Source: Ignavibacteriota bacterium (GTDB lineage: Bacteria > Bacteroidota > Ignavibacteria > Palsa-1295). From it: a stretch of 64,000 bases of DNA. Positions 1 through 64,000 of the stretch are shown here, piece by piece. The notes under the pieces were generated by a model that saw only the letters and a list, made by a program, of their open reading frames with translations, was not told the origin of the DNA and made no database searches. Within the stretch, counting starts at the first letter, position 1; each line of letters begins with the position of its first letter. Location: NCBI GenBank assembly GCA_003151825.1, contig PLYO01000037.1:27155-91154 (forward strand), read 5' to 3'. The position numbers were made by a program, and so were the translations under genes.

Positions 1-230
1 TTGCTCGGCGCATTTTCGACGATAAACTTGTCCTTCGGCGAACGGCCCGTAAATTTCCCGGTGGAGACGACGAGCGCCTCGTTCGCCGCAAGCTTTCCCT
101 CGCCACGCGAAAGCGCCTCGGCGTAAAGCTCTTCGGGGGTTAGATTAAAATTAATCTGGCCGTGAGAGATGCCATGTTCGGAAAGGCTATGTTCGAGAAC
201 GCTTGGTACGTGAGTGTCTGTGGTATTCAT
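1..230 (-). CDS. pckA: Phosphoenolpyruvate carboxykinase (ATP), N-terminal part
   Basis: Only the first 76 codons lie in the window; the gene runs off the left edge. PckA converts oxaloacetate and ATP to phosphoenolpyruvate, CO2 and ADP at the start of gluconeogenesis, in the cytoplasm. The visible part carries the diagnostic block [14 protein letters not shown] (residues 56-69), which is characteristic of the ATP-dependent family and not of the GTP-dependent one. The ATG at 230-228 fits the usual start, about 55 residues before this block. No Shine-Dalgarno sequence is visible upstream. The gene is divergent from the tRNA genes that follow. The identity is firm; completeness of the rest cannot be judged. 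Confidence 0.9.
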
Positions 231-360
231 AATGCAAAATATGTGTAATACGCCCGCCTGGAGTTCCATTCGGATGATTCGATCATCCAAGAACACCCTT
301 TTATCGAAATTTCGCCCGCTTTGATTCCGAACTCCTCAATCCGCTCTGCCGTTCTCTGCG

Positions 361-425
361 CGTAGGTCGATGCTTCCAGCCCGACTTATCCAGCGCGGCT
401 GCTCGGACTGGAAGCACCGACCTAC
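361..425. repeat. Imperfect palindromic element (family shared with 53.8-53.95 kb)
   Basis: Two 24-nt arms (361-384 and 402-425) are near-perfect reverse complements around a 17-nt centre. The outer ends read GTAGGTCG and CGACCTAC, and the inner part contains TGCTTCCAGCCCGA. The same words (GTCGGGCTGGAAGC, CGACCTACGCGGG) recur near 53.9 kb, so this is a dispersed element rather than a one-off terminator. It lies between pckA and tRNA-Ser. Confidence 0.75.
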
Positions 426-450
426 CCACTAAACCGATCTGCGCGCTAAT

Positions 451-532
451 GGAAGGCTGGCACAATGGTACTGCAGCAGTCTTGAAAACTGCCGCCCGCA
501 AGGGCTTCCGAGTTCGAATCCCGGGCCTTCCG
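451..532 (+). tRNA. tRNA-Ser(TGA)
   Basis: A class II tRNA fold can be drawn. The acceptor stem GGAAGGC (451-457) pairs with GCCTTCC (525-531). The anticodon stem GCAGT/ACTGC encloses loop CTTGAAA (481-487) with anticodon TGA at 483-485. A long variable arm follows, then a T-arm with TTCGAAT and one mismatch in its stem. Discriminator G at 532 fits serine. CCA is not encoded. Confidence 0.9.
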
Positions 533-724
533 CTAAAAATCGTCGCAAGTTATTTATTATCAATAGGTTGCAGCCATAAAAAATCGTCTTTTAAATTTGT
601 TTAGCAACAATATGGCAACAAATTTAGCCGAATCTTGGCCGGGTGTTCACAATTGCGGTTTCACAGATAATCCAAAACCGTGTGACCTGGCGATTCATTC
701 AGGCACCTGGCGGCAAAGCATTTT
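533..724. other. Gene-less spacer between the two tRNAs
   Basis: AT-rich 190-nt stretch with no supported gene. It contains the imperfect direct words GCAACAA and GGCAACAAA but no recognisable integrase, attachment core or RNA fold. Confidence 0.5.
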
Positions 725-798
725 GCCAGTGTAGCTCAATAGAATAGTGCATCAGCCTTCGAAGCTGAGGGTTCGCGGTTCGAATCCGCGCAGGCGCA
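725..798 (+). tRNA. tRNA-Arg(TCG), degenerate acceptor stem
   Basis: The anticodon arm is perfect (TCAGC/GCTGA around CTTCGAA, anticodon TCG at 759-761), as is the T arm (CGCGG/CCGCG around TTCGAAT). The 3' acceptor strand is CAGGCGC (791-797), which predicts a 5' strand GCGCCTG. The sequence instead reads GCCAGTG (725-731), leaving three central mismatches. The D stem GCTC/GTGC also has one T-T mismatch. It could be a tRNA pseudogene, or a functional tRNA with a corrupted 5' end. The anticodon assignment is secure; function is not. Confidence 0.65.
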
Positions 799-828
799 CT
801 TCTCGAACGAGGGGTCGCGTGAGAAGTG
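797..828 (+). terminator. Hairpin just after tRNA-Arg
   Basis: An 8-bp perfect stem CACTTCTC/GAGAAGTG (797-804 and 821-828) overlaps the 3' end of the tRNA. There is no T-run, so intrinsic termination is uncertain; it may act in 3'-end processing. Confidence 0.35.
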
Positions 829-1132
829 TCCATGCCTATCCGGCCTTTTCAGTCTAAAATTTGGGTTGTGTAACGGCGACTGCGGCCTCTTGCGGGCATT
901 TGAGTCCAAGCATTTCAACAAACGTGATCGCTTGAAACGTTAGGAGCACATCGACTTTCAAAAGTTGCATTCCGACCGGAGCGCGCAACTAACCAAATTC
1001 GAATCCACGATAGGGCCGCTACGATTCGACATTTTTTTTTAACCGGACGGTAACCATCGGATAATATAGCATCCATAATTTTGCGGACTAAGTAATTATT
1101 CGAATCTCATTTTCCATTCCCCTACAACACTC
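829..1132. other. Intergenic region with possible promoter
   Basis: No gene is supported here. A weak sigma70-like promoter can be placed near 1041-1069: TTAACC, 17-nt spacer, TAATAT. It lies about 60 nt before the start of the first T9SS protein. Confidence 0.3.
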
Positions 1133-3076
1133 ATGAAAAAATTGTTATCGTTTTGTTTTCTTTCTGCGATCCTTGCTTTTGGGCTTGCAGGTTTCGCTGA
1201 AAAAGCTAATGCTCAGACCACACCCACGCTTATTCACTATTGGAATTTCAATAATCTCGCGGGGCCGTACACCCATCCTAATATTCCTCCTATCGTAGCT
1301 GATTACACGATTCTAACACCGGCGGATTCGGCATATCTCGAGTATTATCTTCTGCCAGGCACTTCAGCCTCATGGGCTATCACAGGGGTTGACGCTAACA
1401 ACGCCAGCGGCGCTCAGATCGACAACGTAGCAAGCACCGATACCACGAATCTTCGCCAAGGCGCCATTTCCGGATTGGCCCTGCGTGCCCGAAACCCAAC
1501 AGATTCCAGCGAGCTTCACTGGCACATTCCCTCGACGGGATTTACAAACCTTGTTGTCACATTCGCAACCGAGTCATCCAGCCTCGCCTCTGGTGATTCT
1601 GCGCAAGTATATTCTTATAGCGTCGATGGCGGAAAGACATGGGATAGCACGGGCATGACCGTCAATGGAGCACCTGGCCATATACTCGACCTAACGCAAG
1701 GTGAGAGCGCTAGCAGCGTCTATTTAGGCTTTGGACCTGTCGTCATCACTTTTGGAAGTGACCTGACCGTCAATAATAACCCGAACCTGATTTTCCGTAT
1801 TGTCTTCAATGGCCATACTCATCCAAATACTCCTGTAAGTGGCAACAACCGCTTTGACGACTTTACGCTCGATGGCGTTGGAAACGCGGGGCCAGCGCCC
1901 GCTTCAATCTCGATGATTGCTCCGGCTCCCGGAAGCATCTTTGTGCCAGGACAGAAGGCCGCTGTTGCGTTCAAAACCTTTAGCACCGTCGGTCAAGTAC
2001 GTACTATTCAGTTTTCACCCGATAGCGGTAAAACGTGGGTTCCTGCGGGATCAATAACGGGCGATACGAGCACCACGCTGACGGTTCCGAATGTTGCAAC
2101 AACCAAAGGATTGGTACGTGTAACGGACTCGGCTGGTGTTACAGCTTCGATCGGACCGTTCATTATCTATCAGGTCCCGGCCAACAATCTTATTGTTGAT
2201 TATTGGGCTTTCAATACGTTTAGCGGTGCTTATTATACGCCAAACGTTCCGAACCTCACGGCGGATTTCACAGCGCCTGGGACTCCTCAAGGTTATATCC
2301 AGTATGTGAATTCCGCGAAAACCCCTAAGTGGAGCTATATCGACAACGTCGCTGGCGACACGGTGGATGCTCATTGCGGCGCTTGGCCCGGCAATGGGCT
2401 CCGTGTTCGCAACCCAACCGACAGCATGGAGCTTCACTTTGTTATCCCCACTACAGGATTCAAAGGCATCACTTTGAGCTATGCGCTACAGGCATCAAGC
2501 ACCACGGGACCTCAGGTGGAGCATTTCTCGTATAGTACCAATGCTGGCAGCCCGCTTTGGATCGCGAAGGGACTTACGGTCAACGGCTCCAAGCAGGACT
2601 CATTAGATGTCACAGACACCATCTACCAGCAATCGGGTGCGCCGGGAGCGCCTTATGGTCATGTAACGATTGGTTTTGACACGGTGACCTCGATGGATAA
2701 CAATCCGAATTTCATCTTCCGCATCGTATTCGGCGATACCGCTACGGGCGGAACGAGCGGTAACAACCGGTTCGATAACTTAACAGTCACTGCCACTGGT
2801 GCGGTCGCAGGTGTTACTGAGCCGGTGCAAGCCGAGCAGCAATTGGACCTTTCTCCGAACCCGGCGATGGATTACGTTTCCTTCGAAAATCCATTCTCTT
2901 CGCCCACGAACGTTTCGGTCCTCGACATTGAAGGGCGCGAAGTCCAGCATTCGACTGCGGCCGCTGCGTCGAATGTCGAGATTAGCACATCGGATCTTCC
3001 GGCCGGATCGTATTACCTGCGCATTCAGGATAAGGCAAGTGGCGCCGAGCAGCAGGGAAAATTCGTGAAGCAATAA
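1133..3076 (+). CDS. Secreted T9SS-sorted surface protein
   Basis: Protein of 647 aa with an N-terminal signal peptide (MKKLLSF... cleavage after about residue 28, at ANAQ). Two beta-rich modules follow, each opening with a YWxFN block (LIHYWNFNN near residue 34 and DYWAFNTF near 355), and each ending in an NNRFDDF/NNRFDNL motif. Between them is an Ig-like stretch. The C-terminal ~78 residues form a T9SS type A sorting domain: LDLSPNP near 570, a central GREV block and a final GKFVKQ. The protein is therefore expected to cross the outer membrane by the type IX system and be attached to the surface or released. The enzymatic or binding role is unknown. The next gene carries closely related modules. 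Confidence 0.85.
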   Translation: MKKLLSFCFLSAILAFGLAGFAEKANAQTTPTLIHYWNFNNLAGPYTHPNIPPIVADYTILTPADSAYLEYYLLPGTSASWAITGVDANNASGAQIDNVASTDTTNLRQGAISGLALRARNPTDSSELHWHIPSTGFTNLVVTFATESSSLASGDSAQVYSYSVDGGKTWDSTGMTVNGAPGHILDLTQGESASSVYLGFGPVVITFGSDLTVNNNPNLIFRIVFNGHTHPNTPVSGNNRFDDFTLDGVGNAGPAPASISMIAPAPGSIFVPGQKAAVAFKTFSTVGQVRTIQFSPDSGKTWVPAGSITGDTSTTLTVPNVATTKGLVRVTDSAGVTASIGPFIIYQVPANNLIVDYWAFNTFSGAYYTPNVPNLTADFTAPGTPQGYIQYVNSAKTPKWSYIDNVAGDTVDAHCGAWPGNGLRVRNPTDSMELHFVIPTTGFKGITLSYALQASSTTGPQVEHFSYSTNAGSPLWIAKGLTVNGSKQDSLDVTDTIYQQSGAPGAPYGHVTIGFDTVTSMDNNPNFIFRIVFGDTATGGTSGNNRFDNLTVTATGAVAGVTEPVQAEQQLDLSPNPAMDYVSFENPFSSPTNVSVLDIEGREVQHSTAAAASNVEISTSDLPAGSYYLRIQDKASGAEQQGKFVKQ

Positions 3077-3095
3077 TTTTTTTTGTGGATTGCTT

Positions 3096-3158
3096 AGCGC
3101 ATGACCGATCATGCGCTGAAAAGCCCGTGCCGAACGAGCGGCACGGGCTTCTCCATTT
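3096..3158 (+). terminator. Palindrome plus terminator-like hairpin
   Basis: Two hairpins follow the stop codon. The first (3096-3117) is a 9-bp stem AGCGCATGA/TCATGCGCT with loop CCGA; the same sequence occurs near 20.6 kb. The second (3121-3150) is a strong GC stem AAGCCCGTGCCG...CGGCACGGGCTT, followed by only a weak T-containing tail. Confidence 0.6.
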
Positions 3159-3318
3159 CAAGTGATTGACTGGGGTTTTAATCAGGGCGCGTAATAATTT
3201 CGTATTCTCACTTTAAAGCGTGGGTAATGCTTTCGTAATCGCAGCGCCCTATTTTTGTCGATATTACATTAACCCCTTGAATGGTGGCTTTTTTTTACTA
3301 AAAATACGCATTTCCCCC

Positions 3319-6105
3319 ATGAGAAAATCCTTATTCGCTGCATTTTTGTCGATCGCGCTCCTTTCGATTACGAACCAATCGCAAGCGCAGGTATTAATAA
3401 ATTATTGGAATTTCAATAGCTTTACCGCAGTCGATACTTTTGGATCCACTAAGAACCCTATCCCTTTGATCGATGCGGATTATTCGGCGATCAATACGAA
3501 TAATGCCTATATTCGATATGCGTTCGATTCGGGCACGACCGTTAAATCCGAGGATAGTTGCTGGATCGATGAGACCACCGGCTCGACCGTGAATGCCCAG
3601 CAAGGGGCAGCGGCGGGCAATTGTCTGCGCGTTCGCAATCCAACCGATTTCACTGCGCTCGAGTTTTTCATTCCAACGACAAACTTCAAGAATATTTCCG
3701 TTTCGTATGCGTTGCAATCGTCGAGCGCGAAGAGCGGTCAGGCTGTCGAGGCCTTCGCGTATAGCGTGGATAGTGGTGTAACCTGGAAAACAGCGAGCCT
3801 CACCGTAGATGGCGCGAATGTCGATACGCTCCTCGACACAGCCGCCGTTTATATTAACGGTTTTGGACTCGTTACGATTGGCTTTGGCTCGGACACGACG
3901 GTTAACAATACTACCAAGCTGGTGCTTCGGATCACATTTAAGTCTTACAAGACAGGCGCTATTTCCGGCACCAGCGGAAACGCACGGCTTGACAATGTAG
4001 CCGTGATGGGGAGCTACCTCAAATCAGCAATTATCGTGCTGACGCCTCCGGCGGGAGATACGCTCTTCGCTGGCCTGCCGGACACGATTATTTATCAGCC
4101 TTCCGGATTAACATCCTCTGTTCACACGGTCTATTTATCCACCGATTCAGGCGACTTCTGGACTGAACTGGGCATTTCGACCAAGGATACCTTCGTATGG
4201 GTAGTGCCAAACCTCGCATCGAGTAATTGCTTTATAGAAGTCATTGACACGGTGAATGGAATAATAGGTAAAAGTTCCAGATTCATAGTTCATGTTCCGA
4301 GAATCTCGGTTTCATCTCCTCCGGCGGGAGATACGCTCTTGGTGGGTCAGCAAGCATTGATTTCGTATTCGCTCGCTGGAGCGATCTCCGGATTCCGTTC
4401 GATCAACTATTCCTACGATTCGGGCAAGAGTTGGTCGTTTGTGGATGAATCCGTTCAAGACACGTTCACATGGACCGTGCCGAACACTCCATCGAAGAAC
4501 TGTTTCATTCAGGTCGGGGACCAGAATGGCATCGTGGGCTTAAGCCACAGATTCCTCATTCTGACGATGAAACCGCCTCCGCCACCGCCACCGCCGGCAG
4601 GTGGGCTTATTCAATACTGGAACTTCAATACGCTGTTAACGACAACGACCTATAAAGTACCGAATGTGCCCCATATCGATGCAGATTATTCTGCACTCGA
4701 TACCAGCAAGGCATTCCTCGAATATTATCTCGAACCAGGAACTTCGAGTACTTACGGCGCCGCCAATGGCACTGACAACCTCGATGGCGTTGCCAGCACT
4801 GACACGACAAATCTTCGCCTCGGAGCTCCTTCCGGGGATGGGCTCCGTCCGAGAAATCCTGTGGATTCGATCGAGCTTCGCTGGCACATCCCATCAACGG
4901 GTTATACCAATCTTGTTGTCAAATTCGCAACCCAGACATCCAGCATCGGCTCTGGTGATTCCGCACAAATCTATTCTTACAGCGTCGATGGCGGAAACAC
5001 ATGGGATAGCACGGGCATGACAGTCAATGGCGCACCTGGCCACACACTCGACTTAACGCAAGGTGAAAACGCTAAGAGCATCTATCTAAACTTTTCGCTT
5101 GTCACTGTCACATTCGGAAACGACCTGACAGTAAACAACAACCCAAATCTCATTTTTAGAATTATCTTTAGCGGTAACACACATTTATTGAGTGGCAACA
5201 ACCGCTTCGATGATTTTACACTCGATGGTTCTCAAGGAGCTCCACCGCCCCCCCCGCCTCCGGTTCCGGATTCCATCGTCGTTTCCACGCCGGCCACTGG
5301 CGATTCACTGCTCTCTGGAACGAAGCAAACTATTTCATACACGGTCACGGCAACCACCGGCAAATCCCGTTCTATCGACTATTCGACGAATGGCGGCACG
5401 ACATGGATAAATGTTGCAACCGGCGATACCTCGCTTACCTACAATTGGACTATTCCGGCGACCCCCTCATCTAACGCATTAGTTCGCGTCAAGGACGCTA
5501 TCGGAGTCATTGGCATGAGCAGCCCATTCGTTATTCTCGTTCCGGGAACGGTTGACAGCGTTTGGCTTTCGCCTACGCCGGTGATTGCTGGCGGATCCAC
5601 GAACATTAACTGGAAAGCGTCCGGGTATCTTGGCAATACGCTCGCCATCAACGTCTATTATGATGGCGTGACGCCGAATCTGATCGAGAGCGGTCCAGCT
5701 GAAGCAAATGGGAGTTATGCGTGGTCGGTCCCTGCGGCAGAAATCCCCGGAGTGTTTGTTCAGGTTTCATTCGCTTCCGGCGCAACGGGACAATCGGCTC
5801 CGTTCAATATCGCCACGCCTGCGGATGTGTCAGAAGGATCGAAGTCCATAGCAAATATCGAGCTATGGCCAAATCCGTTTCAGACTCAGACAGCCATCCA
5901 GTACGAACTCGCTTCGTCCGAAAATGTGACGCTGTCGATCCATGATGTGGTGGGCCGCGAAGTGGAAAGTATTCCGCAAGGGATGCAAAGTGCCGGTGTG
6001 CATACGATCTCGTTCGATGGCTCGCATGAACCCGATGGCGTCTATCTGTATGAATTGACGGCGGGCGATGCTCACTATCGCGGCGAGCTTGTGATTGTGA
6101 GATAA
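3319..6105 (+). CDS. Large secreted T9SS-sorted surface protein, modular
   Basis: The ATG at 3319 was chosen because it opens a clean signal peptide (MRKSLFAAFLSIALLSI...SQAQ), although the frame stays open upstream to 3220. The 928-aa product has a YWNFN module, two Ig-like repeats that each open with PPAGDTL, a proline linker near residue 420, a second YWNFN module ending in NNRFDDFTLDG, another proline linker, two more Ig-like repeats, and a T9SS type A sorting domain (LWPNPF, GREVES) at the C-terminus. The second YWNFN module is nearly the same, in nucleotides too, as the first module of the upstream gene. Likely a surface or adhesive protein; no catalytic motif is seen. Confidence 0.83.
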   Translation: MRKSLFAAFLSIALLSITNQSQAQVLINYWNFNSFTAVDTFGSTKNPIPLIDADYSAINTNNAYIRYAFDSGTTVKSEDSCWIDETTGSTVNAQQGAAAGNCLRVRNPTDFTALEFFIPTTNFKNISVSYALQSSSAKSGQAVEAFAYSVDSGVTWKTASLTVDGANVDTLLDTAAVYINGFGLVTIGFGSDTTVNNTTKLVLRITFKSYKTGAISGTSGNARLDNVAVMGSYLKSAIIVLTPPAGDTLFAGLPDTIIYQPSGLTSSVHTVYLSTDSGDFWTELGISTKDTFVWVVPNLASSNCFIEVIDTVNGIIGKSSRFIVHVPRISVSSPPAGDTLLVGQQALISYSLAGAISGFRSINYSYDSGKSWSFVDESVQDTFTWTVPNTPSKNCFIQVGDQNGIVGLSHRFLILTMKPPPPPPPPAGGLIQYWNFNTLLTTTTYKVPNVPHIDADYSALDTSKAFLEYYLEPGTSSTYGAANGTDNLDGVASTDTTNLRLGAPSGDGLRPRNPVDSIELRWHIPSTGYTNLVVKFATQTSSIGSGDSAQIYSYSVDGGNTWDSTGMTVNGAPGHTLDLTQGENAKSIYLNFSLVTVTFGNDLTVNNNPNLIFRIIFSGNTHLLSGNNRFDDFTLDGSQGAPPPPPPPVPDSIVVSTPATGDSLLSGTKQTISYTVTATTGKSRSIDYSTNGGTTWINVATGDTSLTYNWTIPATPSSNALVRVKDAIGVIGMSSPFVILVPGTVDSVWLSPTPVIAGGSTNINWKASGYLGNTLAINVYYDGVTPNLIESGPAEANGSYAWSVPAAEIPGVFVQVSFASGATGQSAPFNIATPADVSEGSKSIANIELWPNPFQTQTAIQYELASSENVTLSIHDVVGREVESIPQGMQSAGVHTISFDGSHEPDGVYLYELTAGDAHYRGELVIVR

Positions 6106-6122
6106 AAACCGATCGTTCGAAA

Positions 6123-6154
6123 AAAAGCCCATCCTTTCGGGTGGGCTTTTTTTT
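6123..6154 (+). terminator. Strong intrinsic terminator, probably bidirectional
   Basis: Stem AAAAGCCCA...TGGGCTTTT with a small TTTCGG-type loop, A-run upstream and T-run downstream (to 6154). It sits between convergent genes and can serve both strands. Confidence 0.85.
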
Positions 6155-6178
6155 ACTCACAATTACGGGAAGCCTTTT

Positions 6179-7276
6179 TTATTGCCAGGTAATATCGGCG
6201 GAATCGCGCGCCGTTGTTGGATACGTCGCGGCAGGGCAGGGATCGTTGTAATTTGCTCCGTAAGAACGGGCGTATTCTTTCATCAGCACTTTACCGCTTT
6301 TCGTGATGCTGATGACAGCAAAACCGAAATTGCGATAGTTCCCAGCTGTTGTTTCGAGCGTGCTTCCGCCATTACCCGAGATAATCATCCACGTTTTGCC
6401 CGTCGTCCCTTGCAGGCGTTGATAGACGTGATTATGGGCCGTAATCATTGCCTCGACCTGATTCGTATTGAACGCGGCCCAGAGCGAATCGCGATTGCTT
6501 GTTACGAGTCCGTCCGAAGTTCCATTATCCCACGAATACGCCGGCTTGTGAGCGATCGCAAAAATATGTTTTTGTCCTCGCGCGCGAGCGGCGGCCATAT
6601 CCGATGCAGCCCAATTGACAGGAACCGTTGCATCCGCACCTACGGGATCGCTGTTCATCAAGAGGATATGCGAGTCACGGTAATCGATCGAATACGAAAG
6701 CCGGCTCTGATCGGTCTGGAGATGATCGGGCCCTCCCACGCCCGGTCCGTTACTTCCGGCGATATATTGCGACATATTATTCAGCCATGCTTGTTCGGCT
6801 TGAGGGAACGAAACGCCATTGGTCCATCCCTGCGTTTCGTGGTTCCCTGGCGTGACATAGAGCTTGATTGCCGCCGCAGGAGACGTTTGATAGTGTTGAA
6901 TCCATGCGCGAAGCTCCTGGCCAACGACCGCCGTATCGACGGACGCGCTTGAGGATGAACCCTTCCCAAGAATCAGATCCCCGCAAACGACGAGAAAATT
7001 TGGCCGCGGTGATAGCGCGGCAATATCGGCAAAGCTGCGGTCGAGTTGCGCAAGGTTTGCCGTGCTGGGAACTCCCGTTGTATCGGCGGCATCCAGCCGG
7101 TTGCAGCCGAACACCGCGAACGAATAGAGCACCGAATCGGGCGTAGAAGTATTGCCGCCATTCTTGGTGGTATCGGTGGGGCCAGTGGCGCCATTTGTCG
7201 GGGAATTTGAATGGCATCCCGCACCGAACACGAGCATGGCGGCCGCAAGCGCGGCGAGCGCGAAAGTTTTTTTCAT
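6179..7276 (-). CDS. Metallophosphoesterase lipoprotein
   Basis: A 365-aa calcineurin-like phosphoesterase. The lipobox FGAGC (Cys21) predicts a lipid-anchored periplasmic or outer-membrane protein. The metal-binding motifs are in family order: an initial FGCNR segment, CGDLILG, PGNHET, a later IAHKP and the final AHNHVYQR. Such enzymes hydrolyse phosphomonoesters or diesters with two metal ions; the substrate cannot be read from sequence. It lies 35 nt after a close paralogue on the same strand, which suggests tandem duplication and co-transcription. Confidence 0.88.
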   Translation of the reverse strand: MKKTFALAALAAAMLVFGAGCHSNSPTNGATGPTDTTKNGGNTSTPDSVLYSFAVFGCNRLDAADTTGVPSTANLAQLDRSFADIAALSPRPNFLVVCGDLILGKGSSSSASVDTAVVGQELRAWIQHYQTSPAAAIKLYVTPGNHETQGWTNGVSFPQAEQAWLNNMSQYIAGSNGPGVGGPDHLQTDQSRLSYSIDYRDSHILLMNSDPVGADATVPVNWAASDMAAARARGQKHIFAIAHKPAYSWDNGTSDGLVTSNRDSLWAAFNTNQVEAMITAHNHVYQRLQGTTGKTWMIISGNGGSTLETTAGNYRNFGFAVISITKSGKVLMKEYARSYGANYNDPCPAATYPTTARDSADITWQ

Positions 7277-7311
7277 GAGCGAGGTTATTTAAATGGATGT
7301 GAAATTTTTTC

Positions 7312-8361
7312 TTAATCTTTCCAGGTAATATCGAGTGAGTCTCGTATAGTAGTGGGGTATTTTGTTGCGAGACAGGCGGCAGCATACCCTTCGGTGGGGA
7401 CATCGCGGCCATAACTTTTCAAAATGACATTGCCACTTTTCAGGATGCTTACTACTGTGAATCCAAAGTATTGTTTGTTTGGCGGTAAGTTTTTGTCGAG
7501 CGGTGTTCCCCCATTGCCTGAAATGATCATCCAGGTCTTCGCATGATGCGGCTGGTACCCGTCATAGACGTGGATGTGAGATCCGATCATTGCTTCCACA
7601 TGGTTTGTTTCCAGCGCATCCCAAAGCTCGCTTCGATTGCCGGCAGCCATTGCCATGGTTCCTTGATAGCCGAACGCGGGTTTGTGTCCGATCGCGAAAA
7701 GATGCTTTGCGCCATTCTTACGTGCCTTTGCAAGATCATCGGCGATCCAATGCACCGGCACATGCGCATCCTGACCGACCGGATCGGTGTTCATGAGTAC
7801 GAAGTGGGAGTCGTTCAGATCGAAGGAGTAGGTAAGCCTGCTTTGATCGGTGGCTAAACTGTCCGGGCCTCCTGCATGTGGGCCATCATTGCCATTGAGG
7901 AGCGGAGTCATGGTTTCCAACCACACACGTTCGGCATCCCGAGACGGCGCCTTTCCGTCGGCGCTGTCAACTTCCGTCTCGTGATTGCCTGGGATAGCGA
8001 CAAACTTAATTCCAGCTTTCACGACCGGTGAGGCTTCCACGCGATCTCGCCAGATCGCAAATGCATTCATTAATTTCGTGGTATCTTGCTCATAACCGAA
8101 AATTTCATCGCCATTAAAAAAGACGCACGATGGTTTGGGGTCGAGCTTCGCAATGTCTTCCATCGAGCGATCCAGTTCAGCGAAATTTATGCCGGCTGGA
8201 TTCGTTGTGGAGTTGGTATCGGCCTTATCGACCCGGCAGTCGCCAAGCACAACGAAGGAATATTCGACGGGGTCGTCCACCGATTTTTTCGTGCATCCGG
8301 CAATGGACAAAGCACTAAGGCCGGCAATACCGGCAAGACGAATAATTTTGTATGCGTTCAT
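7312..8361 (-). CDS. Metallophosphoesterase lipoprotein (tandem paralogue)
   Basis: A 349-aa calcineurin-like phosphoesterase and lipoprotein (lipobox SIAGC, Cys23). The metal-ligand motifs are VLGDCRVD, NGDEIFG, PGNHETE, IGHKPAF and GSHIHVYDG. Several blocks match the downstream gene (LDRSMEDIAKL versus LDRSFADIAAL; TWMIISGNGG in both), so the pair arose by duplication. The first ligand motif keeps GDCR here but reads GCNR in the paralogue, so metal use may differ. It is the upstream member of the pair and follows a beta-helix gene by only 15 nt, so the three are likely one operon. Confidence 0.88.
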   Translation of the reverse strand: MNAYKIIRLAGIAGLSALSIAGCTKKSVDDPVEYSFVVLGDCRVDKADTNSTTNPAGINFAELDRSMEDIAKLDPKPSCVFFNGDEIFGYEQDTTKLMNAFAIWRDRVEASPVVKAGIKFVAIPGNHETEVDSADGKAPSRDAERVWLETMTPLLNGNDGPHAGGPDSLATDQSRLTYSFDLNDSHFVLMNTDPVGQDAHVPVHWIADDLAKARKNGAKHLFAIGHKPAFGYQGTMAMAAGNRSELWDALETNHVEAMIGSHIHVYDGYQPHHAKTWMIISGNGGTPLDKNLPPNKQYFGFTVVSILKSGNVILKSYGRDVPTEGYAAACLATKYPTTIRDSLDITWKD

Positions 8362-8376
8362 AAAAAATAAAAACTA

Positions 8377-9870
8377 TTATTGTTGATTTCCAGAACCATC
8401 CGATTGGTATGCACCGAAGTCTTTGCCGAGTCCCTCAGTGATGGCGCCGAATGGATTCGACGCGCTATATTGAGGGCATGCGTTCATCGGGACGGGAATG
8501 CTCGAATTCGCAGGGTAAACAGGACCGCCCCATGGGCTTGCCTTGATAGTTCCGGTGTATGCCGTGCCAATAGCGGGCGAACTGGCAGACAGGTGAAAAT
8601 CGCTTGTGAAACTTTCAGGTGTGTCACTGAACCGGCTGGAACTACAGGCCTTGACATTCTCAACTGGAAGTTGGCTGGTGAATGGATCTGCGAATGTAAA
8701 ACGGGCCACGGGAACCTGATCCACATTATAGTTCACGAACATCGGGTTGTTAGCTCCCGCCGCGCCGGCTCTGTCATGCGGCTTGATAACCTGTAAGCCG
8801 CCATCAAGGGCGTCGTTACAAAAATGGGCCACAACGGAATCCGTCGAGCCATAGTACCATTGATAATCATAATAGGTATCTGCCGTGTCGGCAATGGGGT
8901 TGGCCAGAAGCCGGAAGCCAGTGCGGCAATTCACGATAATGTTATTATATTCGATCCCATAAGCGCCTTGCTCGATGTCCGTCGAGCCGGCGCGGGCCCC
9001 TAAATCGCAGCGCCATCCGCATGTGACGATCGTATTATTATAGATATTGACCCCGGTTTGCGGGTTGATACTACCTTTGTTTGAGAGCTTCGGCCCATTG
9101 GTGCATGAGCCGATAAAGAGATTGTACGCCATATCTCCAACGGAACCCGCCTTGATGTTCGGCCCGTCACCGCTCGTATTAGCATTGGATTCGAACACAT
9201 TGCGGAAGATGCTGATCTTCCCGCCGTTGACGCGGACCGGATCGTTATCGCCGCCGGAGAACCAGGAATCTTCTATGATAAGGTTGCTGGCAGAGTTCTG
9301 GAACCATACCCCGTAGCGCACCGATCCCCGCTGGTTTATTGGATCGTTCGGCCCGGCAGTACCTCCGGCATATTCTATGTGTGTCCATTTAAGGATAACA
9401 TCGCCGGAATTCGGCGCGCAGGTAATACCGCCCCACAATCCCGTTACCAAATTGCTATAAAGGTGCAAATTTTCAGGGACGGTCAAAAAAATCGGTTGTG
9501 CTTTTGTGCCGTAGCTAATAAACGTTCCAAACACCTGGAACTCCGGCGTTCCGGGTTGCTCCGTGGAAGCGGTGGTGACGATTACGGTAACACCCGGCTG
9601 GAGAAGCAAAGTATCGCTTGCGGGGATGATGACATCGCTATCCATGTAATACGTGTGGCCCGCCAGCATTGTGCCCTGAAGCACCCCATGGATCGTATCC
9701 TGCGTAATCGGATTGCCGATCATCGGAACGCCTGTCGCAGTATTCCATGGAAAGTTTACCGTTGCGCCACTCGTCAGTGGGTACGTGCGGCCATCGCCGA
9801 AGTCGATCACCTGCGCGGACGATAGCGAGGAGAAAAAAAGGAGGAGAAGAGTTGTTGCTAACGTTTTCAT
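8377..9870 (-). CDS. Secreted right-handed beta-helix protein
   Basis: The start at 9870 was chosen because MKTLATTLLLLFFSSLSSAQ is a standard signal peptide; the open frame upstream overlaps the preceding gene. The mature protein (~480 aa) has repeated short strands with Asn-rich turns (NNTIV, YNNIIVN, IFRNVFESN) typical of parallel beta-helix folds (pectate-lyase-like). Unlike other secreted proteins here it lacks a T9SS sorting tail and ends in GKDFGAYQSDGSGNQQ. A lipoprotein paralogue lies at 11.9-13.4 kb, with long stretches identical (STDIEQGAYGIEYNN; YYDYQWYYGSTDSV). Function unknown; glycan or surface binding is possible. Confidence 0.8.
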   Translation of the reverse strand: MKTLATTLLLLFFSSLSSAQVIDFGDGRTYPLTSGATVNFPWNTATGVPMIGNPITQDTIHGVLQGTMLAGHTYYMDSDVIIPASDTLLLQPGVTVIVTTASTEQPGTPEFQVFGTFISYGTKAQPIFLTVPENLHLYSNLVTGLWGGITCAPNSGDVILKWTHIEYAGGTAGPNDPINQRGSVRYGVWFQNSASNLIIEDSWFSGGDNDPVRVNGGKISIFRNVFESNANTSGDGPNIKAGSVGDMAYNLFIGSCTNGPKLSNKGSINPQTGVNIYNNTIVTCGWRCDLGARAGSTDIEQGAYGIEYNNIIVNCRTGFRLLANPIADTADTYYDYQWYYGSTDSVVAHFCNDALDGGLQVIKPHDRAGAAGANNPMFVNYNVDQVPVARFTFADPFTSQLPVENVKACSSSRFSDTPESFTSDFHLSASSPAIGTAYTGTIKASPWGGPVYPANSSIPVPMNACPQYSASNPFGAITEGLGKDFGAYQSDGSGNQQ

Positions 9871-9880
9871 GGCTTGGGAT

Positions 9881-10591
9881 TTATTGTTTGTGGGAGAGCT
9901 TGAGAGACGTGGAACCTTCTTTAGACTGCGCTGCGAAGAGATACGTGCCTTCGGGGAGCTGCCGATTTTCCTCATCGCGCAAAGGACATAGAAGAGAATG
10001 AGTTCCAGCCTCAAACTCCTGGCTTCCCAGATCCCTGACGAGCGTTCCTTTTTCATCGAACAGCGATAAGTGCAGCAATTTCGAATCGTCCAGCGTAATT
10101 TCGATCACGACGTTATCCTGCGCTGGATTGGGAAAACACTGTAATACAATTCCAGCTTGCGGGGATGTCAGTAAAGAGACGCCGCCCTCTGGATTGATCG
10201 CAGGCATGATGATGCTATCGACTCCCGCGAACGAACTATCCGATGGGCCCAGCGTGAAGGCGGTGGAATTGGAAGAACCTTTTGGAACAATTCGAATGGC
10301 GACGGAATCGGCCGGCCCGCCAAAAACGATCGTGTCGATCGATTGCATCAGGAATTTTTTCGTCTGAACCGTTCGCTGGCTTTTCGACGAATCGTAAAGC
10401 CATTTCACGGTAAGCGAATCGTGCCCGTTGGGATCGAGGCCTTGAAACACCATCGCACCCTGAAGCAAGTTAAAATCGAACGAGCCATTGCCCGCGCGGA
10501 AATGACGATCGTAAGACTGCGCAAAAACAGCCGTAGCGCCAATCCCACCCGCAACGAAAAATAAAAGACAGAAGCGAAAAAGTTTACTCAT
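9881..10591 (-). CDS. Small secreted T9SS-sorted protein
   Basis: The start at 10591 (MSKLFRFCLLFF...) gives a 236-aa product with a signal peptide ending AVFAQ. The ~80-residue middle region (DRHFRAGNGSFDFNLLQ, VQTKKFLMQS) is not a family I recognise. The C-terminal ~85 residues form a T9SS type A sorting domain (CFPNPAQDN, LPEGTYLFAAQ). It ends 10 nt before the beta-helix gene start and is probably the first gene of the operon running to 6179. Confidence 0.75.
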   Translation of the reverse strand: MSKLFRFCLLFFVAGGIGATAVFAQSYDRHFRAGNGSFDFNLLQGAMVFQGLDPNGHDSLTVKWLYDSSKSQRTVQTKKFLMQSIDTIVFGGPADSVAIRIVPKGSSNSTAFTLGPSDSSFAGVDSIIMPAINPEGGVSLLTSPQAGIVLQCFPNPAQDNVVIEITLDDSKLLHLSLFDEKGTLVRDLGSQEFEAGTHSLLCPLRDEENRQLPEGTYLFAAQSKEGSTSLKLSHKQ

Positions 10592-10815
10592 AGATATCTT
10601 CAAAAACAAACCTCCTTCCCGAATGAGATTCCGGAAGGATGTCATGAAACAAAAGTTTTGCCAGTATTCATATTATGAAATAGATAAATCTCTACATGGT
10701 GAGATTGCTTTCAGAACGCACCGCCGAATATGCTCGTTTTTGCTCAACAGCTTTGTGCCTCATCCTATTTATACGAGCGCAACGCCTTTTGTCTGCTTAT
10801 TAAATCTCACTTAAA

Positions 10816-11805
10816 ATGACCTTAAGAAAAATCATCCTTCTCACTCTTTCCGCCGGCACGCTTGCCTCCTGCTCGAAAAATTCCCCGACGGGAACGACGG
10901 ATACCACGGCAACGATGCATCCAACAGATACTGTTGCCATACCACAATATGGGACGCCGATATACGATACGAGCATTTTTTATACGGGTGTCGAGGTCGG
11001 CAAAATCACCGATCCGGAGATGTCGAGCGCTTCCGGCATGGGAGCAAGCAGATTTTACCCTGGCATGTTGTGGATCGAGAACGATCAGGGAGGTGGATCG
11101 AACGATATTTATCTCGTCGATACGACTGGAACGAAACGAGCCGCCTTCAGCGTAACCGGCGCAACCGACCGCGATTGGACCGATATGACGATGGGGCCTG
11201 GCCCAGTCGCCGGCGTCACCTATATTTACATGGCTGATATTGGCGATAGTAAATCTAATTTTCCGCAGTGCACCATTTACCGCTTCCCAGAGCCACAGAC
11301 GCCCCTTGGTTCCGGCGTTTTGAACGGTGCAACCGCACAAGCCGATAAAATCGTCTTTTCCTATCCATCCACCGATGGCCCGCACGACGCGGAGACCATC
11401 CTGCTCGATCCTCAATCGAAAGATATTTATATTGTGGATAAGGCAGGAGCTCCTGACGTGTATGAGCTTCCTTATCCGCAAAGCACCGGCAACGATTCGG
11501 TTACTATCGCTACGAAGATAATCGAAGCGATGCCGATACCTGCCGGGCCATTGCGCTCGGGTGGAATTGCCTCCGGAAGAACAGGGATCATCATGAAGAC
11601 TTACACCGCAGCTTTTTATTGGACCATCACTCCCGGACAATCCATCTTAAACGCCCTGCTGAATACCCCCGTGCAGATTCCTATTGTTGGTGAAACTCAG
11701 GGAGAAGCAATGTGCTTCACTCCAAACGATAGCGCCTTTTGGACGACGAGCAAATTCGCGTCACCAATAAATTACGCTCCTCTCGATCGGTGCATTCGAA
11801 GATAG
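10816..11805 (+). CDS. Lipoprotein, probable beta-propeller
   Basis: A 329-aa product with lipobox TLASC (Cys19) followed by a Ser/Thr-rich linker. Repeated beta-strand motifs (DIYLVDTTG, YIYMADIGD, DIYIVDKAG) spaced 70-100 residues apart suggest a propeller of the phytase/strictosidine-synthase type. The acidic motifs RDWTDM and MADIGD are typical of this unnamed family. It is divergent from the 9881-10591 gene, with 224 nt between the starts that probably holds both promoters. Catalysis is not shown. Confidence 0.7.
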   Translation: MTLRKIILLTLSAGTLASCSKNSPTGTTDTTATMHPTDTVAIPQYGTPIYDTSIFYTGVEVGKITDPEMSSASGMGASRFYPGMLWIENDQGGGSNDIYLVDTTGTKRAAFSVTGATDRDWTDMTMGPGPVAGVTYIYMADIGDSKSNFPQCTIYRFPEPQTPLGSGVLNGATAQADKIVFSYPSTDGPHDAETILLDPQSKDIYIVDKAGAPDVYELPYPQSTGNDSVTIATKIIEAMPIPAGPLRSGGIASGRTGIIMKTYTAAFYWTITPGQSILNALLNTPVQIPIVGETQGEAMCFTPNDSAFWTTSKFASPINYAPLDRCIRR

Positions 11806-11827
11806 ATAATCCATCTTTTAAAAATCA

Positions 11828-11865
11828 AAATGCCGAGTGACGGAATTTTCCATCACTCGGCATTT
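11828..11865 (+). terminator. Hairpin terminator between convergent genes
   Basis: A 13-bp perfect stem AAATGCCGAGTGA/TCACTCGGCATTT with a 12-nt loop, sitting between the lipoprotein gene end (11805) and the end of the convergent beta-helix gene (11888). Confidence 0.7.
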
Positions 11866-11887
11866 ACGTTTGTTAAAAAACTATGGA

Positions 11888-13387
11888 TTACGGATGTACA
11901 AATGCGGCGGCTTGGTTTCCAGAATTGTCCTGCTGGAAAGCTCCGAAATCATGGCCGAGTCCTAAATTAGTATAGTCAGCGCCATAAAGATTTGTCGAGC
12001 TCTTGATCGAGGTCACGCGGTTTACTCCTGCCGTCGGAACTGCTATGGTTGTGCCCACGGTCGGGTACACCGTAGGGGTTGCGATCGTGGTTTTGATCGC
12101 CCCAGTATAAGCAGTGTTAATACATGGCGAACCGGAAGCCAAATGGAAGTCGCTGGTAAAGCTTGCAATATCGGAAAAGCGATTCGGGGTGGAGAACAGC
12201 ACATTCTCGACCGGAAGCTGGCTTGAGAATGGATCGCCAAAGGTGAACCGAGCTGCAGGAACCTGGGTCACGCTATAGCCCACGAACTTCGGATCGTCGG
12301 CACCAGTTGCCCATGTGTGACCGAGATTGTCGTGCGGTTTTTTTACCTGTACACCACCGTCGAGTGCGTCATTGCAGAAATGGAGCACAACGGAGTCCGT
12401 CGAGCCGTAGTACCATTGATAATCGTAATACGTGTCATTGGAGTCCGCTGCTGGGGCCGCCACGAGGCGGAATCCCGTGCGGCAATTCACGATCAGATTA
12501 TTGTACTCGATTCCATACGCACCCTGCTCGATGTCCGTCGAACCTGCGCGGGCCGGCAAAGTGCAGCGCCATCCACACGTAATGAACGTGTTATTATAGA
12601 TATTGCCCATGGTCTGAGGGTTAACGCCGCCTTTATTCGCCAGCTTCGGTCCATTGGTGCAGGTTCCGATAATAAGATTGTAGGCCATGTCACCCGTTGA
12701 CCCCGATTTGATATTCGGGCCGTCACCGCTCGTAAGCGAATTGCATTCGAATACATTACGGAAAATCGAGTATCTGCCGCTGGTCACGCGCATCGGATCG
12801 TCCACGGCGCCGGTAATCCACGAATCTTCCATGATATAGTTAGCGTTCGGGTTTTCGAACCATACCGGATAGCGGGGCGCGCTGGGTCCGTAGAGTTTGT
12901 CGGTTGGCGAGGAAGTTCCTCCTGCAAATTCAACGTGTGTGTATTTGAGGATGATGTCACCCGAAGTGAGCGATCCCGCGATTCCGCCCCATAGCCCGGT
13001 GCATAGGTTCTTATACAGTCGCAGGTTGGCAGGAACCGTCAGGAAAATCGGGTTTGCTGCAGTGCCGTCAGAAATAAACGTACCGTTGACCTGGAACTCC
13101 GGCGTTCCGGTTTGTGCAGTCGAGGCGCCGAGAACGATCAGCTTGGCTCCGGCCTGGATGTATAGCGTATCGCCTGCGTTGATGACGACGTCACTGACCA
13201 TGTAGTAGGTGGAGTCCGCTGCCATAGTCCCTTTTATGGGGCTTTTCAAGGTGTCCGTGACGTAATTTCCGACCGGCGACGGCGGTATTGGTTTCTGCTG
13301 CACGCTCGTCGAAGTGCTGCACGCAGAGATCGCGAGCGGCAGCATAGCCGCTAATGCTAATTTAAAAACGAAGTTTCGTTGTTTCAT
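11888..13387 (-). CDS. Beta-helix lipoprotein, paralogue of the 8377-9870 product
   Basis: The start at 13387 (MKQRNFVFKLALAAM...) gives a lipoprotein signal with lipobox AISAC; 499 aa in total. The body matches the other beta-helix protein block by block (GTPEFQVNGTFIS, NPIFLTVPANLRLY, DSWITG, NIKSG). It is therefore a duplicate that differs mainly in anchoring: lipid anchor here, cleaved signal peptide there. It follows the TonB receptor gene by 84 nt on the same strand and is probably co-transcribed with it, so it may be an outer-membrane partner of the receptor. Function otherwise unknown. Confidence 0.8.
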   Translation of the reverse strand: MKQRNFVFKLALAAMLPLAISACSTSTSVQQKPIPPSPVGNYVTDTLKSPIKGTMAADSTYYMVSDVVINAGDTLYIQAGAKLIVLGASTAQTGTPEFQVNGTFISDGTAANPIFLTVPANLRLYKNLCTGLWGGIAGSLTSGDIILKYTHVEFAGGTSSPTDKLYGPSAPRYPVWFENPNANYIMEDSWITGAVDDPMRVTSGRYSIFRNVFECNSLTSGDGPNIKSGSTGDMAYNLIIGTCTNGPKLANKGGVNPQTMGNIYNNTFITCGWRCTLPARAGSTDIEQGAYGIEYNNLIVNCRTGFRLVAAPAADSNDTYYDYQWYYGSTDSVVLHFCNDALDGGVQVKKPHDNLGHTWATGADDPKFVGYSVTQVPAARFTFGDPFSSQLPVENVLFSTPNRFSDIASFTSDFHLASGSPCINTAYTGAIKTTIATPTVYPTVGTTIAVPTAGVNRVTSIKSSTNLYGADYTNLGLGHDFGAFQQDNSGNQAAAFVHP

Positions 13388-13471
13388 GGAAGTTGTTGAA
13401 TAGTTGATGTTGTGGAAATTGAATGTTGCCGTCGTGCGAGACAGCTTCATCCGCATTCTTGTGAGTGTTTG

Positions 13472-16237
13472 CTACATTTTGAATCGAAAACCGAGCACAT
13501 AATTACGGTCATAAAATTCTCTACGCACAAGAACGTCCTGACCGTTCGTTTGAAAACTTATAGGATATGGGTATGACGAGCTGGTGAACGTCTGGTGAAT
13601 CACTTCCTCGCGCGGTGTATTGAGGATATTCGTCACCTTTAAATAGACTGCAAGGTTTCCCCAGAGTTTTTGCTCACCGGAAAAATCGAGATCGACAAAG
13701 CCCGTTGACCATCGGTCGTTATCGTAATACGTCGAAACCACGACGATGGCAGGGCCGGTATAAACACCGCTTACCTGTAGGCTCGTCCCATTTTCGAAGT
13801 CCTTATACAGCAGCGAGAGGTTCCCTATGTTGTTCGACTGCCCTTCGAGCGGGCGAGTTTCCTGAACGGTTTTGGTTTGCTGACTGACGTATTCCGTCTT
13901 GGGAGTTGTAATTTGGGAATTCGTGTAGGTGTAATTCCCTTCGACACCGAGATTCGAAAAGAATTTTCGAAAATCCAGTTCGAATCCATAATTTGTAGCG
14001 ACACCTAAATTTTCTGGCTCGTAGTACGGCGTGAACGATTGAACGATTGTCCATTCGATAGGATCGACGAGACGCTTGTAAAATACACCGGCCAGCAATT
14101 GATCCAGCCCGCCCGGAAAATACTCCCATCGAAGATCGATATTATCCGCCTGCGTGCGATTGAGGCTATCGTTCGAGATTTCGGTGTAGTCGTTGTAGGC
14201 GGCGGGCGTGCTTTGGCCGGGAACGAGTTCGAAAAAGTTAGGACGGCTGATGGATTTGTAATAGGAAAGCCGCCAGTTTTGATTATCGACCGGCGAGTAT
14301 TTCAGGCTCACGGAGGGCAGCATATCCCTATAAGTGATCGTGCCGGGTTCGATGTTGGTATCGAGGCTCGTCCATCCAAAATTGGTTTGCTCTACACGCG
14401 CTCCGCCGATCACGGTCAGGTTGCCAATATCAAATTTAGCCTGAATGAACCCCGCCGTGACATCTTCGTATGCCGTGTAATTAAGCGGATCACCAATCGA
14501 GCCTAAGGGATCAAAGACATAGAGAGTATCTAAGGAAATATTCCCATTATAATACTGTGTCCCACCCACGCTTGGAGGCACGCGAATCTGGTATTCGTCA
14601 CGGGAGCTCGTTCGCTCTTTATTCCGGTACATTCCACCATAAGAAAATTCGACTGGCGTGCCGAATAGGCCTTCCGTGGATTTCAGCGTCAGGTAGCCGC
14701 TCTTATCCTGATCTACGCTATTCTCCCATGCCCGCGTGCTATTTTGGATATCAGGGGTGCGAACATTAGCTTTGCCTGTGCTATCGGTGGTATAACCGCC
14801 ATCGAGTTCGAGATCTGCAATATCCGGCGAGTTCAGCGTGGCGCTGGAATAGGCAAGATGCCAATCGGCGTCTAAGTCTTTTCCAAAAATGACGTCTTTG
14901 CCGGAAAGGGTCACGTTACCAATGCCCTGGGTTTCATTGGTAGTGAGAATGGAAGGTATCACCTCGACATCCTCTATCGAACCGCCTTTGGATCTATTAG
15001 TATCGTACTCGTATCGCACTTCATTTTTGTGAAGGCTGGCATACATTCCGAATAGCTGAAAGGTATTATTTTCGTCAGCCCGGTAGTCGATGTTCGCCAT
15101 TCCGCCGCCGCGAGTCAGTTGGGTGCTGTATTGCCGGTTCTCGTATTCAGAGAGGTACGGAGTGTTGTCATTCTGATTGACCGTGGAAAGAAAGAAGTTG
15201 GTGTTTGCGCCACGGTAGGAATTCTGGTAGCTTCCGGCGACGATAACACCAAGTTTATCGTCATCAAGGAAGCGATTTCCGTACGTCCCGGATAGATAGG
15301 CAGGAAGTGATGGATTGCTGGAGGTTGGGGTCCAGGTACTGGCAGGGAAATCGGCCATTGTAGCCTGATAATTATTCCCATTTATGACACGCGGCGAGTG
15401 GGTGTTTGGATCATCGACGAAGGAAGCAAACTGCCGACTCGAGTTAAACAGCTCGTCGTAACCGGAGCCAACCTGGAACGACGCAACTTCGTGATCTGGC
15501 GCTTGTTTCATGACGAGGTTCATCACGCCGCCAATGGCGTCGCCTTCCATCGTGGGGAGCAGGCTTTTGGTTACCTCGAGTCTATCGAGCAATTCCGAAG
15601 GGAAAATATCGAGGGGGACGTAACGGTTTTCATTATCCGGACTCGGGATTTTAATGCCGTTGATCGTCGTATAATTATACCGTTTGTCCATTCCGCGAAT
15701 GATCGCATATTCTGCATCTCCGGTCGCGGCGGTTCGAGTCATCGAAACCCCCGAAAGACGTTGCGAAACATCGGCCACATCAAGATCGGGCGAGACTTCG
15801 ATGCTACGAGCTGAAACAGTATTGATCACGTTGTCGGATTTTCGCAATGCAACAAACGCGCTGGCTTCGCTGCCGTTTTCGGTTTTTCCCACCACGGTTA
15901 CCTCTTTGTTTTTCCCGATGTTTCGCCGCAAGCCGACATCTAAGGTCTGCGGGCCATCGGTCACTGTAATCTTCAGCGTTGAATCGAGGTAGCCTATGGA
16001 CGTAATTTTTAAGCTATAATCGCCGGGATCGAGTGTTAATTTATAACTCCCGTCGAAGCCGGAGATCGCGCCGGTTTTATGGCCGATGACGGCAATCCGC
16101 ACTCCGGGCAGCGGCTCATTCGAGATCGCGTCCACGATCTTGCCGGTAATAATACCGGCGCTCGCTGACTCGAAGGCATGGGTCAAAGTGAATAATAACA
16201 ATAGCAATGCTATATTGCGAAGCCGCAAAAAAATCAT
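13472..16237 (-). CDS. TonB-dependent outer-membrane receptor
   Basis: A 921-aa protein with a signal peptide (to about residue 27), a CarboxypepD-regulatory-like domain (~28-115, starting GIITGKIVDAISNEPLPGV), a plug domain (~120-250, with RGMDKRYNYTTINGIKIPSP and VTKSLLPTMEGDAIGG) and a long C-terminal beta-barrel ending in FRFKM with a terminal aromatic pattern. The plug resembles the TIGR01782-type receptors found in other Gram-negatives rather than classical SusC. It should import a scarce solute across the outer membrane using TonB energy. The neighbours (beta-helix lipoprotein, phosphoesterases) hint at a phosphorylated or polymeric substrate, but this is inference. Confidence 0.9.
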   Translation of the reverse strand: MIFLRLRNIALLLLLFTLTHAFESASAGIITGKIVDAISNEPLPGVRIAVIGHKTGAISGFDGSYKLTLDPGDYSLKITSIGYLDSTLKITVTDGPQTLDVGLRRNIGKNKEVTVVGKTENGSEASAFVALRKSDNVINTVSARSIEVSPDLDVADVSQRLSGVSMTRTAATGDAEYAIIRGMDKRYNYTTINGIKIPSPDNENRYVPLDIFPSELLDRLEVTKSLLPTMEGDAIGGVMNLVMKQAPDHEVASFQVGSGYDELFNSSRQFASFVDDPNTHSPRVINGNNYQATMADFPASTWTPTSSNPSLPAYLSGTYGNRFLDDDKLGVIVAGSYQNSYRGANTNFFLSTVNQNDNTPYLSEYENRQYSTQLTRGGGMANIDYRADENNTFQLFGMYASLHKNEVRYEYDTNRSKGGSIEDVEVIPSILTTNETQGIGNVTLSGKDVIFGKDLDADWHLAYSSATLNSPDIADLELDGGYTTDSTGKANVRTPDIQNSTRAWENSVDQDKSGYLTLKSTEGLFGTPVEFSYGGMYRNKERTSSRDEYQIRVPPSVGGTQYYNGNISLDTLYVFDPLGSIGDPLNYTAYEDVTAGFIQAKFDIGNLTVIGGARVEQTNFGWTSLDTNIEPGTITYRDMLPSVSLKYSPVDNQNWRLSYYKSISRPNFFELVPGQSTPAAYNDYTEISNDSLNRTQADNIDLRWEYFPGGLDQLLAGVFYKRLVDPIEWTIVQSFTPYYEPENLGVATNYGFELDFRKFFSNLGVEGNYTYTNSQITTPKTEYVSQQTKTVQETRPLEGQSNNIGNLSLLYKDFENGTSLQVSGVYTGPAIVVVSTYYDNDRWSTGFVDLDFSGEQKLWGNLAVYLKVTNILNTPREEVIHQTFTSSSYPYPISFQTNGQDVLVRREFYDRNYVLGFRFKM

Positions 16238-16517
16238 GTGATGAGCTGGGAAGGTAGAAGGTATTAGTCGCTCGCGAAGCTAAAAGTCGAAAAAGGTCGA
16301 GTTGGAGACGCCTACACGAACGATATTGCGACTCACAGCTTGAATGCAAAATTAGCGAGCCAAGATTTTCGAATGATTACTTATTCGTCACTCTGCCATT
16401 AATAAATTGTTGCGAAAAAGAGAAACGGGTGAAACCGATTGAGAAGGTGGAGTTCGGTTCAGAGGAAACTCACAACTTTCTCCCAACCGCAACCGTTAGC
16501 ACAGCTACACAAGTATA

Positions 16518-17258
16518 ATGAACCTCTCTCGAATCCATTATCTTTGTATTCTCGTGTTTTTTCTATCGGGTTGCAATTCCACTTGGAATGCACTCGACCG
16601 CTCGCCGCTGCCCAAAGAGGATGATTTCCGCTCCGTGCTGCTGCTTGGCGACGGCAAAGGGCATGCGGCATCCGGCTTCCTGCTTATTCGAAATGGAAGG
16701 CAGTATGTCGTGACCGCAAAACATTTCGCAAAATTCATGTCGGGGAGGGACACCGTCGAGATTTTTGTCGATGACGGATGGATTCGCTCTCCAACGAATC
16801 TCGTCGGTCATGCCAAAGGCGATGTGGACATCTCGGTATTTTCATTCACCCGGCCCACGGTTTCACAGGCGTTTGATCAAACGCCTATCGTGTCGGCAAA
16901 CGATACCCTGAATCTGGGCTGCGAAGTGTGGTATCTCGGCTTTCCGCTCGGGTATATGTTCGACGATCCCACGCGAAATTATCCCTACCCATTGCTCAAA
17001 CATGCGTATCTTTCCGCGCGTAATGGGACTCCGATGCTGTATTATTTCGACGGACTATGTAATCCCGGCTTTTCCGGCGGGCCTGTGTTTGCAGCGACGG
17101 CGCAAGGGAGCCTGCGTCTCATTGGGGTGGTCTCATCACGGCTTAAGGAAACCGACGATCCAAACTCGCAAGCTACCTCGGGAATCTTTCTTGCATATTC
17201 TGCGCGTTACGCCGAAATGCTCATCGATGAAAATCCCATCGGGCCGGCGATACGATAG
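16518..17258 (+). CDS. Trypsin-like serine protease lipoprotein
   Basis: A 246-aa product with lipobox FLSGC (Cys19). A chymotrypsin-fold triad is visible: His69 in VVTAKHF, Asp104 in GDVDISVF and Ser186 in NPGFSGGPVF. No PDZ domain follows, unlike DegP/HtrA proteins, so this is a stand-alone S1-type protease, probably anchored in the periplasm or outer membrane. It faces away from the TonB receptor gene, with a 280-nt shared upstream region. Substrate unknown. Confidence 0.82.
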   Translation: MNLSRIHYLCILVFFLSGCNSTWNALDRSPLPKEDDFRSVLLLGDGKGHAASGFLLIRNGRQYVVTAKHFAKFMSGRDTVEIFVDDGWIRSPTNLVGHAKGDVDISVFSFTRPTVSQAFDQTPIVSANDTLNLGCEVWYLGFPLGYMFDDPTRNYPYPLLKHAYLSARNGTPMLYYFDGLCNPGFSGGPVFAATAQGSLRLIGVVSSRLKETDDPNSQATSGIFLAYSARYAEMLIDENPIGPAIR

Positions 17259-17276
17259 CGGAAATAGCAAGGACTC

Positions 17277-18011
17277 TTAATAGGCTATCTCGAAGCTCGC
17301 CGCTCCAACTGCCGGGGATGGGGCTCCGCTGGCACTCACTTGAATCGAGATCAGATCGAATGCGGAAATAGCGACATTGTCCGCCACGTCACTGCCCGTG
17401 GTCGATGCTCCGGTTATCGTGACGGCAAGCGTTGTGTTCGAGCCATTTTTGCGGACGGTGAAGGTCCAGCTACTTCCTATGTCCGGCGAGCTGGTGAGAT
17501 GTACAAACAGATTCTGTAGCGTTTCAGAGCGGGTGGCGACGATCTGAGTTTCCGATTCGTTTGCGGAAGAGAACTGGTTTCCCATGATAAGGAAGCCGTT
17601 GTTCAAAAGATTGCCTCCAGAATTCACAGCGACCAGGATGATGCCCGTTCCTGCCGGCGCGGAGACCCACGAGAGCGTGCCCGTACCGTTGGTGGAGAGG
17701 ACTTTGCCGCTGTTTCCGGTTTGGGATGGGAGCAAATTCGTCGTTGCGCCGGAAGCGGTCCCGGAGCCGGTGCCGCCGTTGGCGATGGAGAGCGTCCCGA
17801 TCGAAAGTGTGCCCGATCCATCGCTCGAAAGTGCGCCGCCCGAGCCGGGAGCCGGGAGCGTCCAGGTGGCCGGACTGCCCGCGCCATTGTATTTCAACTG
17901 AAGAAAATTCCCAAGCCCGTCGTCGATAAAGAGTTGGGTCTGATGAAGTTGAGCGGACGCGCCCCGAATAAGCAGTGCCGTCAGGATAGCAAAAAGAAAA
18001 GTAATGCGCAT
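17277..18011 (-). CDS. Secreted glycine/serine-rich protein of unknown function
   Basis: The start at 18011 (MRITFLFAILTALLIRGASAQ) gives a clean signal peptide; 244 aa. The N-terminal half is low-complexity Gly/Ser/Thr with the repeated pattern LSxDGSGTLSIGTL and GKVLSTNGTGTLSW, like the stalk regions seen in phage-tail-like and Bacteroidota surface proteins. The C-terminal ~110 residues look like a compact beta domain. No T9SS tail is present. It is convergent with the protease gene, with only 18 nt between them. Confidence 0.65.
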   Translation of the reverse strand: MRITFLFAILTALLIRGASAQLHQTQLFIDDGLGNFLQLKYNGAGSPATWTLPAPGSGGALSSDGSGTLSIGTLSIANGGTGSGTASGATTNLLPSQTGNSGKVLSTNGTGTLSWVSAPAGTGIILVAVNSGGNLLNNGFLIMGNQFSSANESETQIVATRSETLQNLFVHLTSSPDIGSSWTFTVRKNGSNTTLAVTITGASTTGSDVADNVAISAFDLISIQVSASGAPSPAVGAASFEIAY

Positions 18012-18052
18012 GAATTTTCCGATATTTTTTTTAGTGCAAAGAAACAAAGATA

Positions 18053-19693
18053 CTACCCTTCGAACTCCTCTCGCGCGAGTTTCTTACGCACGCGCGTGCG
18101 GACGGCTTTTTCGAGTAACGCCGAAAGCGTAACGAGCAGCGCAAAGCTCGGCCAGAAGATGCTTGGGGAACGGTATCCATAATATATTTCGAGCACGAGA
18201 ATGGCCATCGCCAAAATTACGGGCAAAAAGATTCCGGCAAATCTGGCTACGCCGCCGGAGTTCGGGCGTCGCGGTTGAGCAAATGGCATCTTTGCCGAAA
18301 TCAAGAAATAAATTTGGAAAATGAACCCTCCGACCGAGGCCAGAACGAGTACGTGCATTGCCGCATGAGTCCACGGCATGAATTGCGATAACACGATTGT
18401 GAGAGCAAGGAGATAGGGCATCACAATCGAGACGAGTATGGCATTCCGCACCGCGAGCAGCAGTTTCGAGCGGTCGAGCGGGGCGGCAAAAAATAGCCAG
18501 GCCGCTTTGTAATTCTCGCTTTGCGAAACCGCCTGCATGATAAGCATCGGCATGAGCATTGCGACGAAATAGAGCGCGTTCGATCGCATCACGGCGCGAA
18601 CACTGCTGGTAAACGGATCGACGATGCCGCCGCTCAAAATAGCCATAACGAGATAGATGACCGTGACCGGCAGCATGGCGAGAAGCTGCATTCGAAATTT
18701 CGAATCGTATCGAAATTGCGCGCGCAACAGCATGAAGACTCCGCGCGCCTCGTCCGAGCGAGCGAAACGGAGAAACAAGCGAAAGACGATCCCATCGCGC
18801 GAGGTTTTTTTTGCTTTTGCGCTCATCGCCGACGAATCCGCCAGTTCCGACACTTCACGCTGGTATTTTTTTCCAAGCAATACGTGAGACGCCGCCGACA
18901 ACCCCGCGAGCAATACCAACGCGCCCAAAGCAAGAGCAAGATGCAGCGAGCCGGTTACTCCGGCAGCGAGTCCGGCAAGCGATGCAAACCAAAACGATGG
19001 AACGATTGCCAGAAGCGGCTGCGCGGAAAGCGTAAGGGCATGCAAGTCAATTTTATATTCGAAACGGGAGAGCGCGACAAAGCTCATTGCGGTTACGAAC
19101 GAGCCTAAAAATTGCACATAGCCGACGGCCTTCGACATCGCCGACGGACGGAGCTTGCCGAGGAGGAGTCCGTAGAGAACGATCACCGTCATCGCTGCCG
19201 CAATGCTTGAAAGAGTCGTCGCAACCACAAGAGCAAGATTCGGAAGCAGTCCGGGAGCAATAAAAAATTCGAGTCCGATGAACGGACCGATCGAGAGCAA
19301 AAGCGAAATCGCAGTCGTATAGCCAATCAGCACCGCAAGCCGGGAGATGAAAAAGGTCTCGCTCGAAACAGGCAACGGAGCAACTATCTGCGCTTCGTCG
19401 GGCGAGAGAAATCCTGTTCCAAAAGCAAGGAATATATTGCTCGCTGTGACGAACGCGGCATAGCTCATAAACAGGGCTGCGGCAGTCACATAAACTTCGC
19501 CTGTCGCGCCGCCAATGAAAAGGCGAACGGTCAGCGCCCCGATCAGGAGATACGTGAGGATGTACCAATACGCCCATGCGCGGCTCATCTTGCGTCTGCG
19601 CCCAAAGGAGCGTGTGCTCGCCATCCGCCACTCGCTCACAAGCGCGTAGCGCGTGAGAATGCGGACTTGCCGGAAGTCGATGGATTGGAACAT
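18053..19693 (-). CDS. ABC-2-type exporter, permease protein
   Basis: A 546-aa integral membrane protein with roughly ten to twelve hydrophobic segments and basic loops (RSFGRRRKMSR near residue 30; RRPNSGG near 480). It follows the ATPase gene by 4 nt, so the two form one exporter. Substrate unknown; this architecture is typical of large two-halves-in-one ABC-2 permeases. The long hydrophobic protein and gene order support the call better than any single motif. Confidence 0.8.
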   Translation of the reverse strand: MFQSIDFRQVRILTRYALVSEWRMASTRSFGRRRKMSRAWAYWYILTYLLIGALTVRLFIGGATGEVYVTAAALFMSYAAFVTASNIFLAFGTGFLSPDEAQIVAPLPVSSETFFISRLAVLIGYTTAISLLLSIGPFIGLEFFIAPGLLPNLALVVATTLSSIAAAMTVIVLYGLLLGKLRPSAMSKAVGYVQFLGSFVTAMSFVALSRFEYKIDLHALTLSAQPLLAIVPSFWFASLAGLAAGVTGSLHLALALGALVLLAGLSAASHVLLGKKYQREVSELADSSAMSAKAKKTSRDGIVFRLFLRFARSDEARGVFMLLRAQFRYDSKFRMQLLAMLPVTVIYLVMAILSGGIVDPFTSSVRAVMRSNALYFVAMLMPMLIMQAVSQSENYKAAWLFFAAPLDRSKLLLAVRNAILVSIVMPYLLALTIVLSQFMPWTHAAMHVLVLASVGGFIFQIYFLISAKMPFAQPRRPNSGGVARFAGIFLPVILAMAILVLEIYYGYRSPSIFWPSFALLVTLSALLEKAVRTRVRKKLAREEFEG

Positions 19694-19697
19694 ATTT

Positions 19698-20474
19698 TTA
19701 TTCCTGTGATAATGCCCGCATCACGTCTTCGGTCGAGCGTTCGATGTCCGCGCCGCCGGTGAGTTTATGGAAGGCAAGTTCCAGCGAGGCTTCGCCGGAT
19801 TCTTCAAGCAGTTCCTGCGGCGTACCGATGGCGATGAGACGGCCATGATCCATAATTGCGATCCGGTCGCAGAGCCGCTCGACGACATCGAGCACATGCG
19901 AGCAGAAGAAGATCGTCTTACCGGCTGTCCCATGCGCGAAGCGGCGTAATACTTCCTTAAAGATGAGCGCGGCATTGGCATCGAGTCCCGAAAGCGGCTC
20001 GTCCAAAATCAAAACTTCCGGGTTATGAATGAGCGCCGCGATGAGCAAGACCTTCTGCTTCATTCCTTTCGAAAATTCCGCGAGTAATTTTTTGCGATCT
20101 TGTTTCGAGAGTTCAAACAGCGAAAAAAGTTCTTCCCGCTGTTCGGCAAGTTTTTTTCGGTCGATATGCCGAAGCGTGCCGGCCAGATCGAGGTATTCGT
20201 CCGCCGTCAGGCTCTCGTATAGAATTGCATTTTCCGGCACATAGCCGATGCGCTTTTTTACTTCGATGGGTTCTTGAACCACATCGAATCCGCAAATGCG
20301 GACCTCGCCGGCGGTGGGCCGTGAAAGGCCGGTCAATACTTTAACCGTCGAGGATTTTCCCGCGCCGTTCGGACCGAGGAGCGCAAAAATTTCGCCCGCG
20401 TCGATTTCGAGCGAGAGGTCTTCGACGGCAAGTGTATCGCCGTAACGTTTGGAAAGATGAAGAATGTCGATCAT
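19698..20474 (-). CDS. ABC exporter ATP-binding protein
   Basis: A 258-aa ATPase with Walker A GPNGAGKSS (34-42), a signature-like FSKGMKQKV, Walker B LILDEP and the H-loop FCSHVLD. The GMKQK form of the signature is usual in ABC-2/CcmA-like exporters. It drives the permease encoded 4 nt downstream. ATG start at 20474; short direct repeats lie immediately upstream. Confidence 0.92.
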   Translation of the reverse strand: MIDILHLSKRYGDTLAVEDLSLEIDAGEIFALLGPNGAGKSSTVKVLTGLSRPTAGEVRICGFDVVQEPIEVKKRIGYVPENAILYESLTADEYLDLAGTLRHIDRKKLAEQREELFSLFELSKQDRKKLLAEFSKGMKQKVLLIAALIHNPEVLILDEPLSGLDANAALIFKEVLRRFAHGTAGKTIFFCSHVLDVVERLCDRIAIMDHGRLIAIGTPQELLEESGEASLELAFHKLTGGADIERSTEDVMRALSQE

Positions 20475-20479
20475 GGGGA

Positions 20480-20513
20480 AAGTGCTGAAGTGCTGAGTGC
20501 TAAAGTGCTAAGG
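20480..20513. repeat. Short tandem words before the exporter start
   Basis: Imperfect direct repeats of AGTGCTGA/AGTGCTAA (four copies in about 33 nt) directly upstream of the ATPase start codon. Confidence 0.6.
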
Positions 20514-20559
20514 AATGTGAAAAGATGCAGTGATAATGCACTGTCATGCAGTTTGTTTT

Positions 20560-20708
20560 ACGTCATTGCGAAGAGGAATTGCGAAGCGAAGCGCGCATGA
20601 CCGATCATGCGTGAGCAATTTCGGCGAAGCAATCTCTTGCGGTTTGAGAAAGAGATTGCTTCGTCGCATTCGGCTCCCTCCGGTCGCCGAATGCTCCTCG
20701 CAATGACA
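20560..20708. repeat. ~150-nt palindromic element (GTCATTGCGA family)
   Basis: The ends read CGTCATTGCGAAGAG and CTCCTCGCAATGACA, and inside are the inverted words GAAGCAATCTCTTGC and AGAGATTGCTTCGTC. A second copy is at 47180-47283. The left half contains GCGCATGACCGATCATGCG (20593-20611), shared with the hairpin at 3097-3115. It lies between two minus-strand genes. Confidence 0.85.
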
Positions 20709-20730
20709 TAGGAAAAAATTGGGTGACACT

Positions 20731-21585
20731 CTATTGTGGCATTTTTATTTTTATCGTCAGTGCAGATGGATTTAGTTCAATATGATCGTAGGCGAGCGTC
20801 AACTTGTTTTCTCCGGCTGTCACCTCGATATGCTGCGGGATCGGAAAGCCATTCACCATCATTGGTTCCGAAAAACGGATGGAGACAGCCGGCGGCGTTT
20901 TACTTCCCATGGGATTTAAAATCCCATTCCATCGCCGATAGCGAAGGAGCATCAGGCTGCCCGCGCTGGAATCGTTTGGCATCGCGCCTTCGAGATCGAG
21001 CATCGAAGTGGCATTGGCATTGAAATTCTGAACGAGCAGCACGTAACGTGATTCGCCGATTGAATAAAACCGCATGGAATCCTCTGCGCGAAGATCGCTG
21101 CCCGGAAGCCCATAGACGAGATCGCTCATGGCTTGGAGCGAGACTCCATGCAAATGTGTCAGGTCTTCGAGCGATTTCACATCCGTCGCGCCCGTCATCG
21201 TCTGGCCATGAAGCAGATCGTAAAACGCATATTGCTTCGGCGAAGCGAGAAATCGAGCGACTTTAATTCCGAAGGGTCCCATTACTTCGATGCTGAGGGA
21301 ATCGATGCGTTCCCCCCTTATGTCGATGCGTTTGCTTTTCATCGTAAAGCTTGCGGAGTTCGATTCGCCAGATTGTTCGAGCGTAACATCCCCCGTCGCC
21401 GAGAGGCTTTGTGCCACGAGCGACCGCGCCGCGAACCAGGAACGAATGTTTGCAATCGCTACGGCGCTCGTATCTATGAAGTGAATAGGGTGCAAAGCCG
21501 TGATCTTTGGCTGGGACGCGCAACCCGTCAGGAGTGCGATTCCCGCAAGGGCCAGCCACGCAATTTTGTTCTTCCGAGCGATCAC
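20731..21585 (-). CDS. DUF4292-type lipoprotein
   Basis: A 284-aa protein starting at GTG 21585, with lipobox LLTGC (Cys22). The central part resembles the DUF4292 family of Bacteroidota lipoproteins, which share the LolA/LolB beta-barrel fold (MKSKRIDIRG, GPFGIKVARFL, LLHGQTMTG). Possible role in handling lipids or lipoproteins in the periplasm. The family assignment comes from the pattern only. Confidence 0.65.
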   Translation of the reverse strand: MIARKNKIAWLALAGIALLTGCASQPKITALHPIHFIDTSAVAIANIRSWFAARSLVAQSLSATGDVTLEQSGESNSASFTMKSKRIDIRGERIDSLSIEVMGPFGIKVARFLASPKQYAFYDLLHGQTMTGATDVKSLEDLTHLHGVSLQAMSDLVYGLPGSDLRAEDSMRFYSIGESRYVLLVQNFNANATSMLDLEGAMPNDSSAGSLMLLRYRRWNGILNPMGSKTPPAVSIRFSEPMMVNGFPIPQHIEVTAGENKLTLAYDHIELNPSALTIKIKMPQ

Positions 21586-22052
21586 GTTTCGTGCTTTTGT
21601 TATGAATTAATCGAACGATAACACCGGGAGCAGGCTATACAGTCCAGAGCCTGGAATGTCCACGGAACTACGCATCCTGCAATGTTTCAGGATGACGGGA
21701 AAATAACGCAGAACTTGATTTTGAGGCTTAAACAAGCGAATTGGGAGTTGGCACTGCAATGGAACATATTGATGACAGAAGATACATTTGAAGCATTTAG
21801 TGAACACGAACTTACTAACTAATGAAATAAAAAAACTAAGGTAATGGCAGCGCAATCCCTGATTCTTAATTTTGCAGCGCGAATCAGGTACGTATCGAGA
21901 GCGATGCGTAACAGCACCGGCATTGGTGCGTAGAAGCGCGGGTTGCACGCATCGCCTCTCGATGCATCCGGCAGCCCAGAGCTTCTCTCGTCAAGGCCTG
22001 GTAGTTTAGCCAACCGTCAATCATACACTCAAAAAAAATAGTTAGCCTTAAC
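21586..22052. other. Gene-less region between divergent genes
   Basis: No coding region is supported; the open frames here have unlikely composition. A small 7-bp hairpin CATCCTG/CAGGATG lies near 21672-21693. The region must carry the promoters of both flanking genes. Confidence 0.5.
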
Positions 22053-22472
22053 ATGAACATGAAACAATTCTTATCAATAGCGGGCGCTGCAGTTCTTGCC
22101 GCTATGGTATCTATTCCGAATGTCGGCCGGTCGCAGACGTTTTCGCGCGCCGTGGTCGTCATGAGCGGCTTCGTCCGCTCGGACGAGAGCGCGAAGCCGA
22201 CCTCGGTCAAAGTCAGCATCCGCGAAGTCGGCGATACCGCGCGTGAAATTACGCAAAGCACCTCGAACAAGGAAACCGGAAAATATTTAGTCGTGCTAAA
22301 GCCGGGCAAAGAATATTGGGTGCATCTCGAAGGAGATTCGATTTTGACGAAAGACGTCATGATCGATACGCCGAAGATCGAGCAAACCCAGCAACTCAAA
22401 CGGGATTTTAGCGTCACGATGCGGGAAACCGAGGAAGCGACGAAATCCTCGACGACGGCACAGCAAAATTAA
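22053..22472 (+). CDS. Small secreted protein, carboxypeptidase-regulatory-like
   Basis: A 139-aa product with a signal peptide (MKQFLSIAGAAVLAAMVS...; an in-frame ATG two codons downstream at 22059 is equally plausible). The single domain (VVVMSGFVRSDESAKP, SNKETGKYLVVLKPGKEYWV) looks like the CarboxypepD-reg/OmpA-associated beta fold, with the GKYLVVLKPGKEYWV strand pair typical of that family. Lys/Glu/Thr-rich tail. Role unknown. Confidence 0.7.
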   Translation: MNMKQFLSIAGAAVLAAMVSIPNVGRSQTFSRAVVVMSGFVRSDESAKPTSVKVSIREVGDTAREITQSTSNKETGKYLVVLKPGKEYWVHLEGDSILTKDVMIDTPKIEQTQQLKRDFSVTMRETEEATKSSTTAQQN

Positions 22473-22529
22473 AACAAGTGTCCTGCTACGGGCTTTTCAT
22501 GGTGCCTGTAGTGAAAGAAGCAGAAGCAA

Positions 22530-22562
22530 AAGAGAGAGAGCGGTTCGCCGCTCTCTTTTTTT
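22530..22562 (+). terminator. Intrinsic terminator
   Basis: GC stem GAGAGCGG/CCGCTCTC with loop TTCG followed by a seven-T run; it lies between convergent genes. Confidence 0.85.
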
Positions 22563-22564
22563 AT

Positions 22565-23833
22565 TTATGCGTTAAGAAAATCAACCGCGCTCTCGCCCGC
22601 GACCCATCCTGTCGAATACGCAGCCTGAAGATTGTACCCGCCGATCTCGCCGGCGACATCGAGCATTTCACCCGCAAAAAATAATCCGGGACGGACGCGC
22701 GACATCATCGTTTTCGGATCGACTTCGCCGAGCGCCACGCCGCCGGAAGTAACCTCGCCGCGTTCCAATGGAACTTCGGATACTTCTCCAAAGCTATAAT
22801 GGACGAGCGTGGAAACGAGGCGCGCGCGCTCATCGCGAGTAAGCTCGTGCCATTTCCGGTCGCTCGGAACTTCTGCTTGCTCCATCACGAATGGCACGAA
22901 ATGATTGGGCAGCAGCGATTCGAGATAGGTCTTTACCTGTTGCTTAGGATTCGACTGCTGCTCGGCAATAAGCATTGCTCGCGTGCCATCTTCATTGTGT
23001 CCGCCGATATTTGCGTGGATGGAAATGGGGCCGCCTTCTATGAGCATCGCCGCCTGATTGCTTATGGATAAAATGGCCGGGCCGGAAAGCCCGCGATGTG
23101 TAATGAGGACATCGCCGCGCCGGCTCGCAAGTATTTTACCATTCCGAGTAACGCTAATATTAATATTTCGCAAAGATATACCGACGAGCGATTGCGCCGG
23201 AGCTTCCTTCAAATAGATCGGCGCAAGCGCAGCTCGCACTGGCACAATCGTGTGACCAAGTTCGCGTGCATAGCCGATGCCATCGCCGGTTGTGCCGGTT
23301 TTGGAGTAACTTGTCCCGCCGGTTGCGAGCACGAGCGCGTGCGCAGTAATGATTTCGCCATTGCACTCGATATTCCAGTTCCCATCCTCGGTGTGTGCAA
23401 CAGATTCAATCCGCGAGTTTGTATGAACGGAGACATGCTGCTTGCGAAGTTCCTGTTCCAAAGCAAGGAGCACATCTTCTGCGCGCCCGGAGTCTGGAAA
23501 GACGCGGCCATTCTCCCGCGCATGAACGCTGACGTTTTGCATCCCAAGCAGCGCGATAACTTCCTCATTCGTATATCGGTACATGGCAGATTTGAGGAAA
23601 CGCTGCTCTGTTTTTCTCGGAAATCCTTCGATGAGTAATTCCTCGATCGTTCCCGCGTGAGTGATATTGCATTTCCCGCCACCGGAAATCAGTATTTTGA
23701 TTCCCAGTCGGGGATTGCGCTCGAAGAGATGCACTTCCATCGCAATCGTTTGCTCGCGCGCCGTACGGCTTGCCGCGAGCGCTGCAAAAATGCCGCCCGC
23801 GCCGCCGCCAACGATGGCTATGGAAGGTGTCAT
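22565..23833 (-). CDS. HI0933/YhiN-family flavoprotein
   Basis: A 422-aa NAD(P)/FAD-dependent oxidoreductase-like protein. The FAD-binding Rossmann motif GGGAGGIFAA lies at residues 8-17, ISGGGKCNITHAG near 49 is diagnostic for the family, and LATGGTSYSKTGTTGDG lies in the middle. The C-terminal GGYNLQAAYSTGW block closes the FAD site. The family's biochemical role is not settled. Single-gene unit, converging on the 22.05-22.47 kb gene. Confidence 0.9.
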   Translation of the reverse strand: MTPSIAIVGGGAGGIFAALAASRTAREQTIAMEVHLFERNPRLGIKILISGGGKCNITHAGTIEELLIEGFPRKTEQRFLKSAMYRYTNEEVIALLGMQNVSVHARENGRVFPDSGRAEDVLLALEQELRKQHVSVHTNSRIESVAHTEDGNWNIECNGEIITAHALVLATGGTSYSKTGTTGDGIGYARELGHTIVPVRAALAPIYLKEAPAQSLVGISLRNINISVTRNGKILASRRGDVLITHRGLSGPAILSISNQAAMLIEGGPISIHANIGGHNEDGTRAMLIAEQQSNPKQQVKTYLESLLPNHFVPFVMEQAEVPSDRKWHELTRDERARLVSTLVHYSFGEVSEVPLERGEVTSGGVALGEVDPKTMMSRVRPGLFFAGEMLDVAGEIGGYNLQAAYSTGWVAGESAVDFLNA

Positions 23834-24009
23834 GAAGTCTTAACCAATGGAGTGGGGAGTTTGATTTACTACGCGGCTTTTACGGAGGCCGGGATGTGCT
23901 GCTCTCATGTTTTTCTGCCGATTGCGTTTTTGGGGCGTATTTTACCAACGTATAGGTGTTAAGGAACCTCCAATTACGTGTAACAAGCAGATCATACTAT
24001 CCATTTTTC

Positions 24010-24279
24010 GTGATTCAAAGGACGGTGACCATCAAAAACCGCGCGGGGCTTCATACGCGACCGGCGGCGGCAATTGTGAAGCTTGCGAGCAGATTCCGTT
24101 CGGAATTCTTTATTATCAAGGATGGATTTAGAATTAACGGCAAATCCATCATTGGCGTCATGACCTTAGCGGCCGCGCAAGGCACCGAGCTGGAGCTGGA
24201 ATGCGATGGCCCAGACGAAGAGCAGGCCATGAAGGAACTCGTCGAGTATTTTGAGAAAGGATTTGAAGAGGAAAGTTAA
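24010..24279 (+). CDS. ptsH: Phosphocarrier protein HPr
   Basis: Starting at GTG 24010 the protein is 89 aa, and both regulatory residues fall at canonical positions: His15 (AGLHTRP, phosphorylated by EI) and Ser46 (GKSIIGVMTLAAAQGTE, the HPr-kinase site). HPr passes phosphate from EI to EIIA proteins in the cytoplasm. A longer in-frame ATG at 23956 would add an unlikely N-terminus. ptsI follows after a 94-nt gap that holds a palindrome. The Ser46 motif suggests that an HPr kinase exists elsewhere. Confidence 0.93.
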   Translation: MIQRTVTIKNRAGLHTRPAAAIVKLASRFRSEFFIIKDGFRINGKSIIGVMTLAAAQGTELELECDGPDEEQAMKELVEYFEKGFEEES

Positions 24280-24290
24280 GAGGAAGAATT

Positions 24291-24366
24291 GTAGCCGTGA
24301 CCTTTAGGTCACGGTTGCGAAGCTCCATTCATTTAAATTATACCGTGACCTGAAGGTCACGGCTAC
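24291..24366. repeat. Palindromic element between ptsH and ptsI
   Basis: Two 24-nt arms (24291-24314 and 24343-24366) each contain the inner palindrome CCGTGACCTTAGGTCACGG and are inverted copies of one another with outer GTAGCC/GGCTAC. A related element lies at 59279-59347. Confidence 0.85.
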
Positions 24367-24372
24367 ACTCAC

Positions 24373-26235
24373 TTGGTATCTCATCATAAAGAAGCGAAAG
24401 AAACGCTCCGGTTCAGTGGCGTTGCGGCAAGCCGCGGCATTGCCATTGGCCCGGCCTATCGTTATTTTCGTACGTTCCTCTTTGCCGAAGACCGCGAGCT
24501 TGCCGTCAGTGAAGTCGGTCCCGAAATCGAGCGCTTCGACGCCGCTATCGCGAAAGCGAGACAGGAAATCGAGAAAGTCCGCCGCGTGTCCGAGCAAAAA
24601 GTCGGGGCCGCAGTCTCTTCCATCTTCGAAGCGCAGAGGATGATGGTCTCGGACGAATTTATCTTGAGCACCATCCGGCAGCGAATCAAACAGGAGCTTA
24701 AGCCTGCGGCGTACGTGGTCGATATGGAATTCTCCGCGCACCAGCGGAAGCTCGAAGCGTCCGATAATCCGATGATGCGCGAGCGTGCCGATGACATCGA
24801 AGACATCAAGCAGCGTTTGCTCCGTTATCTGCTCGACCGCAAAAAATGGCTTTCGAAAATTGAAGTTCCCTCCATTCTCGTCGCGGATATCCTCACGCCG
24901 GCGGACGCCATTCTGTTCGCGCGTTCCTCCATGCTCGGCTTTGCTATCGATGGCGGCGGCGTCACGAGCCACGTTGCCATTCTCGCGCGATCGCTCGGGA
25001 TTCCGGCCATCCTTGCGCTGCATGCCGCCGCCGAGCATATCGAGACGGGTGACATGCTCATCTTGGATGGCGAGCGCGGGGAACTCATCGTGTGCCCGGA
25101 CGCCGAAACACTGCGCGGATACGAACAGGAGCAAAGCATTGTACATGGAAGCGGAGTGGAGCAGAGCGGGCCTATTATCGAAGAAGACGCGCCCGTCGCA
25201 AGAACCACGGATGGCCACGCCACCACGCTGCTGATGAATCTTGAGTTCGGCAGCGAGGTCGCGATCATCGAAGCCGAACGGTTGAGCGATGCCGCCGCGC
25301 GCTCGAATGGAAAAAAGCAATTGGGATTGGGGCTTGTGCGCACCGAACATTTCCTCCTCTTGCACGATGAATTCCCGACGGAAGAGGAGCAGAACGCCTT
25401 ATATAAAGATCTCGCCGACCGCTTCTATCCGGCGCCAATCACGCTGCGCACCTTCGATGTCGGCGGAGACAAAGTGCTGAGCGGCACCTACCGGGAAGAC
25501 AATCCCTTCCTCGGCTGGCGCGGATTGCGCATTTCTTTAGACGAGCCGGATTTATTCCTTGCGCAGCTTCGCGCCATTCTTCGCGCCTCCGCACGTGGCA
25601 ATGTGAAGATCATGTTCCCCATGGTCACGACGGTGGACGAACTCGAACGCGCGCTTGCTTTTGTCAAAGAAGCCAAGAGTACGTTGCAATCGAATGGCGA
25701 ACGATTTGACGAGCATCTTCCCGTTGGCATCATGATTGAAGTTCCCAGCGCGGCGATCATGGCGGAGTCCTTCGTGCCGCTCGTCGATTATTTTTCGATT
25801 GGCTCGAACGATCTCACGCAATACACGCTCGCGGTCGATCGCGGCAACGATTTGATCTCCACGCTCTATCAGGAACTGCATCCAGCAGTGCTGCGCTTGA
25901 TTAAGCTCACGGTCGATGCCGGTAAGCGCGGGGGAAAACCGGTCTCTATCTGTGGGGAGTTGGGAAGTTATCCGCTCGCTACGCCGCTATTGGTGGGCAT
26001 GGGCATCGCGGAGATTTCCGTTGCGCCATCGTCCGTGCGCGCGCTCGCAACACGTTTACGCTTGCTGAACCACGCGGAGTGCAAGGAACTTACTTCGAGC
26101 ATACTTGCAAGCTCCGTTTCGCCCGAGGACGTAAAGCGTGAAATCCTTCAATTCCTCTCGGAGCGGCAGCTCATCGATCTGTTTAGCGAGAGCACGCTGC
26201 GGCCCGGCTCCGGCGCGCGAATGATTAAAAAGTGA
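24373..26235 (+). CDS. ptsI: Phosphoenolpyruvate-protein phosphotransferase (EI)
   Basis: A 620-aa EI, slightly longer than the ~575 typical. It opens at TTG 24373, just after the palindrome. The phosphohistidine is His200 in GGGVTSHVAILARSLGIPA. The PEP-binding C-terminal barrel shows RTEHFLL, RTFDVGGDK, FPMVTTVDEL, the metal site GIMIEVPSA, GSNDLTQYTLAVDR and SICGELG. It autophosphorylates from PEP and hands phosphate to HPr. It forms an operon with ptsH. No EIIB/EIIC gene is nearby, so a regulatory role is more likely than sugar uptake. The 3' end overlaps a convergent toxin gene by about 10 nt. Confidence 0.93.
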   Translation: MVSHHKEAKETLRFSGVAASRGIAIGPAYRYFRTFLFAEDRELAVSEVGPEIERFDAAIAKARQEIEKVRRVSEQKVGAAVSSIFEAQRMMVSDEFILSTIRQRIKQELKPAAYVVDMEFSAHQRKLEASDNPMMRERADDIEDIKQRLLRYLLDRKKWLSKIEVPSILVADILTPADAILFARSSMLGFAIDGGGVTSHVAILARSLGIPAILALHAAAEHIETGDMLILDGERGELIVCPDAETLRGYEQEQSIVHGSGVEQSGPIIEEDAPVARTTDGHATTLLMNLEFGSEVAIIEAERLSDAAARSNGKKQLGLGLVRTEHFLLLHDEFPTEEEQNALYKDLADRFYPAPITLRTFDVGGDKVLSGTYREDNPFLGWRGLRISLDEPDLFLAQLRAILRASARGNVKIMFPMVTTVDELERALAFVKEAKSTLQSNGERFDEHLPVGIMIEVPSAAIMAESFVPLVDYFSIGSNDLTQYTLAVDRGNDLISTLYQELHPAVLRLIKLTVDAGKRGGKPVSICGELGSYPLATPLLVGMGIAEISVAPSSVRALATRLRLLNHAECKELTSSILASSVSPEDVKREILQFLSERQLIDLFSESTLRPGSGARMIKK

Positions 26236-26573
26236 TGGGATTTTCTGCAAGCGCGGCCTGAAGCAGGGCATCGATTGCCTGACCGGAGATGCTTTCCTGA
26301 TCGGACTTGTCGTAAATCGTAAGTAAATAGAGCACGTTGTCTTTGGAGAGATAGGAAGTAATGATGCGCCCCCCCACTTTTGCCTTTGTTCTTGCTTTTT
26401 ATTGCGAGACGTATCTTGTAGAATCCGCCACCGAGCGATCTTCCGGTGTCCGGTTTCTCTTCGAGCACCGGCTGCAACCCGGCAAGATCGGATTTCAGGG
26501 ACAGATAGCGCTTACACAACTTTCGGTATTCGCGCGTGAAAGAACCGGCGACGATAATTTTAGTCCTCGGCAA
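26225..26573 (-). pseudogene. RelE-type toxin, frameshifted at a G7 tract
   Basis: From TTG 26573 the first ~64 residues look like a RelE/HigB-family mRNA interferase (FTREYRKLCKRYLSL, LGGGFYKIRLAIKSK). The family's conserved continuation (YLLTIYDKSDQESIS) is present, but in the next frame. The switch is at the run of seven C on the plus strand (26369-26375). Removing one base gives an intact 115-aa toxin ending at 26225. As it stands the frame continues as an unrelated tail. It may be a real inactivating mutation, a phase-variable tract or a sequencing error. The antitoxin gene is upstream and overlaps by 14 nt. Confidence 0.75.
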
Positions 26574-26778
26574 GCAGTTCCTCTAAGGTCTTGAGTTTCT
26601 TCTTACCCTGACGGTGCAATTTAACCTCTTCCATAGCCTCGCTGACGGACGAGCGGAGATTACTCAGAAATTCCGTTTCTCGAAGCCGCTGCTCCACCTT
26701 TTTCCAGTCTTTCATGGGCATCTGAATCGCCGTGTGCTTGCCCTTCGAATCGCTAATATAACTGAGGCTGTATGTCAT
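26560..26778 (-). CDS. Antitoxin of the RelE-type pair
   Basis: A 72-aa protein, ATG start at 26778. The core (TAIQMPMKDWKKVEQRLRE) followed by a charged helical C-terminus ending LKTLEELLAED fits the small antitoxins paired with this toxin type. Its 3' end overlaps the toxin start, as expected for a coupled module. It is probably intact although the toxin is not. Confidence 0.7.
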   Translation of the reverse strand: MTYSLSYISDSKGKHTAIQMPMKDWKKVEQRLRETEFLSNLRSSVSEAMEEVKLHRQGKKKLKTLEELLAED

Positions 26779-26910
26779 AGCTTCATAACCACCGATCCCG
26801 CAATTTTATTCCATCTGAGTCCACTGAAAAAGCCCCTCCTTGAAAAGCAGGGGTCTTAATCGAAGTTTCCTTGCCAACTGGAAGAGTACATTTCGAATGG
26901 ATGAGTACCG

Positions 26911-28011
26911 TTATTTCTGCGCTTTCCAGATAACGATGATCGCGCCGGCAAAGAAAAGAAAATTCGCGAGCCATGCGGTGAAGAAGGGTGGCGCTTCGCC
27001 GGTGTAGCCGAACGCCTGAAAGACTTTCGAAAAGCTTAGATACACGAATGCGATTGCGATGGCAATCGAAAACTCGAAACTCAAACCGCTGCGCTTTTTC
27101 TTCGAGGCGAAGGGTACGCCAAAGAGGACAACAATGATCGAAGCAAAGGCCAGAGCGTATTTGCTTTGGTAATCCACTTGATCCTTCGCCACGTCCTGTC
27201 CCGATCGCCGCTTGAGCGCGATGCGGTTGGCAAGCTCGGGGTTCGTCATCTCGTCCATTTTGAGGAGTTGGTCTTTGAGTTCGCGGGGCGTGAAGCTGAA
27301 TCGCATAAAACTTTCCATGCTGGAAAGCTGCCGCGTGATTTCCGCGCTCGTATCGGTGCGGAACGTGCGCTCGGTCGCGTTCGTCAGATGCCACGCATTG
27401 CGCGAAGTGTCCCAGGTCATGACGGAACCGTCGGTGCGGCTTGTCATGTGCGTAATATCCTTGGGGTCGAAATTCTGGATCGAGACTTTCATGCCGCGCT
27501 TTTGAACCCAGGAATAATCGGCCATCGAAACCAAGCGTGTGGGAGCATCCTGAAGGTAGAGATCCATTTGCTGGCTGCTGATGAGGTCTTCCTTCTCGTA
27601 GTCGCGGATAATTTCCTCGACTTTGACATTGGCTCTCGGCAAAATCCAGCCATTAAAATACACTGCGGCCATGCATACGATCGTCGAGGAAACGACGAAC
27701 GGCGCCATCAGCCGATAAAGCGAAATCCCGCCGGAACGCATGGCCACGATTTCGCTCGCCATCGACATGCGGCCCACCGCGAAGAGTGAGCCGAGCAGGA
27801 GGCACACCGGCAAAATAAGCGCGATGATCTGCGGAGTAAAATTGATGTAATACTCTAATACGATATGAAACGGGACGTTGTGATCGAGAAACTTATCGAG
27901 CTTCTCCATGAGATCGACCGCGATGTAAATGACGATAAACCCCGCCATCGAGACGAGCGCGGCGGTGAAAAACTGCCGGAGCACATAGCGGTCGAGAAGT
28001 TTGATATGCAA
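26911..28011 (-). CDS. LptF/LptG-family permease
   Basis: A 366-aa protein with a TTG start at 28011. Three N-terminal membrane segments (res ~15-120) with LLDRYVLRQFF at the start, a periplasmic beta-jellyroll-like region (~125-270) and three C-terminal membrane segments match the YjgP/YjgQ (LptF/G) family. These proteins extract lipopolysaccharide from the inner membrane with the LptB ATPase. No second family member is adjacent. LptF versus LptG cannot be decided from sequence alone. Confidence 0.85.
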   Translation of the reverse strand: MHIKLLDRYVLRQFFTAALVSMAGFIVIYIAVDLMEKLDKFLDHNVPFHIVLEYYINFTPQIIALILPVCLLLGSLFAVGRMSMASEIVAMRSGGISLYRLMAPFVVSSTIVCMAAVYFNGWILPRANVKVEEIIRDYEKEDLISSQQMDLYLQDAPTRLVSMADYSWVQKRGMKVSIQNFDPKDITHMTSRTDGSVMTWDTSRNAWHLTNATERTFRTDTSAEITRQLSSMESFMRFSFTPRELKDQLLKMDEMTNPELANRIALKRRSGQDVAKDQVDYQSKYALAFASIIVVLFGVPFASKKKRSGLSFEFSIAIAIAFVYLSFSKVFQAFGYTGEAPPFFTAWLANFLFFAGAIIVIWKAQK

Positions 28012-28163
28012 GGAAGAGGTAAGAAGTAAGAGGTAAGAAGTAAGAATTATCTGAATGATTAGAATTAAAAGTTTAGAATGAAAGTTTCCTATTCAGCGGA
28101 TCGAACGAGTGTTAGATTCCTTAATTTTTTTCTCTTACTTCTTACCTCTTACTTCTTACCTTG
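28012..28163. repeat. ~150-nt element with inverted purine-rich ends
   Basis: AAGAGGTAAGAAGTAAG-type repeats at 28012-28047 are mirrored as CTTACTTCTTACC-type repeats at 28133-28162. The element fills the gap between the divergent LptF/G and lipoate-ligase genes and touches both start codons. A single half copy lies at 40974-41006. Confidence 0.75.
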
Positions 28164-28919
28164 TCTTTCTGGCTCATCGAAGAAGATTTCGATCGATCCG
28201 GCACGCGCCACATGGCGCGCGACGAGCAGCTTGCCCGCGAGCGCATCGAGCAACCGGAATTGCCGAGTGTGCTCCGTTTATACTCCTGGCAGCCTCCTGC
28301 GGTTTCGATCGGATTTCAACAGAAGATGGAATCCATCGATTTGGATGCCTGCCGCAGAGCGGGAGTGGATGTCGTCCGTCGCCCGACGGGCGGCCGCGCC
28401 GTGCTCCACAAAAACGAGCTAACCTACGCTATAATAACACGCACCTCGCCCGCCGATGGACTCTATGCCGTCCACAACAAAATTGTAACGGCCCTCCTTA
28501 CGTCCATTTCGTCCCTTGCGTCGCTTGGTGAATTTGCACAGCTTTTGGTAACACCTCGCAACGGAGCATCGCAAAAAACCGCGCAGCCGCTCGCATGCTT
28601 TGCCAGCGCGGCACGGCATGAAGTGACGTGGCACGGAAGAAAAGTTATCGGCTCCGCGCAGCGAAGATTCGGCGAAATTGTATTGCAGCATGGCTCGATT
28701 CTGCTCACGCGCGATCATCTTCAATTGCCGGAATTGCTTGCGCTGAGTGAACCGGAACGCCTGCTTATGCGCGAAACGCTCGAACGCGAGACGGCTACGC
28801 TTGCCAATGTATTTGGCCGGAGCATCTCCATCGCGGAATGCGCGGGGACGATTCGCGCCCATTTTGTAGAACAAATCGAGACACTAAGCATGGGTGATCG
28901 AGCGTTCTCCCTTGCGTGA
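28161..28919 (+). CDS. Lipoate-protein ligase A / octanoyltransferase family
   Basis: A 252-aa protein, TTG start at 28161 at the edge of the repeat. Family motifs are RRPTGGRAVLH (73-83), the cysteine segment LACFAS (~146-151) and GRKVIGSAQRR (~157-167). It attaches lipoyl or octanoyl groups to the lipoyl domains of 2-oxoacid dehydrogenases or the glycine cleavage H protein. The CFAS-type cysteine resembles LipM-like octanoyltransferases, so ligase versus transferase is open. The next gene overlaps the stop codon by 4 nt. Confidence 0.88.
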   Translation: MSFWLIEEDFDRSGTRHMARDEQLARERIEQPELPSVLRLYSWQPPAVSIGFQQKMESIDLDACRRAGVDVVRRPTGGRAVLHKNELTYAIITRTSPADGLYAVHNKIVTALLTSISSLASLGEFAQLLVTPRNGASQKTAQPLACFASAARHEVTWHGRKVIGSAQRRFGEIVLQHGSILLTRDHLQLPELLALSEPERLLMRETLERETATLANVFGRSISIAECAGTIRAHFVEQIETLSMGDRAFSLA

Positions 28920-29275
28920 CTCGTCTGACGCTACTTTGCCTCGTAGTTTTTGCCATTTTATTTGCCGGCTGCCGGGAGGTTTTTCCCGCGCGTGATATTC
29001 ATACATCCTCCGCGCCGGATATTTCGCGCCTCGTGCTGAAAAACGGAACGGTCGTCGTGTTCAACGCGGACTTTGGATGGTATAACCGGCAAATGGGGAC
29101 TATCGAGGGCATGACCGCCGATAGCCAGCATGTGGAATATCATCTTATCGAGATCAATAAGGTCGAGACCGTCCGCGGGTATTCGATTTTTGCGGCCGTT
29201 TTAGCAGGAGCGGCGTTGATTGGAACGGTGATTTATCTGATCGCGAACCTGCTAACGCATTTGATGTTTTTGTGA
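28916..29275 (+). CDS. Small lipoprotein with C-terminal membrane segment
   Basis: A 119-aa product, GTG start overlapping the stop of the lipoate ligase gene (GTGA), so translationally coupled. Lipobox LFAGC (Cys19), a short beta domain (LVLKNGTVVVFNADFG) and a strongly hydrophobic segment near residues 92-117. Function not recognised. Confidence 0.65.
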   Translation: MTRLTLLCLVVFAILFAGCREVFPARDIHTSSAPDISRLVLKNGTVVVFNADFGWYNRQMGTIEGMTADSQHVEYHLIEINKVETVRGYSIFAAVLAGAALIGTVIYLIANLLTHLMFL

Positions 29276-29431
29276 AGCACGGAAATTTGTCCTCGCGTGT
29301 CTCCATCCGAAGCGAAATTGTGTCTTATCCGGCAACCTGAATGAAATGATAACGAGCAGAGCCTTGTTTGAGTAATTCCTTGCTCTTGCACTCAATAAGC
29401 TATAACTACCTCCGTTCGAACGCCGTACCAC

Positions 29432-30244
29432 ATGAAGTTTTCTATTCTTTTTCGCCGAATCCGCAAGGGTCTGGTCGTTTTCATTCCGCTGGCATTGCTG
29501 GCGGGATATTCAGTTCATAAGGCCACTGGGTATGTCTTTGGTATCACTGGAGCATCGACCATTGGTTGTAGTAGCGGCGGCGGGTGCCACGGATCACAAT
29601 CGAGTACCACGGTCGTCAAAATTTACACGGCAGCGCCACAAATTGTTGCCGGACAGACCTACGTGTTCAGCCTATCCGTTGCAAATCCCTCGGAGCTTGG
29701 AGCCGGATGCGACATTTCAGTCGATAAGGGCGGAAAGCTTGCCTTAAATGGCTCTAACTCGGGGCTTCAGTCCTCCAGTGGGGAGTTGACTCATTACCCA
29801 GGAGCGCGCACGTTTACCGGCGGTAGCGCGGTCTGGACATTCCAATATACCGCTCCCAAGACGGTTGGCGTCGCGCATATCTATGCCGCCGGCAATGCCG
29901 TTAATTTGGATGGAAGAGCAGACGCGGGAGACCATTGGAATACTACGGTTTATCCCGTCACTGTTGTCAGCGCCGGTGTAGAGTCTAGCGATAAGGTTGA
30001 GAGCAGCATCAGCATTTCGCCGAATCCTTCCCGTGGGCGAATCACGATTTCAACCCCGGCACTATCCGGGCCGGCCGCAATCGAAGTATCGGATGCGGCA
30101 GGCAGAACGGTTTTCAGCGAGACGGTTATGATGGGAACGGAAACGCCGCTCGATCTTTCTCATCTGCAGAATGGGTCGTATTTTCTTCAGGTTCGCCCGC
30201 GCGAGGGACAGTCCTTCACGCGGAGCATTGTCATCGAGAAGTAA
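29432..30244 (+). CDS. Secreted T9SS-sorted protein, choice-of-anchor V type
   Basis: A 270-aa product with a signal peptide, then the Cys-rich motif IGCSSGGGCHGSQ (res ~44-56), a beta domain with the GHYP-like segment THYPGARTFTG, and a T9SS type A sorting tail (ISPNPSRGR, GRTVFSE, NGSYFLQV). The Cys/His pattern near the N-terminus is typical of the choice-of-anchor V domain found in Bacteroidota secreted proteins. It may bind haem or metal, but no complete CxxCH is present. Confidence 0.78.
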   Translation: MKFSILFRRIRKGLVVFIPLALLAGYSVHKATGYVFGITGASTIGCSSGGGCHGSQSSTTVVKIYTAAPQIVAGQTYVFSLSVANPSELGAGCDISVDKGGKLALNGSNSGLQSSSGELTHYPGARTFTGGSAVWTFQYTAPKTVGVAHIYAAGNAVNLDGRADAGDHWNTTVYPVTVVSAGVESSDKVESSISISPNPSRGRITISTPALSGPAAIEVSDAAGRTVFSETVMMGTETPLDLSHLQNGSYFLQVRPREGQSFTRSIVIEK

Positions 30245-30264
30245 TGCTTGCGCAGAGCGGGAAG

Positions 30265-31470
30265 CTATTTCACCAACAGGATCGGAATTTGCTGCGAGCG
30301 GCCACTTGTTTGCACAACGCACTCGTACATTCCCGGCGGCAAGCCTGTAGGCTTGTCCCATATAAAGGAATGCTCACCGGCAGCGAGTTCGCCCGAAAAA
30401 ATCTGCACCACTTCCGAGCCGAGCAGATTGAAGATTGTAACTTCCGCCGCTCCGCTCTCATCGGATGAGAAATTAATAGTCGTCGATTGCGTAAATGGAT
30501 TTGGATATGCGGCAATAGAGTTGGCCGTGGCCGCGACGGGCGCCACGCCGTCCGGGATGGGATCTGCGGCATTCATTTCCGCGAGCTTTCTTTCGTAAAC
30601 ACCCAAGCCCGTCCCGGCAAAAAGATTGGTTCCGTCCGTCGCAAAGGAATAGACGGGCGTGAAAGGCGGTAAGCTGTCATTGACCCATAACCAGTTCGTG
30701 CCGTTGTTCAGCGAAAGAAAAACGCCGCTGTCCGTTCCGGCAAAAAGTTTCGAGCCCGCTGTTTGAAGCGCATAAATATTGGGGCTGGTCAAGCCATTAT
30801 TGATGGGATTCCACGTTGAGCCGTTATCGTTGGAATGAAAAACGCCGCTGCCATACGTCCCGGCAAAAAGACCGGCGCCGTTTACCATAAGGGCATTGAC
30901 GTCCGTACCGGAAAAGGGATCATTAAGTTCGTTCCAGGTCATGCCGTTGTCGGTAGAAAGAGAAACGCCTACGCCTCCGGCAAAAAGATTCGTTCCGGTC
31001 GCGGCAAGCGCAAAAGTATTGTCGAAGTCATTCGATGACGTCCAGTTGGCTCCGCCATTGCCGGAGAAAAAAACGCCGTTGTCCGTCCCCGCAACGATAT
31101 TCGGACCGCTCATGGCTACGGCATAGACATACTGGCCGCCCATGCCGGCGGTGTCGTAAAACCAGTTTTGGCCGTAGTTATTCGTGGAATAAACGCCGTC
31201 CGAGGCTCCCGCGAAAAGATTAGTTCCATTTACGATAAGCGACTGGATATAGGCGGGCGAGAGGCCTATCGGCGTCCAAAGTGTATCTCCGATCCATTGA
31301 TAAACGCCGTTATAGCCACCCGCCAAGAGATTCGTATCGATCAGAGCAATCGCGTCGATTTCTTTTCCATCCGTGGGCGGCCCATTCGTGGAAACCCATT
31401 GGCTTCTGGCGCCGGACGCGAAGAAAACAATTGTAAGAACCGCAGCGATGAGAACGAGTTTCCGTTTCAT
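30265..31470 (-). CDS. Secreted T9SS-sorted beta-propeller (sialidase/Ycf48-like)
   Basis: The ATG at 31470 (MKRKLVLIAAVLTIVFF...) is preferred to an upstream TTG. The 401-aa product has a signal peptide ending GARSQ, then six to seven blades repeating the pattern NLFAG(T/G)xxGVF-S-NGGxNW, typical of VPS10/BNR-like propellers. The C-terminal T9SS type A domain starts at AAYPNPFTQ and ends IPILLVK. Likely a surface binding protein. It faces the upstream T9SS gene tail to tail. Confidence 0.82.
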   Translation of the reverse strand: MKRKLVLIAAVLTIVFFASGARSQWVSTNGPPTDGKEIDAIALIDTNLLAGGYNGVYQWIGDTLWTPIGLSPAYIQSLIVNGTNLFAGASDGVYSTNNYGQNWFYDTAGMGGQYVYAVAMSGPNIVAGTDNGVFFSGNGGANWTSSNDFDNTFALAATGTNLFAGGVGVSLSTDNGMTWNELNDPFSGTDVNALMVNGAGLFAGTYGSGVFHSNDNGSTWNPINNGLTSPNIYALQTAGSKLFAGTDSGVFLSLNNGTNWLWVNDSLPPFTPVYSFATDGTNLFAGTGLGVYERKLAEMNAADPIPDGVAPVAATANSIAAYPNPFTQSTTINFSSDESGAAEVTIFNLLGSEVVQIFSGELAAGEHSFIWDKPTGLPPGMYECVVQTSGRSQQIPILLVK

Positions 31471-31753
31471 GGTCGTCAAGGTTTTTAAGTTATCATTCGC
31501 GAGGGCACATTCCCCCTCTATTTAAAACGCACAGGGTCGCTCAAGTTACAAAATAATCTTTGGTTCGAGGCAATATTATTAGCACATCGTCGAAATTGCC
31601 ACCTGAGCCTGCGCCACTATCTCTCCAGAAATCCTGACCAGGATTTTGAACGAATGCTCTCTGTCATAAGGTTCGCGATCAAATAACCGCCCGCTTTGGG
31701 GAGTGATTACCCTCGTTTGCAAGTTTATTCGCTCAATTACATAAACTTTAGCC

Positions 31754-32428
31754 ATGTCGCACTCAAATTTTCCACCCTCCGATTTGCAAATCAAGACGTT
31801 TCAAATTCAAAACAGCACGGACGAACAGGCTGTCAACGAATTCCTCGCGGGTAAAACCGTCCGGCATTGGTCGGCAAGTTTCGCACCGGGGAACACGCTG
31901 CCATCGGTGGATGGCTCGCCCATCGTGCTCGGAGTGTGGAACGTTTTCGTCGCGTATGAGAATCGTCCGCCAACGGAAAGCAGACCCGCACCTTCATTGG
32001 ATCGCTCTCGGCAAAGCTACGCGAACGGCGAACCGATTAGAAAATACTCCTCACAAGGTGGTGACAAGCCGAGCCTTAATCCTCGCCAGAGTGTATCCGC
32101 ACCCAGAGCAGAAAAAGCAATCGTGGAAGATTACAAGCCTCAGGTTGCCGATCAGGATTTTCCGCTCTTCGACGCCGTCCGAAAATGGCGCAATACCCGC
32201 GCGCGCGAAGCGCGGGTCAAGCCTTATAGCTTCTTCAATAACCGGCAGCTCGAAGAGCTGGTGACCGCAAAACCGGCAGACACCGATGCGATGCGCGCTA
32301 TCGTGACAGACATGGAACCGGGAATCTGGGATAAGTACCATACCGAACTCCTCGCATTCCTCGATACCGCCCGCGCGACAAATGGCATGACGGCAGAAGT
32401 GGAAGCCACGCCGGAAGCAGTCGCTTGA
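31754..32428 (+). CDS. HRDC-domain protein
   Basis: A 224-aa protein. The N-terminal ~60 residues (KTFQIQNSTDEQAVNEFLAG, VLGVWNVFVAYE) form a small alpha/beta unit seen before HRDC domains in Bacteroidota. A Ser/Pro/Arg-rich linker follows. The HRDC domain (~135-210: FPLFDAVRKWRNTRAREARV, SFFNNRQLEELV) is a nucleic-acid-binding helical bundle otherwise found in RecQ helicases and RNase D. No helicase domain is attached. The 3' end overlaps the next gene. Confidence 0.78.
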   Translation: MSHSNFPPSDLQIKTFQIQNSTDEQAVNEFLAGKTVRHWSASFAPGNTLPSVDGSPIVLGVWNVFVAYENRPPTESRPAPSLDRSRQSYANGEPIRKYSSQGGDKPSLNPRQSVSAPRAEKAIVEDYKPQVADQDFPLFDAVRKWRNTRAREARVKPYSFFNNRQLEELVTAKPADTDAMRAIVTDMEPGIWDKYHTELLAFLDTARATNGMTAEVEATPEAVA

Positions 32429-32772
32429 TACGGGAAAATCCTGAAATCGCCCGCGCCCTGCTCGATGCGCTCTCCGACGAGCCTGCGTTGCAGCATGAAC
32501 TCACGTTCTATTCGACATTTGCGCAGAAAACGTTTCTGCTCATGCAGCGCAAAGGGCCGTCCGCCGAAGGCTACGACCGCCTGCAACAATCCTTCCGGGA
32601 CGCCGTAGAGCAAGTGCGCGCTATTCTCGCCAAAGCCAGAGAACATGGCTACGCCGGCGCCACGGATGATCGCTCATACGTGGAGGAATTCCTCGAAATT
32701 TCTCCGGCGGGAATGGCTAAACTGATGGACCTCATGCGCGATCTGGCGCGAATAAAGCAGAGTACGCAGTAA
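32425..32772 (+). CDS. Small helical protein of unknown function
   Basis: A 115-aa product, probable TTG start overlapping the preceding stop codon (TTGA), so coupled to the HRDC gene. Predicted almost entirely alpha-helical (LLDALSDEPALQHELTF, FRDAVEQVRAILAKAREHG). No recognised family. Twenty nt upstream of the RsbW-like gene, so a three-gene operon is likely. Confidence 0.6.
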   Translation: MIRENPEIARALLDALSDEPALQHELTFYSTFAQKTFLLMQRKGPSAEGYDRLQQSFRDAVEQVRAILAKAREHGYAGATDDRSYVEEFLEISPAGMAKLMDLMRDLARIKQSTQ

Positions 32773-32792
32773 GCACTCATTTCACAAAAATC

Positions 32793-33194
32793 ATGGATCA
32801 TTTGCTGATACCGGGCAGATTAGATGAGCTGGAGCAAGTTCACGAATGGACGCGCCGGCAGCTCGATAGCGCCGATGTGCCGTCCGATCTCCGGCATAAC
32901 GTGCTGCTCGCGCTTTCGGAATGCGTGACGAATGCCATACGGCATGGCTGCAAGGAATGCCGCACGAGCAAGGTCAAGCTCGAATGCAAAACCAGCGACC
33001 ACGAAATCGCCTTTACCGTGCGCGACCGAGGCGCCGGCTTCACGCCCGAACTCGTCCCCGACCCAACGAATGGCCCGTTTCTTCACCGTCCCGGCGGACG
33101 CGGCGTATATCTCCTGAAAGCGCTCACTTCGGATTCCTCCATCGAATCCTCCCGCGATGGAACCAGCGTGACGTTTCGGTTTCGGTGGAAATAG
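32793..33194 (+). CDS. RsbW-like anti-sigma factor serine kinase
   Basis: A 133-aa GHKL ATPase. The N-box is LALSECVTNAIRHG (Glu43, Asn47), the G1 box RDRGAGF, and the G2 region GGRGVYLL. This matches HATPase_c_2 proteins such as RsbW/SpoIIAB-like kinases, which phosphorylate an anti-anti-sigma factor and bind a sigma factor. No anti-anti-sigma partner is adjacent. It closes the small operon that starts with the HRDC gene. Confidence 0.85.
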   Translation: MDHLLIPGRLDELEQVHEWTRRQLDSADVPSDLRHNVLLALSECVTNAIRHGCKECRTSKVKLECKTSDHEIAFTVRDRGAGFTPELVPDPTNGPFLHRPGGRGVYLLKALTSDSSIESSRDGTSVTFRFRWK

Positions 33195-33248
33195 TTAACG
33201 AGCAATCGTGATGCAACCTATTTTTATCAGAATACTGTTAATTTCATC

Positions 33249-34667
33249 ATGAGTGTCAAACAGGAAATAATAGCCTTGATCGACGAACTGCCTGAAGAGG
33301 CGACCAACATCGTTAAATTCGAAATACCAAGGATAAGAAGTATCTTTTTCGCATTGCTCGCAAGCTTGACGATCACGTCAGGCTTGCGGGCACAATACCG
33401 CTGGCATGTTGTCTTGTCTGATCGGGTGGACACAATGTTTTATCGTGGTATCACAAGCATTTCGTGCAATGGAGAGAATTGCATTGCGACGGGGGTCATC
33501 TATGCTCCGGGAGTCGGCGATTCGAATGTAATTCTTTGCAGCCATGATGGGGGGGTATCCTGGTCGCCCGTCGCAGCAGGAATCCCGCAATGGATGTACA
33601 CGGGGGGTAAGCAGGGCCTTTATTATGATGCTTCGCAACAAATCGACTCTTTGAATGCGGTAGTGGCCGACGTACACGGCTTCGTATTAACTACCCATGA
33701 CGGTTGGAAAACATGGCGTGTTGATAGCAGCGAGAAGGGTAACATCTACAGTGTTAATTTTGCCAATGTCTCCGAAGGTATGATGCAAGCCCCGTTTGGC
33801 TTCTACTGGACTACTGTCGATTCGGGTAACGATTGGCGAGGCGAGGTGTTTGATAATGGTGTCGCAACCTATTCTTACGGCAATAGTATGTTTCGTTTGT
33901 TTAACTCTCCTAACGAGATTTTTACTACGCATAATAATTGGAATTCGTGGGACACCACGTATATCGCATCCAATGGGCCGCTCGCGGATACGAGTTTTCA
34001 TTCTTATGCTTTTTTCTTTGGCTCGGGAGATACGCTCGCCATTGAAGGGTGGCGATGGAAGGACAGTACCGACTTCCATGCTTCATTGGCAATGGCTCTC
34101 TCCACGGATTTCGGCGCCCACTGGAATGAATTATCGGTGCCGCGAAATAATGGTATCTACTTCGGAGCTTACGCTATTCAGTTATCGTTAGACTGGAAGC
34201 ACATGGTCATGGCTGGCAACGATTCTGTTGGACGGATCGTCCAAAGCTTCGATGGCGGCGCGCATTGGGAATGCGACACGGTTCCATTAAGCAGCGGAAT
34301 CCCTTACCATAACGTTATGCCGTTTGCCGTAACGGGCTCCGGGCGCTTACTCGCCGGAATTGTCGATGATAGTGGCTTTTTGGGATCCTCTTCGCTCGTA
34401 TTTCTGGAACCGGTTCCTTCAAGCGTTCGCGCACCGGTAATTTCACAGGAGGCTTTCACGATTTTCCCCAATCCTGCGACGAGCGAAATACAAATTTCAT
34501 CGATTGCGGGAAATATTTCCATTCTCGATCCGCTTGGCCGAAGTTATGAAGTTCCCGTTTTGTCGGGCGAGGACGCCCGACCCACGCGACTTGATGTTTC
34601 CTCGCTTCCGTGGGGTGTATATTTCATAAGCGATGGCACGAGCCGGACAAAATTTGTGAAAGAATAG
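33249..34667 (+). CDS. T9SS-sorted propeller-like protein with a chimeric N-terminus
   Basis: A 472-aa product. The first ~18 residues (MSVKQEIIALIDELPEEA) resemble the start of small antitoxin-type proteins, not a signal peptide. A hydrophobic signal-like segment follows immediately (IFFALLASLTITSGLRAQ, ~31-48). No ATG or GTG lies between them, so the ATG at 33249 seems to be the real start, or the gene lost its own. The body has BNR/sialidase-like repeats (SHDGGVSWSPV, TTHDGWKTWRV, DFGAHWNEL). T9SS type A tail: IFPNPATSE ... FVKE. Export is uncertain with this N-terminus. Confidence 0.75.
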   Translation: MSVKQEIIALIDELPEEATNIVKFEIPRIRSIFFALLASLTITSGLRAQYRWHVVLSDRVDTMFYRGITSISCNGENCIATGVIYAPGVGDSNVILCSHDGGVSWSPVAAGIPQWMYTGGKQGLYYDASQQIDSLNAVVADVHGFVLTTHDGWKTWRVDSSEKGNIYSVNFANVSEGMMQAPFGFYWTTVDSGNDWRGEVFDNGVATYSYGNSMFRLFNSPNEIFTTHNNWNSWDTTYIASNGPLADTSFHSYAFFFGSGDTLAIEGWRWKDSTDFHASLAMALSTDFGAHWNELSVPRNNGIYFGAYAIQLSLDWKHMVMAGNDSVGRIVQSFDGGAHWECDTVPLSSGIPYHNVMPFAVTGSGRLLAGIVDDSGFLGSSSLVFLEPVPSSVRAPVISQEAFTIFPNPATSEIQISSIAGNISILDPLGRSYEVPVLSGEDARPTRLDVSSLPWGVYFISDGTSRTKFVKE

Positions 34668-34709
34668 CTGACGGGGGCGAAATAACATTTCGTCCCACAT
34701 GCAACCGCC

Positions 34710-35579
34710 TTATTTTTTCTTCTTCGCGCTCTTTTTCGCCGGCTTTGGTTTGGCTTTCGGTTTTGGCTTTGGCGCGGATTTCTTTTTAGCAGGAGCTTTT
34801 TTCGGAGTCGGCTTTACCTTCGCTTTTGCCGCAGGCTTTTTTGTGGCCTTCGCGGGCTTATCCTTTGACTTTTTCTCTTTTGCCACAGCTTTAGACGCTT
34901 TAGCAGGCTTTGGCTCGGCTTTGGGTTTACCCTTCTGCTTCACGCTCGCGGGAACTTCCTCAATTTCCTCGATCGCGTGTTTAGCTCCGCTCTTTGGAGG
35001 GCGCCCCACGTCAAAGAGCGCCTTTTCCTCGTGCATATCGGGTTCCTCAGGCGCTTCTGAGAAATCGGAGGGTTCGCCATCCATCGGGCTGGGCACCCGC
35101 TTTTGTATCGTGCGGGGCACGAGCGGAACCGGCGGGGTTTTCGAAATGGTCGAGAGATGCCGCGCATTCGGCGCCGCGGCCTTCGTCTCGATAATGAGAT
35201 CGATGAATCGCTTGCGCGGAATGGGAAGTAAAATCTGAAAGCCTTTTTTCGACACTTCGATCGTGAACATATTCTCCGTGTCGTCGCTCTTGATGAGCTT
35301 GACGTTGTAAATCCCATACGGCAGCAGCGGAATTTTGAGCACCGAGCGCGCGGTGCCGAAGGCCGGCATCATCGTCCGCGTGGCCGTCATGCCGAGCACT
35401 TTGAACTCGAGCAGACCCGGCTGAATGCGGTAGCGCACGGCGATCTCGTAGCGAAAGCTCGAAAATTCCTTCGCCGTCTCGAAGGCGAAGGTCATGTACT
35501 CCATGCCCGAAAGTTCCTCGAACACTTTGCCGATGAAACAACGATATTCGACTTCTTTTACTGGTGGTAATGGCTCCAT
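34710..35579 (-). CDS. Unknown domain fused to a histone-H1-like basic tail
   Basis: A 289-aa product. The N-terminal ~125 residues form a beta-rich domain I do not recognise (VEYRCFIGKVFEELSG, LPYGIYNVKLIKSDD, GFQILLPIPRKRF). An acidic linker follows (~165-210). The last ~75 residues are almost only Lys, Ala and Pro (PAKATKKPAAKAKVKP, PKPKPKAKPKPAKKSAKKKK), like the histone H1-type DNA-binding tails of some bacterial proteins. DNA or RNA binding is likely but unproven. It is downstream of hisS on the opposite side of a short repeat. Confidence 0.7.
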   Translation of the reverse strand: MEPLPPVKEVEYRCFIGKVFEELSGMEYMTFAFETAKEFSSFRYEIAVRYRIQPGLLEFKVLGMTATRTMMPAFGTARSVLKIPLLPYGIYNVKLIKSDDTENMFTIEVSKKGFQILLPIPRKRFIDLIIETKAAAPNARHLSTISKTPPVPLVPRTIQKRVPSPMDGEPSDFSEAPEEPDMHEEKALFDVGRPPKSGAKHAIEEIEEVPASVKQKGKPKAEPKPAKASKAVAKEKKSKDKPAKATKKPAAKAKVKPTPKKAPAKKKSAPKPKPKAKPKPAKKSAKKKK

Positions 35580-35616
35580 GGGGAAATTAGGAATGATGAA
35601 TGGTGAATGATAAAAT

Positions 35617-36918
35617 TTAGTCTTCGGTCAGGATGGCCGGAACAAGGTCTTCGAATTTAACTAAACCTTGTGAGCCTGTCCGCATGTTTTTATAAATTCC
35701 GGCGCCAGAGGCAAGCTCCGATTCTCCGATGATATAGACAAGTCCTGTATGGACCCGGTCAGCATCGCGCATTTGAGCTTTCATAGAGCGGTTGTTCTGA
35801 TCGAACAATGCCGATATTCCGGCATCACGAAGATTCTGCGCGATTTCGAATACTTTCGGACGGACGATTTCATTTTGTGCAACGACGTATATCTGAGTTG
35901 GAGTAGCCATCGCATTTTCAACTCGTAGTTTGTCGAGAACTAAAAGAAGCCGTTCGACTCCGGCACCAAATCCTACGGCTGCGCAAACTGGCCCTCCCAG
36001 TTGTTCCACGAGGTCGTTGTATCTCCCGCCGCCGCACAGAGCATCCTGAGAGCCAAGATCGCTCGATGTGACTTCGAAGACCGTTCCAGTGTAATAATCG
36101 ATCCCGCGAACGAGCAACGGATCTTCATGATATTCGATATCGATTTCCGAAAGAGCTAATTTCAAATCGCCGAAATGCTTGCGATCGTTCTCGTTCAAGT
36201 ATTCCAAAATCTTCGGTGCATTCCGAATAATCTCTTGATCCTCCGGCGCTTTCGAATCGAGCACACGCAGCGGATTCGTTTCTGTTCGTCGCTGACTGTC
36301 TTTCGATAGCTTTGATATGTTATCCCGCAGATAAGGCACAAGTACATTTTTCCACGCTTCACGGGACTCTTTCGAGCCAAGCGAGTTCAGCCGCACGCGA
36401 AAATTTGCCAAGCCTAATTTTCGAAAAACGGAGATGGCAAACGAAATTGTCTCCGCATCGGCGAGTGGGCTTGCGGGGCCGAGCAATTCCGTTCCAAATT
36501 GGTGGTGCTGGCGCAAGCGGCCAAGCTGCGGTTTCTCGTAGCGAAAATTTGGCGCGCTGCAATAATAGAGTCTTACGCAGTCCGATTGACCTGTCAACAT
36601 TCCATGCTCGATGGCTGCCCGGACAACAGGCGCGGTGAGTTCTGGGCGAAGAGCATATTCATCGTCTTCCTTACTTTCTGCTTTCGGTTGCAGCAGAAAC
36701 ATTTCCTTCGAAACAATATCCGTTTCTTCTCCGACTGCTCGCTTAAAAAGCCGAAGCTGCTCGAAGGCGGGAGTCCGAATCTCGCCATACCCGAATAATC
36801 TTCCAACTTCATGCACGGCTTGCTCGATGGCGCGCCACTTCACGGCTTCCTCCGGCAAAATATCTTTCGTGCCGCGAGGAGCCTGGATGAGTTCGCCCTT
36901 GGACAGCTTATTCTCCAA
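35617..36918 (-). CDS. hisS: Histidyl-tRNA synthetase
   Basis: A 433-aa class II synthetase charging tRNA-His. Family motifs: PRGTKDILPEEA near the start, motif 2 RYEKPQLGRLRQHHQFGTELLG, the HisRS-specific GIDYYTGTVFEV and CGGGRYNDLV, and motif 3 VGFGAGVERLLLVL. A C-terminal anticodon-binding domain is present. The start is TTG at 36918, overlapping the upstream EIIA gene by 11 nt, so the two are co-transcribed. Confidence 0.93.
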   Translation of the reverse strand: MENKLSKGELIQAPRGTKDILPEEAVKWRAIEQAVHEVGRLFGYGEIRTPAFEQLRLFKRAVGEETDIVSKEMFLLQPKAESKEDDEYALRPELTAPVVRAAIEHGMLTGQSDCVRLYYCSAPNFRYEKPQLGRLRQHHQFGTELLGPASPLADAETISFAISVFRKLGLANFRVRLNSLGSKESREAWKNVLVPYLRDNISKLSKDSQRRTETNPLRVLDSKAPEDQEIIRNAPKILEYLNENDRKHFGDLKLALSEIDIEYHEDPLLVRGIDYYTGTVFEVTSSDLGSQDALCGGGRYNDLVEQLGGPVCAAVGFGAGVERLLLVLDKLRVENAMATPTQIYVVAQNEIVRPKVFEIAQNLRDAGISALFDQNNRSMKAQMRDADRVHTGLVYIIGESELASGAGIYKNMRTGSQGLVKFEDLVPAILTED

Positions 36919-37375
36919 TGCGCGCTTCTTCCTGATTAAAAATGGAGATGATTTCTTCGGGCGATTTGGCGTTCAGCAGTGCGGCGCGGGCGGAGTCCGA
37001 ATTCATCACTTTCGAGGCGCGGCTGAGGAGCCGAAGACGCTGGCTGACCAAGCTTTCCTTGCTCACGAGCAACAGCACAAGGCGCACCGGCTCATTATCC
37101 ATCGAACCGTACTCGACAGGCTTGGCGGTCGTGGCAAAGGCGAGCACGATGTCATCGACGGCGTCGGTTTTGCCATGCGGAATCGCAAAGCTTTTACCCA
37201 CGCCGGTGGACATAATCTTCTCCCGCTCCATGACGGCCTGACGCACCTTTTTGGCGTCGAGGACATGGGGATTTTTATCCGCTAATTTCAGGACCTGGTC
37301 GAGTAAGTCCTCTTTCGAATCGGCTTGGAGGCCAATGGCGATAGAATCAGGGTTGAGGTAGTCGGTTAGCTTCAA
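36908..37375 (-). CDS. PTS EIIA component (fructose/nitrogen type)
   Basis: The preferred start is TTG at 37375, which gives MKLTDYLNPDSI, the usual N-terminus of the family (155 aa); an ATG at 37414 would add 13 residues. The phosphoacceptor is His67 in FAIPHGKTD. This domain receives phosphate from HPr. With ptsH and ptsI elsewhere in the window and no EIIB/EIIC, a PTS-Ntr-like regulatory chain is likely. It is upstream of hisS and overlaps it slightly. Confidence 0.85.
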   Translation of the reverse strand: MKLTDYLNPDSIAIGLQADSKEDLLDQVLKLADKNPHVLDAKKVRQAVMEREKIMSTGVGKSFAIPHGKTDAVDDIVLAFATTAKPVEYGSMDNEPVRLVLLLVSKESLVSQRLRLLSRASKVMNSDSARAALLNAKSPEEIISIFNQEEARIGE

Positions 37376-37560
37376 TTTTTTGCCAAAACACGTTGAGTGA
37401 AGATGGTAGAACAATCGTGAGTTCCCCGCAGTGCGAGGCTATTTCCTATACATCCAATCTCTGAATGATTCACAGCTGTTTCCTGTTATCCATCTGCTAT
37501 TTAAGAAAAATAGCTTTTTCACAAATAATATAGACCGTTTCTCAACAAATTCAATACTCC

Positions 37561-37914
37561 ATGACCATCCCTTCCCTATTCAATCCATGCCAGTGGCAAC
37601 TCCTCATGGCCCCGCCAGCCGCGCCGGGACAAGAATCCAACCCGATTTTGAATTTCCTCCCCATCATTCTGATAGGGTTCATATTTTATTTCCTCATGTA
37701 CCGCCCGCAGAAAAAACGCCAGAAAGCACGCGAGGAGCTTATTAAGCAAGTCGAAAAAGGCGATAAAGTGATTACCGCGAGCGGAATTCACGGGACGGTC
37801 GCGCAAGTGGAGGACACGACCGTGCTGCTCCAGGTCTCGGACAACACCAAGATTCGCGTGGAAAAAACGGCGCTTGGGAATGTCGTGCCGAAGAACGCGG
37901 ATAAATCGGAATGA
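37561..37914 (+). CDS. yajC: Preprotein translocase subunit YajC
   Basis: A 117-aa membrane protein: a short N-terminal segment, one membrane span (~29-45, FLPIILIGFIFYFLMY) and the cytoplasmic YajC signature RPQKKRQKAREELI, GDKVITASGIHGTV. It associates with SecDF in the Sec translocase. A palindrome separates it from ribBA. SecD/SecF are not in the window. Confidence 0.92.
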   Translation: MTIPSLFNPCQWQLLMAPPAAPGQESNPILNFLPIILIGFIFYFLMYRPQKKRQKAREELIKQVEKGDKVITASGIHGTVAQVEDTTVLLQVSDNTKIRVEKTALGNVVPKNADKSE

Positions 37915-37924
37915 TATGGCAAAC

Positions 37925-38014
37925 CGTAGGGACGTGCTGCGCACGTCCAACGCGAGCGGAACCGCAATGTGTTTTGACACGCAACAATCAGGACGTGCGC
38001 AGCACGTCCCTACG
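37925..38014. repeat. Palindromic element between yajC and ribBA
   Basis: Perfect 24-nt inverted arms (37925-37948 and 37991-38014), each itself nearly palindromic (GGACGTGCTGCGCACGTCC). The 42-nt centre is unrelated. Confidence 0.9.
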
Positions 38015-38026
38015 AATTAAAGCACC

Positions 38027-39253
38027 ATGCTCAACACCATCGACGAAGCCCTTGAAGACATCCGGCGCGGGCGCGGAGTCATCGTCGTCGATGATGAGGA
38101 CCGCGAGAACGAAGGCGATTTTATCGCTGCCGCCGAAGCCGTCACGCCGGCAATGATTGCGTTTATGCTGAAGCGCACGAGCGGAATTATTTGCGTCCCG
38201 CTCACTGAGGCGCGCGCGGCCGAGCTTGGGTTGCAGATGATGGTCGAAGTCAACACGGCGCGGCACGGCACGCCGTTTACCGTCAGTGTGGATTATCTGC
38301 ATGGCACGACAACCGGCGTGTCCGCTGAAGATCGTTCCCTCACCATTCGCGCTCTCACCGATTCGAAAACAACCGCCCGAGATTTCGCGCGGCCCGGACA
38401 TATTTTCCCGCTTCGCGCCGTGGAAGAAGGCGTCCTGCGGCGCGCCGGACACACCGAAGCCGCCGTCGATCTTGCGCGATTAGCCGGCTTCAAGCCCATC
38501 GGCATTCTGTGCGAGATGATTAACGAAGATGGTTCCATGGCGCGGATGCCGGAACTTATTAAAATTGCCAAAGAAACGGGAATGAAAATTATTTCCGTGC
38601 AGGATCTCATCGCCTACCGCATGACGCGAGAGAAGCTGATGAAGAAAATCGTCGAAGTTTCGCTCCCAACCGAATATGGGGATTTTCGACTGCATCTCTA
38701 CGAAAATAAAGTTGACCGCAAGGAGCATATCGCGCTCACGAAAGGCGATATTGCCAATGGCGAGCCGGTGCTGGTGCGGGTTCACTCCGAATGCTTCACC
38801 GGCGATACCTTAGGTTCCCTTCGCTGCGATTGCCAGGACCAGCTTCACGCCGCAATGATGATGGTCGAGGCAGCGGGACGCGGGGTGGTGGTCTATATGC
38901 GTCAGGAGGGGCGCGGAATCGGGTTGGCGAATAAGCTGCGCGCCTACAAGCTGCAGGAAGAAGGCGCGGATACCGTCGAAGCGAATGAGGCATTGGGATT
39001 CAAAGCCGATCTGCGCGATTACGGATTGGGCGCGCAGTTGCTGGCCGATCTCGGAGTCCGCAAAATGCGCCTCATGACGAACAACCCGAAAAAAGTGGTG
39101 GGACTTTCGAGCTACGGATTAGAAATCGTCGAGCGAGTTCCGATAGAAATTCCCGCGAACACGAGAAATGCCGGTTACTTAGAAACCAAGCGCAAAAAGA
39201 TGGGGCATATCTTGACGGGGATGAGTGAGGGGGCGGCGAATGGGAAAGTGTAG
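38027..39253 (+). CDS. ribBA: Bifunctional DHBP synthase / GTP cyclohydrolase II
   Basis: A 408-aa fusion. Residues ~1-200 form the 3,4-dihydroxy-2-butanone 4-phosphate synthase half ([34 protein letters not shown]). Residues ~205-400 are GTP cyclohydrolase II, with the zinc cysteines in [39 protein letters not shown] and MTNNPKKV. Together they make the two precursors of riboflavin. No FMN riboswitch is obvious upstream; the gap to yajC is filled by a palindrome. Confidence 0.95.
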
Positions 39254-39275
39254 CGCCGGGTTTCAACCCGGCGAC
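39250..39275. repeat. Small hairpin after ribBA
   Basis: GTAGCGCCGGGTTTCAACCCGGCGAC: a 9-bp stem with outer GTAG, resembling half of the larger palindromic elements. It overlaps the ribBA stop codon. Confidence 0.6.
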
Positions 39276-39351
39276 AAATCATTTTGAAATCGCAAATTGC
39301 GACCTCAAAACCTAATGAGCTGAATGAATACGCTATCTGAAAATTTCACGT

Positions 39352-39933
39352 ATGGCAAAATTATTAAGCACGATCGCAATAGAGCCGTTAGACCCTCTGA
39401 TCTATTCCGTTAGGGAACAACGTGTAATACTCGATGCGGATCTTGCGCGTTTGTATGGAATTACAACGAGCCGATTCAATGAGGCATTTAAGCGTAACCG
39501 TGAAAGGTTCCCGCATGATTTTGTCTTTCAATTATCAAAGGAAGAATGGGAGTCGCTATTGGTTGTCTCAGAGACAGGCAACCTGTCGCAAATTGCGACA
39601 GGTTCACAGAAGCATCGCGACCCGAAGAAGCGACCCTGGGCTTTCACTGAACATGGCGCTCTCATGGCGGCCAATATTCTTCGAAGCGAACGGGCAACGG
39701 AGATGAGCATTTTCGTCATCCGCGCTTTTGTTAAACTCAGGGAACAAACAGCGGCGAATGCTGCAATCCTAAAGCGCCTTGCAGAAATCGACAACATACT
39801 GTTGCTTCACGACCAGGGGCTGCGCGAATTGTACGATCAAATCATGCCGCTCCTTCAGCCTCCGCCCGTTCCGCCCAAACGAAAAATTGGGTTCCAACGA
39901 GAGGATGAGTCAGGGTCGGCTCTGGGAGTGTAA
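39352..39933 (+). CDS. ORF6N domain protein
   Basis: A 193-aa protein. The ORF6N/KilA-N-type domain covers ~12-100 (YSVREQRVILDADLARLYG, RFNEAFKRNRERFPHDFVF, WAFTEHGALMAANIL). A helical C-terminus ends in a Pro-rich tail. ORF6N domains occur in phage and mobile-element regulators and are thought to bind DNA. Its presence marks the beginning of an accessory stretch. Confidence 0.88.
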   Translation: MAKLLSTIAIEPLDPLIYSVREQRVILDADLARLYGITTSRFNEAFKRNRERFPHDFVFQLSKEEWESLLVVSETGNLSQIATGSQKHRDPKKRPWAFTEHGALMAANILRSERATEMSIFVIRAFVKLREQTAANAAILKRLAEIDNILLLHDQGLRELYDQIMPLLQPPPVPPKRKIGFQREDESGSALGV

Positions 39934-39981
39934 CAAAACCCAAGTTCGAGTGTTATTTGGGTGTTAGTGTTTTAATTATTT

Positions 39982-39986
39982 GGAGG
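39982..39986 (+). promoter_or_regulatory. Shine-Dalgarno sequence that sets the start
   Basis: GGAGG six nt before the ATG at 39992. It supports that ATG over a TTG at 39980 in the same frame. Strong SD sites are rare in this window. Confidence 0.8.
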
Positions 39987-39991
39987 AAACC

Positions 39992-40726
39992 ATGAAAAAG
40001 AACCTATCTCACTCGATGACCTTCGTGTTTGCGGTTGCCGTGCTCGCATGGATGAGCGGCTGCAAAACCGTTACATCACCCAGCACTACCGGCTCGTTTT
40101 CGGGACGAATAGTGCTTTTTGACTCTACACGTTATCAGATGCCGGATTTTTCCGGAGCAACAGTCCAACTTGATGGAACCTCGTTTCACACGACGACAGA
40201 TTCTCTCGGAGCATGGGATATTAGCGGCGTTCCTGAGGGACTCTATAATATCTCAGCTTCTAAACCAGGTTTTGGCACATACCATTGGTACCAGACAAAC
40301 ATGACTGGAGGTACCTATTACCTCTCCACCGTTTACATCGCAAGAATGCCAACCGATGTCCCAGTGCTCGATTCAGTTTGGGGAAGCGCGAGCGATGGAG
40401 GATGGCAATTTGTAGGGCACACCACTGGTGGGATGGATTTTGTTGTGGGATATTGTGATACGAATTCAACCATACAACCATTCGAGCCACATTTGGCGAC
40501 AAACTTAATGGGTTCCTCTGGCGGTTTTGCTGTTGATGACCTTCGAACGGCGGGAGCAAGATCGGGGCAAACCCTCTACATTAGTGTTTCTGCGGTCTTT
40601 AATGCCGGAGGGGATTTAACAGGTTTCGGCGGCCCTCCCTTCATCTTCTTCGATCCCGCTCACAACGAATATCGTTGGGCTTCGACCGGCCCGAAATCAA
40701 ATGTGATTACGGTGACGATGCCATGA
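39992..40726 (+). CDS. Lipoprotein with carboxypeptidase-regulatory-like domain
   Basis: The ATG at 39992 follows a good SD. The 244-aa product has a lipobox (WMSGC, Cys24), a CarboxypepD-regulatory-like beta domain (~38-105: GSFSGRIVLFDS, DSLGAWDISGVPEGLYNIS) and an unassigned C-terminal beta region. The gene's 3' end (PKSNVITVTMP) reappears as a remnant at 41424-41460, so a second copy once existed. Binding role possible; no enzyme motif. Confidence 0.72.
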   Translation: MKKNLSHSMTFVFAVAVLAWMSGCKTVTSPSTTGSFSGRIVLFDSTRYQMPDFSGATVQLDGTSFHTTTDSLGAWDISGVPEGLYNISASKPGFGTYHWYQTNMTGGTYYLSTVYIARMPTDVPVLDSVWGSASDGGWQFVGHTTGGMDFVVGYCDTNSTIQPFEPHLATNLMGSSGGFAVDDLRTAGARSGQTLYISVSAVFNAGGDLTGFGGPPFIFFDPAHNEYRWASTGPKSNVITVTMP

Positions 40727-40740
40727 CAACGCCATATTGT

Positions 40741-40863
40741 GGCCCGTTTGTAGAAACCCATCATTGAATTACAATCCCAAGCTCCGTCAGGAGCGGCCTT
40801 TCACTGGCCACTCCTGACGGAGCTTGATCGTTCTATAATAATATTTTTTTCTACAAACGGGCC
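40741..40863. repeat. Nested inverted-repeat element with 16-bp ends
   Basis: Perfect terminal inverted repeats GGCCCGTTTGTAGAAA / TTTCTACAAACGGGCC (40741-40756, 40848-40863). Inside is a second perfect 15-bp inverted repeat AAGCTCCGTCAGGAG / CTCCTGACGGAGCTT (40779-40793, 40811-40825) with a further GGCC/GGCC core. The size is typical of a non-autonomous MITE-like element. Part of the outer end (CTACAAACGG) recurs at 53891-53900. Confidence 0.85.
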
Positions 40864-40913
40864 GCTGCTAATGCAGCTTTCGCAAATTATTTCAATAAAT
40901 CTTTTGCAATCCC

Positions 40914-40942
40914 TTGACATGGCCGATTTAATCGCTTATATT
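40914..40942 (+). promoter_or_regulatory. Consensus-like sigma70 promoter
   Basis: TTGACA (40914-40919), 17-nt spacer, TATATT (40937-40942). A second promoter at 53979-54007 has the same spacing and the same downstream leader. Confidence 0.75.
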
Positions 40943-40947
40943 AGTAC

Positions 40948-40978
40948 ATGCTTTGATGGGCACCCTGTCCGGGGAAGG
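40948..40978 (+). ncRNA. Conserved 31-nt leader after the promoter
   Basis: Begins 5 nt after the -10 box, at about the expected transcription start, with ATGCTTTGATGGGCACCC and ends GGGGAAGG. 28 of 31 positions match the copy at 54013-54043, with identical spacing from the -10 box. A minimal ATG-CTT-TGA frame is present in both. Role unknown; candidate start of a small RNA. Confidence 0.45.
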
Positions 40979-41273
40979 TAAGAAGTAAGAGTTAAGAAGT
41001 AAGAAATGGGGAGGGAATGTCTGAACCCTTCGGCAAGTTCAGGACAGGGGTTGCGAAAATAAAATGTTGAAATTAGCTCAAAAAAGCCAATATGTGCCCA
41101 TGCGGGCACATCTGTGGCAAAAACTTTGTTCTATATATATGGGGGGTTCATATCCCGGAGGCGAATTGGCCTTCCATAGTACCCCCCTATCCGCGAGCGT
41201 TGAGAGTGTACACATCCCGCTGTCAGTACAGATATGGGTGATCCCTGCACAATGAAATCAAATGGCGCCTGAG

Positions 41274-41328
41274 GGTGATCAAAAAGTCCTGGGCGGGTCT
41301 ACCCTTAGCTTGGGGGACATTGATCACC
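41274..41328 (+). other. Stem-loop in the gene-less region
   Basis: A 9-bp perfect outer stem GGTGATCAA/TTGATCACC with an inner GTCC/GGAC helix and a G/C-rich apical part. No T-run follows. Could be the end of a structured RNA or a site for a DNA-binding protein. Confidence 0.4.
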
Positions 41329-41423
41329 GGAGTTCCTTGAAAATGTATTGTGGCCTGTTGTAGTGTACTCTATCGCAGGTCTTTTAGGTTCAGCTGCAAC
41401 AAAAATGGTGAATCTGCATCGTG

Positions 41424-41460
41424 ACCCAAATCGAATGTGATTGCGGTGACGATGCCGTGA
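41424..41460 (+). pseudogene. Remnant of a duplicated lipoprotein gene (3' end only)
   Basis: Reads PKSNVIAVTMP then stop, one substitution from the end of the lipoprotein encoded at 39992-40726 (PKSNVITVTMP). A stop codon lies just upstream in frame, so only this tail remains. The VapBC-type pair follows. Confidence 0.7.
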
Positions 41461-41548
41461 GACGGTTTGACATTGTTGGGTTTTTAGCCGGACATTTGAT
41501 GAACCCATCGCTTTCCCTCGCGGTTATCGAAATAGCAGCTTTTTTATT

Positions 41549-41773
41549 ATGCACCAGATTTCCATTCAAGAGGCGGAAACGCACATTGCGAGCGTGTTTA
41601 CGGACGTGCTGAAAGGCGAAGAGATCGTCGTGACCGACCACGATACTCCGGTGCTAAAAATGATCCCTCTCGCGCGGCCGAGTGGCCGGCCAAAATTCGG
41701 AAGTTTAAAGGGAAAAATCTGGATTTCTGACGATTTCAACGACACGCCTGAAGAATTCGCAGATTATCTGTAG
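41549..41773 (+). CDS. Phd/YefM-type antitoxin
   Basis: A 74-aa antitoxin. The N-terminal fold is typical (ISIQEAETHIASVFTDVLKG, EEIVVTDHDTPVLKMIPL) and the C-terminal toxin-binding motif is GSLKGKIWISDDFNDTPEEF. It binds and neutralises the PIN toxin encoded 3 nt downstream and should autoregulate the operon. Confidence 0.9.
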   Translation: MHQISIQEAETHIASVFTDVLKGEEIVVTDHDTPVLKMIPLARPSGRPKFGSLKGKIWISDDFNDTPEEFADYL

Positions 41774-41776
41774 GCC

Positions 41777-42163
41777 ATGAACTTCCTTCTCGACACGCAA
41801 ACTTTTGTTTGGTTCGTGATGGGTAATGCACGTTTACCCAAAAAGTGGCGCGCGCTTATTGAGCACCTTTTGAGCGTTAGTTATCTCAGTATTGCCAGTT
41901 TGTGGGAGCTTGCGATCAAGGAGGGTACAGGCAAACTCCATCTCGATGTGACTTTTCCTGAACTCATCGAATGGCACGTACTTGGAAGTGGATTTACCAT
42001 TTTGCCTGTATCAATAAATCATCTGCTCGAACTCCGTAAGCTGCCTCTTCACCACCGCGACCCGTTCGACCGCATTATTATCGCTCAAGGCATCGTCGAA
42101 AATCTCACTGTTGTGACCACCGATCCTGAGTTCGAAAAATATCCTGTGCGGTTAATTCGATAA
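41777..42163 (+). CDS. VapC-type PIN-domain toxin
   Basis: A 128-aa PIN-domain ribonuclease. Acidic active-site residues are Asp6 (FLLDTQTF), Glu44 (SLWELAIKEG) and Asp95/Asp98 (HHRDPFDR). Such toxins cleave tRNA or rRNA when the antitoxin is lost. The module is flanked by a 13-nt direct repeat, ACGATGCCGTGAG (41449-41461 and 42190-42202). Confidence 0.9.
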   Translation: MNFLLDTQTFVWFVMGNARLPKKWRALIEHLLSVSYLSIASLWELAIKEGTGKLHLDVTFPELIEWHVLGSGFTILPVSINHLLELRKLPLHHRDPFDRIIIAQGIVENLTVVTTDPEFEKYPVRLIR

Positions 42164-42275
42164 CGTAGCCGGCCAGCCAGTTTTTCGTAACGATGCCGTG
42201 AGCTTTCCCACCTCCGAGACGTAAATATGCGATGTTGTTGTGGCGAGGGGTCTGGCGCTCGTATTTTTGTACGGA

Positions 42276-42896
42276 ATGTCACGCACGCTTTTTCTTGCAT
42301 CGGAGTCGCCACGGCGGGCGGCGCTCGTCAAGCTGCTTGGCGTGCGGGATGTGAGCATTCGTCCCGCGCGCCTGCATGAAGCGATGGACGCGGCGATGAC
42401 GCCTGCGGAAAATGTCGAGCGGCTGGCCCAACATAAGGCGCGAGCTATCGCGGAGCACCCCTCCCTTACCCCTCCCCTTACCAAGGGGAGGGGTAAGGGA
42501 GGGGTGGTGCTCGGCGCGGACACGACGGTCGCCATCGCGGGCGAAGTCCTTGAAAAGCCGATCGACGCGCGGGACGCGGAACGAATGCTCGCGCTCCTCA
42601 GCGGCAAGACGCATACGGTTTATACCGGCGTGGCGCTGATCGAGATAGAAACGAAGCGGGAACTCTCGTTTGTCGAAGCGACGGACGTGACATTCCGCGC
42701 GCTTTCTACGGATGAAATTCGCGAGTACGTTGCAAGCGGCTCGCCGATGGATAAAGCCGGCGCGTATGGAATTCAGGAAGATTTCGGCGCGGTATTCGTC
42801 ACCCGCATCGAAGGCGATTATTACAATGTGGTGGGACTGCCACTCAGCCGGTTGTACGTAGCATTAAAATCTTTCGAACCGAAATTATGGAAATAG
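42276..42896 (+). CDS. maf: Maf-family nucleotide pyrophosphatase with an inserted palindrome
   Basis: The ATG at 42276 gives the family start MSRTLFLASESPRRAALVKL (an upstream GTG at 42240 is less likely). The 206-aa product has the Maf motifs SESPRR, GADTTVAI, KPIDARDAERML and DKAGAYGIQ. Maf proteins hydrolyse non-canonical or dTTP/UTP-type nucleoside triphosphates. Residues ~61-74 (HPSLTPPLTKGRGKGG) are encoded by an almost perfect palindrome (42456-42506) inserted in frame between a helix and the GADTT strand, where Maf proteins have a short loop. The 3' end overlaps the permease start. Confidence 0.88.
   Translation: MSRTLFLASESPRRAALVKLLGVRDVSIRPARLHEAMDAAMTPAENVERLAQHKARAIAEHPSLTPPLTKGRGKGGVVLGADTTVAIAGEVLEKPIDARDAERMLALLSGKTHTVYTGVALIEIETKRELSFVEATDVTFRALSTDEIREYVASGSPMDKAGAYGIQEDFGAVFVTRIEGDYYNVVGLPLSRLYVALKSFEPKLWK
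42456..42506. repeat. Perfect 24-bp inverted repeat inside maf
   Basis: Arms 42456-42479 and 42483-42506 (CACCCCTCCCTTACCCCTCC and its complement) around a 3-nt centre. Length keeps the maf frame open. Confidence 0.9.
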
Positions 42897-43828
42897 TTGA
42901 TAGTGGAAAGTGGATAGTGGATAGTAATCGACGGCGCCCACGCCGCCTGTTATCCGCTATTCACTATCCACTATCCACTACTACGTGGCTGCTGCTTTCT
43001 CCGTGGCTTATTACGCTCGCGGTTTTTTGGGGCTATCCCCTGCTTTATGCGCTGTATCTTTCGTTCACGAAATATTACACGCTGACGAACCGGACCCATT
43101 GGATCGGCTTTGCAAATTACACAAAGCTCGCGCGCGATCCCATCTTTTGGCAGGCGCTGTTAAATACGGGAATTTTCGTGATCGGAACGATTCCCTTCAC
43201 GATGATCTTCGCGCTTTTTTTCGCGGCGCTGCTGGTGCGGGTGGAGCGGTTCCAGCATGTGTACCGCTCCGCGCTGTTTTTGCCGAGCGTTACGTCCCTT
43301 GTTGTAATTGCGCTTATTTTTACAAATCTCTATGCTTCTGGCGGCTACATCAACACGCTGCTGAAGATGACGGGCTTCGCGTACCCAACGCGCGGGTGGC
43401 TGCTGGAGCCGGGTTTGGCGCTGCCCGCCATCATGGCGATGGACATTTGGATTTCCATTGGCTATTACGCGGTGCTGTTTCTTGCCGCGATGCACAACGT
43501 TCCCAAAGATTTTTACGAAGTAGCGGAACTCGAAGGCACTTCGAAATGGAAACAGTTTTTTACCGTCACGCTGCCCGTCATCAAGCCGACACTGCTCTTC
43601 GCGCTGGTGCTGAACACGATCAAAAGTTTTCAGGTCTTCACCGAAATTTACGTGATGACGCGCGGCGGCCCGCTCGGGCGCACCACGACGCTCGTCTATC
43701 AAGTCTATGCGAATGCCTTTGAATCCGCAGACACAATGGGCTATGCGTGTGCGGCGGCGTTTGTACTGTTTTTTATTATTGCGGTGTTCTCGGTAGTGGA
43801 AAACAAGCTTATCAATCATCCAGCATAA
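42887..43828 (+). CDS. ABC transporter permease, sugar (MalF/UgpA) type
   Basis: A 313-aa membrane protein with six predicted spans. The EAA loop is EVAELEGTSKWKQFFTVTLP, which contacts the ATPase. The pattern LLLSPWLITLAVFWGYPLLY at the first span is typical of binding-protein-dependent sugar permeases. The first ~30 residues (VDSGKWIVDSNRRRP ... YPLSTTT) are encoded by a palindromic repeat, so the true start may lie after it or the repeat extended the protein. The ATPase gene starts in the stop codon (TAATG). Confidence 0.85.
   Translation: MEIVDSGKWIVDSNRRRPRRLLSAIHYPLSTTTWLLLSPWLITLAVFWGYPLLYALYLSFTKYYTLTNRTHWIGFANYTKLARDPIFWQALLNTGIFVIGTIPFTMIFALFFAALLVRVERFQHVYRSALFLPSVTSLVVIALIFTNLYASGGYINTLLKMTGFAYPTRGWLLEPGLALPAIMAMDIWISIGYYAVLFLAAMHNVPKDFYEVAELEGTSKWKQFFTVTLPVIKPTLLFALVLNTIKSFQVFTEIYVMTRGGPLGRTTTLVYQVYANAFESADTMGYACAAAFVLFFIIAVFSVVENKLINHPA
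42897..42990. repeat. Inverted repeat over the permease N-terminus
   Basis: Left GATAGTGGAAAGTGGATAGTGG and right CCACTATCCACTATC type words flank a GC-rich centre. It encodes the first residues of the permease. Confidence 0.75.
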
Positions 43829-45180
43829 TGGCATTCGCACCTATTGCAACTCGCGCGCCGCGCATACCGGCTCCGCATGTCGTTCCGCCGCCGCCGGGTA
43901 AGGATCTGATCGAATTGCGCGACATCGGCATGACCTTCGTCACGCCGAACGGCAAGCCGCTGCCGGTGCTCGAACGTGTTAATATCACGGTTGCGGAAAA
44001 CGAGTTTCTGTGCATCTTAGGCGCGTCCGGCTCGGGAAAATCGACGATCCTTCGCATCATGACGGGTCTGCTAAAGCCGACGATCGGAACTGTTTCTGTC
44101 GATGGCAAGCCGCTGCGTGGAAACAATCCCTACACGGCGATCGTGTTTCAATCCTTCGCGCTCCTGCCGTGGCTGACGGTGGAAGAGAATATCGGTCTTG
44201 GCTTGGATGCGCTCCATGCTCCTCGCGAGGAGGTCGTCGAAAAAGCGAAGCGCGCGATCGACCAAGTCGGCCTCGAAGGATTCGAAGAAGCATACCCGAA
44301 AGAGCTGTCCGGCGGGATGAAGCAGCGCGTTGGCATTGCGAGAGCGCTCGTCGTCGAGCCGCGCATTCTTTGCATGGACGAGCCGTTCAGCGCGCTCGAT
44401 GCGCTCACGGCCGAAAATTTACGCTCGGAAGTGCTCGATCTGTTTCATGCCAACGCGGGAACGTTAAGCTCGGTCGTGATGGTGACGCATTCGATTGATG
44501 AAGGCGTGGAAATGGCGTCGCGTATCATTGTGCTCGATGCGCATCCGGGCCGCATCAAGGCGGAGTTTGCGAACCCCATGCCCTATCCCCGCAACCCGCG
44601 CTCGCAGGAATATATCGATCTTTCGAATCGCATTCACGCGCTTATCACCAACACCGTACTTCCCTTTAGCGAAGAAACGAAAGCCGTTTCGAAAACGGAA
44701 ATCCTTCCCGCCGCAAATATTGAAGAAATTTTGGGATTGCTCGGCATCCTCGCGGCGGAAGGCGGACGGCTCGGCGCCGGCGATCTGGCCGAGGCCGCCA
44801 GCCGTCGCTTTGACGAGACCTTGCAGATTATCAAGGCTGCGGAACTGCTTTCGTTTGTCGAATCGCCCGGCTTAGACGTTGTCATCACGCCGCTTGGAAA
44901 AGAGCTTGTCGAGGCTGACGTCAACGAGCAGAAGATTTTGCTCAACAAGCAGCTACGCAAGCTCCGCACATTCCAATTGCTGCTCGAAACCCTCCAGCAA
45001 AACGAGGGCGAAGTATCGTACGAAGTCCTCATCGAGGACTTCACCTCGCGGATGCCTTACGAGGAGCCTGCACAGCTTTTAGACACCGTTATCGACTGGG
45101 GCCGCTTCGCAGAACTCATCGGTTATCGCTCCAAGGACGACGTCGTTTATCTCGATACGGGCGAGCCGCCGAAGGAGTAA
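43828..45180 (+). CDS. ABC transporter ATPase, NitT/TauT type, with C-terminal domain
   Basis: A 450-aa protein starting at 43828 (MAFAPIATRAPR). ATPase motifs: Walker A GASGSGKST, Q-loop IVFQSFALLPWLTV, signature LSGGMKQRVGIARAL and Walker B LCMDEPFSALDALTAENL. The Q-loop SFALLPW and the last ~150 residues (an AAA-associated/ABC_transp domain: EEILGLLGILAAEGGRL, LNKQLRKLRTFQLLLETLQQ) are typical of nitrate/sulfonate-type importers, not of sugar importers. It is paired with a sugar-type permease, an unusual mix. No binding-protein gene is adjacent. Confidence 0.88.
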   Translation: MAFAPIATRAPRIPAPHVVPPPPGKDLIELRDIGMTFVTPNGKPLPVLERVNITVAENEFLCILGASGSGKSTILRIMTGLLKPTIGTVSVDGKPLRGNNPYTAIVFQSFALLPWLTVEENIGLGLDALHAPREEVVEKAKRAIDQVGLEGFEEAYPKELSGGMKQRVGIARALVVEPRILCMDEPFSALDALTAENLRSEVLDLFHANAGTLSSVVMVTHSIDEGVEMASRIIVLDAHPGRIKAEFANPMPYPRNPRSQEYIDLSNRIHALITNTVLPFSEETKAVSKTEILPAANIEEILGLLGILAAEGGRLGAGDLAEAASRRFDETLQIIKAAELLSFVESPGLDVVITPLGKELVEADVNEQKILLNKQLRKLRTFQLLLETLQQNEGEVSYEVLIEDFTSRMPYEEPAQLLDTVIDWGRFAELIGYRSKDDVVYLDTGEPPKE

Positions 45181-45265
45181 GCGAGATGGATTTTCGGATA
45201 GTGCCCCAATTGTTTCGTATTTTTGAATAAAATGGCGATGAGCCATACTCTCGAAAGGACTAACT

Positions 45266-47158
45266 ATGAAAAAATTATACGGTTTTACGCTCGCAATAGC
45301 ACTTTTTGCGGCTTCTGCTTCTCTTCATGCTCAGACAACGATTTTGCGCCCAGCAGTAGCATTCGTAAAAACCAGCCGGGATACCCTTTTTATCAAGCAG
45401 CCCGATTCCGCCGTGCAAGCCTATTATTTGCCGAAAATCATCACTGACTCGGGGCTGGGTCAGATCGTATATGACTCTATACACCAGCTTGCGGTCATCG
45501 GCATGACCCCCGACGGGAAGCGCTTAGTCATTGGTGGCACGATTTATTATCTCGACCACTCGAGCGGCAACCATGTCTTTTTTCAGGGGATCATCTCCCT
45601 CCCCTGGCCGATCACCACGACCGGCCTCTTGACTCCTTCTACTTCTATTAAAATGATGCTGTCCACCCGGAGCTTTGGACCGAACTTCTCGAGCTTCCGG
45701 CCCGTGGGCGTATTATCCAAGGATGGGAGCCAGTGGTGGGCTACGCTTGTGAGCGCAACGGGTGGGGGGGATGGCTCGCTCACTTTTTATCACGGAAAAA
45801 CCGATGGTTCCGGCTCGATCGATTCGACGACGGACGAAACCGGGATCGTGGACGGTTTCCACATGTCGAATATTGCCCTCGATACAACGAACAATACCAT
45901 GCTCGCCGTGTCCTTCAATGCTGTGACCTCCTCGGACCAAGCGACGGACCTGCATCCCTTTTTCTATGCCTGGAACTTGAAACAGAATAAGGATGTCATC
46001 GGAACCGATTTCAGAGGCAGCCTCACGAGTCTGACGGGCCGTGACACGACATATCTCGATGCTTATTTTGGCTTGACCGTGATTCCGGATAACAATGGTT
46101 CTACTGCCTTGATCGGTTTGACTCCATCTCCTGACAATTCCATCGCTCTTTACGATGTCCCCGATTTCAGTTCAGACTTCAGTCTTTCATCCGCAAACTA
46201 TACAATACAGAGAACGACTACCATCCCCTCGGACGAGGACTTTTTCGCCGGTCCGAATTGCAACGGAATTTATGCAGAGCAAGTCGGACCGGAAAGTGGC
46301 CAGACGGGCAATGCGGGCGACGTGTCCGTCAATTCCATCGGCGGGGATTCCATCCTTTTCGTCACACATGAGTCGCCTTATGACTGTGGCAATCGCAAGG
46401 CGAAGTCCGCGATCTGGATGTACGATCTTTCCGCAGGCACCGCGCAAATGATTTATAACGATCCTTCCGCGCAAGAGCTGCAGCCCGTGTGGATCGTGAT
46501 GCCCTATACGATTCCGGCACCAATTAATTATCCGGGGATCGCGTGGCAGACGGGTCTTGGCGGCAATTTTGGTACGGTAGATACAGGAAAAAGCCAGGGG
46601 TTGACATTCGTTGCCATCGATACCTCGCAGGTCACCACCACAATAGATTCCGCTAACATCACCGGAGCAAATGCGGCTCAGTTCACGCTTTCCGGAAAAA
46701 TATTTCCGACCACACTGAACGCGGGCGGAACGCTTCCAATAGCGGTCACTTTCACGCCCGTTGCACCGGCTGGCTCGGTGAATGCGGTGCTCACCGTCTA
46801 TTTTGAAGGCCAAACGCCCAGCACAATCGCACAACAGCTGAGTGGCAAAGTTGCCTTCCCAGCGAATGGCGTAAAAGAGGATGCCGCGCTTGCCGCTACG
46901 ATGTCTATCGAACCGAATCCATTTTCATCGAGCGCCTTCGTCCAACTCACCGTGCCGGATGCGGGCGCTTTGGGAATTCAAGTGCGTGACGCGCTCGGAC
47001 GGACGGTCTATACGTCCGATCTCCGAGAAACCGGCGCGGGCCAAACGGAATCGTTCGAGTTCGACGCCAAGTCGCTCGGACTTCCGGACGGCGTGTATTA
47101 TGTCACCGCCTTCTTAGGCGAGCGGCAAGCTTCGCGCGCGGTGGTGTTTGTGCATTGA
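45266..47158 (+). CDS. Secreted T9SS-sorted protein
   Basis: A 630-aa product with signal peptide MKKLYGFTLAIALFAASASLHAQ and an AAAGGA SD-like site upstream. Most of the body is an unrecognised beta-propeller-like region. Residues ~435-535 (FGTVDTGKSQGLTF, LPIAVTFTPVAPAG) resemble a choice-of-anchor D-type Ig domain. T9SS type A tail: IEPNPFSSSAF, LGRTVYTSDL, PDGVYYVTAF. Surface-exposed or released protein of unknown function. Confidence 0.8.
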   Translation: MKKLYGFTLAIALFAASASLHAQTTILRPAVAFVKTSRDTLFIKQPDSAVQAYYLPKIITDSGLGQIVYDSIHQLAVIGMTPDGKRLVIGGTIYYLDHSSGNHVFFQGIISLPWPITTTGLLTPSTSIKMMLSTRSFGPNFSSFRPVGVLSKDGSQWWATLVSATGGGDGSLTFYHGKTDGSGSIDSTTDETGIVDGFHMSNIALDTTNNTMLAVSFNAVTSSDQATDLHPFFYAWNLKQNKDVIGTDFRGSLTSLTGRDTTYLDAYFGLTVIPDNNGSTALIGLTPSPDNSIALYDVPDFSSDFSLSSANYTIQRTTTIPSDEDFFAGPNCNGIYAEQVGPESGQTGNAGDVSVNSIGGDSILFVTHESPYDCGNRKAKSAIWMYDLSAGTAQMIYNDPSAQELQPVWIVMPYTIPAPINYPGIAWQTGLGGNFGTVDTGKSQGLTFVAIDTSQVTTTIDSANITGANAAQFTLSGKIFPTTLNAGGTLPIAVTFTPVAPAGSVNAVLTVYFEGQTPSTIAQQLSGKVAFPANGVKEDAALAATMSIEPNPFSSSAFVQLTVPDAGALGIQVRDALGRTVYTSDLRETGAGQTESFEFDAKSLGLPDGVYYVTAFLGERQASRAVVFVH

Positions 47159-47179
47159 AGAAATTCGTCTTTTCAAGCA

Positions 47180-47283
47180 CGTCATTGCGAGGAGCGACGA
47201 AGGAGCGACGAAGCAATCCGTTGAGATTCTGCTGAATGTCCGGAGATTGCTTCGTCGTCCCTCCGGGACTCCTCGCAATGACG
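47180..47283. repeat. ~104-nt palindromic element, second copy of the GTCATTGCGA family
   Basis: Ends GTCATTGCGAGGAG / CTCCTCGCAATGAC, and the inner words GACGAAGCAATCCG and GGAGATTGCTTCGTC are inverted. Matches the element at 20560-20708. It lies between convergent genes. Confidence 0.85.
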
Positions 47284-47313
47284 TATTAAATAATAGAACG
47301 TGAGCGATTCATC

Positions 47314-47601
47314 TCACGTCTTCCACTGAATGTCCCGCACCAGACCGGGACCATACTCGGCGGCAATTTTTTCGATGATAGAAGTTTTCTGCATCGTTAG
47401 CTCATAGCGCCAGACCGCATTTTTAACGCGCACGGTCAGGATGCCTTTATCGAGCTTCTCTGCTACGGTCGCGCTCGCTATCTTTTCGCCGACAATGCGT
47501 GCCCAATCCGTAAGCACCGAATAGTCGCGTGCTTTTTTATCCAGACCGAATTCTTTCAGGACTTCGGAAATCACTTTTTGGAGCGACAGAGGTTGATTCA
47601 T
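47314..47601 (-). CDS. DciA-like (DUF721) protein
   Basis: A 95-aa protein. DUF721 pattern: LQKVISEVLKEFGLD, W-x-x-IVGEKIASAT and GILTVRVKNAVWRYELT. DciA proteins help load the replicative helicase DnaB in bacteria that lack DnaC. Located 18 nt after recF on the same strand, as in many genomes. Confidence 0.85.
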   Translation of the reverse strand: MNQPLSLQKVISEVLKEFGLDKKARDYSVLTDWARIVGEKIASATVAEKLDKGILTVRVKNAVWRYELTMQKTSIIEKIAAEYGPGLVRDIQWKT

Positions 47602-47619
47602 GGGTGCATTCGGCTAACG

Positions 47620-48762
47620 CTAACATACAGAGCCGCGTTCGATGGAAAGAATTCGATGATCGTTGGAACTCAGTCCGAGTAATGATTCAAATCGCTCGCG
47701 TTCGGTCGAAGTAATAAACGTCTGTCCGAGTTCGCCAGACATAGCAAGCTCTAACATCGTTCGAGCGCGCTCGCGGTCGAGTTCGCTGAAGACATCATCG
47801 AGCAGGAGCATCGGCGTTTCACCAGCAGCCTCTTTTAGATATTCGAATTCGGCAAGCTTCATGGCAACGAGCAGCGTTTTATGCTGCCCTTGCGAGGCAT
47901 ACAGCCGCGCTTCCTGTCCGGGATTGATAAAAAACATAAGTTCATCCCGGTGCGGCCCGAACAACGTTGTGCCCCTCCGCACTTCCTCAATGTTGCAGAT
48001 TACTGCCTGCTCCGCGAGCAGCGCCTCGAAATTTCCGGAAGAAGCCTCTAACCCCATCGGCAAATATGCAAGCGATGGTTCTTCGCGGCTCTGTGAGATT
48101 ACTCGATACGCATGGAGCAACCGTGGGCGGAATTCCTCCGTGAAGCGCGCACGCCGCCGCATGATGCTGGCACCATGCTTGAGGACGAGTGCCGTCCACG
48201 GTGCGAGAAGTGGCTGAATAGCGGAAAGCGATTGCCGCTTTTGCCGCGCGTCCGAAAGAATCGCATTGCGCTGTTTCAGAGCGCGGCGGTATTCGAGTTC
48301 GTCTTCGAGATACGCGCGGCTCGCCTGCGAAAGAACCATATTGAGAAATCGCCGCCGCTCCGAAGGCGGCCCCCCGGTAATGATTTTTTCATCCGGCGTA
48401 AGCACCACGACCGGCGCGCGACCAATTAAGTCCGCATAAGTTCGAATACGTTCACTGTTAGCAACAATCGTTTTTTTTAATCGCAGTCCCGACTCAATCT
48501 GGATCGATACATGATGCCCGACGCCAAGATCGCTGACCGACCGGGCTTCGACTTCGAGCAACACGTCGCCCTGACGGATAAGCACAGCATCCGATTGAGA
48601 TGAAAAGCTTTTGGTCAGTGTGGCGAGAGAAATCGCTTCGAGAATCGAAGTTTTCCCTGCGCCGTTCGGGCCAACGAGTACGTTTATTTTCGGCGCAAGA
48701 TCGCGGACGAACGTATCCGCATGATTGCGGAAGTTGCGAAGGTGAATGGAAGAAGCGCGCAC
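47620..48762 (-). CDS. recF: DNA replication and repair protein RecF
   Basis: A 380-aa SMC-like ATPase with GTG start at 48762. Walker A GPNGAGKTSI (31-40), the RecF-specific LRNFRNHAD near the start and the RSFGPHRDEL-type block TLFGPHRDELMFF, plus Walker B MLLLDDVFSELD. It loads RecA at single-strand gaps. Downstream of dnaN, a common order, with a palindrome in the gap. Confidence 0.94.
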   Translation of the reverse strand: MRASSIHLRNFRNHADTFVRDLAPKINVLVGPNGAGKTSILEAISLATLTKSFSSQSDAVLIRQGDVLLEVEARSVSDLGVGHHVSIQIESGLRLKKTIVANSERIRTYADLIGRAPVVVLTPDEKIITGGPPSERRRFLNMVLSQASRAYLEDELEYRRALKQRNAILSDARQKRQSLSAIQPLLAPWTALVLKHGASIMRRRARFTEEFRPRLLHAYRVISQSREEPSLAYLPMGLEASSGNFEALLAEQAVICNIEEVRRGTTLFGPHRDELMFFINPGQEARLYASQGQHKTLLVAMKLAEFEYLKEAAGETPMLLLDDVFSELDRERARTMLELAMSGELGQTFITSTERERFESLLGLSSNDHRILSIERGSVC

Positions 48763-48794
48763 GCTATTGTTTTGAATCTTAAATGTGGCTTTAT

Positions 48795-48886
48795 GTCATT
48801 CTTGCGAAAGCGGGAATCCAGATTCGGATTTGCCGCAAAGAGTTATCGCACCGCAAGGACTGGATTCCCGCTTTCGCGGGAATGAC
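48795..48886. repeat. Palindromic element between dnaN and recF
   Basis: 27-nt arms (48795-48821 and 48860-48886), GTCATTCTTGCGAAAGCGGG... and its near-perfect complement, with a short unrelated centre. A different family from the GTCATTGCGA elements. Confidence 0.85.
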
Positions 48887-48914
48887 AATGAATCAGTCAC
48901 ATAATCCAAAAAAA

Positions 48915-50030
48915 TCAACCATTCAGCCGCACGGGCATGACGAGCATCAGCAAATCTTCCTCGTTCGTGCTTACGGGTTCGACGATAGCGGCGCGCGTGG
49001 GCGTCGAAAATTTCAGCGTGATGTCTTCGGTGTCGAGGTGCGAAAGCGCATCTTCGATAAAGCGTCCGTTAAAGCCGATCGTCAGTTCATCGTCGGAGTA
49101 ATCGCAGGGAATTTGCTCGCGCGCTTCGTTGCCGGCGTCGTAGTTTTCAGCAAGCACGGACATCTGATCCTTCGCAAGCTGAAAGCGAAGCTGTTTCGTA
49201 TTGGCATTCGCAAAAATCGAAACGCGCTTGACCGAGCGGAGCATCGCGTCCTTCGAAATGGTGAGCATCTTATCGTTTTCGCGCGGGATAACGGCCTCAT
49301 AATTCGGATAACGCTCGTCAATGAGCCTCGAAAGAATTGTCGTTGCGCCGGACTGAAACTCCACGTGGGTCGGGCTGAAACGGAGCGTAATCGAGTCGGC
49401 GTCATCGTAAGATTTCGCTACTAATCCGAGCGCTTTGGCGGGCACGATAATATCGAGTTCGGTTTCGGTCTTGAGCGTCGCATTCGTGAATCGCACGAGG
49501 CGGTGACCGTCGGTTGCAACGGCGCGGGTGCCATCGGGCGAAAATTGGAAGAGCACGCCCATCATGCTTGGACGAAGATCGTCCGTCGAAACAGCAAAGA
49601 GGGTTTTTGCAATAAGACGCTTTAGCGTTGCGGCATCGACGGGAATCGAGCCTTCGGGCTTGAAGTCCGCAGCAGCATTCGGAAGCTGCGCCGTTTCATC
49701 GACGGCAAGTTGATAATTTCCCTGCGCCGTTTGCAACGTAGCACGCCGCGTGGTCTTGTCGAGCGTAAAGGTCAGCTCGCCCTCGGCCAGCGCGCGGACG
49801 ATCTCATAAAAAAGCTTCGCAGGAATGTTGGCCGTGCCATCCTTCACGCCGCTGACTTCCATCGAGGCGTTCACGGTAATTTCGAGATCGGTGCCTGTGA
49901 AGGTGAGCGTGTCGCCTTTTAGCTCGACGAGCACCGTTTCGAGCTGCGGCAGCGTGGACTTCGTGGGAATAACGGCGATGACTTTCGCCAGTGTATCTTG
50001 CAGGGGCTTGATTTGCGCGATGAATTTCAT
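48915..50030 (-). CDS. dnaN: DNA polymerase III sliding clamp (beta subunit)
   Basis: A 371-aa clamp. Family features: FTGTDLEITV, VPAKALGLVAK, RLIDERYPNYEAVIP and the C-terminal LLMLVMPVRLNG, which closes the peptide-binding pocket. It forms the ring that tethers DNA polymerase. dnaA is not next to it in the window, so this need not be the replication origin. recF follows. Confidence 0.95.
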   Translation of the reverse strand: MKFIAQIKPLQDTLAKVIAVIPTKSTLPQLETVLVELKGDTLTFTGTDLEITVNASMEVSGVKDGTANIPAKLFYEIVRALAEGELTFTLDKTTRRATLQTAQGNYQLAVDETAQLPNAAADFKPEGSIPVDAATLKRLIAKTLFAVSTDDLRPSMMGVLFQFSPDGTRAVATDGHRLVRFTNATLKTETELDIIVPAKALGLVAKSYDDADSITLRFSPTHVEFQSGATTILSRLIDERYPNYEAVIPRENDKMLTISKDAMLRSVKRVSIFANANTKQLRFQLAKDQMSVLAENYDAGNEAREQIPCDYSDDELTIGFNGRFIEDALSHLDTEDITLKFSTPTRAAIVEPVSTNEEDLLMLVMPVRLNG

Positions 50031-50390
50031 TGAGATGGTTAGAACAGAAAATTATAAAACTAGGTGTACCCAAACAAAAAAATACGTTGAGCAAGAACAA
50101 GAACAGCAAAAACCAAACGGAATTCCCCCAACTTTTAATAATATTGATCGCAGGAAAAACCCGTTCCAAAATATGGGAAGCATCGCACGAAGTAACTTCG
50201 AACGCTATCGGGCCGTGGCGATCTTCGCTCCGTTAGGAGTGCAATCTTTGTAGCCGTGGGTTTTAACCCTCGGTATGAAGTACACAATGGGTTTTTAGCT
50301 CCGGTAGGAGCGGCATAAAGCGCCAGCCGCCAACGAGCGGTTGGTGGGATTAAGCTACGCGACCGGGGCGGGATAAAATGCTTGCCTAAG
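50031..50390. other. Gene-less region upstream of dnaN
   Basis: AT-rich 200 nt that must carry the dnaN promoter, then a palindrome-rich part (50248-50373). No cluster of DnaA boxes is seen, so an origin is not supported. Confidence 0.5.
50248..50373. repeat. Composite palindromic element
   Basis: Begins TTGTAGCCGTGGGTTTTAACC (hairpin CCGTGGGTT/AACCCTCGG), continues with GGGTTTTTAGCTCCGGTAGG and CGCCAGCCGCCAACGAGCGG. It ends near GCTACGCGACCGGGGCGGGA. Shares the outer GTAGCC/GCTAC words with other elements here. Confidence 0.6.
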
Positions 50391-50750
50391 ATGTTGCTAT
50401 ATAAGATGATTAGCCCTTCCAGAACCTTCTCACTCCAATATTATACCGCGAAGAACGGAAAGGACTACTATAAGGAGTTCCTCGATACGCTTGATGACCA
50501 GACCAGCACGAAAGTTCAGGCACAGGTCGCAAAACTCGCGGTGGGCATTGGAAAAGTAAAGACGCTGGCAAATAAGCTATGGGAACTCAAAGTAGAGCAC
50601 GGGCCGGGATATCGAGTACTGTTTACCCGCCGGGGAAGTGAGATTGTCCTCATTCTTGCCGGTTCCGATAAGAGCGATCAGGAGAGAATCATATCGTTAG
50701 CGAAACGGTTAATTATCGAGATCGAAGAAACAGAAAAAAGGAAAAAATAA
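50391..50750 (+). CDS. HigB/HI1419-type toxin (RelE/ParE family)
   Basis: The start is uncertain (ATG 50391 or 50406). The ~119-aa product has the pattern AKNGKDYYKEFLDTLDD, LWELKVEHGPGYRVLFTRRG and LAGSDKSDQERIISLAKRL, typical of phage-derived Gp49/HI1419-like mRNA interferases. The toxin comes first, as in HigBA-type modules, with the partner 1 nt downstream. Confidence 0.85.
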   Translation: MLLYKMISPSRTFSLQYYTAKNGKDYYKEFLDTLDDQTSTKVQAQVAKLAVGIGKVKTLANKLWELKVEHGPGYRVLFTRRGSEIVLILAGSDKSDQERIISLAKRLIIEIEETEKRKK

Positions 50751-50751
50751 C

Positions 50752-50994
50752 ATGCCATTCAAATCACACGAAGATTTTATGCGAGAATACCTCGCCGACC
50801 CGGAAATGGCCGCTGCGTACCTCAATACCTGCATTGAAGACGGGAACCCGTGGCTGATTGCCGATGCGTTCCGATTAGTCGAACAGATTCATGGCAAAAA
50901 ACGGCATTTTCGCCTTCGGTTGGAAGCGGTTCCTGTTCACACCCCAAAACCGCGCCGCGCGCCCGCTAAACGAACGCGAAGGGTTGCAGCATAA
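50752..50994 (+). CDS. Partner antitoxin, apparently lacking its HTH
   Basis: An 80-aa protein. The first ~45 residues (MREYLADPEMAAAYLNTCIE, GNPWLIADAFRLVEQIHG) match HI1420-type antidotes. These normally continue with a helix-turn-helix of ~45 residues, but here the sequence jumps to KKRHFRLRLEAVPV and a basic Pro/Arg tail. An internal deletion is the simplest reading. It may still bind the toxin but not DNA. Confidence 0.7.
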   Translation: MPFKSHEDFMREYLADPEMAAAYLNTCIEDGNPWLIADAFRLVEQIHGKKRHFRLRLEAVPVHTPKPRRAPAKRTRRVAA

Positions 50995-51130
50995 TGCGCC
51001 CGCCACCAGCGCGTGGGGGACGTGGTTAAGCAGCGACGGGTGAGTTAAGTGGTTTTAATGTTGGCCCGCTTCGTGCAGTGAGTGTGTCATGTGGAGCATA
51101 TACGCTACACATCAAAGAAAGGAACTCAAA

Positions 51131-51598
51131 ATGAAAACCTACATCGTTCTAACCGCACTCCTCGTGTGCGCGGGCGGTGACGCAGGTGCAAAACGTCACG
51201 TCCAACGACAGAGCTATTACTTAGATAGCCTCGTTCGCGCCGAATTCAGATACGCACCGAATGACCCGACGACATGGGATCAAAACAAACGGCTTGGCAT
51301 GGCCAATTTCGTTCTTCAGGATGAATGGGCATGGTCCAAGCTACTCTCCAGCGGGAAGGTTAATACAGATCACAACTTCACGGTAACGCTCGTCGGCCAA
51401 AAGGACCGGCAAGTGAGCATTGCGGAGTTCCGCGCTGTCTTTGCCGCCGATATGGCCCGCGCCGATACGTTACTATATAACTTCCGGCTATTGTGCGCGG
51501 CCAAAAAACACAGGAGCCCATATACTGTTATCTTCGAGCGAGCGTATGAAACAGCTTACGCCCGCAACGAGAAGGCCGCAGCTATCGCGGCTCGATGA
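51131..51598 (+). CDS. Small secreted protein, unknown
   Basis: The ATG at 51131 follows AAAGGA. The 155-aa product starts with a hydrophobic stretch (MKTYIVLTALLVCAGGDAGA) that fits a signal peptide. The rest (EFRYAPNDPTTWDQNKR, VTLVGQKDRQVSIAEFRAVF) is not a recognised family. Confidence 0.6.
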   Translation: MKTYIVLTALLVCAGGDAGAKRHVQRQSYYLDSLVRAEFRYAPNDPTTWDQNKRLGMANFVLQDEWAWSKLLSSGKVNTDHNFTVTLVGQKDRQVSIAEFRAVFAADMARADTLLYNFRLLCAAKKHRSPYTVIFERAYETAYARNEKAAAIAAR

Positions 51599-51629
51599 GA
51601 GCGATAGTTATTATTATCGAGAAGCGGTT

Positions 51630-51683
51630 CACGGCATGGCGTTTCGCAGTCAGAGTTTCTGCGAAACGCCGTGCTGTTTTAAT
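51630..51683 (+). terminator. Strong hairpin after the secreted protein gene
   Basis: Imperfect 18-bp stem CGGCATGGCGTTTCGCAG / CTGCGAAACGCCGTGCTG followed by TTTTAA. Confidence 0.65.
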
Positions 51684-51777
51684 ACGTCGTGTTGTATCCA
51701 CGCTGTGCTTAAGAAGCAAAAAAAGACAAACCAATACTCACCCCTCCTTGTTATTTATTATTCAATTTCAAAATACA

Positions 51778-52371
51778 ATGAACAACCAGGAATCAGAATT
51801 TCCGAACGACTTTAATGGTCATTCATCAGCCTCGAAAAAAATTGACCTTGACCGCCTCTATAATCAGGGTTTTACCGAGGGTCAATCAGATAAGGAAAAC
51901 GGCATCTCAAACCACGCAATCCTCAAGGGCGTTGATTCTTCCGACATTAATGTGATGGCATTTTCGCGTGGATACCATGACGCTCACGTGCCCGAGTCTA
52001 AAATGTATGGAGGAGCATTGGGAATTTCCCACTATATCGTTGAATTACCATATGACTGTGCCGAAAAGCCTTGTAGATTCCAAATCTTGAGGGTTTACAT
52101 GAATGACAAGCGAGAGTTTGCAGCAAAGATTGAGTACCAATGGATGCTCAAAGGTGGACAGATTCCATATTTTGGACTGGGAACCTATAAATTTAAAGCT
52201 AAAAAAAGTTTGCATGGCGAAGCCTTCGATCTCGAGATAGATGCAGAGGGAATTGAGGAAGCTGTCGGACTATTGGCTATTAAGCATCCCGAGTTCGGGA
52301 ATGTTGAAGTTATACCGCATCCATCGTGCTTAAACCTATTCCGTAAAGGTATCCGTTTAGTCGCTGAATAA
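51778..52371 (+). CDS. Unknown cytoplasmic protein
   Basis: The ATG at 51778 is chosen because the sequence before it is a hairpin region and reads as an unlikely N-terminus. The 197-aa product (MNNQESEFPND, YNQGFTEGQSDKENG, YIVELPYDCAEKPCRFQIL) has no recognised domain and no signal peptide. The next gene is 10 nt downstream, so they may be co-transcribed. Confidence 0.6.
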   Translation: MNNQESEFPNDFNGHSSASKKIDLDRLYNQGFTEGQSDKENGISNHAILKGVDSSDINVMAFSRGYHDAHVPESKMYGGALGISHYIVELPYDCAEKPCRFQILRVYMNDKREFAAKIEYQWMLKGGQIPYFGLGTYKFKAKKSLHGEAFDLEIDAEGIEEAVGLLAIKHPEFGNVEVIPHPSCLNLFRKGIRLVAE

Positions 52372-52381
52372 GAACAACTAC

Positions 52382-52813
52382 GTGAATAAAAGGCAACGAT
52401 TAGTCCTCTGGTTAAGCTTTGGCCTTGTCGTGATTTCTGCTTTATTTCCGCCAAAGCAAGCTCATTACACTGGCAAAAGCATTGCGGAATTTAGGATAGA
52501 CACAACTCAACTTTTGGTAGAATGGACATTCATCCTTCTCCTCGCTGGAATCGCAATACTTGCGCTCTATACAAAGCAAGGTTCAATCGAGAGCAAAGTG
52601 TTAAAAGAGAGCAAGGACGATGAGGCATCTATTTCTCCACTTCGAAGATGGCACCGCCAATTGATATGGATTGCAGCAGCCTACTTCCTTGGAGCATTGG
52701 CTTTTCTTTCGAATAGCGCCGATGTTGGAACTGCATTTTTTCAACTGTTTTGTGCTACACTCCTTTTATTTCTTGCCCTGTTAGGCTGGCGATCTCGAAT
52801 CGAAAAATCTTAA
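52382..52813 (+). CDS. Small membrane protein, unknown
   Basis: A 143-aa product, GTG start at 52382. Four hydrophobic segments (near residues 8-22, 45-62, 95-108 and 118-136), with basic loops between. Not recognised. The end is 4 nt from a convergent lipoprotein gene. Confidence 0.6.
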   Translation: MNKRQRLVLWLSFGLVVISALFPPKQAHYTGKSIAEFRIDTTQLLVEWTFILLLAGIAILALYTKQGSIESKVLKESKDDEASISPLRRWHRQLIWIAAAYFLGALAFLSNSADVGTAFFQLFCATLLLFLALLGWRSRIEKS

Positions 52814-52817
52814 TTAT

Positions 52818-53465
52818 TCATGGCTTGAAGTCAAGTGAATCTTGATGAGTGAGTGAATCATTAGTAAATTTATGAACGCTAATTGGACCCATTACCAAAA
52901 TAAGGTAGGGGTTTTTTACCCCATCGACTTTGAGCATTACCTGCACTGAATCCTCGGCTCTAGGTATCATCCACTGTGCTAAAGCCGTATTTTTTCCGCG
53001 TGCAAACTCACGGGACTCTTCTTCGGCGTCATTAGAAGCCAATTTTTTAGACTTAAACACGTATTGCTCGGGAGGACCCAAGAACGAAGCCAATTTTTTT
53101 TCTGTTTTCAAAAATTCGTCAGAAAGAGGAGTATCTTTTTCAAATATGATAAGCACACGATAAAACCGAGTCGGCGAAACGTGATGGTATAGGAACCAGT
53201 CGCTGACTTGATTTCCCAGGTAGACTCCACCCGTGTAATGGGATGAACCCGGATCAGATTCTGCCGAATCGTACACAGCATCACGCTCAGTCATTTCCTG
53301 CAATTCGTCGGAAGGCATGTCACCCCAGCGCAATCCTAGAAATCCTTCCCTTATAGATAATGGAGCGGATCTCAAAGCACCTGACTCTGTTTTCGGAGTC
53401 GTATTTTTATTATTGCACCCTCCGAAAATAAAAATAACCAGAGATAAAAAAGTGATTGTCCTCAT
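52818..53465 (-). CDS. Lipoprotein, unknown
   Basis: The ATG at 53465 gives MRTITFLSLVIFIFGGC with a lipobox (FGGC, Cys17). The 215-aa mature part (REGFLGLRWGDMPSDELQEM, YHHVSPTRFYRVLIIF, FAYGKNTALAQWMI-like segment) is alpha/beta and not recognised. Confidence 0.65.
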   Translation of the reverse strand: MRTITFLSLVIFIFGGCNNKNTTPKTESGALRSAPLSIREGFLGLRWGDMPSDELQEMTERDAVYDSAESDPGSSHYTGGVYLGNQVSDWFLYHHVSPTRFYRVLIIFEKDTPLSDEFLKTEKKLASFLGPPEQYVFKSKKLASNDAEEESREFARGKNTALAQWMIPRAEDSVQVMLKVDGVKNPYLILVMGPISVHKFTNDSLTHQDSLDFKP

Positions 53466-53504
53466 AAGTTGCAAAATTTTGGTGTTTGGGTGTCCTATTT
53501 TACC

Positions 53505-53738
53505 TTAATTGCTCCTCCGATAACTCCTAATCGGGTCCGTACTTCCCCGTTTCCCCGTAAACGGATTGTAATTCCCTCTCGTGCTCCAATTATTGAGGCG
53601 GGAGTGATCGGGCACGCTGCGATAGTGCGGCGCAACGTAAGTACCCGTGCGGCGATTGTAATGTCCGCGAACGTGTACCTGCGCCATCGCTGCGAGCGGC
53701 GTCAGAAAAAGAATGATGCCGAGTATGATCGTCTTCAT
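53505..53738 (-). CDS. Very small secreted protein, GNYNPxTGK type
   Basis: The ATG at 53738 opens a signal peptide (MKTIILGIILFLTPLAAMAQ); 77 aa in total. The mature part VHVRGHYNRRTGTYVAPHYR ... NWSTRGNYNPFTGKRG matches a widespread family of small secreted proteins of unknown role. The longer in-frame start upstream lies in a repeat and is rejected. Confidence 0.75.
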   Translation of the reverse strand: MKTIILGIILFLTPLAAMAQVHVRGHYNRRTGTYVAPHYRSVPDHSRLNNWSTRGNYNPFTGKRGSTDPIRSYRRSN

Positions 53739-53820
53739 ATTGATTGTCTCCTTATTGCTACATGATGAGTTATGGGTCATTAAGCGTGCCAGAAAATCTG
53801 AACCGGGATTTATTGCTCGC

Positions 53821-53949
53821 CGTGTAGCCCGAAGCTCCTGCTTCGGTGCGGCCACTAGGCCCGAGCTGGAGCTCGGACCTACACACGATTCTACAAACGG
53901 GTCGTCCCATAGCGGGGCAGTCGGGCTGGAAGCGCCGACCTACGCGGGA
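53821..53949. repeat. Composite palindromic element
   Basis: GTGTAGCCCGAAGCTCCTGC is mirrored by GAGCTGGAGCTCGGACCTAC, followed by CTACAAACGGGTC (also the end of the 40.74-40.86 kb element) and GTCGGGCTGGAAGC with CGACCTACGCGGG (also at 361-425). Several element families are stacked here. Confidence 0.75.
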
Positions 53950-53978
53950 TAAAATTTTCGATTATTTTCGGGAATCAC

Positions 53979-54007
53979 TTGACTTCGGCATTTTTATTTC
54001 GTAAGTT
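53979..54007 (+). promoter_or_regulatory. Sigma70-like promoter, second copy
   Basis: TTGACT (53979-53984), 17-nt spacer, TAAGTT (54002-54007). Same spacing to the following leader as at 40914-40942. Confidence 0.6.
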
Positions 54008-54012
54008 AGGAG

Positions 54013-54043
54013 ATGCTTTGATAGGCACCCTGTCTCGGGAAGG
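54013..54043 (+). ncRNA. Conserved 31-nt leader, second copy
   Basis: ATGCTTTGATAGGCACCC ... CGGGAAGG, 5 nt after the -10 box, as in the copy at 40948-40978. Three differences in 31 nt. No gene follows. Confidence 0.45.
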
Positions 54044-54200
54044 CAAAAAATGGAGGGTACGAGTTCATTGACAATTTGGCGGATAGTTTTCATATAGAAG
54101 TTTTATTATGAATTCTGGACACACAATTGGCGAAAGCGGCTCAGAAACGCCACAGTTCATGAACTCTGAACTCCCCCCCGCACACGATAATTGCCATTTA

Positions 54201-55706
54201 TCACAGGCGAATTCTTCTTCCGGCCGCTTTGGCGCGCTGCCAGAGCCACCGTATAAGGAAGGCCCAGCTTTGCGAAATGGATAGACTTGCTTCGAGCAGA
54301 AATTTCAGGTCGCGGGCGTCGTCCTCGGACATAGGAAGCTGCGCGGGATGCGCGGTTACCGGCGTGCCGGAAGCATCCGTTTCGGGCGTACCGAGAAACT
54401 GTCCGAGCAGGCCGCGCAAGTGCTCGTCGATGGCTTTCAGCCGCGCGCGGAGGGTTTCATCGCTTTCGAACCGTTCGAGAAATTGGATGTGGTCATGTAG
54501 CACGGCGAGTTTTTTCGTGAGTTCCGGCGTAAGAAATTCTTTTGCTTCTTCTTCGAGCGCGCGGGCAAGCGCTTCGAGATCGGCGATGGTTTCCGGATCG
54601 GCGCGGAACCGCTCGATCTCGCTCAAATCGTCGAGATTGATAAAGACGGAAGAAAGCTGCTCGAGTACATGGCCGAATGGGATTTTTCGCTGGGCAATTT
54701 GCGTGCGCACGCCGGCAAGCATGTGTTCGAGCGACTGCCGGCGAACGGCGCCCTCGGTGACGCGAAGTTGGCGCTCGATATCGACTTTTTGCGCCAGTAA
54801 ATCAAGCAGTGTTCGATCATGGATTTGACCTAGCGCGATCATATCTGCAATTTGAGCTTCGCTCGCAATAGCTTCCACATGACCGATCTTGACGGAATGA
54901 ATCAGAATATGCTCGTCCATTTTCGAACGAATGAGTTCTTCATCGAGCTGCATCGCGCCATCGGTGATGACAAGGATTTCCGCGCCCGCGAGATGCTCCA
55001 TCTCCTGAATATCGTGGAGCGCCTGGAGGAGCGCTTTTTGGAGAACAGTTCCCTCGCCCAGATGCGTGATGCGAAGCACAAAGCGCATCAGCGCTTCGTA
55101 GCTCGCCTGATCGACAGCGGTATGAAGTTCCCCGACGTGATCGTCGAACGTTCGAACGCTGATATGGCCAAGCTCCGATTTATTGCGTTTCAGGAAAATA
55201 TAAAGAATCGCTTTTGCAAGATGGATACGATGGTGCAGTTGCATCGAGCGCGACGTATCGAAGAGCACATAGACTTTTTGCTTGCGCGTGTCGAAAGAAA
55301 AGCCTTGCGCGGTATCGTCAACCGGCAGAATCACGCCGCTCTTCACGACCGGCATCCACAGCTCGCGGAGCACGAGACGTTCGAGAAAAATTTCCTCCGG
55401 AAGCAAAAATTGATTGGAATAAACCCGCGAAACATCGTGATAGCTCGTAATCAGGTCGGCAGCGTAGCGGTCGCCGGCAGGCTGGTATCGGTGCTGGTCT
55501 TCCGGTTCCGGCAATGGAGGGTTCTGCCCCTGCATCGTGGGCAGCATCATAAGCTGGGCGAGCTTTTGCGAAAGCTGGTTCGTCTCGTCTTCCAGGATGC
55601 GGGCGATTTCGAAGACGGCCGTGAAATCCTGCGGCAGCTTCTCGTAAATGTGCGAGAAGAAGCCGAACTCTTCCATGACCGGAAAAAATGCGCGCTCGGT
55701 GGACAA
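54201..55706 (-). CDS. VWA-domain protein (ViaA-like)
   Basis: A 501-aa protein with a TTG start at 55706 (an ATG at 55676 is possible). The MIDAS motif DTSRS (150-154) and the later TDGAM mark a von Willebrand A domain (~145-280); long helical regions flank it. VWA proteins of this type work with MoxR ATPases as chaperone-like pairs (RavA-ViaA). The MoxR gene is two genes upstream on the same strand. Confidence 0.83.
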   Translation of the reverse strand: MSTERAFFPVMEEFGFFSHIYEKLPQDFTAVFEIARILEDETNQLSQKLAQLMMLPTMQGQNPPLPEPEDQHRYQPAGDRYAADLITSYHDVSRVYSNQFLLPEEIFLERLVLRELWMPVVKSGVILPVDDTAQGFSFDTRKQKVYVLFDTSRSMQLHHRIHLAKAILYIFLKRNKSELGHISVRTFDDHVGELHTAVDQASYEALMRFVLRITHLGEGTVLQKALLQALHDIQEMEHLAGAEILVITDGAMQLDEELIRSKMDEHILIHSVKIGHVEAIASEAQIADMIALGQIHDRTLLDLLAQKVDIERQLRVTEGAVRRQSLEHMLAGVRTQIAQRKIPFGHVLEQLSSVFINLDDLSEIERFRADPETIADLEALARALEEEAKEFLTPELTKKLAVLHDHIQFLERFESDETLRARLKAIDEHLRGLLGQFLGTPETDASGTPVTAHPAQLPMSEDDARDLKFLLEASLSISQSWAFLIRWLWQRAKAAGRRIRL

Positions 55707-55707
55707 A

Positions 55708-55741
55708 TTAATTACGAATTACGAATGACAAATTACGAATT
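55708..55741. repeat. AATTACGAAT-type repeat
   Basis: Three copies of AATTACGAAT-like words between the phosphoesterase stop and the VWA start. Confidence 0.6.
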
Positions 55742-55751
55742 GTGGATCGAG

Positions 55752-56939
55752 CTAAGAGGCGTGAAAGTCAACTTGAATATCCATAATTTCCGGCATATTC
55801 CCAATGCGTATCGGTGGCCCCCAGGTTCCCGAACCGCAGGAGACGTAAACATGCGTTTTGCCTTTCTTTTTATATCCCCAGCTTACTTCATACACTTTTT
55901 GCGTAATATAATTCCACGGCCAGATTTGCGCGTGATGGGTGTGGCCGGAAAGCTGGAGATCGATGCCGTTTTGCTCGGCTTCTTCAAGATGAAACGGGGT
56001 GTGATCGAGCAAAATAATCGGTTTCGATTTATCGAGCGGAGCAACAAGTTCTTCCAGCGATTTTCGTTCCATGTGCGCGAATTGCTTTGCGGCGCGGTCT
56101 TCGCGGCCTACGAGATAAATTCCCGCGACTTCAACGACAGAATCGCGAATCATTTTTACCCCGTGAGCTTCCAAATACGCGCAGCTTATTTCGGCATTGC
56201 CGATATATTCGTGATTGCCGGTGATGGCAAAAACGCCATATTCACTCTCGATCTTTTTTAGCTCGCTTCCCAAATCGAGCTGCACCACGGGATGCGGGTT
56301 CCCATCGACCTGATCGCCGATCATCAGCACAAGATCGGGCTTTATAGAATTAATCTTACGAACCATTTGCCGCACCATCCTTCGCCCGATGAGCGTGCCC
56401 ATGTGCATATCGGAAATGGCGGCAATGCGCAACGGCTGGCATGGTTTTTCAATTTTTATTGTCAGAGGTTTTATGCGAATTTTTCGTGCGTTAACAAAGC
56501 CAACAACTAAAAAGACAAAAATGACCACAACGACCAAAATTTCGGTCGTTTCTGTCGTTTTGGTTCCTTGGAGAAAACCAACGGAAACAAAGCCTAGAAT
56601 TAGCTTTACAAAATCGATAAGAATAAATGCCGGAAAAAACCAGGTCATCGCGCCCAGCCAGAAGGCGCCGATCCAGGTGAGTATTTCACTAACGATGGTG
56701 CTGGATTTATGCTCAAGATACTGACCTGCAATATAACTGAGCGCAATAAAAAGAAAGATTGGAAGCAGCAACGGATGCAGCCAAGAGACTTGCGGCACGC
56801 CATCATTCAACCGAATAAAAATATACGCATTGATCGCCGTATAAATTGCGAACGCGACCGAAAAAAAGGTAAGAAACGAGCGCCGACGGTCACGGCGTCG
56901 CTCGCGGGATTCGGCGATGGCATTTTTAGGTACGGTCAT
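55752..56939 (-). CDS. Membrane metallophosphoesterase
   Basis: A 395-aa protein. Four N-terminal membrane spans (~20-150) and a C-terminal calcineurin-like domain with SDMHMG, GDQVDG, TGNHEYIG, LDHTPF and SGHTHHAQIWP, resembling YkuE/YaeI-type enzymes. The catalytic domain is on one face of the inner membrane. Lies between the MoxR and VWA genes on the same strand. Confidence 0.88.
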   Translation of the reverse strand: MTVPKNAIAESRERRRDRRRSFLTFFSVAFAIYTAINAYIFIRLNDGVPQVSWLHPLLLPIFLFIALSYIAGQYLEHKSSTIVSEILTWIGAFWLGAMTWFFPAFILIDFVKLILGFVSVGFLQGTKTTETTEILVVVVIFVFLVVGFVNARKIRIKPLTIKIEKPCQPLRIAAISDMHMGTLIGRRMVRQMVRKINSIKPDLVLMIGDQVDGNPHPVVQLDLGSELKKIESEYGVFAITGNHEYIGNAEISCAYLEAHGVKMIRDSVVEVAGIYLVGREDRAAKQFAHMERKSLEELVAPLDKSKPIILLDHTPFHLEEAEQNGIDLQLSGHTHHAQIWPWNYITQKVYEVSWGYKKKGKTHVYVSCGSGTWGPPIRIGNMPEIMDIQVDFHAS

Positions 56940-56984
56940 GATTTCCTGACGGAACGTGCCCGCATATATTGTCCAGAGAGGATT

Positions 56985-58346
56985 CTAAAAATGCTCCACG
57001 TGGCCGGCGAAGACAGTCTTGATCTCTTGCTCCAAATGCGCCTTCAGCGTTTTCAAATCCTCGGTGGAAGGATGAATGCTCTGCAAAAAACCTTCCGCCA
57101 AACGGCGTTTGTGCGCGGCGCTGGGATCGGCGACGCCGAGCGTCTCTTTCGCCCACGCGACGATAGAACGTTTCGTGGGAACTCCTTCCAGCTCCGTAAG
57201 CGGCTTCGACATGAGAGTGGGATCGTGCCGCAAACGAGAAAGCACATCATCGAGCGTAAGCAAGCCCGCCAATTGATCGAAGGCGCCAGAAACCTGATAG
57301 AGTTGGAGCAGCGTGTCGTACGATCGTTGAAAAAGCGTCTTCTCTTCAGGGATTCCTGCGGTGCAGAGCAGCAAATGGAGCTTTGGAATATCCCCTTTTT
57401 CCGCATAGACGCGGCCATGCAGAAACGCGATAGCGCGAAGCACGTCGAGCGATTTTGCTTGCGTGCGTGGCGAAATATAAAAATCTTTCGTTCGCAAATG
57501 CGCTTCGTGCGGACGCTCGTGAAGTAGGCGATTGCGCTGAACTTCGTAATGCCGCACGACGAGATTCATAAAATAAACGAGATCGGGCGTCACCTGAACG
57601 TGGTATTCGGGAACTTCACCGCGCACGATATGCGCGGCGTATGCAAGATCGTCATAGCGAATTTTCTTCGGCGGCTCGATGGCATTGCCAAGATTTTTCA
57701 GATATTGCTGCGAGATTTTGTATTGGAAAAAAGCGTCCTTATCGGGATGAATAAGCGCCTTGAAAAGGAAGCGGTCGAGCAATGCTTCCGTGATCTCGGA
57801 AAGCCGAAGGTAATTCGTAGCCGCGATAACCGTATGGACGTTCGAATGCACGCGCTGCACGCCGCGAATAAGTTCGCGCTCATTCAAGAGCGAAAGCAGC
57901 GCGCGGAGGGTATAATCATTGGCATCGAAAATTTCGTCAATAAACCCGAATTCGCTTTCGACGAGCGAACCATCGGTATTGTGAATCAATCGGCCTTGCT
58001 TCAATTCATCCAAAAGCAGCCCGCCGAAATACGTATCCGGCTGCTGCTCCTTGCTCGCCTGTACTTTGAAAATCCGCGCACCTTCGAACATGCGGAAGAC
58101 CTGCTCGGCGAGCAGCGTTTTGCCAACGCCCGTTCGGCTTTCGAGCAGGACATGCTCGCCCGTCAGCATGGCGAGAAAAATTTGCTCGACGACCTCCTCG
58201 CGATTGACGACGCGCTCCTGCACGAATTCAATCGCGTCGTTGACGCCGGCGATGATCGCGGACGTATTGCGCGAGGCCGCGCCATTCATGGACGCTCCGC
58301 CGGATACGGCGCTAACAGATAAGGTTTTCGATGAAATCTCTGCCAT
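56985..58346 (-). CDS. MoxR/RavA-type AAA ATPase
   Basis: A 453-aa AAA+ protein. Walker A SRTGVGKTLLA (Lys76), Walker B FGFIDEIFDAN, sensor region VIAATNYLRL and arginine-finger-type EALLDRFLFKAL. The extra C-terminal ~130 residues are helical, as in RavA. It probably acts with the VWA protein encoded downstream to remodel protein complexes; the client is unknown. Confidence 0.88.
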   Translation of the reverse strand: MAEISSKTLSVSAVSGGASMNGAASRNTSAIIAGVNDAIEFVQERVVNREEVVEQIFLAMLTGEHVLLESRTGVGKTLLAEQVFRMFEGARIFKVQASKEQQPDTYFGGLLLDELKQGRLIHNTDGSLVESEFGFIDEIFDANDYTLRALLSLLNERELIRGVQRVHSNVHTVIAATNYLRLSEITEALLDRFLFKALIHPDKDAFFQYKISQQYLKNLGNAIEPPKKIRYDDLAYAAHIVRGEVPEYHVQVTPDLVYFMNLVVRHYEVQRNRLLHERPHEAHLRTKDFYISPRTQAKSLDVLRAIAFLHGRVYAEKGDIPKLHLLLCTAGIPEEKTLFQRSYDTLLQLYQVSGAFDQLAGLLTLDDVLSRLRHDPTLMSKPLTELEGVPTKRSIVAWAKETLGVADPSAAHKRRLAEGFLQSIHPSTEDLKTLKAHLEQEIKTVFAGHVEHF

Positions 58347-58476
58347 GGGCGAATCGGTTTTTGGAACTCCCTATTAGAATCCCGATTGCAGGTGAGAAAG
58401 TTGCGTTAGCCAAGAGATTTTTCGGAGGGTTCCTCAAAGCTGTGGACTAAAGTTCGCGCTACACCGTTATACATTT

Positions 58477-58980
58477 ATGCTCGAACTCATCAAAACTTAC
58501 TATTCCTACAATTCTTGGGCGACGGAGAAAGTGCTTGTCTCATGCGAGCAACTTTCGTCCGAAGACTACAATGCGTCGGGTTGCAGCGGCAATGGCTCGA
58601 TCGGAGAGACGCTCTCGCATCTCATCTTGGTGCAACAAGGCTGGCTTGGATGGTTCGAGAAAACACTGGAATTAAAAGACGCCGTCAAAATTATGACGAC
58701 CGAGAAGCTTGCCACCCTCGATGATGCGAAAAAACGCTGGTCCATCGTGGATAAGCAGACCGTCCACTTCGTCCATGGCTTAACGGATGACTCGCTGAAA
58801 GAAATTCGGAATTTCACCAGAATGAACGGCAAGCAGGAATCACACCCGCTCTGGAAACTGATGATGCATACCGCCAATCATGGCACACATACTCGGGCGC
58901 AGATCGTCGCTGGCATCCGCCGTGCGGGGCACGATCCGGGAAATGTCGATTTATTGAACTATGTGTTGAATGTAACATAA
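58477..58980 (+). CDS. DinB-family protein
   Basis: A 167-aa four-helix-bundle protein. Metal-binding histidines are in LSHLIL and in HTANHGTHTRAQI. DinB-like proteins include thiol transferases and many of unknown role. Its stop overlaps the atpZ start (TAATG), so it is the first gene of the ATP synthase cluster. Confidence 0.88.
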   Translation: MLELIKTYYSYNSWATEKVLVSCEQLSSEDYNASGCSGNGSIGETLSHLILVQQGWLGWFEKTLELKDAVKIMTTEKLATLDDAKKRWSIVDKQTVHFVHGLTDDSLKEIRNFTRMNGKQESHPLWKLMMHTANHGTHTRAQIVAGIRRAGHDPGNVDLLNYVLNVT

Positions 58981-59276
58981 TGCCCGAAGACCTAAAATCT
59001 CGCGCACAGCGCGAAATGGCCGATCAGCAACAAGTCATGCGCGAAACCGGGCCGTATCTCACGCTCGGAATCCAGCTTGTCCTTACGATCCTCGTCTTTT
59101 TCGGAGCCGGTTATTGGCTGGACCATCATTTCAAGACCGGCTCGCTATGGGTGGCTATCCTGACCTCTTTGGGCGCAATTGCGAGCCTCGTCTATTTTAT
59201 CGTAATTGCTATTGGGGTGCAGAAAAAGGAGGATGCTCGTTCCGCAACGCCCGGAACAAAGGAAAAAATTGAGTAA
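58980..59276 (+). CDS. AtpZ/AtpI-family protein
   Basis: A 98-aa protein with two membrane spans (~25-45 and ~55-75), the second containing AILTSLGAIASLVYFIV. Typical small protein encoded at the head of atp operons, thought to aid c-ring assembly or ion supply. Coupled to the DinB gene. Confidence 0.85.
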   Translation: MPEDLKSRAQREMADQQQVMRETGPYLTLGIQLVLTILVFFGAGYWLDHHFKTGSLWVAILTSLGAIASLVYFIVIAIGVQKKEDARSATPGTKEKIE

Positions 59277-59278
59277 AT

Positions 59279-59347
59279 GCAGCCGTGACCTTTAGTTCAC
59301 GATCGCGAAGCGCGTAGGACACACCGTGACTAAAAGTTCACGACTAC
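59279..59347. repeat. Palindromic element after atpZ
   Basis: GCAGCCGTGACCTTTAGTTC mirrored by CGTGACTAAAAGTTCACGAC. Same family as 24291-24366. Confidence 0.75.
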
Positions 59348-59536
59348 AAGAATCCTGAAACGAAATCAAGGGAAAAAGCATTTGGTGTCCAAGCGTGGGA
59401 GATAATGCTAAAAACGACCCTTCCGCGCACATTCTTCGGGCTTGAAAACGTAACAAACTAACGCTTTTGCCGTATTAGGCACACATATTGCATACTGGAA
59501 TTCAAACAGTAATTAATAACACTAAAGATATACGCA

Positions 59537-60019
59537 TTGAGCCTTAACCAAACCTCCCCATCGACGGCGCGCACTGCGGGCGTGCTTGTCGTGTTGCCTG
59601 CTCACAAAAATGCTGCCGATCTTCTTCTTAGCCAGGAAGCAAGCCGTTACTTTCTTCAGCGGTATTTCCTCCTGACGAGCGGATTACTCATTATTGGCTC
59701 CATCCTTATGTATTTCTTCGCAAGCACCTCTTTTATGGTGGCTTGCTATTTCGGGATGTCGATGCCGATTATTACGAGTTTTATTAGTTTTCTTGTCACG
59801 GAATGGGCGTTCGATCAGCCGAGTCCGATGTTCGTTATGGTCGCTCCGATGAGCATGGTCATCCGAATGTTTAACTTATTGATTGCTTTTTGCGTGGGGC
59901 ATATCATTCTCAAGATGAACCTTCCCGGAATGATCGTCGGGCTGCTCGTAACGTATTTTTCCTATCTCATCATCGAGATCGCGTACATCCACAATAAAGG
60001 TAAGCTCCTCGGGCAGTAA
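59537..60019 (+). CDS. ATP synthase I-like membrane protein
   Basis: A 160-aa protein with probable TTG start at 59537 and four membrane spans (first ~45-65). Position between atpZ and atpB, the usual site of atpI, supports the role. Its stop overlaps the atpB start. I see no strong I-subunit motif, so the call rests on topology and context. Confidence 0.7.
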   Translation: MSLNQTSPSTARTAGVLVVLPAHKNAADLLLSQEASRYFLQRYFLLTSGLLIIGSILMYFFASTSFMVACYFGMSMPIITSFISFLVTEWAFDQPSPMFVMVAPMSMVIRMFNLLIAFCVGHIILKMNLPGMIVGLLVTYFSYLIIEIAYIHNKGKLLGQ

Positions 60020-61101
60020 TGGCGGCTACGGATACCCTCACTCAGGCAGCAAGTCCCGCTCCAGTAGAGGCGGCAAAGCCGAACATCTTCAACGAAATGT
60101 TCGGATTTCTCGGCAATCATCATTCGGTCGATGTCATGCCCTTCGGCCAAATCCCTCTGCCTTATCTCTTTTGGGATCAGGGGAGCTTTCACGCCTTCCC
60201 ATCTCAGCGGGCAGTGCTGCAAAGCAGCTTATACACGGTCGATAATACTAAGGAATCTTCCCCGCTCGCCGAAAAAGGTGGTGTATTGCGCAAAGACGGT
60301 AAGCCGATTGGCCTCGATCTCTCGATTACGTCGAATTTATTTTTTCTCTTTTTTGCGGCGGTCATGCTTTTTATCGTCCTCCGCGTTGCGGCGGCAAAGG
60401 CAAAGAAATCGCTTGTCCCAACTGGCATTCGAAATTTAGTCGAGATACTGATCGTCTTTGTCCGCGACGATATTGTTGCGGAGAATCTTTCAGAGCCTTA
60501 CAGCGAGCAACTACTCCCCTATTTTCTGACCGCCTTCTTCTTTATCATGGTGGTAAACCTTACCGGCCTCTTGCCTTGGGCACATACGGCAACAAGTTCC
60601 ATTGAAGTCACGGCGGCGCTTGCGCTATGCACCTTTGTGATCACGCAATTCATCGGGTTTCGCGCCATGGGCGTGAAATCGTACTTCAAGCACTTTACCG
60701 CAGGTCTTTTAGACATGGAGCTTTCACCTGTAATGAAGGGTTTTCTGCTCCTTATCATGGTGCCGATCGAGATCATGGGACTCTTCACCAAGCCATTCGC
60801 ACTCGCGATACGACTATTTGCGAATATGACGGCGGGACATATCGTCATCGTCTCGCTCATCGGGCTTGCGTTCCTCTTCCACTCTGTCGTGGTTGGCGCA
60901 CTCGTGACTGTTCCGTTCTCGCTCTTCGTGTTTTTGCTGGAGATTTTCGTCGCGACCCTACAGGCGTATATTTTTACAATGCTTTCGGCGGTCTTTATTG
61001 GCATGATGGCACACACGGAGCATGAGGAGCATGTGCAGGACAACGATCTTCCACATGCCCCGAGCGGGGACCGTCTCATCGCGACGGCCCACATGGTTTA
61101 A
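60019..61101 (+). CDS. atpB: ATP synthase F0 subunit a
   Basis: A 360-aa membrane protein, long for the family because of an extended N-terminal region. The functional arginine is in FALAIRLFANMTAGH. Hydrophobic spans run from ~115 to the end. It forms the proton half-channels next to the c-ring. Confidence 0.93.
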   Translation: MAATDTLTQAASPAPVEAAKPNIFNEMFGFLGNHHSVDVMPFGQIPLPYLFWDQGSFHAFPSQRAVLQSSLYTVDNTKESSPLAEKGGVLRKDGKPIGLDLSITSNLFFLFFAAVMLFIVLRVAAAKAKKSLVPTGIRNLVEILIVFVRDDIVAENLSEPYSEQLLPYFLTAFFFIMVVNLTGLLPWAHTATSSIEVTAALALCTFVITQFIGFRAMGVKSYFKHFTAGLLDMELSPVMKGFLLLIMVPIEIMGLFTKPFALAIRLFANMTAGHIVIVSLIGLAFLFHSVVVGALVTVPFSLFVFLLEIFVATLQAYIFTMLSAVFIGMMAHTEHEEHVQDNDLPHAPSGDRLIATAHMV

Positions 61102-61187
61102 CGAAGGTTTCCAGGGAGCGAAGTATTTCGAAAATTTGTTTCAGTTTCAATAGTAACATTCACAATAAAACAGGAAAGACAATCTAA

Positions 61188-61418
<231 letters not shown>

Positions 61419-61468
61419 TGTAGCGCGGGCTTTAGCCCGCAGCTCCGGGCTAAAGCCCGGGCTACACC
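61419..61468. repeat. Palindromic element between atpE and atpF
   Basis: Inner stem GCGGGCTTTAGCCCGC, then CCGGGCTAAAGCCCGG, with outer TGTAGC/GCTACA words. It starts right after the atpE stop codon and ends 8 nt before the atpF start. Confidence 0.85.
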
Positions 61469-61475
61469 GAAAAAA

Positions 61476-61970
61476 ATGCTCTCCATCAATCCCGGTCTGA
61501 CGATCTGGACGTTCATTATCTTTCTGCTGCTTCTCTTTATTTTAGGGAAGACAGCATGGAAGCCCTTGCTCGCGTCTCTTAAAACGCGAGAGAATGCTAT
61601 TGCCGATTCGCTTTCGCGTGCCGAGCAAGCTCGCACGGACGCCGAACGGCTTATCGCCGAAAACAAGCAAGAACGCGCCAAAGCGGAAGAAGAAGTCCAG
61701 AAGGCGCTTCGCGAGGGCCGCTTGTATGCCGAACAAATGCGGCGCGATTTAGTCGAAAAAGCGAAAGAAGAAGCTGGGCGTTTGCTCGCGCAGGCCCGCG
61801 CCGAAATCGAGCACGATACGCAGCGCGCGCTCCGACAGCTTCGAACCGAGGTATCCGATCTTGCCATTATGGCAACATCCAAACTTCTCGATGAGAATAT
61901 GAACGAGGAGCGGCACCGCAAAGTCGTGGATAAAATGATCGCGGATTTATCCACAACCGCTGCAGCATAG
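61476..61970 (+). CDS. atpF: ATP synthase F0 subunit b
   Basis: A 164-aa stator protein. One N-terminal membrane span (~7-25) followed by a long charged helix (ERLIAENKQERAKAEEEVQK, EEAGRLLAQARAEIEHD). The 3' end contains a single TTATCCACA, probably by chance. Confidence 0.92.
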   Translation: MLSINPGLTIWTFIIFLLLLFILGKTAWKPLLASLKTRENAIADSLSRAEQARTDAERLIAENKQERAKAEEEVQKALREGRLYAEQMRRDLVEKAKEEAGRLLAQARAEIEHDTQRALRQLRTEVSDLAIMATSKLLDENMNEERHRKVVDKMIADLSTTAAA

Positions 61971-61979
61971 GAGAATGCA

Positions 61980-62534
61980 ATGAACCGAAGAGTCGCTGCG
62001 CGCTACGCAATTGCCTTGATGGATTTGGGCGAAGAGCTACAAGCGCTCGACCGAATCGCGGAGGATCTGCGTGACATCGAGCAAACCGTGCATGACTCGC
62101 GCGAGCTAAAGCTCGTCCTGATGAGCCCGGTCATCACCCCGGACCAGAAACTGAATCTCCTGACCGAGATTTTTGGCAAGCGGTTCGGCGATCTGACCAT
62201 GAAATTCATCGCGCTCCTCGTTCGCAAGGGCCGCGCGGAATATCTGCTTGCAACCGCCGAAGAATTTCTTCAAATGCTCGATGTGAAACGCAATATCCTT
62301 CATGCGCGCATCGCAAGTGCGGTGGGACTTACCGAGCAAGAGCGGCAGCAACTCATCGCAAAACTTGAACGCATGACCGGGAAGCAAGTCCGCGCGGATT
62401 TTAATACAGACGCTTTGCTTCGTGGCGGATTCGTCGCGCGCGTGGGTGATGAGATGATCGATGCAAGCTTAAAGCATCAGCTCGAACTTTTGCGCGTGCA
62501 GTTTTCGCAAACTGGCACGCCTGTTTTGAATTAA
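61980..62534 (+). CDS. atpH: ATP synthase F1 subunit delta
   Basis: A 184-aa protein with SD AGGAG upstream. Family blocks: RRVAARYAIALMDLG, MSPVITPDQKLNLLTEIFG, and the C-terminal GGFVARVGDEMIDASLKHQL. It links the stator to the F1 head. Confidence 0.92.
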   Translation: MNRRVAARYAIALMDLGEELQALDRIAEDLRDIEQTVHDSRELKLVLMSPVITPDQKLNLLTEIFGKRFGDLTMKFIALLVRKGRAEYLLATAEEFLQMLDVKRNILHARIASAVGLTEQERQQLIAKLERMTGKQVRADFNTDALLRGGFVARVGDEMIDASLKHQLELLRVQFSQTGTPVLN

Positions 62535-62578
62535 GCCTGTTTTAAATTAAGAGAACCTTGTTCATTGAAAATCAGAAG

Positions 62579-63400
62579 ATGATACGGACGGTCTCGATGG
62601 TAGCCACGGCGCTGCTCATTCCAAGTTCGCTTCTGGCACAGCCCTTGACTCCCACACCGAAAGAATCGGGCATTCACCTTAGCACGGTTCCCAGAAGCAG
62701 ATTTCATCCCACGTGCAATCTCGATTCGAATTCCGTCGGCTTTTATTTTTTTCCGGCGAACGTCGGCGCGAAATGGACGCTGCGGACGATTTCACAAGTG
62801 CTGGACCTCAATAATAAGGTATTAAAATGCGATACGACGTTCAGCTTCGAGCGCGTGGTCTCCGATTCGAATTACACGCTGCAAGGCTTGCCCGTTTTAG
62901 ACTGCGAATCGTCAATGCCCTACCACGCCGGTCAGGAAGATTCGGCAAAAATTCAGAAAGTAGAGTATTATTTGGACGATTCCGTAGTCATGACCGTCTT
63001 TAACCACTCGATCACGAGCGAGTTGAATCATTATTTACTCGTCAACCAGCTCGATAGCGGCGCCTCGTGGAAAGATGTGACCGATGACACTACGCGAACG
63101 ACGGTCCTCGCGACGGAGGAGCCTGTCTCGACGCCGATCGGAGATTTTTCGAAGTCGTTAGTCGTCCAAACGCCCGCCGAATTCGGGGAGATGTCCAAAT
63201 ATTTTGTGAAAGGCGTTGGTATTGTCAAAGTTATTTTTCGAGGCATTACTCCTCAGCAAAATGGAACGTTCGTTGTCACCTCCGATCTTGCTGCACTCGA
63301 TCGTGGTGACCCGAAACGAAGCATTAAATACCGGTTTGGAGCGGGACCAACGAAAAAACCAAGCAAGAAAAAAAGTAAGACTTTAAAAGTAAATCAATGA
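62579..63400 (+). CDS. Secreted protein inside the ATP synthase cluster
   Basis: The ATG at 62579 opens a signal peptide (MIRTVSMVATALLIPSSLLAQ). The 273-aa mature part is beta-rich (GFYFFPANVGAKWTLRTISQ, VEYYLDDSVVMTVFNH, YFVKGVGIVKVIFRGI) with a short Lys-rich tail. Not recognised. It separates atpH from atpA, which are normally adjacent, and has no obvious link to ATP synthase. No T9SS tail. Confidence 0.75.
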   Translation: MIRTVSMVATALLIPSSLLAQPLTPTPKESGIHLSTVPRSRFHPTCNLDSNSVGFYFFPANVGAKWTLRTISQVLDLNNKVLKCDTTFSFERVVSDSNYTLQGLPVLDCESSMPYHAGQEDSAKIQKVEYYLDDSVVMTVFNHSITSELNHYLLVNQLDSGASWKDVTDDTTRTTVLATEEPVSTPIGDFSKSLVVQTPAEFGEMSKYFVKGVGIVKVIFRGITPQQNGTFVVTSDLAALDRGDPKRSIKYRFGAGPTKKPSKKKSKTLKVNQ

Positions 63401-63419
63401 TGCAAGAAGGGTAATCGAA

Positions 63420-63460
63420 CATCTCTTTTCATCATTCATAATTCATCATTCATCATTTCC
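63420..63460. repeat. CATCATTCAT-type repeat before atpA
   Basis: Four ATTCATC/ATCATTC-type words directly before the atpA start codon; a related set lies near 35586-35610. Confidence 0.6.
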
Positions 63461-63463
63461 CTT

Positions 63464-64000
63464 ATGTCAGCAGTACGACCGGATGAAGTCAGCGCGATTC
63501 TTCGCCAGCAGCTTTCGGGATTCGAAAAAGAAGTCGATATTTATGAAGTGGGCACCGTCCTCATGGTCGGTGACGGCGTTGCGCGCGTGTATGGCCTGAC
63601 AAAAGTTATGGCCAGCGAGCTGCTCGAATTCCCGAATGGCGTCTTCGGCATGGCGCTGAACCTCGAAGAGGATAACGTCGGCGCCGTGCTCTTTGGCGAC
63701 GAGACACTCGTCAAGGAAGGCGACACCGTTCGCCGCACAGGCCGCATCGCCTCGATGCCCGTCACGGATGCAATGCTTGGGCGCGTGATTAATCCGCTCG
63801 GCATTCCGATCGATGGCGGTCCGGAAATTAAGAGCGATAAATATATGCCCATCGAGCGCAAAGCGCTCGGTGTGATCCAGCGCCAGCCCGTGAAAGAGCC
63901 GCTCCAGACGGGCATCAAAGCCATCGACGGCATGATCCCGATTGGGCGCGGACAGCGCGAGCTAATCATCGGCGACCGGCAAACCGGAAAGACCGCCGTT
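63464..64000 (+). CDS. atpA: ATP synthase F1 subunit alpha, N-terminal part
   Basis: The first 179 codons are visible; the gene continues off the right edge. It starts [20 protein letters not shown] and contains [17 protein letters not shown], the family's VDALGR-like block [15 protein letters not shown] and Walker A GDRQTGKT at the very end. Alpha is the non-catalytic nucleotide-binding subunit of F1. Confidence 0.95.

Follow-up and report, generated by a model that had tools for sequence, protein, structure and literature searches.

The SOS box of the gammaproteobacteria is CTGT-N8-ACAG and LexA usually regulates the promoter of its own gene. BOX, Correia and REP/BIME elements are repeats scattered over bacterial genomes that contain promoters or small RNAs. 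The system we describe here resembles known LexA/SOS systems in its canonical LexA, in a box found at the promoters of lexA and of translesion polymerases and in a possible 4-8-4 dyad geometry, but differs in that the box reads GTGC-N8-GCAC(C) and that most of the ~38 boxes lie on noncoding repeat modules. Like the BOX, Correia and REP/BIME elements these modules are intergenic, modular and present in tens of copies; unlike them, they carry a putative SOS operator, or else a large RNA (referred to here as RNA B) that shows covariation and has a proposed pseudoknot. For the Bacteroidetes, PMC8565304 describes CI-like repressors for a phylum that lacks canonical LexA, and mentions a published list of 17 motifs; our case likewise concerns putative SOS regulation in or near the Bacteroidetes/Chlorobi, and differs in having a canonical LexA. 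A literature search returned no paper joining Kapabacteria and LexA, and nothing on the motif or RNA B was found among the titles and abstract openings of the matches listed. The box is a testable candidate LexA-binding motif for an uncultured lineage for which the matches listed gave none (the 17-motif list of PMC8565304 lay outside this comparison).

Two plus-strand loci in the window (the whole 64,000-nucleotide stretch analysed here) have the same layout, which we could confirm to the base: a sigma70-like promoter with a 17-nt spacer, a further 5 nt, and a 31-nt leader with three differences between the loci. At locus 1 the promoter (40914–40942) consists of TTGACA at 40914–40919, 17 nt and TATATT at 40937–40942, followed after 5 nt by ATGCTTTGATGGGCACCCTGTCCGGGGAAGG at 40948–40978, and at locus 2 the promoter (53979–54007) consists of TTGACT at 53979–53984, 17 nt and TAAGTT at 54002–54007, followed after 5 nt by the 31 nt at 54013–54043. 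The sites are promoter-like at both loci and, as the initial annotation had it, conservation sets in close to where transcription would be expected to start. We assign a putative LexA operator (SOS box) to the beginning of each leader, ATGCTTTGATGGGCACC at 40948–40964 and ATGCTTTGATAGGCACC at 54013–54029, the first because relatives carry this box ahead of lexA, dinB, a umuC-like gene and mutS, and the second from genome-wide pattern searches. The absence of a credible gene for hundreds of bases, claimed for both loci, holds for locus 1, where the next ORF begins at 41549 and is an antitoxin-like gene, but not for locus 2, where a convergent minus-strand gene for a 501-aa VWA protein ends at 54201, ~160 nt past the leader. 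The gene-less region of ~820 nt described at locus 1 measures 822 nt (40727–41548), and the further structure suspected in it is RNA B, which lies at 41190–41385 and shows strong covariation.

Other copies of the leader were found both in the same genome and in related genomes. Searching the whole genome (3.59 Mb) with the 31-mer, leaving three positions free and allowing up to three mismatches, gave three places compared to none for the reversed controls, the third being on contig C29; the 19-nt core gave 32 places compared to one reversed control, and the core plus the −10 gave 32 compared to none. Genome-wide recurrence is limited to approximately the first 17 nt, with the rest of the 31 nt a variable spacer common to few copies. 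The union of the two core searches comprises 41 places, and 38 of these were analysed after the exclusion of one place lying by eye within coding repeats (C3:97629) and two incomplete boxes lying at the contig ends of C42. The −10 adjoining the box recurs genome- and family-wide, and was at the expected place in 37/37 uncut boxes of this genome, including 30 found without a −10 in the search pattern. It should be noted that box conservation is partly the result of selection by the search, since the boxes were found by pattern. The conserved part just after the −10, ATGCTTTGATRGGCACC, forms a partial dyad, GTGC-N8-GCAC, which outscored every other centre of six or more pairs in this genome and in the relatives alike. 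Within it TGC-N8-GCA is well conserved and the outer base weak, and a shorter centre of five pairs scores 0.55 vs 0.42 in this genome and 0.46 vs 0.47 in the relatives. Conservation is weaker in the left half (outer G 15, T 31, G 27 and C 34 in the 34 boxes of the 38 used for this analysis, the others being cut or having more than four mismatches in the 31-nt slice).

The box plus −10 was present in 10/13 genomes of the family (our own counted) and in 0/28 other genomes of the class, with no matches among the reversed controls. Eight of the 19 matches in relatives precede lexA, in eight genomes, and seven of these LexA proteins score above the TIGR00498 cut-off (the eighth is truncated at the end of its locus, reaches 77 bits and has PF01726). 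A further three matches lie before dinB, mutS and a umuC-like gene, once each (dinB and mutS in genome G006 and the umuC-like gene in G010), and eight precede genes of other or unrecognised kind which were not recognised as repair genes. In the window's own genome the box is found before dinB and also before lexA, which starts 162 nt after the box and encodes a canonical LexA with PF01726 and PF00717 (TIGR00498, 190.8 bits vs a cut-off of 110.95).

Judging from sequence, the leader is most likely a LexA operator that lies directly downstream of the −10 in SOS-type promoters and has spread to ~38 sites, with RNA B an autonomous element that is incidental at locus 1. The initial annotation had instead taken the two loci as transcripts of one kind and the conserved stretch as their shared RNA 5′ end, and it could be argued that the stretch works at the RNA level, as a leader with which all transcripts of a family begin, and acts after transcription. 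Such a leader would agree with conservation beginning at about the expected transcription start, at a nearly fixed distance from the −10. However, locus 1 leads into RNA B and locus 2 into an unrelated module (module A) without two-sided covariation, and a DNA operator fits better because of the linkage to lexA, dinB, umuC-like and mutS genes, the partial dyad, and the differing downstream sequences, which in the relatives are unrelated between lexA and the other SOS genes; we regard an RNA leader as very unlikely. It is similarly improbable that some other repressor, with lexA among its targets, binds the box in place of LexA: the LexA assignment is putative, which leaves room for such a protein, yet LexA generally regulates its own promoter, and dinB, umuC-like and mutS genes are linked to the box too.

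Most copies of the box in this genome head dispersed noncoding modules, with a match to module A or B within 520 nt downstream in 35/38 boxes, compared to 1/35 for an upstream control of the same length. Module A of locus 2 (54063–54164, plus strand), identified from its genome copies, is a dispersed noncoding repeat running from GTTCATTGACAA at 54063 to AAACGCCACAGTTCATGAAC at 54145–54164. We rejected module A as a structured RNA, as 19 aligned copies with two short nested stems showed no two-sided changes, and as a small ORF, as the frame shifts between copies by eye; two-sided covariation in the sequence following the leader was found for locus 1 only. The next genes after the boxes include rplM, rplK, nadE, tmk and others, and lexA and dinB were the only classic SOS genes recognised after boxes in this genome, one protein of unrecognised kind aside (gene calls around these boxes were made by a codon heuristic, and not all short downstream ORFs need be real). 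A 'RecA-like' label given by eye to the proteins encoded downstream of boxes L030, L148 and L152 was dropped, with no Pfam match for L030 and L148 and no NCBIfam match for L030.

Many of these boxes may be passengers, because most of the genes that follow them are not part of the SOS response. Taken further, and in a form compatible with the operator reading, all of the module boxes, including both window loci, would be inert passengers of a dispersed element, with only lexA, dinB and a few more genes regulated. The module matches downstream of 35 boxes agree with this, as does the nature of the next genes, and we regard it as a serious possibility though not the one we favour. Against it, the box and −10 are preserved across copies whose sequence ahead of the −10 is, by eye, of several types, an argument made weaker by the selection inherent in the search. 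The association with modules also bears on the suggestion that the leader might be part of a larger mobile repeat unconnected with a promoter: the repeats are there, but the −10 is retained in every uncut copy.

Under the operator reading, we infer that LexA on the box would block RNA polymerase, and that DNA damage would lead to LexA self-cleavage and the opening of the promoter, presumably for a sigma70-type factor. The promoter and operator would have spread as a unit within the lineage, mostly ahead of dispersed noncoding modules, and SOS operators carried on noncoding repeats in this way would be a natural case of possible regulon rewiring. The locus 2 transcript would run through module A towards the convergent gene, and that of locus 1 would run through RNA B and end at a hairpin and TTTT near 41386, giving an RNA of ~440 nt.

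The RNA B core in the window (~196 nt, 41190–41385, plus strand) is one of 37 matches in this genome to covariance models R1 and R2. It is preceded by a type I 5′ part (41022–41189), common to other type I copies, in which GGGGGG at 41141–41146 appears by eye to pair with CCCCCC at 41182–41187. The core includes the conserved stem P3 (41213–41217/41236–41240), whose loop AGTACA (41225–41230) is the proposed side of a loop-loop pseudoknot and pairs with TGTACT (41364–41369) in the loop of a 3′ hairpin. This hairpin (41352–41385), supported by the sequence and as helix 10 of the pair counts, is followed by TTTT and is a possible intrinsic terminator; a T run of at least TTT follows the hairpin in 9/29 readable copies in this genome and is absent in 20/29. 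The structure was drawn from one copy in this genome and the consensus of the 23 sequences used for covariation (17 of the 37 matches plus six sister copies). Pairing is retained in 91.1% of cells compared to 84.1% in shuffles (0/500), and 34–42% when slid, and two-sided change occurs at 22 pairs compared to 11.3 in shuffles; further pair types show no excess over shuffles. The strand was assigned because G-U pairs outnumber A-C (165 vs 32). In the sister copy L190 both sides of the pseudoknot have changed, from AGUACA × UGUACU to AGCGCA × UGCGCU, and copy L197 keeps only four of the pseudoknot pairs. We note that copy L107, which is the same site as L190, has its 3′ hairpin misaligned in alignment A3, and that its pseudoknot rests on a separate copy-by-copy parse, which succeeded for 16 of 18 chosen copies and placed L113 wrongly. 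Against Rfam 15 only two tRNAs in the window reached the gathering score, and nothing within 40700–41560, where the window copy lies, came near it. RNA B can be seen as a well-supported structured RNA family with a pseudoknot and without an Rfam match.

The link between RNA B and the SOS response is thin, because only 3/38 boxes have RNA B within 520 nt. A motif of its own, GAAAC-CGTA, precedes RNA B at 18/28 starts in this genome (2/28 are without upstream sequence) and 4/7 in sister genomes, making 22/35 (starts were found in 35 of 40 loci), and the spacer is 16 nt in 21/22. GAAAC-16-CGTA resembles ECF-sigma promoters in sequence and may act as one; a pattern search did not find it at the window copy. 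We take RNA B as an autonomous small RNA because most copies in this genome with readable upstream sequence carry the motif, and our best guess is that it has been amplified and sometimes caught behind SOS promoters. A more speculative and rather doubtful proposal is that RNA B represents a novel structured RNA class which has multiplied to tens of copies in the manner of a selfish element and which, together with the dispersed SOS operators, forms a damage-responsive noncoding layer; if true, a single signal of DNA damage would activate many noncoding transcripts together in the genus.

HEARO and the IscB omega RNA are likewise multi-copy structured RNAs, from which RNA B differs in that the window copy is without an Rfam match. 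The high copy number and compact structure might suggest a guide-type RNA belonging to a transposon system with TnpB or IscB, but the same lack of an Rfam match speaks against this and the TnpB zinc-ribbon PF07282 was found in 0/7 genus genomes (the control rang in 6/14), and we rejected a TnpB guide RNA on this basis. IscB PF14239 was also found in 0/7, but here the control rang in 0/14 and the absence of IscB is hence not shown; overall we consider a guide-type RNA extremely improbable. Y1 transposases (PF01797) are present in 7/7 genus genomes, and do not by themselves explain RNA B because they occur with or without it.

The matches to RNA B, an amplified RNA with a proposed loop-loop pseudoknot, were confined to the genus. 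Models R1 and R2, applied to 41 genomes, found none in the 37 outside our own and three sister genomes (under stricter filters, with which weak matches can be lost). A DNA query for RNA B matched 3/100 genomes, our own and two others from the same genus. Exact pattern scans gave one named record, an uncultured Ignavibacteriae MAG, and no viral contig. Copy number is very unequal among the sisters, with 12, 3 and 1 copies in three of them compared to 37 in this genome (some of the sister copies recovered by R2 had also served to build it, and one of the three G003 matches is a 38-position fragment ~110 nt from another), and this range from 37 to none among sister species makes the origin and function of RNA B open to comparison.

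The promoter and leader layout described in the initial annotation was reproduced exactly when the sequence was re-read, with a -35 at 40914, a 17-nt spacer and a -10 at 40937 at locus 1 (40914–40978), and a -35 at 53979, a 17-nt spacer and a -10 at 54002 at locus 2 (53979–54043), the 31-nt leader beginning 5 nt after the -10 in each case and differing at three positions between the loci. As sequence, both the promoters and the copies are real, and the original interpretation is supported in part; the leader common to the two loci, which had been taken as a common transcript 5′ end, is most likely a LexA operator. Rfam matched two tRNAs in the whole window and nothing else. The further copies that the annotation had proposed looking for were found when we searched the genome, where the 31-mer occurs in three places (no reversed controls) and a 19-nt core of the leader in 32 places compared with one control. 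Aligned copies have in common TATATTAG, or variants near it, and, beyond a short spacer, TGCTTTGATGGGCACC; the sequences then diverge. We refer to the first ca. 17 nt of the leader, which recur across the genome, as the box. In 34 boxes from this genome GGCACC is invariant, the bases of the left TGC are kept in 31, 27 and 34, and the outermost base on the left is poorly conserved (G in 15/34). The symmetry GTGC-N8-GCAC fits these boxes, and one with a shorter centre and five pairs scores as high or higher. A -10 lies at the expected distance in all 37 boxes of this genome uncut by a contig end (one base nearer in seven), 30 of which were originally found by a pattern that did not include the -10, and a box directly after the -10 fits a repressor blocking the start of transcription.

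The LexA reading draws on the relatives of this bacterium. We searched 41 genomes for the -10 plus box pattern, comprising the family of 13 (this genome included) and 28 others of the class, and found it in ten, all within the family (no reversed controls), and in none of the 28. Eight of the 19 matches in relatives precede lexA, each in a different genome; seven of these proteins score above the cut-off for TIGR00498 and the eighth, cut by the end of the locus, has PF01726. One match each lies upstream of dinB, a umuC-like gene and mutS, and the remaining eight precede a radical-SAM, a succinyl-CoA-ligase-like, a ClpB-like and an S1-domain gene, the genes for a pair of proteins that are of the same kind (L148 and L152, both from genome G002) and two more genes whose products match no Pfam family. 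In the window's own genome the box is carried by lexA, dinB and the gene for the L030 protein. The L030, L148 and L152 proteins appear similar by eye, no family was matched in a Pfam scan of L030 and L148 (L152 was outside the scan), and they are candidates for uncharacterised SOS proteins of the family. We infer that LexA binds the box and that damage induces transcription. PMC8565304 mentions 17 reported LexA motifs, and the terms Chlorobi, Ignavibacter and Kapabacteria were absent from it in a term search.

We examined 520 nt on each side of 38 boxes in this genome for module A, the dispersed non-coding repeat which follows locus 2 (54063–54164), and RNA B, the structured RNA which follows locus 1 (41190–41385). 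A match to one or the other lies downstream of all but three boxes (those of dinB, L030 and C3:85203), compared with 1/35 in the upstream control, and what follows the lexA box is only a module A end that mismatches at 3 of 20 positions. A heuristic gene call placed the next gene on the strand of the box in 25 cases and on the opposite strand in 11, with no call for two, including dinB, which overlaps the limit. Pfam families were sought in 23 of the 25 same-strand proteins (L091 and L078 were left out) and six had none; the others include LexA, ribosomal proteins L13 and L11, NAD synthase, thymidylate kinase, Mg-chelatase-type, methylmalonyl-CoA mutase, histidine kinase, OsmC and SDR enzyme proteins, with a PcrA/UvrD tudor domain below cut-off in one. 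The boxes therefore look to have been dispersed with a repeat rather than sited at repair genes. No two-sided covariation was seen among 19 copies of module A.

Of the findings, the more novel is RNA B, a second family, which lies in the gene-less stretch at locus 1. Covariance modelling after the locus 1 leader, as the annotation had suggested, yielded a covarying structure (23 sequences, 49 pairs, 500 shuffles), in which 91.1% of cells are paired compared with 84.1% in shuffles (0/500 as high) and 34–42% when slid. Two-sided changes occur at 22 pairs (11.3 for the shuffles), with a covariation score of 0.252 against 0.159; the number of further pair types did not exceed the shuffles (199/500). 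There are 165 G-U pairs to 32 A-C mismatches, and RNA B is therefore placed on the given strand, the one on which the promoter of locus 1 also lies. The P3 stem varies widely in sequence with pairing preserved, and its loop could pair with that of the 3′ hairpin. Most parsed copies have AGUACA/UGUACU or close forms here; a sister copy, L190, has AGCGCA/UGCGCU and L197 is an exception with four loop–loop pairs. TTTT directly follows the 3′ hairpin of the window copy, and at least three T follow it in 9/29 readable copies from this genome.

A DNA query with RNA B gave 49 matching pieces in this genome and two covariance models (R1 and R2) gave 37 matches each. Sister species of the genus have 12, 3 and 1 matches with R2 (one of the three being a fragment) and 8, 2 and 1 with R1, and neither model matched in three other members of the genus or in 34 further genomes; a match was also found in a relative, an uncultured Ignavibacteriae MAG. 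Contigs end in or beside RNA B copies (C2 of G004 and C12, C21, C39, C40, C45 and C51 of this genome), so these repeats break assemblies and the copy numbers are likely to be lower bounds.

RNA B lies within 520 nt downstream of only 3/38 boxes, locus 1 being one, and we regard it as largely independent of the SOS response. Three further copies, L046, L048 and L054, have promoter-like upstream sequence from which the -10 and box are absent (by eye), which suggests that the combination of box and RNA B was once commoner. The motif GAAAC-16-CGTA (with a spacer of 15 in one copy) lies shortly upstream of RNA B in 18 of the 28 copies from this genome with a readable start (two are cut and eight are of a second type) and in 4/7 sister copies; it resembles ECF-sigma promoters and is a putative recognition site. 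The window copy is of this second type, with an upstream G-run/C-run pairing in place of GAAAC-CGTA.

Several other features surround the two loci. Inverted arms GGCCCGTTTGTAGAAA / TTTCTACAAACGGGCC lie upstream of locus 1 (40741–40756 and 40848–40863) and a similar TCTACAAACGGG stretch upstream of locus 2 (near 53890–53909), as well as in L037, L043 and L058; these represent another dispersed repeat. A 27-nt direct repeat (93%) lies on both sides of the locus 1 region (40700–40726 and 41434–41460). In it the 3′ end of the gene at 39980–40726 recurs after RNA B, and the second copy may be what is left of a tandemly duplicated gene. At 41549–42163 a PIN-domain gene comes directly after one for a Phd/YefM antitoxin-like protein, and the two are likely to be a type II toxin-antitoxin pair; 39352–39933 encodes a protein with an ORF6N domain, which is often found in phage-derived genes. 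Y1 transposases occur in all seven genomes of the genus (G000 to G006, with 5 to 11 matches each) and, together with the GTAGGTCGG...CCGAC-type palindromes in several loci, suggest a REP/RAYT system.
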